Virus record (IMG/VR): IMGVR_UViG_3300045135_002287
Location: 1-30,927 of that record
Source: a virus
DNA: 30,927 nt
Reading direction: 5' to 3' (one strand)
Positions 1 to 30,927 of the stretch are shown piece by piece (position 1 is the first letter of the stretch; each line of letters starts with the position of its first letter). The notes beneath the pieces are model-generated. The model was not told the origin of the DNA. It did no database searches and saw only the letters and a program-made list of their open reading frames with translations. The position numbers and the translations under genes are program-made.

Positions 1-2564
1 TCATTTATAATTCTTTGTTGTTCTATCTGCTCCGTAACGACCCCGTTATTTTTAGCTATTTTTTCTTTAATGACGTTTTCATCATCAACTATTTTTTGTA
101 TTTCTGCTTGTTTTTTTGCAATTGCTGTTTCATTCCTAATTCTTTGCTGAGCAGCATTACTCGCACCAAGCATGGCATTTGCTTCGTCGAGTGCAATCTT
201 TCTTTGTGTTGCTGCTTGACTCTGTTGATTTTCTTCGATTAAATCAACTAGAGCTAGTGTTTCTCTTGCTATGTCTAGCTTTTTTTGTTCGCTTTCTGTT
301 AATTTACTACCATTTTTAATAAGATCTTGTTGTATTGCCTCATAAGAAGCTATTTCTTTTCTTAGCCCTTCTTGTGCTTGATCAAATTGAGTATCAGGAG
401 CTATCGAGTTAAAAATTGCTTTTGTTTTTGATGCGTTTTCTTGCTGCAGCCTGCTTGTACCTTCAAGTACAGAAGAAAATTCTTCGTAAGCAGATTTTGC
501 TTGAAGTACTTGCTCTACTGTTGCTTCTGAACCAGGGCTATTAAGAAAACTCTCTAATATATCTTTATACGCTTTAAATGATGTTATTGAATTTGCTCTT
601 TCATCATTTATAGATTTCATACCCTCAAGCTGGTCCTGAAAAAACTTTAATGTTTTTTGCTGTTCTTCGTCTCCAGCTCTCGATACAAAGTCGCTGAAAG
701 ACTCATCTGCTCTACTCTCGACACCTATCTTACGCACCCTATCCATACCGAAGTTGCCAAGAGCAGCTCCTCCAACATCTCTAACATTTCTTTGCTCTTC
801 TAAAGCCTCTAAAGCGAGTCGAGACTTTTCTACGGAAAGTGCATACTTATCTTGAATACCTATTAAAGAATTTAAAGCTTTTTGAGTTTGCTCCACACTA
901 AGACTTGAGGAATAATTATTAAAAGCTTCTAGATATTGTAAAAGTCCTTCACCATTTTTTGTAATTTCTCTCTGAACTTCTGCAAATTTTTCATAATCAG
1001 AGGTTAAGCTGTCTAATAAAGCTATTTGCTCTTTTTGTTTCTTTTCCGTTTCAGTTAACTCTTTATTTAAATTAAAAAACTCTTTTGCAACTTCATATAT
1101 TGTATAAGCAAAAGCAACCCATCCGAGTACATTTATAGCTCCTCCAATAAATCCAAGCGCTTTTGAACCAAAAGAAGAAACAGTGGCAAAAGCACCTTTT
1201 GCAGTTGCACTTGCTCCTAGATATTTTGCCTCCATTGCATCCATTGTCAGAGACGTATCTATAAGCATTTTATCATTTGCCTGAGCATTAGCAAGCTGAA
1301 TATCATTTAACATTTGAATGAATAAAGCTCTTTGAGCTTTAGTCATTTTTGCATACTCACCAATACCTTTTTCGGCAGTTATTCTCATTTGAGAGATCAT
1401 TCTGTTGCTGACACCTTTATAGTCTCCAGCAAGAATTTTTGCAAGACCTCCTTTTTTCGCCTGTATTTCAGCGTCTCTTAGTACTTTTCTTGCATCAACA
1501 AAAGAACTCTGCTTTAATTCTGCGGCTGCATCTGGAGTTAGCTCTTTTACACGTTTTAAAGCTTTATAAGATCTTATCTGCTTTTTAATATCTTCTGCAT
1601 TTTGTCTTGCTGCTTTACCGGTCTCTTCTAATCGTGACTGTAACTCTCCTACTGCTGGAATAGCGGAAGTAATAATTCCTTTGCCCATTAAGGCAAAAGC
1701 AGCAAACGCAATAGAAGGAGTTTCAGTAATAACTGTAGCTAGAGGGCCTGCAAATACTGCGGCCACTTCTCTGGCTTTATTAATAATATCGTCAAAAGCT
1801 TTACCAAGCTGATTAAACTTATTTACAGAAGGATCTACAATATCTATTATGCTACTATATTTTTTTTCTACTTCGCCGAGTACAAATGCAGTTACGGCCT
1901 GGCTTTTTTGGAAAGTACTTAGCTCTCCTTCTATTCCAAGCGCTTCCTTATATTTTCTTGCAGCGTCGTCTAATCTTAGTATAACACCTAATTCATCTAA
2001 AAGTTCTGGCTCTGCTTTAGTAACACCACGAATTAAACGATTAAAAGAATCAGTTAGATCTCTACCTAAAACAAGAGAGACGTCTTTTGCTGCTCCTGCT
2101 AATTCTGTTAATTGTTGAGGAGATAGACCAGAAGCTACACCAATTGCAGCAGCTTGAGAAGCGTCTCTAAATCCAAGCTGAGCATCTGTTGCTTCTATTA
2201 TTCTATTTGTTAGAGTCTGCATGGCAACACCAGTAGCTGCAGCATAAGCAACCTGGCCTTCTTTTAATGCTGCTAGATCTCCTGATTCTTTTAAGAATCG
2301 AAAAGCAGCATCAATTGCGAAAAGCTGAGCGGCAAGAGTAGCATATGCAGGTACAAGAGTACCTCCAATGCCTTGAGCCATTTTAGAGAAGTTTTTAGTG
2401 CTATTTGAGGAGGCCTGCGCTACGCCTTTTAGATTTCTATCTGTTTGTAGCGCGCCTTTTGAGACATCGTCAAGAGACTTACCGAGGTTTTTGGCATCTA
2501 CTGCAACTTTCTGCATTTTGCCATTTACTTCGATATCAATATAAACTTTTTTTCTATTTGCCAT
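1..2564 (-). CDS. Tail tape-measure protein (3' end outside window)
   Basis: The frame is open from an ATG at 2564 to the left edge, giving 854 residues and no stop, so the C-terminus is missing. The start overlaps the stop of the preceding chaperone reading frame as TAATG. The protein is long, alanine-rich and helical, with many Glu/Lys/Gln heptad-like stretches, especially residues 480-854. Two hydrophobic segments are visible, near residues 265-300 (VAAVFAGPLATVITETPS onward) and 455-485 (GFIGGAINVLGWVAFAYTIY), as is usual for tape measures that are ejected into or through the inner membrane. Position directly after a frameshifting tail-chaperone pair is the classical place for this gene. 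In siphoviruses it sets tail length and passes to the cell during DNA entry. No peptidase or lysozyme motif is seen in the visible part. The family call rests on context and composition. Confidence 0.9.
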   Translation of the reverse strand, partial: MANRKKVYIDIEVNGKMQKVAVDAKNLGKSLDDVSKGALQTDRNLKGVAQASSNSTKNFSKMAQGIGGTLVPAYATLAAQLFAIDAAFRFLKESGDLAALKEGQVAYAAATGVAMQTLTNRIIEATDAQLGFRDASQAAAIGVASGLSPQQLTELAGAAKDVSLVLGRDLTDSFNRLIRGVTKAEPELLDELGVILRLDDAARKYKEALGIEGELSTFQKSQAVTAFVLGEVEKKYSSIIDIVDPSVNKFNQLGKAFDDIINKAREVAAVFAGPLATVITETPSIAFAAFALMGKGIITSAIPAVGELQSRLEETGKAARQNAEDIKKQIRSYKALKRVKELTPDAAAELKQSSFVDARKVLRDAEIQAKKGGLAKILAGDYKGVSNRMISQMRITAEKGIGEYAKMTKAQRALFIQMLNDIQLANAQANDKMLIDTSLTMDAMEAKYLGASATAKGAFATVSSFGSKALGFIGGAINVLGWVAFAYTIYEVAKEFFNLNKELTETEKKQKEQIALLDSLTSDYEKFAEVQREITKNGEGLLQYLEAFNNYSSSLSVEQTQKALNSLIGIQDKYALSVEKSRLALEALEEQRNVRDVGGAALGNFGMDRVRKIGVESRADESFSDFVSRAGDEEQQKTLKFFQDQLEGMKSINDERANSITSFKAYKDILESFLNSPGSEATVEQVLQAKSAYEEFSSVLEGTSRLQQENASKTKAIFNSIAPDTQFDQAQEGLRKEIASYEAIQQDLIKNGSKLTESEQKKLDIARETLALVDLIEENQQSQAATQRKIALDEANAMLGASNAAQQRIRNETAIAKKQAEIQKIVDDENVIKEKIAKNNGVVTEQIEQQRIIN

Positions 2565-3031
2565 TATCCGCGAACACTATGAGCGAAAGTATTTCCGCTG
2601 CTTGCCGAAGCTCTTTTTCGTTCTTCCGCTTTTCGTCTCTTGTCTGACTCTTTCATTCTCTGTTCAATTATTAGATTATCGTATAATTTTAGAAAGTAAA
2701 AAATTATAGAAGGCTGAGCTATATTATAAAGAGACATAAAGTAATCTATACTTGTCCAATCTTTTCCAAGATAGGTGCCAGTAGATAAGTCCCAACGGTC
2801 AGAAAGACAAGAAAAAAGCAAAAACATTTCTTGTATTTCTTGCGGAAAAATTGCAGTATCTAATGGCAATTTATCAGGGTCGGGCTCCTGTCCCAGCTGT
2901 TCGCATAAAAGTAGATACTTATCTACATCTATTTGACTCGACTGAGACAGAGATTTTTCAAGTAGTCGAGATACCTCTTCTACTTGTTCCCAGTAAAATT
3001 TTCTAAATCGCCAACAGTTTCTGTAACCCAA
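2564..3031 (-). CDS. Tail assembly chaperone, downstream (-1 frame) part, gpGT-like
   Basis: This reading frame lies -1 relative to the upstream chaperone and overlaps its end by 52 bases. Its only start candidate at the 5' end is a TTG at 3031 with no Shine-Dalgarno sequence, so I infer that it is made only as a frameshift extension. Slippage at 3001-2995 joins 136 residues of the upstream protein to 143 residues from this frame (beginning YWEQVEEVSRLLEKSL), for a fusion of 279 residues. The extension is helical, ends in a charged Lys/Arg/Glu/Ser tail, and its stop overlaps the tape-measure start. The arrangement matches the lambda G/GT logic, where the T part recruits the tail-tube protein and the G part coats the tape measure. 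Confidence 0.85.
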   Translation of the reverse strand: MGYRNCWRFRKFYWEQVEEVSRLLEKSLSQSSQIDVDKYLLLCEQLGQEPDPDKLPLDTAIFPQEIQEMFLLFSCLSDRWDLSTGTYLGKDWTSIDYFMSLYNIAQPSIIFYFLKLYDNLIIEQRMKESDKRRKAEERKRASASSGNTFAHSVRG

Positions 3032-3402
3032 GTATCAAAAGTTGAAGAGTTACGCATTAATAGTTCTGCATTTTCTTGCGTATACGGCAAACAATCATCT
3101 GGGTCTAAAGACGAAGTATCTACTAAGATTAATTCTTCTAAGTATCTATACTTTAAACCAGACCATCCTTTAATAACTGCATTAACATATTCAGTTAGAA
3201 ACTTATCCTCATCCAACACTTCTTCAGGCTGGCGAGTTCTTTTATCAAATTTAGTAGTTACACATTTTTTTCGCAACTTAAGAAGTTCTTCTCTCGCTAA
3301 GTAGCAGAGAGATACTGACATGCCTTTAAAACCTGGAAAATCAATCTCTACAGTTTTGCTTGGAGTCATTAAAGTTGCTAATGAAATTGGTGTGTTTGAC
3401 AT
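2980..3402 (-). CDS. Tail assembly chaperone, upstream (0 frame) part, gpG-like
   Basis: A 140-residue protein starting MSNTPISLATLMTPSKTV. The start at 3402 is preceded by AAAGGAA about eight bases upstream, within a short leader made by the promoter at 3474-3446. The N-terminal half is beta-like (EIDFPGFKGMSVSLCYLA) and then becomes charged and helical, consistent with the family of small proteins that bind the tape measure during siphovirus tail assembly. It is the first gene after the major tail protein and the last before the tape measure, and a slippery site sits four codons before its stop. Function is inferred from gene order and the frameshift; the sequence by itself would not identify it. 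Confidence 0.85.
   Translation of the reverse strand: MSNTPISLATLMTPSKTVEIDFPGFKGMSVSLCYLAREELLKLRKKCVTTKFDKRTRQPEEVLDEDKFLTEYVNAVIKGWSGLKYRYLEELILVDTSSLDPDDCLPYTQENAELLMRNSSTFDTWVTETVGDLENFTGNK
2995..3001 (-). promoter_or_regulatory. Programmed -1 ribosomal frameshift site A_AAT_TTT
   Basis: In the 0 frame of the chaperone the codons read GAA AAT TTT ACT. The seven bases A AAT TTT fit the X_XXY_YYZ rule exactly, and slippage re-pairs as AAA TTT before continuing TAC TGG GAA in the downstream frame. The 0-frame stop TAG is at 2982-2980. A possible stimulatory stem pairs 2970-2964 with 2943-2937 (CTCGACT/AGTCGAG, 7 bp, 20-base loop), but it begins 24 bases after the heptamer, farther than usual, so I do not rely on it. 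Confidence 0.85.
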
Positions 3403-3445
3403 ATTTTTATTCCTTTATTAGGGTTAATTAATTGTTATAGGTCAT

Positions 3446-3474
3446 AGTATATAGTAGTTAGGAAAAAAAGTCAA
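3446..3474 (-). promoter_or_regulatory. Sigma70-type promoter upstream of tail chaperone/tape measure
   Basis: On the minus strand TTGACT (3474-3469), a 17-base spacer and TATACT (3451-3446), each one base off consensus. Predicted transcript start is near 3439, leaving a leader of about 37 bases with an AAAGGAA ribosome site before the ATG at 3402. It lies just after the terminator that closes the major tail gene, so it gives the chaperone and tape-measure genes their own transcript. Confidence 0.75.
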
Positions 3475-3498
3475 GAACTTTTTTTCAAAGGTACTTAA

Positions 3499-3526
3499 AA
3501 ATAAAGGGGCAAAAGCCCCTTTATTT
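3499..3526 (-). terminator. Rho-independent terminator after major tail protein gene
   Basis: A perfect 12-bp stem (3526-3515 with 3510-3499) has a TTTT loop and a core of GGGGC/GCCCC. The AT-rich outer part of the 3' arm and the following bases supply the U-rich tail (CCCCTTTATTTTT). It begins 15 bases after the stop codon of the major tail gene. The stem is almost symmetric, so it could also act on the opposite strand, but no gene is present there. Confidence 0.85.
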
Positions 3527-3540
3527 ATTATACTTATTTA

Positions 3541-4686
3541 TTATGCTTTACCTAAGTACGAAATATTAATTTCGTCTGGATTATTACCAGTAGGACTACG
3601 TAGAGCATGGAAAGCTGTATCTAATGATATTACATCTTCGATACTATGAGCAGGAATCTCTAAGTGAGCTGTTGGCATAGTAACAGTAACTAAAGGAGCT
3701 GAACTTCCTCCAATACCAAACTGCAAGTTAAATGAGTTTCTTACTACAGTAGTTGCTGAGATAAGATCATCGAAAAGCTGAGCACTTGACTTATTCTCAG
3801 GATTTAAGTAACAAGTAAAGTTTCCAGAAATTGATCTTGTACCGGTAACGTGACCAATAGGCTCGTTAACTCGACACAAAGTTTCAGGAGTTAGATATGT
3901 AATATTATTTTCAATAGTAATATTACCTCCTGTTAAAACTAAATCATATGGAGTTGTATTTGCACTTACGCTAGTATCGGTAGGCGTAACAACTAAGCTA
4001 GTTAGACGGTTTCTGATAAAGTTACCAGTATCATCAATACCTGTGCTAATTAAGTTAACAGTTCCTGTTCCAGGAGTAACATCAGGGAATCCATTAGTAG
4101 GATCATCTGTTACATCTTGAATTAATCTACCAAAGCCAGACCAAGCGATCATAGCAATGCCATCAATTTCAAAGTCAATACTAGCTGAGTTAACTACTGA
4201 ATCAGTAATTTTATATACTGTTTGACCATTAGCTGCACTAAAGCTAGTAGTAGTTGGATCAGTTCCACATCCACCCAATACAAAGAATAGAGTAAATGTG
4301 TTTAAGCTAGATACGTCTGAGCTAGCAAAAGAAAAAGCAGTTGTATTAGCAACTGATTTATCAACGCCTTCTGTCCATGAATTAGTTGCATCATCATAAA
4401 CATTACTGTTAGAAATCATACTAGCCCAAAGAGCCTCTTCCATACAGCCATCTGTATTTGGACGCACGTAGGTACTAAATGACCACTCTGCGGGGGCGTA
4501 AGAGTCATTAAACATTTGTCTATGGCGTCTGCTGCCTCCAGTAGAATCTGACATTTCATTCAGAACAATTTCAGTAGAGTTAGTCGCTTGAGAAAACGAA
4601 AACCCATCTAAAATAGGCAATTCCCACATATCGTCGCCGATTTGTAGATATACTTTAGTATTTCTACTAAATTGTAAATCTGCCAT
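3541..4686 (-). CDS. Major tail (tube) protein
   Basis: A 381-residue, beta-rich, acidic protein starting MADLQFSRNTKVYLQIGD, with AGGAGA about eight bases before the ATG. The N-terminal part (WELPILDGFSFSQATNSTEI) and the C-terminal part (residues ~255-381, with GHVTGTRSISGNFTCYLN) look like the tube fold of siphovirus tail proteins. The long Ser/Thr/Asn-rich middle could be a surface-exposed insertion or added domain. It lies between the tail terminator and the tail chaperones, the standard position, and is followed by a strong terminator, as expected for a high-copy product. The 65-base leader (4751-4687) holds a small GAATC/GATTC hairpin with a four-base loop but no recognisable promoter. 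Confidence 0.88.
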   Translation of the reverse strand: MADLQFSRNTKVYLQIGDDMWELPILDGFSFSQATNSTEIVLNEMSDSTGGSRRHRQMFNDSYAPAEWSFSTYVRPNTDGCMEEALWASMISNSNVYDDATNSWTEGVDKSVANTTAFSFASSDVSSLNTFTLFFVLGGCGTDPTTTSFSAANGQTVYKITDSVVNSASIDFEIDGIAMIAWSGFGRLIQDVTDDPTNGFPDVTPGTGTVNLISTGIDDTGNFIRNRLTSLVVTPTDTSVSANTTPYDLVLTGGNITIENNITYLTPETLCRVNEPIGHVTGTRSISGNFTCYLNPENKSSAQLFDDLISATTVVRNSFNLQFGIGGSSAPLVTVTMPTAHLEIPAHSIEDVISLDTAFHALRSPTGNNPDEINISYLGKA

Positions 4687-4751
4687 TTTAAAATCTCCTA
4701 TTTAACTTGAAAAGACTTGGACGTGAATCTTTTGATTCTTGCCAGTATTTT

Positions 4752-5204
4752 CTAATAGTGAACCTGAATGCGAAGCTCTGCTACGCCATAAGGTTCAAGC
4801 ACTCCTTCATCAGTATCTATACTGATTATGGAAATTTGTTTAGTGTACTGTTGTACACCTGTTTTATCAAAATACGATAGTCTTGAGTTTTCTTCTAAAA
4901 TAGTTTCTATATCTTCTAAGAGTCTATCTAAAGCGTCTACGGCGTCTTCCTCTTTAACATAAGCACGTACAGTTATATTTAGAAATCTATCTTTATAACC
5001 AGCACCTTGATATGCTCTAGTTTCTGACCCCGCATTAATATGTATTGAAGGATAGTTATCTACCTCATCCCAAAATTTAAGTCTTGGGGATACATTATTA
5101 TATACATTAGATAAAAAATCTCCTGTACCATCTATTCGCTGAAGTTGTTCAACTAAAGCATTTACTATTGATTGTCTTCTAGTAGTATAAGTTCTTTCTG
5201 CCAT
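4752..5204 (-). CDS. Tail terminator / tail completion protein
   Basis: A 150-residue protein starting MAERTYTTRRQSIVNALVEQ. AAGGAGA lies six bases before the ATG, which shares a base with the preceding stop (TAATG). The pattern of an N-terminal helix, then strands (YPSIHINAGSETRAYQG, FLNITVRAYVKEED), a helix (AVDALDRLLEDIETILEE) and final strands (YGVAELRIQVHY) is typical of tail terminators related to lambda gpU and HK97 gp10-like proteins, which cap the tail tube and join it to the head. Its place just before the major tail protein supports this. The family call is from pattern and gene order, not a database match. Confidence 0.78.
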   Translation of the reverse strand: MAERTYTTRRQSIVNALVEQLQRIDGTGDFLSNVYNNVSPRLKFWDEVDNYPSIHINAGSETRAYQGAGYKDRFLNITVRAYVKEEDAVDALDRLLEDIETILEENSRLSYFDKTGVQQYTKQISIISIDTDEGVLEPYGVAELRIQVHY

Positions 5205-6499
5205 TACTGTCTCCTTGTGTAGAATCTACCAATGGCATACTGAGCTGCTATCTCTCTCATCGAAGCATCAATTAATTTTCTAGGATCTCTATCAGGAGAC
5301 CCTTGTCGAAAGCCTGGCTCAAAAGTTTGATAAGGGCTTTTCATATATGTATAACCAAAGGACGGAAAACCTCTTCTAGTAGCTATTGCATCTGTTACTC
5401 TAACACTGTTTGCTAATCTACCTGTTCTAAAATTAAGTCTAGGCTCGCCCATATTTTTAGCAACTACTTGAGGTAGCTGTTCATTAAAAATACCTATTAA
5501 AGCTTGAAAAGGCACAGAAGCCGCAGAAGTTGATGAGGCTGCAATCCGCGGTTGCTTTGTTTTTGGTTTTTTATGCCGTTTTTTAGAGGCTCCAGGAATT
5601 TTGCTTTTGACACTTTGGTTTCTTTTACGTGTTTTAGGAGTTTTCTTAGGATCAATAGCTTCTACTAATGAGTCTAAGATATCCTCCACCATATCTGGAG
5701 AGCCTCTTAAAGCCGTAACATCTATAGAATCTAAAAAATTTAAAATATCGTTTTCTTCTTTACGAATAACGCTTCTAAATACTGTTCCTATAAATGCAGC
5801 TACATTTCCTTTGGCTCTATTTAAGCCTATAGGTTCGTACTCTAACTCTAATACTGCGTTAGCTTTACCTTTTAAAATATCTACATCTCTTGAAAATGCT
5901 AGTGTAACATCCCTTTCTTGAGAAACTGCCTCCTCTAGCTGATCTAATAGATAGTAAATATTTACATTACCTATATCATTTTCATCTGTTATCTTATCTA
6001 GCTCTTCTAAAAGAACATACAAAGCTCGTATATTGGCTCTACGAGGGTCTGAAAGCTCCATTCCATCTAATGCTAGTGCCATATTTGCTCTTAATACACT
6101 AAGATTTTTATGTCCCAGATCATTTGACTTTTTAATATCTGGAAAAAGTTTATTGACTAAGTACTTACTTTGTTGAAAATTAGATTTTCCAGCAACAAAT
6201 CTTCCTATAGTATTAACTTGTACTCTTCCCTCTAGCCCAAGATCTCTTAGCCCATCTTCTTCCGCTAAGTCTATAGTTTTTGTTGAGTCTTCTCCGTATT
6301 GCTTTGCGTATTTTTCGTAGACTTCTACTAATTTATCATATTTTTCTTGAAACTCTTTAGGAAAGGCAACAAGTTTTTGCGTTGCTATATTCTCTATATC
6401 TATAACTTTTCTTAACTCCTTAGCGGGGACAAATACTCCAGATACTAAAGTTTTTTGTACCTGTTTAACCTTAGTGAACTTTGGTTTCTTCGTCGCCAT
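5204..6499 (-). CDS. Putative neck/tail completion protein with a long N-terminal extension
   Basis: A 431-residue protein with three visible parts: a helical, charged N-terminal region (residues 1-280), a very basic linker (about 283-325, rich in Lys/Arg/Pro, e.g. KKRHKKPKTKQPR), and a compact C-terminal domain (about 328-431). The C-terminal domain contains LNFRTGRLANSVRV and GYTYMKSPYQTFEPGF, a pattern I associate with neck or tail-completion proteins of marine phages. Position between the gp6-like connector and the tail terminator agrees. The start overlaps the previous stop as TAATG, and only a weak ribosome site is seen, so translation is probably coupled. The role of the N-terminal 280 residues is unknown; it could be a fused separate protein. 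Confidence 0.65.
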   Translation of the reverse strand: MATKKPKFTKVKQVQKTLVSGVFVPAKELRKVIDIENIATQKLVAFPKEFQEKYDKLVEVYEKYAKQYGEDSTKTIDLAEEDGLRDLGLEGRVQVNTIGRFVAGKSNFQQSKYLVNKLFPDIKKSNDLGHKNLSVLRANMALALDGMELSDPRRANIRALYVLLEELDKITDENDIGNVNIYYLLDQLEEAVSQERDVTLAFSRDVDILKGKANAVLELEYEPIGLNRAKGNVAAFIGTVFRSVIRKEENDILNFLDSIDVTALRGSPDMVEDILDSLVEAIDPKKTPKTRKRNQSVKSKIPGASKKRHKKPKTKQPRIAASSTSAASVPFQALIGIFNEQLPQVVAKNMGEPRLNFRTGRLANSVRVTDAIATRRGFPSFGYTYMKSPYQTFEPGFRQGSPDRDPRKLIDASMREIAAQYAIGRFYTRRQ

Positions 6500-7083
6500 T
6501 AGAAGTTCTTATATAAATCCAAAACTCTTTTAATATGGTCAGGAAATGCTACGTTATTTCTCTGACTAGTGCTACTCTGATTTTCTACAGAGGCGCCCGA
6601 TAGAGTTTGTCTTTGTTTATGTTCATCTTTTAGATAGTAAGTTATAAGATCTGCTACTGCTAACTTAAGATCTCCAGGAGTTTGAGAATACCCTGCTGTG
6701 TAAGTAACTCTTACTGATCCAGGGCCTTTCTGCCAGTTAGTATACCCCGAGCTTCCTTGAAGTCTTAGTAAACTATCTGTATTAGACTCTAGGTAGTATA
6801 GACTAGGATCAAGAGTAGCATAAGCACTAGAATGTGAGCTTCTCTCTTCAACGCTAGTAATTTGAACCACAGGAGATTCTGTTAGCTGAATTAGATGAGT
6901 AGGCCATTCTACACTTATAGTTTCTACCTTAGGAGTAGAATAATAGTCTACTATGCTATTACCGCAGTAAGTTTTTACTAATTGACTTATTGAAGGCACT
7001 AGAATTTCGAGCTTAACATCTTCTTTTCCAGATGTAACTCCTTCTAGTTCTTTATATTCGTCTACTTCTATTAAATTTGCCAT
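6499..7083 (-). CDS. Head-tail connector, HK97 gp6-like
   Basis: A 194-residue protein starting MANLIEVDEYKELEGVTSGK. The order of elements fits the gp6-like connector that forms a ring under the portal: N-terminal helices (KLEILVPSISQLVKTYCG), then strands with LIQLTESPVVQITSVEE and GPGSVRVTYTAGYSQTPGDL, then the helix KLAVADLITYYLKDEH. It follows the capsid gene, but a rho-independent terminator and a T-rich leader with no Shine-Dalgarno sequence come first. This suggests weak, read-through-dependent expression, suited to a 12- or 13-copy ring next to a capsid protein made in hundreds of copies. The stop overlaps the next start (TAATG). Confidence 0.82.
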   Translation of the reverse strand: MANLIEVDEYKELEGVTSGKEDVKLEILVPSISQLVKTYCGNSIVDYYSTPKVETISVEWPTHLIQLTESPVVQITSVEERSSHSSAYATLDPSLYYLESNTDSLLRLQGSSGYTNWQKGPGSVRVTYTAGYSQTPGDLKLAVADLITYYLKDEHKQRQTLSGASVENQSSTSQRNNVAFPDHIKRVLDLYKNF

Positions 7084-7098
7084 AATAAATAAATTAGT

Positions 7099-7126
7099 AA
7101 AAACTTGGGGGAGAAGATCTCCCCCA
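7099..7126 (-). terminator. Rho-independent terminator after capsid gene
   Basis: A 9-bp stem TGGGGGAGA/TCTCCCCCA (7126-7118 with 7114-7106) with a three-base loop is followed directly on the minus strand by AAG and TTTTT (7103-7099). It lies nine bases after the capsid stop codon and ends 15 bases before the connector start, so it separates capsid from connector expression. Confidence 0.88.
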
Positions 7127-7134
7127 GGCTATAA

Positions 7135-9204
7135 TTATGCTACGTTATTTTTCTTAACGTATACAGCTGCTGTTTTACCAGACTGACCGGTGAACATTTC
7201 ATGGAAACCCAAGTGCTGAGTAGCGACGATTACACGACGCTGTGCAGCTACTTCGTAATCCTGCTCAACATTCACACCACGTAAACGAGGAATAGCATAG
7301 TTGCGAGTATTTACAGCGATAGCGCCTGCTTGACCGTCTTCAACTTCAGCAGGGAAGTTATCAGATACAACAACAGGAGAGCCGTATACCGCACCAACAA
7401 GACCAGTAATTTTCAGAGCCATGTCTGAACCTACTTCGTTAATGTTAGTAAACTCAACGTCTTCTAACAAATCATAGTAACGTGACTGGCTAACAATGTA
7501 AACGATGTCTTGAGGATTCATGCCATATACACCCATGGCTGCACGAGCTTTAACAAGATCAGCTGCAGTAAGTTTATCTGCACCGTCAGTAAGCTGAGTA
7601 CCAAAAGTAATGCCAGAATCTAAAGCGTAGCCTGTATTACCAAGACCATCTGCTAAGAAGCCTTTTACGCCAAGACCGCCATTACCTTGAATAATAGCTT
7701 TGTCTACAGCGCGAGCATGTGCACGAGCAACACCTTCAACCAACATAGGCATTAAGTTAACAAGTACTTCTTCATCTACATAGTTATCCATGTAGCTAGT
7801 AGAAATCAAACGCTCAACGTTCAATACTGTCTGACGAGCAGCAAAAGTACCTGCTGAACCACCACGGTTAGCAAGACCAGTAGTATCGCCTGAACCAAGT
7901 GCAGACTCACCACCAGAACTCCATACTGCTGTTTCAACATCTGACTGAAGAGGCATAACAGTAGTTTTTGAGCTTACTGGAATCTCACGGAAAAGAGCAG
8001 CAGTGCGCAACTCAAGCTGAATTTCCTTCTCAATCATAGTAGAAACTTCAGTAGCAAGATTAGCTAGATTATCAGTAGTACCTGCAGGGTAACTTACGCT
8101 AGCTTTTTCGAATACTTGACGAGCATAATCAGTATCCCAGCCTTTGTTTGTCATAACACCCAACATGTGAGCATACATAAATTCTTTGTTGCCAGCAATT
8201 ACGCCTTTTTCGCCGCGATCGGCAAATACACGCTTGCTTTCACGAATTTTAGTAATTTCTTCGTTTTTCTCAGCCAATTGAGCGCCAAACTCTTTCAACA
8301 CTTCACTTAGCTTAGCGTCTTTTTCGTTCAAACGCTTTTCAAAATCTCCTAACAACTGCTCTGTGCCTGACTCGATGCCAGTACGAATAGCTGAAGTGAC
8401 TTCTTCTTCTTTAGCAGCTTTTGCTTCTGCTTCAGCAGCAGCTTTTTCTTCTGCTTCTTTTGCGGCTTTTTCAGCTGCGGCTTTTTCTTCGGCTTGCTTC
8501 ATTGCGATTTTAGCAGCAGTTTCCTCTGCCACCTTTTTAGCAAATGCTTCCAAGTCGATTTCTGGAGTTTTAACTTCAGACATTTTGATCTCCTGTTGAG
8601 CGGTGTCCGCTCCATATGGTGAGTCACTAGCTACGCTCGATGCTTTAACATCTTCTTTAGCCAGAGACTGACCGGCTAGATCTTCACGATTGGTTAATTT
8701 AAAGGTTTTTTTGAATTCTTCGTACTCTTCCATAGAGTCAAAAGACTTCGATAGTGAGAAAGTTGCTGCCTGATTGCATGGTACCGAAACAACCGATACT
8801 TCAAACAACTCAGCATCCTTAATCTTTAATCCGTCAGTTTCCTGAATGTAATCAGCATCCTTGACTCGGAAACCAACAGAAAATGCTCCAAGGATACCTT
8901 CTTTAACTAGTTGTGCAACATGATCTGGTGCTGACTTTGAGATTTTTGCTTTAAGCTCTAATCCTTTATCAGTTACTTTTAATCCAGTTGCACGTCCGAT
9001 TGGTTTATCATAATTATGATTAAAAAGAATAATCGGATTTTTTTCAAAATTATTTAATCCACCTTTTGTCCAGGCTTCTGCCATAATGACATCGTTTGCA
9101 CGATCTTGATCGGCGGTACTTGCCATCCCACAGATATGAACGCTTCCATCCTCGTCTTCGTTCAACGCTTTAAAGGTAGAAGTAAGATTAAATATCTTTT
9201 CCAT
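7135..9204 (-). CDS. Prohead protease-major capsid protein fusion (HK97 type)
   Basis: One open frame of 689 residues from the ATG at 9204 (GGAG nine bases upstream). An in-frame ATG at 9234 lacks a comparable site and would add ten residues. Residues 1-150 are an HK97-type prohead protease (family U35). Likely catalytic residues are His63 in LFNHNYDKPIGR and Ser109 in ILGAFSVGFRV, with the conserved ELFEVSVVSVPCN strand at 132-144. Residues ~150-207 are a linker. Residues ~208-315 are an Ala/Glu/Lys coiled coil, matching the scaffold-like delta domain. The rest is the HK97-fold capsid protein, with segments such as ALFREIPVSSKTTVMPLQS, VLVNLMPMLVEGVARAHARA and TRNYAIPRLRGVNVEQDYEV. A strong internal ribosome site at 8594-8581 could yield the capsid protein alone. 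The capsid part uses codons such as CGT, GGT, ACC and TTC, unlike the AGA-rich, AT-ending usage of its neighbours, as expected for very high expression. Confidence 0.93.
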   Translation of the reverse strand: MEKIFNLTSTFKALNEDEDGSVHICGMASTADQDRANDVIMAEAWTKGGLNNFEKNPIILFNHNYDKPIGRATGLKVTDKGLELKAKISKSAPDHVAQLVKEGILGAFSVGFRVKDADYIQETDGLKIKDAELFEVSVVSVPCNQAATFSLSKSFDSMEEYEEFKKTFKLTNREDLAGQSLAKEDVKASSVASDSPYGADTAQQEIKMSEVKTPEIDLEAFAKKVAEETAAKIAMKQAEEKAAAEKAAKEAEEKAAAEAEAKAAKEEEVTSAIRTGIESGTEQLLGDFEKRLNEKDAKLSEVLKEFGAQLAEKNEEITKIRESKRVFADRGEKGVIAGNKEFMYAHMLGVMTNKGWDTDYARQVFEKASVSYPAGTTDNLANLATEVSTMIEKEIQLELRTAALFREIPVSSKTTVMPLQSDVETAVWSSGGESALGSGDTTGLANRGGSAGTFAARQTVLNVERLISTSYMDNYVDEEVLVNLMPMLVEGVARAHARAVDKAIIQGNGGLGVKGFLADGLGNTGYALDSGITFGTQLTDGADKLTAADLVKARAAMGVYGMNPQDIVYIVSQSRYYDLLEDVEFTNINEVGSDMALKITGLVGAVYGSPVVVSDNFPAEVEDGQAGAIAVNTRNYAIPRLRGVNVEQDYEVAAQRRVIVATQHLGFHEMFTGQSGKTAAVYVKKNNVA
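8581..8594 (-). promoter_or_regulatory. Internal ribosome-binding site and start for stand-alone capsid protein
   Basis: Inside the protease-capsid frame the minus strand reads CAGGAGATCAAAATG: AGGAG at 8594-8590, six bases, then ATG at 8583-8581. Starting here gives MSEVKTPEIDLEAFAKKVAE and a 482-residue product consisting of the delta-like coiled coil plus the capsid domain. This is a better ribosome site than that of several separate genes in the window. It falls exactly at the boundary between the protease linker and the coiled coil. Confidence 0.8.
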
Positions 9205-9511
9205 CTTTTTTCTCCACAGCCTTAGGCTTGGCAAATACGGGCTTAGCTTTTGGCTTTACCTCTGGACTTGCCGTTTTAATTACCGGTTTCGGCTGTTTAA
9301 CCGGTTTTTTATAAACATCAGGATAATATCGCTCTAGCTGTGCCAAAGCTCTTAACCAGTTGTTAAATTGCTTTTTAATTGCTCTAAATAATACAGGATC
9401 TTCTGCTCTACCATAGTATTCTTCGTACTCTGGACGATAGGTAAAACCTGCCTTTTTAAAATCCGTATAAAGCTTTCTTAAAATTAAAGTTCTTACTCGT
9501 GCCGTTGGCAT
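9188..9511 (-). CDS. Small basic protein of unknown function between portal and protease
   Basis: A 107-residue protein starting MPTARVRTLILRKLYTDFKK, with AAGGAGAT six bases before the ATG inside the end of the portal gene. Residues 1-68 look folded and helical with many aromatic residues (YRPEYEEYYGRAEDPVLFRA, WLRALAQLERYYPDVYKK). Residues 69-107 are a Lys/Pro/Val tail of low complexity. The gene overlaps the protease-capsid start by 17 bases, so translation is probably coupled. I do not recognise the family. Its position suggests a head-assembly accessory, but that is inference only. Confidence 0.7.
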   Translation of the reverse strand: MPTARVRTLILRKLYTDFKKAGFTYRPEYEEYYGRAEDPVLFRAIKKQFNNWLRALAQLERYYPDVYKKPVKQPKPVIKTASPEVKPKAKPVFAKPKAVEKKDGKDI

Positions 9512-9513
9512 TA

Positions 9514-10710
9514 TTAATCTCCTTGGTCTTGTACAGGCTTTCCACCAACATCTGGGTTTGCCGCACTTCCCGCAATATTTGCAGGTACTCTTAAATCATC
9601 ATAACCTTCTATAGGCTCTAAACCTAGGTTTGCTCTTGCCTCATTTGGAGAAATTACTCCAGTATTGACAAGAGAGCTATAGTACTGTGATTGGTCTCTT
9701 AGTTCTGGCTGTAATGCTGGAATATTAGTTACGTCTTCAGTAAGTTCAAATCCAAAGTGCCTTTCAAGAGCATGGTTTACTTTTCTTACTATAGGTAATA
9801 CAGTCTCTAAGTAGTAAAGTCTCATATTTGGACGAAGATTTGCATTATTTCCAGAATCTAAAAGAATAGGTGGGATGCCAAGAGCTTTTAAAATAATTTT
9901 TTCGTTTTCAAGAATAGCTTCTTGAAAATCAAGTTCTCGAAAGTTTACATTTGAAATTTCATCAATCTCAATACCGCCATCGAGAATAAGGGGGCGCCGA
10001 CCTCCAGCCGAAGGGCTGTATCGCGCCTGCCAAGATAGTAACATTCTCTCTTTAATTTTTTCTGACAAGGTATTTGGAGATTTGAGTACGAGTCCTGGAA
10101 CTGCTCCGTTTTTAAAGAAATTATCCTGAAAGTCTCTCATACGCTGCATTAAAATCATAGTTCGAAGTGCAGGCTTTAAACGAGAAGTTCCTCTGTAAAT
10201 TGAGTAAAAAGAGTTTTCTTTAATATGAATAATTTCACTAGGAGAGTAGGTTATCTTCTCTTTAAATGTAAATTTTTCTATATAAGTAGTATCGCTTGCA
10301 TGAATAATCATATCTGCGGCAGGCAAGTGATATAGGTGTACTCCATCAAAGTAGAGGAAGATATTTCCATCTATCAAATAGTCGATTAAGATATTTCTAC
10401 GAAAAGTGTTTATATCTTGGAAGGGATTAGGCTCAAGATTAAGTAGTTGCTCTACTCGTGTTTTTTTGATGCCTTTAACTACACTCATTGTCTTTAGCTG
10501 CTCTCCTACTCTAGTAGGAATCTGAGCTGCATCGTCAACCAACATATTTACGCCGCGATTAACAATTTCAATTTCTTCGTATGCACGCTCGTAGCGAAAC
10601 GTTAACTCACGAGAAGGTTCTGTCTTATGGTCGAAGTAACGCTGAGCAGGATTGAGCTTTTCTTCTACATCCTGCTTAGAACTTCCAAAAATTTTATTAT
10701 ACCATGCCAT
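9514..10710 (-). CDS. Portal protein (HK97 type)
   Basis: A 398-residue protein starting MAWYNKIFGSSKQDVEEK. Portal features in order: the N-terminal wing region (RAYEEIEIVNRGVNMLVDDA), the strand-rich segment YLIDGNIFLYFDGVHLYHL, the IIHIKENSFYSIYRGTSRLK segment, the stem-helix region (ILMQRMRDFQDNFFKNGAVPG), then FQEAILENEKIILKALGIPP and RLYYLETVLPIVRKVNHALE, and finally the tail-proximal GVISPNEARANLGLEPIEGY motif. It forms the 12-fold ring at one capsid vertex through which DNA is packaged by TerL. Length is typical of HK97-like portals. The start lies inside the HNH gene (14-base overlap). Confidence 0.92.
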   Translation of the reverse strand: MAWYNKIFGSSKQDVEEKLNPAQRYFDHKTEPSRELTFRYERAYEEIEIVNRGVNMLVDDAAQIPTRVGEQLKTMSVVKGIKKTRVEQLLNLEPNPFQDINTFRRNILIDYLIDGNIFLYFDGVHLYHLPAADMIIHASDTTYIEKFTFKEKITYSPSEIIHIKENSFYSIYRGTSRLKPALRTMILMQRMRDFQDNFFKNGAVPGLVLKSPNTLSEKIKERMLLSWQARYSPSAGGRRPLILDGGIEIDEISNVNFRELDFQEAILENEKIILKALGIPPILLDSGNNANLRPNMRLYYLETVLPIVRKVNHALERHFGFELTEDVTNIPALQPELRDQSQYYSSLVNTGVISPNEARANLGLEPIEGYDDLRVPANIAGSAANPDVGGKPVQDQGD

Positions 10711-11080
10711 ATTTTTCTCGTTGAATTTCTACCCAGTTCATTTGTTTCTTTGCTGTTACCAGACTAGGGTTTCTTCCATAAATTGAGTGTAACTTTAAGT
10801 GATGTTCGTGACATAGAGTCACTGTATGCTCATAAAGTTCTGCCCACATTTCCTCGATAAATTCATCTCTCCAGATTACTATATACTCATCGACGTAGTG
10901 TTCTGGACGAATTTTTTGCTTTTCTTTTAACCACTTATCGAGTAAAGGACTTAAACTATAAAAATGATGAAAGTCTAACTGAGTAGTTTCTCCGCAAATG
11001 TAACATTCGCAGCCTTTTTCATATTTCGCCTTTGCTTTGTCGCGAATATATTTAATTTTGTCTCGTTTTAATTCTTTCAT
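10697..11080 (-). CDS. HNH endonuclease
   Basis: A 127-residue protein with a zinc-type HNH core: CYICG (Cys26 and Cys29), DFHHF (His38-His39), and TLCHEHHLKLH (Cys90, His91, His93, His94, His98). About 50 residues rich in Lys, Trp and acidic residues separate the two halves. It sits between the large terminase and portal genes, where HNH proteins such as HK97 gp74 assist terminase cutting; a homing endonuclease is the alternative. It has its own perfect consensus promoter with the predicted transcript start only about six bases before the ATG, and no real Shine-Dalgarno sequence, so the message may be almost leaderless. The end overlaps the portal start by 14 bases. Confidence 0.88.
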   Translation of the reverse strand: MKELKRDKIKYIRDKAKAKYEKGCECYICGETTQLDFHHFYSLSPLLDKWLKEKQKIRPEHYVDEYIVIWRDEFIEEMWAELYEHTVTLCHEHHLKLHSIYGRNPSLVTAKKQMNWVEIQREKYGMV

Positions 11081-11092
11081 TTCAATACCGAA

Positions 11093-11121
11093 ATTATATC
11101 GTTTAGTAGCTACATTGTCAA
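11093..11121 (-). promoter_or_regulatory. Perfect-consensus sigma70-type promoter before HNH/portal/capsid genes
   Basis: Minus strand TTGACA (11121-11116), exactly 17 bases, then TATAAT (11098-11093). Both hexamers match the consensus completely. The predicted transcript start is near 11086, only about six bases before the HNH start codon at 11080. It lies in the 65-base gap after TerL and would drive HNH, portal, the small basic protein and protease-capsid up to the terminator at 7126-7099. Confidence 0.85.
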
Positions 11122-11145
11122 ATACTATTTTTCAGTTGGTATTCG

Positions 11146-12450
11146 CTAAAACGTAGTTTGAGACGTCTCAAACGAATACAACGCGTAACGTAGAGCATCT
11201 GCCATATGAGAAGCTCTGTTGTGTTTTGGCTTTTCTCTTGCTAAATTTGGATTTGGGTCCCACTGATATTGGTCAAGTGCAGATAAAGTTTCTAAACAGC
11301 GTTGATCAACCAGTAAATTATTATTATCCACAATAGCCGCGACATGAGCAATTCCGTCAAGGACGGATTTTTTGGCATTAATAGTGGAAATATCGTAATT
11401 TTGAGCAAAGTCAAAACGAGTTTGTTGAGCTGCTGAATCAATGTAAATATAGTCAATATTCCACTTATCACTAAGCCTTCGAATTTCTGCAGCATGTTGT
11501 TCTGTGGTTTTTTCTGCATCTAAGTATTCGTCGAGGACGTAGTATTTTCCTTCGTCCCAGTCGTAGGCGATGACACAGAATGCTGTCGGGTCTCTGTAGC
11601 CCACGTCGAGTCCTGCGAATACGTCGAATCTTCGCGTCTCAAGGCTTTCACAATTAACCACACAAGTTTCGTGATCGAAATTCCAGATTTGTCCTTCATA
11701 AGTATTAAAGTCTGCTTCGTATTCCTGCTTGAATTCAGCTTCGGACATACTTTTTCGAGCTTCCACAATATCGCTTTCAGACATGCGAGGATTATCTTCA
11801 TAAGTTGCTCGAATAGAGCACCATTCCGGAAATTCATCACTAAAACCTCGATCAAAGAATTCAGCAAACCAGTTATTCCTGCCACGAGGTGTAGAGATAA
11901 AGATAGCTTTTGAGTTTTCTTTATCTAGAGTAGGTCGAAGTGCGACATTAAATGCATCCCGCCCATCTGCCAACGCTGCTTCGTCAAATATAATTAGGTC
12001 GTAACTTCTGCCTACGCAGGAATCGACCTGGTTTACTGAACCCATTCTTACGGTTGAACCATTATCCAACTCAATAACTTTATCTTTTGCGTTATCTCTT
12101 TTGACTTCCAACTCAAAATGTTTAATTAAGTTACGTTGTAAGTCAAAAGAAATCTGAGACAAGGAATAGTTTGGGGACATGATTAGAATGTTTGAGCCGG
12201 GAACAAGTGAAACTAGCTGCCCGATAATATTTGCAATATACGTCTTTCCTTGACGACGTGATACTGCTGCACACACAAAGCGATATTTAGGATTATTTAT
12301 CGCATTGATAATAGCCTTCTGCGATGGCAGAGGTTCAACGCCGAGTAGCTCCAAATAAGGATCTACTGGTAATTTTAGAAACCTTGTCTCAGATTGTAAC
12401 TCTAATATTTCATCATCTACGATGTCTCGACGACTTATTTGTACAGCCAT
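11146..12450 (-). CDS. terL: Terminase large subunit
   Basis: A 434-residue packaging motor. The ATPase half has LPSQ (41-44), the Walker A-type loop SRRQGKT (64-70), Walker B LIIFDEAAL (152-160) and the coupling motif IFISTPRGRNNWF (183-195). The nuclease half has an RNase H-like metal site with Asp282 in FAGLDVGYRDPTAF, Asp337 in IDYIYIDSAAQQ and Asp417 in HMADALRYAL. Together with portal and probably the adjacent HNH protein it cuts concatemeric DNA and pumps it into the prohead. Length is ordinary for the family. No small-terminase gene is recognisable nearby. Preceded by the two-helix membrane protein with a nine-base gap; the ribosome site is weak (TAGGT). Confidence 0.96.
   Translation of the reverse strand: MAVQISRRDIVDDEILELQSETRFLKLPVDPYLELLGVEPLPSQKAIINAINNPKYRFVCAAVSRRQGKTYIANIIGQLVSLVPGSNILIMSPNYSLSQISFDLQRNLIKHFELEVKRDNAKDKVIELDNGSTVRMGSVNQVDSCVGRSYDLIIFDEAALADGRDAFNVALRPTLDKENSKAIFISTPRGRNNWFAEFFDRGFSDEFPEWCSIRATYEDNPRMSESDIVEARKSMSEAEFKQEYEADFNTYEGQIWNFDHETCVVNCESLETRRFDVFAGLDVGYRDPTAFCVIAYDWDEGKYYVLDEYLDAEKTTEQHAAEIRRLSDKWNIDYIYIDSAAQQTRFDFAQNYDISTINAKKSVLDGIAHVAAIVDNNNLLVDQRCLETLSALDQYQWDPNPNLAREKPKHNRASHMADALRYALYSFETSQTTF
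11156..11173. repeat. Perfect 18-bp palindrome at the end of the terminase gene
   Basis: GTTTGAGACGTCTCAAAC is its own reverse complement with no spacer. It lies in the last codons of the large terminase gene, before the HNH promoter. It could be a site for a dimeric DNA-binding protein; as RNA it would make a poor hairpin because there is no loop. Confidence 0.6.
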
Positions 12451-12459
12451 TGTTTATAC

Positions 12460-12690
12460 CTACTTATTTCCGTCGCCTTTTGTACCTGCATAAACTCCAA
12501 ACCATGCAGCACCTGCACCTATTACTACAGAAATTAAGCTGGCTTGCTGAGTGCTTGGATCTTCTAGTGCAATAAACCACTCGAAAGAACCGTACAGTAA
12601 ATATAAGTACATGCTTATAAATAAGCGCGGAAATATTCTCCAAGCATCTACTGCTTTTGCAAGGTCGATTACTTTTGAATAATCATTCAT
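12460..12690 (-). CDS. Small two-helix membrane protein, holin candidate
   Basis: A 76-residue protein with two hydrophobic segments, around residues 19-40 (FPRLFISMYLYLLYGSFEWF) and 49-67 (ASLISVVIGAGAAWFGVYAG), and a short charged C-terminus (TKGDGNK). Two transmembrane helices, small size and location in the late block fit a phage holin, which would permeabilise the inner membrane at lysis. No endolysin gene is visible in the window to support the call. The ATG overlaps the preceding stop as ATGA, indicating translational coupling, and no clear Shine-Dalgarno sequence is present. A small virion or superinfection-related membrane protein is the alternative. Confidence 0.8.
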   Translation of the reverse strand: MNDYSKVIDLAKAVDAWRIFPRLFISMYLYLLYGSFEWFIALEDPSTQQASLISVVIGAGAAWFGVYAGTKGDGNK

Positions 12691-13421
12691 CTTATAAGCC
12701 TATCATTTGTAAGAAGTACTCCTTCTGAAAAAACATTCATTTCGTGAGTACCCCCAAGAGTAGCTACTCTTAACTGTAAATCTGTTTTTTCGGACACCTT
12801 AAAAGGAAGGCGTCGTTGGATATTCATATTGTTATAAAAAGTAGTTCTTGCAGTATTATACTCCTGCCCGCTAGGAGTTCTTGAATGGTTTTCAAAAAGA
12901 CCTGGCTTTGCTGCTGTTCCATCTGCTGAAAATGCGTCAATTCTATATAAGAAAAAAGACTTTCCTGCAGGGACTGTGTAGATACTCGACTGATTTCTTC
13001 CATCTCCAGGTCTTATACCAGCATAGATATTTAAACCATTTGCTATAGTTATTAACCCTGTATTATTACCTCCTGCGATACAGACTACATCATTAATTCT
13101 AAAGAATGGGGATGTAACAGGTGGAAGTGCGGAATTAAGTACAACTACTTGTTTAATCTCTACGTAGTCTTCATCTAGTCCTGAGATTAAAACAGAGATA
13201 CCATCATCCGCGACTCCCGCATCAGAGGATACAGTCATTGCAAGACCTTGAGTGGGATACACATACGCCTGAGGAAACTCCCACGCAGGAATTAGATCTG
13301 TAGTAACTTGTTCTTGGTATCCAAAAATATTTCTTACTTCAGCTCCTCTCACTAGTCCAATTGCTATGTCTAATTTCTCATATTCATAAATTGAACCAGA
13401 TCCATTTAATGTATGTGCCAT
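12687..13421 (-). CDS. Conserved-looking virion structural protein
   Basis: A 244-residue, beta-rich protein. I choose the ATG at 13421 (MAHTLNGSGSIYEYEKLDIA) because GAGGAGAG precedes it by six bases. An upstream in-frame ATG at 13460 adds 13 charged residues, has no ribosome site, and lies almost exactly at the predicted transcript start. Segments such as EKLDIAIGLVRGAEVRNIFG, GISVLISGLDEDYVEIKQVV, FFRINDVVCIAGGNNTGLIT and SIYTVPAGKSFFLYRIDAF are a pattern I have met in virion proteins of marine phages. The fold is probably a beta sandwich, perhaps a decoration or tail-associated protein. The exact role is not known. Confidence 0.75.
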   Translation of the reverse strand: MAHTLNGSGSIYEYEKLDIAIGLVRGAEVRNIFGYQEQVTTDLIPAWEFPQAYVYPTQGLAMTVSSDAGVADDGISVLISGLDEDYVEIKQVVVLNSALPPVTSPFFRINDVVCIAGGNNTGLITIANGLNIYAGIRPGDGRNQSSIYTVPAGKSFFLYRIDAFSADGTAAKPGLFENHSRTPSGQEYNTARTTFYNNMNIQRRLPFKVSEKTDLQLRVATLGGTHEMNVFSEGVLLTNDRLIR

Positions 13422-13467
13422 TTTTCTCTCCTCTTTTTCGCAAGCCTTGCGATAAAACATTATCTAA

Positions 13468-13496
13468 ATTATATACATATAGACCTAAAAAGTCAA
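13468..13496 (-). promoter_or_regulatory. Sigma70-type promoter before virion protein/holin/terL
   Basis: Minus strand TTGACT (13496-13491), 17 bases, TATAAT (13473-13468), one mismatch in total. Predicted start is near 13461, giving a leader of about 40 bases that carries a small hairpin (CGCAA/TTGCG at 13451-13439) and the strong GAGGAGAG ribosome site. The -35 region shares the 13-mer TTCTTGACTTTTT with the promoter at 3474-3446. Confidence 0.8.
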
Positions 13497-13509
13497 GAAT
13501 TATTTTACC

Positions 13510-13833
13510 TTACCACTTAACTTTATTAGCCCAATACGCTGCACTTAACTTACCTTTCGCTATGTTTTTTGCATGGCGAGCCTTAAAAGATCGTCTACGA
13601 GCTGCATAGGAGCTACTCTCTCCCTGTTTCTTCGGAGATCCTTTTACTCCCTGCTGTCCAAAGCGAATAAGTTTAGTCTTGCTTCCAGCTTTTGCTAAAA
13701 CTATATGGGACTTTTTCGGATGCCCTGGTGTCCTCTTCGGCTTGTTGTAGCCCGATAGACGATGCTTCTTCAGTCTCCAGTCCTTCTTCGACGTTGTCTT
13801 TCTTTTTTTCGATGCTGCTCTTTTTCTCGGCAC
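13510..13833 (-). CDS. Small, very basic protein of a type seen in marine phages
   Basis: A 107-residue protein rich in Lys and Arg, read from a GTG at 13833 with GGAG seven bases upstream. The C-terminal two thirds (HPKKSHIVLAKAGSKTKLIR, RRSFKARHAKNIAKGKLSAA, AYWANKVKW) closely resembles a conserved small protein I recall from many marine phage genomes, whose function is unknown. The charge suggests nucleic-acid binding. The N-terminal ~54 codons overlap, in the +1 frame, the end of the gene upstream, so one stretch of 161 bases encodes two proteins. Confidence 0.8.
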   Translation of the reverse strand: MPRKRAASKKRKTTSKKDWRLKKHRLSGYNKPKRTPGHPKKSHIVLAKAGSKTKLIRFGQQGVKGSPKKQGESSSYAARRRSFKARHAKNIAKGKLSAAYWANKVKW

Positions 13834-13945
13834 TTTTCTTCTCCTTTGGCTTAGAAAAATCTAAAGCCTCCTGGTGAGACAAGAATCTATGTCTCTTACC
13901 TTTCTCATCATAGGCGTACCACACCCCTCTTCTTTCAAAAATCAT
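13673..13945 (-). CDS. Small protein with folded N-terminus and charged tail
   Basis: A 90-residue protein starting MIFERRGVWYAYDEKGKRHR, with AAGGAGA about five bases before the ATG, overlapping the stop of the 901-residue gene. Residues 1-31 (up to HRFLSHQEALDF) look like a short beta-beta-alpha unit. Residues 32-90 are low-complexity Lys/Glu/Ser, and most of that part overlaps the next gene in another frame. The ribosome site and folded N-terminus support a real gene. Function unknown. Confidence 0.65.
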   Translation of the reverse strand: MIFERRGVWYAYDEKGKRHRFLSHQEALDFSKPKEKKSAEKKSSIEKKKDNVEEGLETEEASSIGLQQAEEDTRASEKVPYSFSKSWKQD

Positions 13946-13955
13946 ATTATTCTCC

Positions 13956-16661
13956 TTAATAATCTATGAGTACTTCATAGCTTCCGCTTTGTGTATAGCC
14001 AGTATCTGGAATAAAGTCTTCTGCTCTTCCAAAATAAGTGACCCCGTTGATGTCGAAAAACCCTAGCTCTGTAATATCTGGCACAACTATAGCTATTTCT
14101 GCTAAAAATGGGGTGACAGAACTGAAAGTAAGTAAATCTTTTTCTATAGAAATTTTAGTAGTTAAAATAGTAGATTCTACTAAAGTATTTGATACCGGTT
14201 CTTTTACTATAAAGTTTAGTGTATAAGGAGTAGAATAAGTTGCTCCCGTTAATAGTTTATTCACAGTAAAAGAAAAAGTAGGTTCTATTTCAGACAGAAT
14301 ATTAGTAGTAGAAGTGTGAACAGTTTCTGCGCTTTCAATAGAAACACTTAGTTTCTCTAGTTCTGTATCATTAATCAAAGGCGCAGGGAGAGAAAGATAT
14401 ATTATATTTGACTCGCTAATAGAGTTATACTCCGGGAATATAAAAGCAGTAGCACCTTTAGTAAAAGGCTCTACTAAAACGTAGTCTGCCGTTCTTGTTA
14501 CTATATTTTGAGTAATTCTTACTTCATCCAGGTAGCCATTTAAGGGACGAGAGCTGGCAGCAGCAGGAGATTCCCCAATATACAAAGGAGAAGTGCTAGT
14601 ATGAATTCCCGTAGGGGCTGCAATAGTATCTTGCAAAACTGCACCTACTGCTTCTAGCAGGGTTCCTGTGCTCCAATCATATAGTCCTTCTACAAATTGA
14701 ACATTTATGGCTGTTTCATACATTATAAAATAAGCTTGCGCAGCTGTAGTACTAGAAATTGGAATAACTAACGAGGGAGGATCGTTAGCGGAGGGAAAAG
14801 AGTTTGACGCCCATGTTCTAACCTCTTGAGCATATCTATCATAATGAAATAAATAGTACGTAGTTGAAGGAACTCCAGCAAGTAAAGCGTTTCCTGAGTT
14901 TAAAAACCAAGTAAGGCCTGCTTCAATTTGATATTGATCAGAATAAACGCTATTAAGTAGACGAATGCCAAAAGATCCGTAAGGATGTTGTCCTTCAAAG
15001 CCTGCTCCTCCTGTAATTGTCATTAAAAATGAACAAGTATCTGGCAAAGTCTCTGTGCTTATATCTCCAACATTCCAACCCTGAGCAGTAGTAGTATAGG
15101 TGTCAGAGCTAGTAGTTGGCCACGTTCCTGTAAAAGAAAGCAAAACAGGATTAACTACACTTGTATCAGTTAGGAATAATTTTATATCTGTTCCGTCATA
15201 TACTAAAGATAGGTAATTCCAACTACCGGACGATACAGTAGCAGTAGAACTTAGCACTACTCCCTCATTCAATGCTCCACTACCTCCTACAGATGCTTTG
15301 ATAGTTTTTGTTACACTATCAAAGTAAATAGAATATTCTCCTAAACTTACTCCATTTTGCTCATCTTTGCTAATTAAAACTTGATCTGTATCTTCAGAAT
15401 TAAGATAAAATGCGAGTTCTATTGAAAAAGGAGTGCCTTCAGATACTTGTAGAGAAGTATCATTTAATATTACTAAATGAGAGCCTGGCTGTCCATTGAA
15501 TTTTAATGAACCTTCTTCCCTAAATACTTGCTCTGCTGAAAGTTCTACTACTCCAGAGGATGTAATTTCATGCTTTTTCTCTGAAAGATCCGTTATAGAA
15601 GTTGCATCATATGTTCTAGGTTCCATATCTAGCAGTAATGATACATTAGCAAATGGAAAGTCCTCTACAAAAGGAACACTAGAGATTCCTATATACTCAT
15701 ATCCTGGTGGAATTTCATAAACAAAAGGAGTTCCTCCAAAATTCCAAGTACCATATCCAGTTACCCCTGAAGAAGCATCACACATAGACAAAAATAATGG
15801 AGGATCTATAGTACCGTCATCGGGAAAAGGTAAAAAAGGCTCGTTGTTAAAGGATATCTGTTTATTATCAAAATCTATTAATATAGGGTACCATTCATTT
15901 AAAGGATATCCTATATAGTTTGTTTGGACCCCGCCATTGCCATTTACACCCGTACCTCCATGGTAGTTACCTACTCTAGTGGGGGTAGTTTGTATTCCTG
16001 GTATCATAGCATATGTTGCAGTAGAATAATGTTCTAAATAATATTTTCCGCCAATAGCTTGTAGAGCTGCTAAATCCCATAAAGCAGTAGCAAACTTCCC
16101 TGTAGAAGTTGCGGTTAAATAATCAGAAGAAATAGATAATGAAGCTCCGCCACTTAGATCTGCTCTATAAGGTAGAGTTTCATAGCTTTCTGACTCAAAA
16201 TACTCATTTGTATCGAAACTAATATTCGCAAGGGAAACCTCAAAAAGTGCATTATCTAATAATGTATCATAATCTGACGTTCTATTAAAATAATCAGAGT
16301 CTATAGATATAGGAAACTCTGTAATAGTAATATCTGAAGTTACTACAGTATTTGTAACAGTTCCATCAGATAGAAAAACTCCCTTAGTTGAAATATCTAA
16401 GGGAATTGTCTCAATACCTTTTACAAATGTATCCATAAAAGAAGAAGTTAAAATTCTAGAGTACTCTCTTTCTTTATCTATAGAAATTGAATATACCTCT
16501 ATAGTACTTTCTATAGTGTTTATACTATTTTTTACTAAAATTAAAGTATTCACACTATTTTCTTCTAAGTAAAAAGGTTGCTGCTCCAAAGGCGTAGGAG
16601 CAGTTCCTCTGTTTATAGAAATAGTTTTAGTTACAGATTGTACATCAATAGACGGATTCAT
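13956..16661 (-). CDS. Large virion adhesin with SPRY-like and LamG-like domains
   Basis: A 901-residue, beta-rich protein. Residues 1-180 are unassigned strands. About 185-325 resembles a SPRY domain: GKYYLEH, YIGYPLNEWYPILIDFDN, KQISFNNEP, then YGTWNFGGTPFVYEIPPGY. From about 338 a concanavalin A/LamG-like domain begins (FANVSLLLDMEP, GSLKFNGQPGSHLVI, FSIELAFYLNSEDTDQVLIS, WNYLSLVYDGTDIKLFL). It is interrupted at about 527-657 by another beta-rich segment and ends with LYIGESP and LNGYLDEVRITQNIVTRTADY near 690-730. Residues 735-901 are further strands, with SGSYEVLIDY at the end. Both fold types bind sugars or proteins in other phages, so surface recognition is likely. The ATG follows the previous stop by two bases without a Shine-Dalgarno sequence, indicating translational re-initiation. 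Confidence 0.85.
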   Translation of the reverse strand: MNPSIDVQSVTKTISINRGTAPTPLEQQPFYLEENSVNTLILVKNSINTIESTIEVYSISIDKEREYSRILTSSFMDTFVKGIETIPLDISTKGVFLSDGTVTNTVVTSDITITEFPISIDSDYFNRTSDYDTLLDNALFEVSLANISFDTNEYFESESYETLPYRADLSGGASLSISSDYLTATSTGKFATALWDLAALQAIGGKYYLEHYSTATYAMIPGIQTTPTRVGNYHGGTGVNGNGGVQTNYIGYPLNEWYPILIDFDNKQISFNNEPFLPFPDDGTIDPPLFLSMCDASSGVTGYGTWNFGGTPFVYEIPPGYEYIGISSVPFVEDFPFANVSLLLDMEPRTYDATSITDLSEKKHEITSSGVVELSAEQVFREEGSLKFNGQPGSHLVILNDTSLQVSEGTPFSIELAFYLNSEDTDQVLISKDEQNGVSLGEYSIYFDSVTKTIKASVGGSGALNEGVVLSSTATVSSGSWNYLSLVYDGTDIKLFLTDTSVVNPVLLSFTGTWPTTSSDTYTTTAQGWNVGDISTETLPDTCSFLMTITGGAGFEGQHPYGSFGIRLLNSVYSDQYQIEAGLTWFLNSGNALLAGVPSTTYYLFHYDRYAQEVRTWASNSFPSANDPPSLVIPISSTTAAQAYFIMYETAINVQFVEGLYDWSTGTLLEAVGAVLQDTIAAPTGIHTSTSPLYIGESPAAASSRPLNGYLDEVRITQNIVTRTADYVLVEPFTKGATAFIFPEYNSISESNIIYLSLPAPLINDTELEKLSVSIESAETVHTSTTNILSEIEPTFSFTVNKLLTGATYSTPYTLNFIVKEPVSNTLVESTILTTKISIEKDLLTFSSVTPFLAEIAIVVPDITELGFFDINGVTYFGRAEDFIPDTGYTQSGSYEVLIDY

Positions 16662-16663
16662 AG

Positions 16664-18424
16664 TTATACATTTACACTGGCAGTTATATTGCTGTATCCT
16701 GCTGAAGTTACATTAATTGGAACTTGTAACTCTCCAGCTGTTAGTGACGTTACTGTTTTAACAGTACTACCGTCTCCAAAAACCATTCCGCTGCCTTCAA
16801 TAATTAATTTAATTTCTGTCTGTATTCGCTGTCCAGAAATATTATAGGCACTTACTTCTATATAGCTAGATATAGTACTACCTGCATAAGTGTAGTCATC
16901 CAGCTCTGGAGCAATAGTTATAGTTATTGGTACTGTAGGAGTTAATAGGTGTAATTCCGGCTTTGAATCTCCAAAATTAGAACTATCTGTAGTATACCAT
17001 ATTCTATCAAGATAGTCTCTTCCTATTCCATACATTTTTCCTTGGAGCGTAGAAGTTTTTGTAAAACCTAAAGCGTCTGTAAAATTATAAATAAAAGTAG
17101 CATTTTCTGATAAAATCGCTAGTTGTGATTTGCTGTCATTCAGCCAAAAATGAGATAAAGTGGTGTCAGGAATAACAGTAGAGCTATGAAATGTAAGATT
17201 TAAAGGGTTAAGAGGATCTATTTGATAAACAAACAATGTTCTTGCTTCTGCTATTGTTGTATATCGCCTTGATATATTAGTTTCTAAAAATACTGCTACA
17301 TATTTATTTCCTTCTGCTTCTATGATCTCATTAATTATAGCAATTGAACAGTATGGACCATTAACACTCGTATGTCCGACATAATTTGCTATTTCCGAAC
17401 TAAGGGTTCCTGTTATATTTTGTGCTACTTCTATATCAAAGGTATCGGCCGAAGTGTCCCAGGTAGCCACTAAAGGATGATAGTTATTTGCAGAATCAAA
17501 CCTTACTATGTACGATAGTTTAGTATTTCCGGAAACATCTCTCGGATCGTCCATATATTGAGAAGCTAGAGGTCTATACTCATAAGCAGTTGTATAGCTT
17601 GTTACCACCCCTCCACTATCAGTACCTGCTGCTGGGACAGATGATACTGAAAAACTAAGAAGGTCAGTAGTTGCTATAGCATTATCTGATACATTTAATC
17701 TTTTATTTAAAATAACATTGGAGCCGCCTTGTAAATTTTCAATAAAAAAGACGGCTTTTTCATCTATATTACTTTGTCCAAATATCTGAGGAAAAACGTA
17801 ATTTCCAAATTGATTACTGGTTAAAGGGACAGAATTATCAGAAAGTCTATAATAAAAAAAAGTATAGTTTGGGTAAAAATATCCTGAGTTTGCAGCATTT
17901 CCCATAATCCATCTGCCATCAACATTTATAGTATCCATAGGAACAGCAACAGTTTGATTATAATTTGCAGTCGTAACTGAACCTAAAGAACTTTTTGCAT
18001 CCTCCGGAGAAGTAACTTTTAGTATTCGCGCATCAGCTGAGTCTCCTGGCTGGCTTGAGTACACAGTTGCCGAGTCAAACTCTAGAGTACATCCCGCGGT
18101 AGCGTAAACATTAGGATTTAAGTTACTCACATAAGCAAAGTTAAAGTGGGTATTCTGTCCGCCTAAAGCGGTATCTCTAGTTTCACTACAGAAAGTATAT
18201 CCTTTTCCTGTTATAACTTGAGACATTCTATGCGTAGTATTTTCCGCGGAAAATCCGTCTAAAGTGGTAGCACTTCTTTCTATCAGATGTATACCATCAA
18301 ACTCAGGACTTAAAGTTTGTTTATCTACTTTATCACCGTATAAATACAGAGCTGTAGACGCAGGGTCTTGGGGCTCTATTAATACTGGGGATGCTGATCT
18401 CACAAAGTCATGTATTTTTGCCAT
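16664..18424 (-). CDS. Putative virion protein, propeller-like body with C-terminal Ig-like domain
   Basis: A 586-residue protein starting MAKIHDFVRSASPVLIEPQD, with GGAG seven bases before the ATG. It is beta-rich and poor in Lys. The middle and later part (about 300-490) has repeated sheet-like segments such as LSYIVRFDSANNYHPLVATW, KSQLAILSENATFIYNF and GIGRDYLDRIWYTTDSS, the last recalling an NHL or SMP-30-type propeller blade. The final ~85 residues (TITIAPELDDYTYAGSTISS to SAGYSNITASVNV) look like a bacterial Ig-like domain. It lies in a run with the giant repeat protein and the LamG-like protein, so I infer a tail-fibre or surface role. I do not recognise the full-length family. Confidence 0.75.
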   Translation of the reverse strand: MAKIHDFVRSASPVLIEPQDPASTALYLYGDKVDKQTLSPEFDGIHLIERSATTLDGFSAENTTHRMSQVITGKGYTFCSETRDTALGGQNTHFNFAYVSNLNPNVYATAGCTLEFDSATVYSSQPGDSADARILKVTSPEDAKSSLGSVTTANYNQTVAVPMDTINVDGRWIMGNAANSGYFYPNYTFFYYRLSDNSVPLTSNQFGNYVFPQIFGQSNIDEKAVFFIENLQGGSNVILNKRLNVSDNAIATTDLLSFSVSSVPAAGTDSGGVVTSYTTAYEYRPLASQYMDDPRDVSGNTKLSYIVRFDSANNYHPLVATWDTSADTFDIEVAQNITGTLSSEIANYVGHTSVNGPYCSIAIINEIIEAEGNKYVAVFLETNISRRYTTIAEARTLFVYQIDPLNPLNLTFHSSTVIPDTTLSHFWLNDSKSQLAILSENATFIYNFTDALGFTKTSTLQGKMYGIGRDYLDRIWYTTDSSNFGDSKPELHLLTPTVPITITIAPELDDYTYAGSTISSYIEVSAYNISGQRIQTEIKLIIEGSGMVFGDGSTVKTVTSLTAGELQVPINVTSAGYSNITASVNV

Positions 18425-18425
18425 T

Positions 18426-18704
18426 TTAATTCTCCACTATATTATAGCTTTTTCTTAGTTTAGTTTCTGCCCAAGAAGATGCTTCTTCAAACGATTCCCA
18501 AGATTTTATGTCTTTTATACCGGTAAAAGTATAAGGTTGTTCAAGTACAAGAAGTTTTTTATCGTCTACTAATTCAAATACATTTAAGCAATTATTATCA
18601 TTTAATTCAATAAAAAATTCTTTAGCTACAATAACTTCACCTTGTTCTCCTGACTCAAGCAAAGAAGGCTGTATTATATCTAATATTAATTTTTTAGATT
18701 CCAT
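18426..18704 (-). CDS. Small protein of unknown function
   Basis: A 92-residue protein starting MESKKLILDIIQPSLLESGE, with AGGAG six bases before the ATG; that ribosome site overlaps the stop codon of the giant gene. The N-terminal half is strand-rich (GEVIVAKEFFIELNDNNCLN, KKLLVLEQPYTFTG) and the end is a helix with aromatic residues (SWESFEEASSWAETKLRK). No motif or family is recognised. Placement right after a giant fibre-like gene makes a fibre assembly chaperone possible, but this is only position-based. Confidence 0.7.
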   Translation of the reverse strand: MESKKLILDIIQPSLLESGEQGEVIVAKEFFIELNDNNCLNVFELVDDKKLLVLEQPYTFTGIKDIKSWESFEEASSWAETKLRKSYNIVEN

Positions 18705-18713
18705 CTAAATCTC

Positions 18714-21700
18714 CTATTCATACGTAAATTTAACTGTTAAGTTACTTGCAGAGCCTGTTATAATGTCAACAGATATTTGTTCTGTTGTAAGTAAGGTATT
18801 TGATGTAAATAATCCACTAACTTCGGTTTCCCCTGGAGGAATAGCAAATTGTTGAAACTCTACGCCATTTCTCATAACAGAGAATACTAAAGTTAAAGGC
18901 TGCGCTAAGTCTATAGTTGCTTTTAACTCTAAAAGTCTCATAGTTTGTGGCGGCTGGAAGAAGGTAGTACCTTCTAAAGGACCCGTAAAGCTTCCGGCTC
19001 TGACTAAATAGAAGCTGTTGGTTCTGTTTACATCTAACCATTCGTTACCGTCATAGATGTACAATCTCTTGTTTTCTTCTATGAAAGCTAAAGATCCAGT
19101 ATCTGCTAAGTTTGGTAAACTTGTAGACAAGGGATATACTGCTACGGCTGCGGGACGATTTACAGGCTCCCACACACCTTCATTATATTGTAGATATTGA
19201 CCTGTCTGAGCATTTGCTACGTCAGTATCTGTTAAAGCATTTAAAGTAGAGGTTAAGTTCCCAGGTACCCATGCATTTGTTTCCCAAATTAGTACTTGAC
19301 CGTTATTTGGGTTTTGATTAATATTTACATCTGGAATATCAGATAATGACTCTATTTGAATATCTGCAGGAGACCATTTTAAGCCGTTAAATACTAACGC
19401 TTGTCCAGTAGAAGGTACTACAGTTGTAGTGTCTACATCAGGTAAATCATCAATTGAAGTAAGTGCTAAATCTCCAGGAACCCAGGCTGAACCATTCCAA
19501 ACTAAACCCTGTCCTAAATCAGGAACATTAGTAGTAGTGTCAACATCAGGAAACTCATCTATAGTTTGAAGCTCAAGTTGAATTGTTTGAGGCTGCCAAG
19601 ATAATCCCTTCCATACTAGTGCCTGCCCTATCGAAGGAAACGAAGTAGTAGTATCAACATCGCTTAAATCATCTATAGATCCTACTAAAGTACCACTTCC
19701 GGTGCCAGATCCTGAGCTTTTAGTTACCGAAACATAAAGCTCTGTATCAGAAATTGCAACACCAATAGGCCCAAGATCGGTTTCTATTGGAGTTAACGAG
19801 CCAAACTTGTTGACATAATATGTTGCGCCGAAGATTAAAGGTGAAGAACTATTATATATTCCGCCCTCGGTAACTACCTCATAAGGACCTACTCCAGCTA
19901 CGATAGGCTCATTTAAGATACCTATTATATTAACGTTCGAAGGAGTAGTAACAATAATATCTTGAGTTTCTATAAAATGAACGTTGTTATCTGTCGACGA
20001 ACCAATAATAATAAAATCATCTGTAACAGCGCATACCTGACCAAACCGTCCGGAAGTATAGTAAGGGTTGAGCCAGTAATACAAAGTATTTCCTGACACA
20101 GCATCTATATAGTAAGCTCCTCCAGATACATTCAAATAACCAAAACCGGAAGGATTAACTTGATCTCTTCCAGGAGCTCCTACTAATACATTATCTCCGT
20201 GTAAAGCTACCGAACTACCAAAAGCGTCTCCAGCTTGGTATTGGGGAGAAGTTCCAGTATAGTCATTAATATAACCTCCAGTAGATACATCGTATATATT
20301 TACTCTTCCGGTATCGCCCTGGCTATTAGTATCTGCTAAAGGAGCCCCTACAGCTAAATATTTATTATTAACAGCTACCGAGTAACCGAACTGAGCACCT
20401 CCAGCATACGCAGGAGTAACCTTATTTATAAGACTAACTTCTTGAGTTTCTGAGTTGTATCTATATAAATAAGCTGCCCCATTTCCTTCGAGGTATGCAC
20501 CAATAGCTATATACGTACCATTAAATGCTACCGAATTACCAAAGTAAGCATAAGAAACACCTGCGGGCCCATCAAATGTATGAATTACTTCACCAGTAAA
20601 TACGTTTATTAAATGCGCTTTTCCTTCAAAACTAGATCCAGCTCTATAAGCGCCTACTACTGCTAACTCTCCATATAATGCTACTGAAAAGCCAAAATAG
20701 GACTGCTCCTCAGGTATTGGGTTTGCTATAGTATTAACTAAATCTCCTGTTAATACATCGTATAAATAAACTTCTCCGCTGTTTGTAACTGCCGCTGCGG
20801 TATTGTCGGCAGCCATACCACCTATTAATACGTACTGACCTTGTAAAGATATTGATCTTCCAAAAGCTATATTAGCCTGTGGAGAGTTAATATATCGATA
20901 TACTGATCTATCTCCGGAGTTTAAAATTACAACTTGTTCTTCTTCAGTACCTACTGCCGCAAGAGTTCCAGATACAGATACCGAAACGCCAAATTGATTT
21001 ACAGTTCCTAAGCTTCCTGTATATGAGGTACTATATATAGTTGGAGTATTTGGATCTACATAAGGTACTAATTTTTGTATAGAACCTTCTGTATTTATAC
21101 TAACAATAGATCCTTCCGTTATAGGAGTATCTTCAGTAGTATAGTTTTTTATTCCTTGATAAAGATATTTATTCTCCCACTGAGATAAGTCTTCGCTCCA
21201 AGATAGAATGTTATATTTATTTAAAGAAGGAACATCTATAGTTACATCTGTTAAATCATTTATAGCATAGTCTACAGTAGTATTTACCCATCTGCCAAGA
21301 GCATCATCCCATTGAATAAATTGATTTGGCTGTAGATTCGTAATATATAAATCTGACAAGTCATTTAAAACATCTACATTACTACTACCTACTGCAGCAG
21401 GTGTCCAAGTACCGCTAAGCCAAAGTAACGCTTCTCCTTCATTAGGGGTAGAAGAGATTGTAACGTCAGATAAGTCCCCAGTACTTACTACATCTGAGAC
21501 ATAACGAGCGTCCCATTTTGTGCCATTCCATACAAGTCCAGAGCTTGGAACTACAGAAGAAGTGAACTCTACGTCAGTTAAATCAGAGAGAACAGATACC
21601 GGATTTAAAGCATTTGATAATAAAAGTTCTGTACCAGATATAGCTACACCAATAGAGCCGTATTCCGTAGCAGAAGTAGTTAAAGCACCAGTAGAAGTTA

Positions 21701-24700
21701 CATAATAGACAGATCCTGGAGCTAAGGCTAAAAAGCCTTTTGCTACTGAATTATTTAAATATACTTCTCCAACTGTGCCTATATTTATCGCATCTGCGGC
21801 TACACCAATCCACTCTCCAGCATTCGAAGTAATTGCAGTATCTGCAACGTCATATACGTAAGCAGCTCCTGCATTTGTTACTGCCCCCGCATCTTCTGCG
21901 TAAGCTCCGACAACTAACTTATTTTCAGTGTTGATACTTACTTGAGAAAAGTAATCATTAGTAGCAATATTAGAAGAGTTCTTATTTTCAAAATAATTGT
22001 AAAGAGAACCATCAGATAAGTTGTATATATAAACGATCCCAGCTCCTGGCTGGCTGTCTGAGTTTTCATCCAAAGAAGATATAACCAATCTATCGTTTGA
22101 TATAGCTAAATCAGTTCCGAAGAAATCGTCTACAGTGTCTCCATTTGGATTAGGATTAACAATGGTATAAACCGGAGCAGTAGTGTTAGATAAATCGTAT
22201 ACAAAAACGGTTCCAGAAGTGCCTGAAGATAGCCGAGAAGACACTGCTAAGTAGTTTTCATTTATTACAATTGATTCTCCAAACCCAGTTGCCGCAGCTT
22301 CTGGATTATAAATTGTAGTAAATAAAGAGTTGTTGTTTCTACTAAATAAGTACACTACTCCAGTCGATGTTCCGGAAGCACTGTCTTCTGTAGGTGCAGA
22401 TACTGCTATAAATGTATTATTTAAAGCTACTGAACTTCCAAATCTGTCTCCCTGAACTACATCATACGCATTTGGATTGCTAAACGTATGAAGTAGTGTA
22501 CCGTTTTCAACATCGTATAAATAAGCTCTTCCAGACTGTGTTCCATCAGTATCTGATTCGGGGCAGCCCACAATTGCTCTTGTTCCAAGTAAATCTATAG
22601 ACTGGCCAAAATCAGAATAAGAATCTGCAACAGGATTATTGATTGCGTGTATCTGAGTTCCAGTGTTTGTTCGGAAAATTTCTATTCTTCCAGACTGAGT
22701 ATACTTTCTTGGAATACCTACGATAATATAATCATCACTGATTACAAGCTCTTGGCCAAATAAATCATAACTACTTGGAATACTTGATACTAAAGAGTAG
22801 AGTAGCTCCTGATTATAAAGATTGTATACAAAAACTTTTCCAGCATCTATGCGAATATTCCCAGATACATTAACATTAATATTTGGGGCTGATACTGCGA
22901 AATAACTAGTAGAAGCAGCTACTTTTGTTCCAAATGCAGCGCTTGTTTCTGGTTCTGGATTTAAAATTGTAGAGATAAACTTTCCAGAACTTACAGAAAT
23001 AGGGGCTATTTGACCCGTAGGTTCTAAAACTACTACTTCCTGAGCTTGTATATCGGCCGAAGCAAAAAATAGTCGAGAAGCTCCCTCTGGAAGATCTGCA
23101 GGAATCCATTTATTCCCAAGGGCGTCCCAAGACAGTACTTGATTATCTTGAGGAAGATTTGTTAATGTGTCTACATCAGACAAGTCACTAATATCAGCGA
23201 CATTACTTGTTCCTGCCTGTGAAGGTTCCCATGCTTGAGTAAGGGCATTCCATGCAAGAACTTGTCCAGAAGATATTGTTCCTGAAGTATTTACATCTGT
23301 TAGATCGTCAATTGATTGTATATTTGAAGTTACTATACCAGGAACCCAAGATACTCCATTCCAGACTAAACCTTCTCCAATTGTAGGCGTCGAGCTAGTA
23401 GTATCAACATCTGATAAATCATTAATCTTAGTAACACTATCTGCCGTATTAGACTCAATATCTCCAGTTACTAATAAATCAGTATTTGATAAAGCTTTAC
23501 CTACGATTCCAAAATCTGTAGGAGTAGATACTATTGAGCCAGTATTTGTTAGATAATAATTTGAGCCAGGTAATAAGCCTGACTGAGCCGTTGAGACCCC
23601 GCCTGGCAGTATGACTGAGGCAGTATTGTTTTCTACCACTGACTCTTTTAAGAACCCTATCCAGTTTGAAGCATTTGATGTTGCATTTAAATTAAATACG
23701 TAAGCAATACCAGAGTTGTAAAATATAGTGTCTTGAATATTTACATACTCTTCTACAGAAGTAGTTACGAGCGCTTTATTTCCTAGTAACTCTAAACAAT
23801 CTCCTATACCATCATTTACTGGCGTAAAATAACTGTTTGGATTTTCAAATGCTGTTATAACTTCGTATGTAGTAGCATCTATTAGGTATACTAAACCTGT
23901 AAAGTTACCGCTATAAGAATCCTCGCCTCTTGCAGAGACTAAAATATTGTTTCCAAGTATTCTTACTTCTTCTCCAAAATAGTCGTAGCTAGTCGTAGAG
24001 TAGAAGTTTGGATTTGCTATCTCAGTTATTTTTTCTAGTGTATCAAACCTAAATAATTGAATAAGCCCACCATATTGATAGGACTCTACATAAGCCCGTG
24101 GAGCGCCTACAACTAAAATATTATTATATATTGATAAAGACTGGCCGAAATTAGAAGAATGCGAAGCATCTGATATAGAACTACTAAAGGGTATGACTCC
24201 TTCCGATGTTCCAGTACTGATATCAAAAACTTCTACATTTGCTAAATAATTAGCACCGCCTTTTGCACCTACCGCTAGTCTTCCGTTTTCATATGCTAAA
24301 GCTGATCCAAAGTATAAATCATCGGTACCGTAACCTAAAGTAGGCGCTAAACTTCTGATAAAATTACCTGTAGTAGAATCAAAAATTGTTACTCGCCCTG
24401 TTTGTATAGCGGAGTTAGAAGTATTGTAAAGTACCTGTCCTACTACCAAGTATCCGTCTGGAGTTAAAAGTAGTGAATCATATCCCCAATAATAATTATA
24501 ATCACTAGTGGTAGGGTTTTGAATTTCATGTATTAAATCTCCTGTAACATGATTAAATATGTAAACAACTCCCTCTCGATAAGCTCCTCCTTCTATGGGG
24601 GCGCTAATTGCAACTAATGGCCCCTGAATAGAAACTAGATGTCCGAATCTATCACCATTAGAAGAAAATAAAGAAGCTTTAGGGTGTCTTATAGTTCTTA

Positions 24701-27700
24701 GCAGTGCAAAAGACGAAGCATCATAAATATACACCGCCCCTGTATCTGCTCCCCCTAACTCATTAATTTCTTCAGGGGCGCCTATAGCTAAGTAAGTCTG
24801 ATCAGTAGAAGTAGAGTACCCAAAAAAGTCGCTTGAAGGAGTGCCTGTAGCATTTGGGTTATCTAATACTAACTCCAGGTTACCGGGTCGTATCTGTACT
24901 GCTTCTATATTTCCGGCTGGAGTTATAGCTACAGGAGTTCCTGCTGATATACTTTCTATAGCTAGAAACTTTCTAGTGTCTCCAGTTAGTCCATCTGAAG
25001 ATATCCACTTATTTACTGAAGAGTCCCAAGAAAGCAAATCGCCTTCAGAGGGAGGAAACCCTGCAATATCTACGTCTACTAAATCATCTAAAGACGAAGC
25101 ACCCCCACCTGCAGAAGATGAGTTTATCCACTTAAATCCATCCCAAAGTAAACCTTGACCAACAGTTAAAGTTCCAGAATCTATATTAACATCTTGTAGT
25201 TCTGAAATACTTGCGCTTGATACAGAAACATCTCCAGGAATAAACTTCTCATTTATAAAATCCCATACAAGAGACTGTCCTGCCATTGGAGGTATTGTAG
25301 TTATGTCAACATCGTTTAAGTCATCTATACTATTAATGCTAATTGCACGAATATCTGTAGGTAACCATGTTTGGGTAATTTCATTATACGCAAGTACTTG
25401 AGCAGAAAGCGCAGGAGTAGATAAATCTACATTAGATAAATCCTCCATGGAAAAAACATAAGAAACTGTAGTAGGCTCCCAACGGCTTTCTGTTTCATTC
25501 CAAGAAAGAACCTGCCCTGGTAAAATTGGCGTTTCTAACTCGGTATCTATAAATACATCATTTAAAGACTCTAAAGTTACTCGACCTACTTCTGTACTTG
25601 CAACACCTGTCCAGTAACCCTGACTTTCTACATAAATAAGTAAGCTATTATTTGCAGGCGTTAAGGTTGGGTTTATATCTATAAGATCTGTAAGCTGAAG
25701 AGTTCCAGGACGTATAAATTCTATATTTGTCCAGTTTGCTCCATTCCATCCTATAGCTTGCCCTTCTGCTACAGTCTGCGTGTAGGCTACGTCTATTAAA
25801 TCTCTTAAATAGGTAACATTACTATAGCCTATAGTTTTAGGCTCCCACAAGCCTAGTGTAGCATTCCACACTAGACCCTGATTATTTTTTGGAGGAGTCG
25901 ATCTAGTATCTACGTCAGTAAGATCTGTAATTTGTGTTATTTCAGCCTCTGATGAGATAGCTCCAACTATGTAAAGATCGGTATCTGATAATGCTTTTCC
26001 TATAATACCGTAGTCAGTATAGGTAGTAGTTAAACTCCCATCCTGAGTTAAGTAATACAGCTCATTTTGTATAAGATTAGCTTGATTAGTACTTATACTG
26101 CCTGTTAATAATACTTCTACTACTTCTCCTGTAGATACAGAGCTATTAGCTATGCCTAACCAATCGTTTGCATTTGTAAGTATCTCAGAAGAAGAGTCAA
26201 ATAAATATGCCTTTCCTACTTGAGAAATAGCGGAAGGAGAATTCAGCAGAGGAGCTGCTGACATAAAATAACTAGCTGAAAGCGATACTTTATTTCCAAA
26301 CCCTACATTTGACGTATTAGAAGGATTCTGTATAAATAGTTTTAAGGTACCAAAATTAGGATCAAATAAATAAACAGTACCGGTATCAGAAGCTCCATCA
26401 GCGACATCCTCGCCGGGCGCACCAACAGCAAGCCTTTCTTCCGTTAAACTTAACGAGTAACCAAAATTATCATAGCTTTCAGTTCCAGCAATGGTAGGAT
26501 TTAAAATAGTTCTTAGTAGTCCTCCATCACTAATATCATAGATGTATACTATGCCTGAGCCTAGTCGAGAGCCTCCTGCAGGAGCAGCTATGCTTTCGTT
26601 ATAAGCACCTACAGCGAGTTTTGTAGCGGACAACGCAACAGAGAATCCAAAGTAGTCTTGGTTTGGAACTCCCGCTGCTGTGTGAGAATTTGGATTTTCT
26701 AGGCTGTATAATAATGAACCATTAATAGGTGCGTAAATATATACCTTTCCAGAATTGCCGTTATAGAATGGAGAAGAAATTACTAAGTACTGAGAGGCTT
26801 CGCTTAAAGAAAAAGAAGATCCAAACTGATGGAAGTCTTGAGGCTCTGGGTTTACTATTTTTCGTAGTAAACTTCCAGAGGAAGCTTCAAAAATATAAAC
26901 TACACCAGCAGCTTGTTTTATACTACCTTGTGAATCAATTACATCTTCTTTTGGCGCAGCTACTATCAAATAGGTATTATTTAATACAATATTCTTTCCA
27001 AACTCATCTCCTTCTGAAGTCCCTGAATCGTTTGGATTTTGAATAGTATATAAAAGATTTCCGCTTGTATTATCGTATACATATACTACACCAGATGAAG
27101 TATAAGTTACTTCTTGACCAACAGGGCCTACTGTTTTAGTTTCTGTATAGGCGCCTACAGCAGAATATAACGAAGAAACGGCGCAAGAATATCCGAAGTA
27201 GTCAGTATCGCTATCACCATCTATATTTGGATTAATAAATGTATGAACAGGATTTACCAAATCAGCAGGAGTATATAAGTAAGCAGCTCCCTGGAATCCC
27301 GTACTGGAAGGGCTACCTATAATTATGTAGGACTCATCTTCTGAAATATCAAAAGATTTACCAAACTGTAAGTTAGCATCTTGTAATGGAGAATCTATTG
27401 AACTTAACAGTGCCGAAGTTGAAATACTAGCAGAGACAGGCGATACAGTAGAATCAGGATTAAAAGCTACTATATTGCCTGCTGTTATGTTTTCAGCAGC
27501 TATAAATGTTGTTGCCCCTTGTCTATCTTTTGGAGACCAGACTCCTAGTGTATTATCCCACTGAAGTACCTGTCCAGGAAGAGGTGCATTTGTAGTAACA
27601 TCTACGTCGCTTAATACATCTATCCCAATATTTATTACAGCGCCTTCTACATTTGTTGCTATCCACTTTCCGCTGTTTTCATCCCAAGATAGAAAATCTC

Positions 27701-30700
27701 CGTCTGATTTAGTTGTAAAATCAGTATCTAAAAGACCTTCTAAAATATTTGTTCTATATTCAGGTCTCCAGCCACCCGATCTCCAAACTAAAGAATATCC
27801 CTCTCCTCTATAAAGTGGAGACTCTGGATCACTTGTGTTAAACTCTACTACATCAAATAAATCTTCTATATATTGAACAGGTCTGCTAGAAGTCCATTGA
27901 GAGCCATTAAATGTCAGTACTTCACCGGCCTCTGTGCTGTTATAGAAAACATTGGTTAAATCGGTTAACGAAATTGAAGGCGTGCCATTTCTCCAGCCTC
28001 CAGAACCATATACCAAAGATTGTCCTGTTTGTAGGCTACTACCATAGAAAACATCATCTAACTCGTCGAGACTTTTTCTATAGGGCTGGGGCTTCCATGT
28101 CTCAGAGGCTACATCCCAAGCAAGCGTTTTGCCTTCTAAATTTGATCCTACAGCATAATCAAAGTCTACTAAATTATAGTTGTATACTTGCAAAGGACCA
28201 GACTCCCATAAAGAAGTCTCTTCGTTCCAGAAAATACCGTCATTGGTAGAAGGATTGAGAGCGTCTACATCTCCCAAACCATCTAATAGATCTGGAATTT
28301 GCAAATCCCTTGCAATCCACTTTTGAGAGGCAAAGTCCCACGTTATTAATTGACCTTCTCTTAAAAGGCTTTTTGTAATATCAACGTCTTTCAGTGATGT
28401 AAAAGCAATATCTACATTTGCAGTACTTTCTATCTCTGCTCTTACAAATAGTATATCTCCAGCGAACAAGGTTACTTGACTGCTAATGCTTATAGTTTTT
28501 CTGTCTTGACTTATGTCCGTAATTACTGGAGGAATCTCTAAACCAGTATTTAATATAAAATTGCCTACAGCTACTTCATTATCTGCAGCGGATAATAAAG
28601 GAATAGTAAATGAATTAACTATATCGTAGTCTACTATCAAGAACCCTGAGTTACTTACTTGGGTTACTGTACCAAAAGTTAATTTTTGACCTGCAACAAC
28701 TGTTATTGTTCTATCAAGTGTAATAGTTAGTCTATCACTGGATAAACCACTAACCACGGGCTCAGGAAACAGGCCTGTACCTAAAAGTGCTAATCCAGGA
28801 ACAACTTCTTCTAGAGCGGGCTCTGTAATCTGAATAATAGTGCTAGTAGCATCGAAAGCAACTATATGAATTTCTGCTGGAGGAGCTACCTCCTCTTCCA
28901 CTATCTGCGCAAATCCTAGTTGATCGCCGGTACTTACGGTAACTGGGTCACTTACAGTAATACTTAATCTATTAGTAGAAATAAAAGTTACTTCAGGGTC
29001 AGTCGCATTACCTGTGTTTTGCAATAAATATCCCAAGTCGACTGCAGGATCTATTGGAGTAGTAAATGTAATAACTGTTCCAGCAAGTACATCTGAAGCT
29101 ACAACATGCAGCTCTTCAGTCCCCCCTACTTCAGGGCTTTCTACTGCTTCTGCAAAGTCTAAAACGTCGCCTGCAGTTACTGCTACTGCTCTATTTACAG
29201 TAATAAGATCTCTATCTAAGTTAATGCTGGTTATTTGTATGTCTTCTGCACTACCAGTATTTAAAACTAAGTCTCCGATAGAAATAGCTGCATCCAGAGG
29301 ATCTACAAAATAAATAAAAGTTCCAGAAGTAGTAAACTCGACAGTACCAGGAGAAACGGGTACTCCTGGAGAAGATTCTACAGGCGTTTCCGTTATTTCC
29401 ACAAAGGATAGTTGTGTGCCTGGAGCTACGGAATCTTCAGCTAATTCCGCATTAATAACAATAGTTTTTCTGTCAAGAGATATTGCTTCTACTTTTACAA
29501 GAGTACTAACGCCTAAATTTAATACATAAAGACCTACTACCACTTCCGCTTTTAAAGGAGTAGTAAAGGTTACAGTTGAGCCTATTGCGCTTTCAACAAT
29601 ATTTATCTCTTCGGGCTCTGGTAGAGGCACTACTGTATTTTTTGCAAACTTAACTTGGAATCCTGCAGGAATACTTACTGGCTCCGAGATAACTATTGTA
29701 GTTCTTGAAAGGTCAATAGTATCAATAGTCGGATATGGAGTTATACCTAAGTTAATTAAAAAAGTGTCGGTAATAACAGCAGCATCTAAAGGCTGTGTAA
29801 AAGTAATAGTATTTGAGTTAAATACTTCAGCAGCTACAATATTTTCTTCTGGTGGTTCCTCTACTGGATCAATAAGTACAGGTGTTGCAGCTACTACAGG
29901 ATCTCCTGCAGTTACATCTACAGGGGCGCTTAAGCCGATGTTAAGTCTTGTGCCATCAATTGCTATAATTGAAGGAGGAACTGCCTCTCCTATTATATAA
30001 AGAGAGTCACCAATTTTAACGGTTTCTGGAGCAGGGCTTTCAAGAGTGACTAAAGTGGTGTTAATCGCAGTTGTAGCAATTACCATTTCACCCGTAGGTA
30101 AGGGTGTAGTAGTCTCTCCGCCAGTAGTATCTTGTTCAAGTACTACTTTTTTCGGAATCCAGTTAGATCCGTTCCATACTAAAGCATAGTTTTGTTGTGG
30201 TGCAATAGTCTGAGTATCTACGTCAGAAAGCTGATTGATTCCACCAGAAATACTAACATTTCCGGGAACCCATTGATTTAGTGAAGCATTCCATTTTAAT
30301 ACTTGATTTGGAGCTGGAGGGCTAGTAGATACGTCTATTAAATCTTTTGTTCTTGATACATCACTGCTGCCTACTTTTTGAGCTCCCCAGAAATCTCCTT
30401 TCCATACTAAAGCATAACCAGGAACTTTTGGGTATAGGCTAAAATCTACATCGAACAATTGTCCAAGAGATGTTGAAATAGTAACAGGTTTTGCTTCCCA
30501 CTTGTTTAAGTAGGAGTTGTAGCTCAGTACATTATTTTGTTGAGGAGTATTTGGTATATAAGTATCTGTTAGGTTTTCTACGCTAAACTCCACCGGAGTG
30601 TATACATTATTTGTGGAGTTCCATATAAGTACATCATTTGCAGTAGGGGACGTAACACTGTCTACGTCTGATAGATTTTTAATTGTTCCGCTTACAGAAA

Positions 30701-30927
30701 TCTCTTTTGGAGTCCATCGTAAGTTTACAGCATCCCAAGCAAGATAGTCTCCAAAAGTTGGAGGATTTGCGCGTACATCAACATCTTGTAATTCTCCAAG
30801 AGATTCAGCCCCTCCGCTTACGTCAGGGTTCTGAGAGATATCTCCAGTAATTATAAGCTTTGTTTGACCAATTGCTTTACCTACAATACCACTCGAAGTT
30901 GGAGTAGTTGTAACCATTCCAGTGTAG
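18714..30927 (-). CDS. Giant multi-propeller repeat protein, tail-fibre or surface adhesin (5' end outside window)
   Basis: The frame is open to the right edge, with at least 4070 residues visible. The ATG at 30917 is internal: in-frame codons Tyr-Thr-Gly precede it, and YTGMVTTTPTSSGIVGKAIG aligns with internal copies such as TNTGSIVSTPTDFGIVGKAL. Order (residues counted from that ATG): remnant of a split fibre domain; six ~38-residue DVDTT repeats (36-275); seven ~80-residue beta repeats (275-832); eight DVDTT repeats; propeller 1 (1169-1584); eight repeats; propeller 2 (2012-2419); three repeats; propeller 3 (2641-3037); four repeats; propeller 4 (3291-3666); five repeats; C-terminal domain (3922-4067). 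Each propeller sits inside a copy of the split domain. Cys and Met are very rare, and there is no internal signal peptide or membrane segment. Position among late virion genes suggests a fibre or adhesin; no enzymatic motif is seen. Confidence 0.9.
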   Translation of the reverse strand, partial: YTGMVTTTPTSSGIVGKAIGQTKLIITGDISQNPDVSGGAESLGELQDVDVRANPPTFGDYLAWDAVNLRWTPKEISVSGTIKNLSDVDSVTSPTANDVLIWNSTNNVYTPVEFSVENLTDTYIPNTPQQNNVLSYNSYLNKWEAKPVTISTSLGQLFDVDFSLYPKVPGYALVWKGDFWGAQKVGSSDVSRTKDLIDVSTSPPAPNQVLKWNASLNQWVPGNVSISGGINQLSDVDTQTIAPQQNYALVWNGSNWIPKKVVLEQDTTGGETTTPLPTGEMVIATTAINTTLVTLESPAPETVKIGDSLYIIGEAVPPSIIAIDGTRLNIGLSAPVDVTAGDPVVAATPVLIDPVEEPPEENIVAAEVFNSNTITFTQPLDAAVITDTFLINLGITPYPTIDTIDLSRTTIVISEPVSIPAGFQVKFAKNTVVPLPEPEEINIVESAIGSTVTFTTPLKAEVVVGLYVLNLGVSTLVKVEAISLDRKTIVINAELAEDSVAPGTQLSFVEITETPVESSPGVPVSPGTVEFTTSGTFIYFVDPLDAAISIGDLVLNTGSAEDIQITSINLDRDLITVNRAVAVTAGDVLDFAEAVESPEVGGTEELHVVASDVLAGTVITFTTPIDPAVDLGYLLQNTGNATDPEVTFISTNRLSITVSDPVTVSTGDQLGFAQIVEEEVAPPAEIHIVAFDATSTIIQITEPALEEVVPGLALLGTGLFPEPVVSGLSSDRLTITLDRTITVVAGQKLTFGTVTQVSNSGFLIVDYDIVNSFTIPLLSAADNEVAVGNFILNTGLEIPPVITDISQDRKTISISSQVTLFAGDILFVRAEIESTANVDIAFTSLKDVDITKSLLREGQLITWDFASQKWIARDLQIPDLLDGLGDVDALNPSTNDGIFWNEETSLWESGPLQVYNYNLVDFDYAVGSNLEGKTLAWDVASETWKPQPYRKSLDELDDVFYGSSLQTGQSLVYGSGGWRNGTPSISLTDLTNVFYNSTEAGEVLTFNGSQWTSSRPVQYIEDLFDVVEFNTSDPESPLYRGEGYSLVWRSGGWRPEYRTNILEGLLDTDFTTKSDGDFLSWDENSGKWIATNVEGAVINIGIDVLSDVDVTTNAPLPGQVLQWDNTLGVWSPKDRQGATTFIAAENITAGNIVAFNPDSTVSPVSASISTSALLSSIDSPLQDANLQFGKSFDISEDESYIIIGSPSSTGFQGAAYLYTPADLVNPVHTFINPNIDGDSDTDYFGYSCAVSSLYSAVGAYTETKTVGPVGQEVTYTSSGVVYVYDNTSGNLLYTIQNPNDSGTSEGDEFGKNIVLNNTYLIVAAPKEDVIDSQGSIKQAAGVVYIFEASSGSLLRKIVNPEPQDFHQFGSSFSLSEASQYLVISSPFYNGNSGKVYIYAPINGSLLYSLENPNSHTAAGVPNQDYFGFSVALSATKLAVGAYNESIAAPAGGSRLGSGIVYIYDISDGGLLRTILNPTIAGTESYDNFGYSLSLTEERLAVGAPGEDVADGASDTGTVYLFDPNFGTLKLFIQNPSNTSNVGFGNKVSLSASYFMSAAPLLNSPSAISQVGKAYLFDSSSEILTNANDWLGIANSSVSTGEVVEVLLTGSISTNQANLIQNELYYLTQDGSLTTTYTDYGIIGKALSDTDLYIVGAISSEAEITQITDLTDVDTRSTPPKNNQGLVWNATLGLWEPKTIGYSNVTYLRDLIDVAYTQTVAEGQAIGWNGANWTNIEFIRPGTLQLTDLIDINPTLTPANNSLLIYVESQGYWTGVASTEVGRVTLESLNDVFIDTELETPILPGQVLSWNETESRWEPTTVSYVFSMEDLSNVDLSTPALSAQVLAYNEITQTWLPTDIRAISINSIDDLNDVDITTIPPMAGQSLVWDFINEKFIPGDVSVSSASISELQDVNIDSGTLTVGQGLLWDGFKWINSSSAGGGASSLDDLVDVDIAGFPPSEGDLLSWDSSVNKWISSDGLTGDTRKFLAIESISAGTPVAITPAGNIEAVQIRPGNLELVLDNPNATGTPSSDFFGYSTSTDQTYLAIGAPEEINELGGADTGAVYIYDASSFALLRTIRHPKASLFSSNGDRFGHLVSIQGPLVAISAPIEGGAYREGVVYIFNHVTGDLIHEIQNPTTSDYNYYWGYDSLLLTPDGYLVVGQVLYNTSNSAIQTGRVTIFDSTTGNFIRSLAPTLGYGTDDLYFGSALAYENGRLAVGAKGGANYLANVEVFDISTGTSEGVIPFSSSISDASHSSNFGQSLSIYNNILVVGAPRAYVESYQYGGLIQLFRFDTLEKITEIANPNFYSTTSYDYFGEEVRILGNNILVSARGEDSYSGNFTGLVYLIDATTYEVITAFENPNSYFTPVNDGIGDCLELLGNKALVTTSVEEYVNIQDTIFYNSGIAYVFNLNATSNASNWIGFLKESVVENNTASVILPGGVSTAQSGLLPGSNYYLTNTGSIVSTPTDFGIVGKALSNTDLLVTGDIESNTADSVTKINDLSDVDTTSSTPTIGEGLVWNGVSWVPGIVTSNIQSIDDLTDVNTSGTISSGQVLAWNALTQAWEPSQAGTSNVADISDLSDVDTLTNLPQDNQVLSWDALGNKWIPADLPEGASRLFFASADIQAQEVVVLEPTGQIAPISVSSGKFISTILNPEPETSAAFGTKVAASTSYFAVSAPNINVNVSGNIRIDAGKVFVYNLYNQELLYSLVSSIPSSYDLFGQELVISDDYIIVGIPRKYTQSGRIEIFRTNTGTQIHAINNPVADSYSDFGQSIDLLGTRAIVGCPESDTDGTQSGRAYLYDVENGTLLHTFSNPNAYDVVQGDRFGSSVALNNTFIAVSAPTEDSASGTSTGVVYLFSRNNNSLFTTIYNPEAAATGFGESIVINENYLAVSSRLSSGTSGTVFVYDLSNTTAPVYTIVNPNPNGDTVDDFFGTDLAISNDRLVISSLDENSDSQPGAGIVYIYNLSDGSLYNYFENKNSSNIATNDYFSQVSINTENKLVVGAYAEDAGAVTNAGAAYVYDVADTAITSNAGEWIGVAADAINIGTVGEVYLNNSVAKGFLALAPGSVYYVTSTGALTTSATEYGSIGVAISGTELLLSNALNPVSVLSDLTDVEFTSSVVPSSGLVWNGTKWDARYVSDVVSTGDLSDVTISSTPNEGEALLWLSGTWTPAAVGSSNVDVLNDLSDLYITNLQPNQFIQWDDALGRWVNTTVDYAINDLTDVTIDVPSLNKYNILSWSEDLSQWENKYLYQGIKNYTTEDTPITEGSIVSINTEGSIQKLVPYVDPNTPTIYSTSYTGSLGTVNQFGVSVSVSGTLAAVGTEEEQVVILNSGDRSVYRYINSPQANIAFGRSISLQGQYVLIGGMAADNTAAAVTNSGEVYLYDVLTGDLVNTIANPIPEEQSYFGFSVALYGELAVVGAYRAGSSFEGKAHLINVFTGEVIHTFDGPAGVSYAYFGNSVAFNGTYIAIGAYLEGNGAAYLYRYNSETQEVSLINKVTPAYAGGAQFGYSVAVNNKYLAVGAPLADTNSQGDTGRVNIYDVSTGGYINDYTGTSPQYQAGDAFGSSVALHGDNVLVGAPGRDQVNPSGFGYLNVSGGAYYIDAVSGNTLYYWLNPYYTSGRFGQVCAVTDDFIIIGSSTDNNVHFIETQDIIVTTPSNVNIIGILNEPIVAGVGPYEVVTEGGIYNSSSPLIFGATYYVNKFGSLTPIETDLGPIGVAISDTELYVSVTKSSGSGTGSGTLVGSIDDLSDVDTTTSFPSIGQALVWKGLSWQPQTIQLELQTIDEFPDVDTTTNVPDLGQGLVWNGSAWVPGDLALTSIDDLPDVDTTTVVPSTGQALVFNGLKWSPADIQIESLSDIPDVNINQNPNNGQVLIWETNAWVPGNLTSTLNALTDTDVANAQTGQYLQYNEGVWEPVNRPAAVAVYPLSTSLPNLADTGSLAFIEENKRLYIYDGNEWLDVNRTNSFYLVRAGSFTGPLEGTTFFQPPQTMRLLELKATIDLAQPLTLVFSVMRNGVEFQQFAIPPGETEVSGLFTSNTLLTTEQISVDIITGSASNLTVKFTYE
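18717..19150 (-). other. C-terminal domain of the giant protein
   Basis: After the last DVDTT repeat comes a short unit LADTGSLAFIEENKRLYIYD followed by GNEWLDVNR. This is a motif common near the end of phage fibre proteins, where it reads like a small beta hairpin. A ~100-residue beta domain then closes the protein (SFYLVRAGSFTGPLEGTTFF, LELKATIDLAQPLTLVFSVM, SVDIITGSASNLTVKFTYE). It may be the tip or a trimer-forming cap. Confidence 0.6.
19110..19690 (-). repeat. DVDTT repeat block VI (about 5 copies)
   Basis: Copies read SIDDLSDVDTTTSFPSIGQA-LVWKG, TIDEFPDVDTTTNVPDLGQG-LVWNG, SIDDLPDVDTTTVVPSTGQA-LVFNG, SLSDIPDVNINQNPNNGQVL-IWETN and a divergent fifth. Period is 34-38 residues. These are the best-conserved copies in the protein, which suggests recent duplication at this end. 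Confidence 0.85.
19918..21043 (-). other. FG-GAP-type seven-bladed beta-propeller 4 in the giant protein
   Basis: Seven blades are marked by NQFGVSV, IAFGRSI, SYFGFSV, AYFGNSV, AQFGYSV, DAFGSSV and GRFGQVC. Most are followed by an AVGA or VGAP strand and a VYLYD- or VNIYD-type strand. The flanks TEDTPITEGSIVSINTEGSI and NVNIIGILNEPIVAG to IGVAISDTELYVS are the two halves of the split host domain. Confidence 0.85.
21155..21605 (-). repeat. DVDTT repeat block V (about 4 copies)
   Basis: Divergent copies, for example SVLSDLTDVEFTSSVVPSSG, STGDLSDVTISSTPNEGEAL, DVLNDLSDLYITNLQPNQFI and INDLTDVTIDVPSLNKYNIL, each followed by a Trp-containing strand. Confidence 0.8.
21806..22995 (-). other. FG-GAP-type seven-bladed beta-propeller 3 in the giant protein
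   Basis: Blades are marked by AAFGTKV, DLFGQEL, SDFGQSI, DRFGSSV, TGFGESI, DFFGTDL and DYFSQVS, with inter-blade strands such as GVVYLFS, GTVFVYD and GIVYIYN and the connecting NPN/NPE turns. It is inserted between ASADIQAQEVVVLEPTGQIA and AGEWIGVAADAINIGTVGEV. Confidence 0.85.
23078..23440 (-). repeat. DVDTT repeat block IV (3 copies)
   Basis: Three well-conserved copies: TKINDLSDVDTTSSTPTIGE, QSIDDLTDVNTSGTISSGQV and ADISDLSDVDTLTNLPQDNQ, each followed by LVWNG-, LAWNA- or LSWDA-type strands. This is the shortest spacer between propellers. Confidence 0.85.
23660..24880 (-). other. FG-GAP-type seven-bladed beta-propeller 2 in the giant protein
   Basis: Blades are marked by DFFGYST, DRFGHLV, YYWGYDS, LYFGSAL, SNFGQSL, DYFGEEV and DGIGDCL. 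Blades 3 and 7 have lost the exact FG pair but keep the spacing. The insertion lies between ESISAGTPVAITPAGNIEAV and ASNWIGFLKESVVENNTASV. Confidence 0.83.
24982..25955 (-). repeat. DVDTT repeat block III (8 copies)
   Basis: Copies include TQITDLTDVDTRSTPPKNNQ, NSIDDLNDVDITTIPPMAGQ, SISELQDVNIDSGTLTVGQG and SSLDDLVDVDIAGFPPSEGD, each with a following WN/WD strand. Together they form a long spacer between propellers 1 and 2. Confidence 0.83.
26165..27410 (-). other. FG-GAP-type seven-bladed beta-propeller 1 in the giant protein
   Basis: Blades are marked by LQFGKSF, DYFGYSC, DEFGKNI, HQFGSSF, DYFGFSV, DNFGYSL and VGFGNKV, with strands LAVGAYN, LAVGAPG, GVVYVYD, GIVYIYD and GTVYLFD. Acidic turns before some FG pairs (for example DGDSDTDYFG) could bind metal, but the full integrin calcium loop is not present. 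Flanking halves are ENITAGNIVAFNPDSTVSPV and NDWLGIANSSVSTGEVVEVL. Confidence 0.85.
27517..28432 (-). repeat. DVDTT repeat block II (about 8 copies)
   Basis: More divergent copies, for example TSLKDVDITKSLLREGQLIT, SLDELDDVFYGSSLQTGQSL, SLTDLTNVFYNSTEAGEVLT and DVLSDVDVTTNAPLPGQVLQ. All keep the aliphatic-Asp-Val core and the later Trp strand. Confidence 0.78.
28420..30095 (-). repeat. Seven tandem ~80-residue beta repeats in the giant protein
   Basis: Seven copies share the pattern I-V-A, TVxFTxPLxAAV, xGxxLLNTG, xxVTxISxDRxTITVSxPVTV, xAGDxLxFAxxVE. Copies are joined by acidic proline linkers such as PVEEPPEE, PLPEPEE and EEEVAPPAE. The pattern resembles small beta modules (VGMxVxGTGI to TVTLS to LTF) that I recall from large surface proteins. 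It interrupts the DVDTT blocks and has no propeller. Confidence 0.8.
30096..30810 (-). repeat. DVDTT repeat block I (about 6 copies)
   Basis: Copies include SLGELQDVDVRANPPTFGDY, TIKNLSDVDSVTSPTANDVL, RTKDLIDVSTSPPAPNQVLK and GINQLSDVDTQTIAPQQNYA, each followed by a WN- or WD-containing strand and a short linker. Confidence 0.82.
30811..30927 (-). other. C-terminal half of a fifth split domain at the window edge
   Basis: YTGMVTTTPTSSGIVGKAIG followed by QTKLIITGDIS matches the C-terminal halves that follow each of the four propellers (for example TQDGSLTTTYTDYGIIGKAL then SDTDLYIVGAIS). The matching N-terminal half, and presumably a propeller, must lie to the right of the window. Confidence 0.75.

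Follow-up and report, generated by a model that had tools for sequence, protein, structure and literature searches.

How is a phage protein of more than four thousand residues built from repeated propellers, and what would such a chain be used for? The question is raised by the contig IMGVR_UViG_3300045135_002287 from a marine virus of bacteria, which is cut at both ends and whose 30,927 bases, all analysed here, are referred to as the window. The main genes of the contig all lie on the minus strand. Starting from the giant ORF, they comprise a 92-aa ORF, a 586-aa protein, a 901-aa LamG protein, two short ORFs, a 257-aa protein, the terminase, an HNH protein, the portal, an apparent protease/capsid fusion, adaptors, the major tail protein and the start of a tape-measure-like protein. 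The terminase showed 84-94% identity to the terminases of 80 other viral contigs and about 50% to its best matches in cultured phages, which we take to be T5-like. The ORF that apparently fuses the prohead protease with the major capsid protein (window 7135-9234) corresponds to separate genes in the annotation of related Vibrio phages. The LamG (concanavalin-like, lectin-like) domain of the 901-aa neighbour (window 13956-16661) marks this protein as another possible adhesin.

The giant ORF stays open up to the contig end, with no stop upstream, and the first ~28 residues of its product (YTGMVTTTPTSSGIVGKAIGQTKLIITG) match the HMM of the C-terminal half (C-half) of the scaffold domain described below (E=4.3e-8). 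The chain therefore exceeds 4,070 residues and includes a fifth scaffold domain at least in part; four propeller heads are present in the window, and five or more are probable for the complete protein. Rod repeats of the pattern LxDVD..W (32 by rod HMM count, in six blocks around the units) and N-terminal beta repeats fill most of the protein outside the units. The seven beta repeats at residues 279-834 (window 28416-30083; ~75 aa each) are divergent. The parts of the protein are listed in Table 1.

Table 1. Parts of the giant protein, with positions in the window and the evidence for each part
Feature	Position	Strand	Evidence or remark
Giant fibre-like protein	18714..30917	-	4,067 aa counted from first ATG in window; open at contig end, true N-terminus outside
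Fifth scaffold domain, truncated C-half (YTGMVTTTPTSSGIVGKAIGQTKLIITG...)	30834..30926	-	C-half HMM, E=4.3e-8
Seven beta repeats, about 75 aa each, residues 279-834	28416..30083	-	Alignment
Rod block, LxDVD..W repeats, residues 835-1131	27525..28415	-	Rod HMM
Unit 1 N-half of scaffold domain, residues 1132-1165	27423..27524	-	Own HMMs
Unit 1 seven-bladed FG-GAP_2 propeller insert (predicted)	26163..27422	-	Pfam, blade HMM, AlphaFold2, Foldseek, VIA-align
Unit 1 C-half of scaffold domain, residues 1586-1652	25962..26162	-	Own HMMs; Pfam match of joined halves
Rod block, residues 1656-1979	24981..25952	-	Rod HMM
Unit 2 N-half, residues 1976-2010	24888..24992	-	Own HMMs
Unit 2 propeller (putative), blades 3 and 7 weak	23664..24887	-	Blade HMM
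Unit 2 C-half, residues 2419-2485	23463..23663	-	Own HMMs
Rod block, residues 2489-2609	23091..23453	-	Rod HMM
Unit 3 N-half, residues 2609-2644	22986..23093	-	Own HMMs
Unit 3 propeller (putative), blade 7 weak	21813..22985	-	Blade HMM
Unit 3 C-half, residues 3036-3102	21612..21812	-	Own HMMs; Pfam match of joined halves
Rod block, residues 3106-3252	21162..21602	-	Rod HMM
Unit 4 N-half, residues 3252-3287	21057..21164	-	Own HMMs
Unit 4 propeller (putative), blade 7 weak	19929..21056	-	Blade HMM
Unit 4 C-half, residues 3664-3732	19722..19928	-	Own HMMs
Last rod block, residues 3736-3920	19158..19712	-	Rod HMM
C-terminal end region, residues 3921-4067	18717..19157	-	Sequence only

An earlier note on this DNA had described a fourfold succession of a half-domain, seven FG-GAP-type blades and the other half, with the units spaced by rod-like repeats and 28 blades in one chain. 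Pfam, the rod HMM, a blade HMM built from the giant protein itself and half-domain HMMs also built here recovered each of these elements. The blade HMM detected four sets of seven blades (residues 1181-1595, 2028-2414, 2658-3027 and 3306-3645); in units 2-4 the seventh blade is weak, in unit 2 also the third. All four units consist of an N-terminal half (N-half), an insert within the range of 350-490 aa and a C-half; the inserts of units 1-4 are 420, 408, 391 and 376 residues long. Shuffled and reversed copies of the protein gave no comparable matches with the blade or half-domain HMMs. Pfam FG-GAP_2 (PF14312; curated cut-off 23) matched the giant protein over 18 stretches with 331 bits (E=4.4e-101). 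An artefact of repeat misassembly was set aside, since the four units, at only about 30-38% mutual identity, are not copies made during assembly.

The AlphaFold2 model of unit 1, computed from 20 aligned window and locus sequences, reached a pLDDT of 83 and a pTM of 0.78. A Foldseek search with this model retrieved integrin alpha heads (E about 1e-16), and VIA-align superimposed the model on these heads with Z 37-38 and an rmsd of about 2.7-3.0; the matches at Z 38 had an rmsd of 2.7-2.8 over ~364 residues. The aligned range of the model, residues 36-454, is the inserted stretch, which indicates that the ring closes inside the split domain. Unit 1 is thus predicted to contain an integrin-type, closed seven-bladed propeller exactly over its insert, as the earlier note had anticipated, and the sequence repeats assign seven-bladed propellers to units 2-4. 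Although the unit 1 model shares its seven-bladed fold with the integrin alpha head (VIA Z about 38), the identity is about 16%, and the blades of the giant protein come without a cell-membrane context. The calcium motif DxDxDG, which characterises the lower blades of integrin alpha chains, occurs in none of the blades, and the single match to a relaxed pattern lies at residue 2541, within a rod repeat.

The joined halves of units 1 and 3 matched the Pfam profile Phage_cement_2 (PF09956) across the joint with 22.8 bits (E=1e-4) and 20.7 bits (E=5e-4) respectively, whereas the joined halves of units 2 and 4 gave no match to this profile. As the scores fall just under the curated cut-off of 24, we call the domain cement-like; a relative, L094, lies above the cut-off with 30.8 bits. 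In addition, phrog_4368 was matched by the joined halves of all four units across the joint (E 2e-7 to 0.04). In a control with the two halves in swapped order, Phage_cement_2 scored 22.1 bits compared with 22.8 in the right order, and the C-half alone scored 17.2; most of the Pfam score thus comes from the C-half, and the case for a single domain rests mainly on homologues without insert. Such homologues are encoded at loci L142 (121 aa) and L151 (125 aa), together with insert-bearing proteins, and carry the N-half and the C-half directly adjacent to each other. The L142 protein scores with Phage_cement_2 and phrog_4368 and the L151 protein with Phage_cement_2, and the former aligned end to end with the joined halves from the window (blastp E 4e-8 to 8e-14). 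The model of unit 1 showed strands at good confidence in both halves. The two flanking halves therefore probably form one domain that is interrupted by the propeller, and the suggestion that they constitute a small phage domain when adjacent holds for the L142 and L151 proteins.

We surveyed 72 viral-contig stretches picked by the C-half motif G[ST]TYYVxxDG[ST]L. On 54 contigs, these held 100 units interrupted by an insert of 360-486 aa (median 377) and four uninterrupted ones, counts that are biased to one branch of the domain by the single selecting motif and do not represent a true frequency. Both forms of the domain thus exist in viral contigs, and within this motif-selected sample the earlier claim that it usually has no insert is contradicted. 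The surveyed inserts contain another repeat ('VGTVSGTSISFG', the 'GTVSGTSISFG' propellers), most often seven per insert; FG-GAP_2 blades were found in none of them, and they represent a different propeller family. Since the AlphaFold2 model of L094, computed from a two-sequence alignment only, reached a pLDDT of 36, the propeller nature of this family rests on the seven repeats and on a BFVD match to ICBM2 gp49. This protein of the cultured Lentibacter phage vB_LenP_ICBM2 is annotated as hypothetical, and its gene lies among tail-fibre genes. Its predicted structure in BFVD matched the unit 1 model over the full length (558 alignment columns, E=3e-19). In gp49, as in the giant protein, an insert of propeller length interrupts the same loop of a cement-like domain; gp49 differs in having a single unit, a length of 515 aa and no FG-GAP_2 blades.

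Chains of several units were also found among the relatives. L164 (1,715 aa) has three units behind an initial Mtd_N, the domain that forms the N-terminus of a phage receptor-binding protein, and L133 and L169 have two units each. These 'GTVSGTSISFG' proteins (L164, L133, L169, L155) share the split domain, the insertion site and the seven repeats per insert with the giant protein, but they belong to the other propeller family, have at most three units per chain and use other N-terminal and linker domains. The beads-on-a-string arrangement, said in the earlier note to lack a described precedent, is hence not confined to this contig; in open-licence papers, a scope that makes this weak evidence of absence, we found no account of a propeller within a cement-like domain or of such units arranged in strings. 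Tandem genes, two or three in a row and each encoding one complete unit of split domain and propeller, were seen in L155 (347-4682), L154 (3-4461) and L163. The C-half itself is interrupted in 26 ORFs (L104, L106, L110, L115, L117 and others), either by a second propeller of ~355-376 aa or by a domain of ~100-110 aa (e.g. L119), which indicates that inserts can enter the scaffold domain at two loops.

Elsewhere among the examined proteins, FG-GAP_2 propellers are free proteins, often encoded by tandem genes, or single domains of larger proteins. L002 (362-6166) and L005 (7401-12295) each have four consecutive genes that encode one seven-bladed FG-GAP_2 propeller and little else, and a 5,896-aa ORF in L006 (2-17689) has a single one at residues 3343-3697. 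Such stand-alone phage proteins, which include a virion structural protein of cyanophage S-TIM5, have the same family and the seven blades in common with the giant protein; they differ in lacking the split scaffold domain and in not being fused into one chain. Several fragments of the same large viral proteins (BFVD: E5ERA2, A0A7S6NZ26, A0A345MNJ1) matched the propeller model, which suggests that other viruses also encode giant proteins with several propellers. When viral contigs were scanned with unit 1, with the N-terminal rod region and with the exact DNA pattern of the contig end, no relative or overlapping contig emerged; a genome-contig scan with the unit alignment yielded no relatives, and the joined halves had no tblastn match in cultured phages.

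We consider it fairly likely that the giant protein serves a tailed phage as a multi-headed tail fibre for receptor binding (adsorption). LxDVD rod repeats would form a backbone that carries small cement-like beta domains, and in each of these a complete integrin-type propeller would take the place of the loop that links the first beta hairpin to the remainder of the domain. The scaffold domain would keep its fold and project the propeller sideways as a binding head, so that four, probably at least five, divergent heads per chain could make many weak contacts with glycans or proteins of the cell surface. We infer that the protein is present in the virion, is located at the tail, forms an oligomeric fibre and binds receptors through its propellers. 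Among the matches of the rod repeats are phrog_677 ('baseplate wedge tail fiber protein connector') and annotated tail-fibre or tail proteins of cultured phages. Relatives encode variable large proteins upstream of the terminase, among them a Peptidase_S74 fibre (fibre chaperone) in L073. A fibre context is thus supported by repeats common to annotated tail-fibre and baseplate-connector proteins and by a fibre-type protein upstream of a relative's terminase. Mtd_N at the start of L164, the tail-fibre genes around ICBM2 gp49 and the LamG protein encoded close to the giant ORF also speak for it. A role of the propellers as binding heads is plausible: propellers are known or putative receptor-binding heads on the phage structural proteins phi11 Gp45, PRD1 P2 and PhiKZ gp131C, with five blades in phi11 and PRD1, seven in PhiKZ and one propeller per chain (PMC4901313). 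For these proteins, insertion into a cement-like domain is not described (PMC4901313). Together, the rod matches to tail proteins, the Peptidase_S74 fibre in a relative and the known propeller heads of phages favour a multivalent receptor-binding fibre.

The scaffold might point to another location on the virion, as its nearest Pfam family is a capsid cement family and not a fibre family, and it also resembles head-decoration PHROGs. The giant protein might accordingly decorate the capsid or neck, with the cement-like domains anchoring the chain on the head and the propellers attaching weakly and non-specifically to surfaces, and the position of its gene upstream of terminase, portal and capsid, not after the tape measure, would agree with this. 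We regard such a decoration fibre as unlikely, because the rod repeats match tail-fibre connectors and not head proteins, the region upstream of the terminase in relatives includes the Peptidase_S74 fibre, and the related three-unit protein L164 begins with Mtd_N. It is quite improbable that the propellers are structural spacers which bulk or stiffen a long fibre while recognition is left to the C-terminal domain or the neighbouring LamG protein; a separate C-terminal region and the LamG protein are indeed present, but the insert family varies between phages and the socket does not, as would rather be expected of exchangeable heads. Endosialidases are found among phage propellers (PMC4901313), yet there is little chance that the propellers are enzymes (e.g. 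glycan-degrading) and not pure binding heads, as their best structural matches are non-enzymatic integrin heads, their assigned family is FG-GAP_2 and the four units are strongly divergent.

Besides the receptor-binding fibre as such, a wider reading, to which we give an even chance, is that the cement-like domain serves aquatic phages as a general plug-in socket for the display of heads. It would have two domain-accepting loops, loop 1 taking a propeller and loop 2 either another propeller or a domain of ~100 aa, and unrelated propeller families would be swapped at the same site; the string on this contig, with four integrin-like heads and probably five or more, would then be the largest of those found here. 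The propeller string of the giant protein is the longest among those examined. Propeller-headed phage fibres are already known, whereas the plug-in arrangement, widespread in ocean phages, appears undescribed; among everything searched, the putative FG-GAP_2/integrin-type propeller in a cement-like socket and the presence of at least four units per chain are new. If this reading is true, phages own a reusable socket domain for displaying rows of large binding heads, and with it a natural way to achieve multivalent attachment, and proteins now annotated as hypothetical would gain a likely function. With different propeller families in the same loop across phages, uncultured marine phages would offer a direct test of how host recognition evolves in modular fashion.
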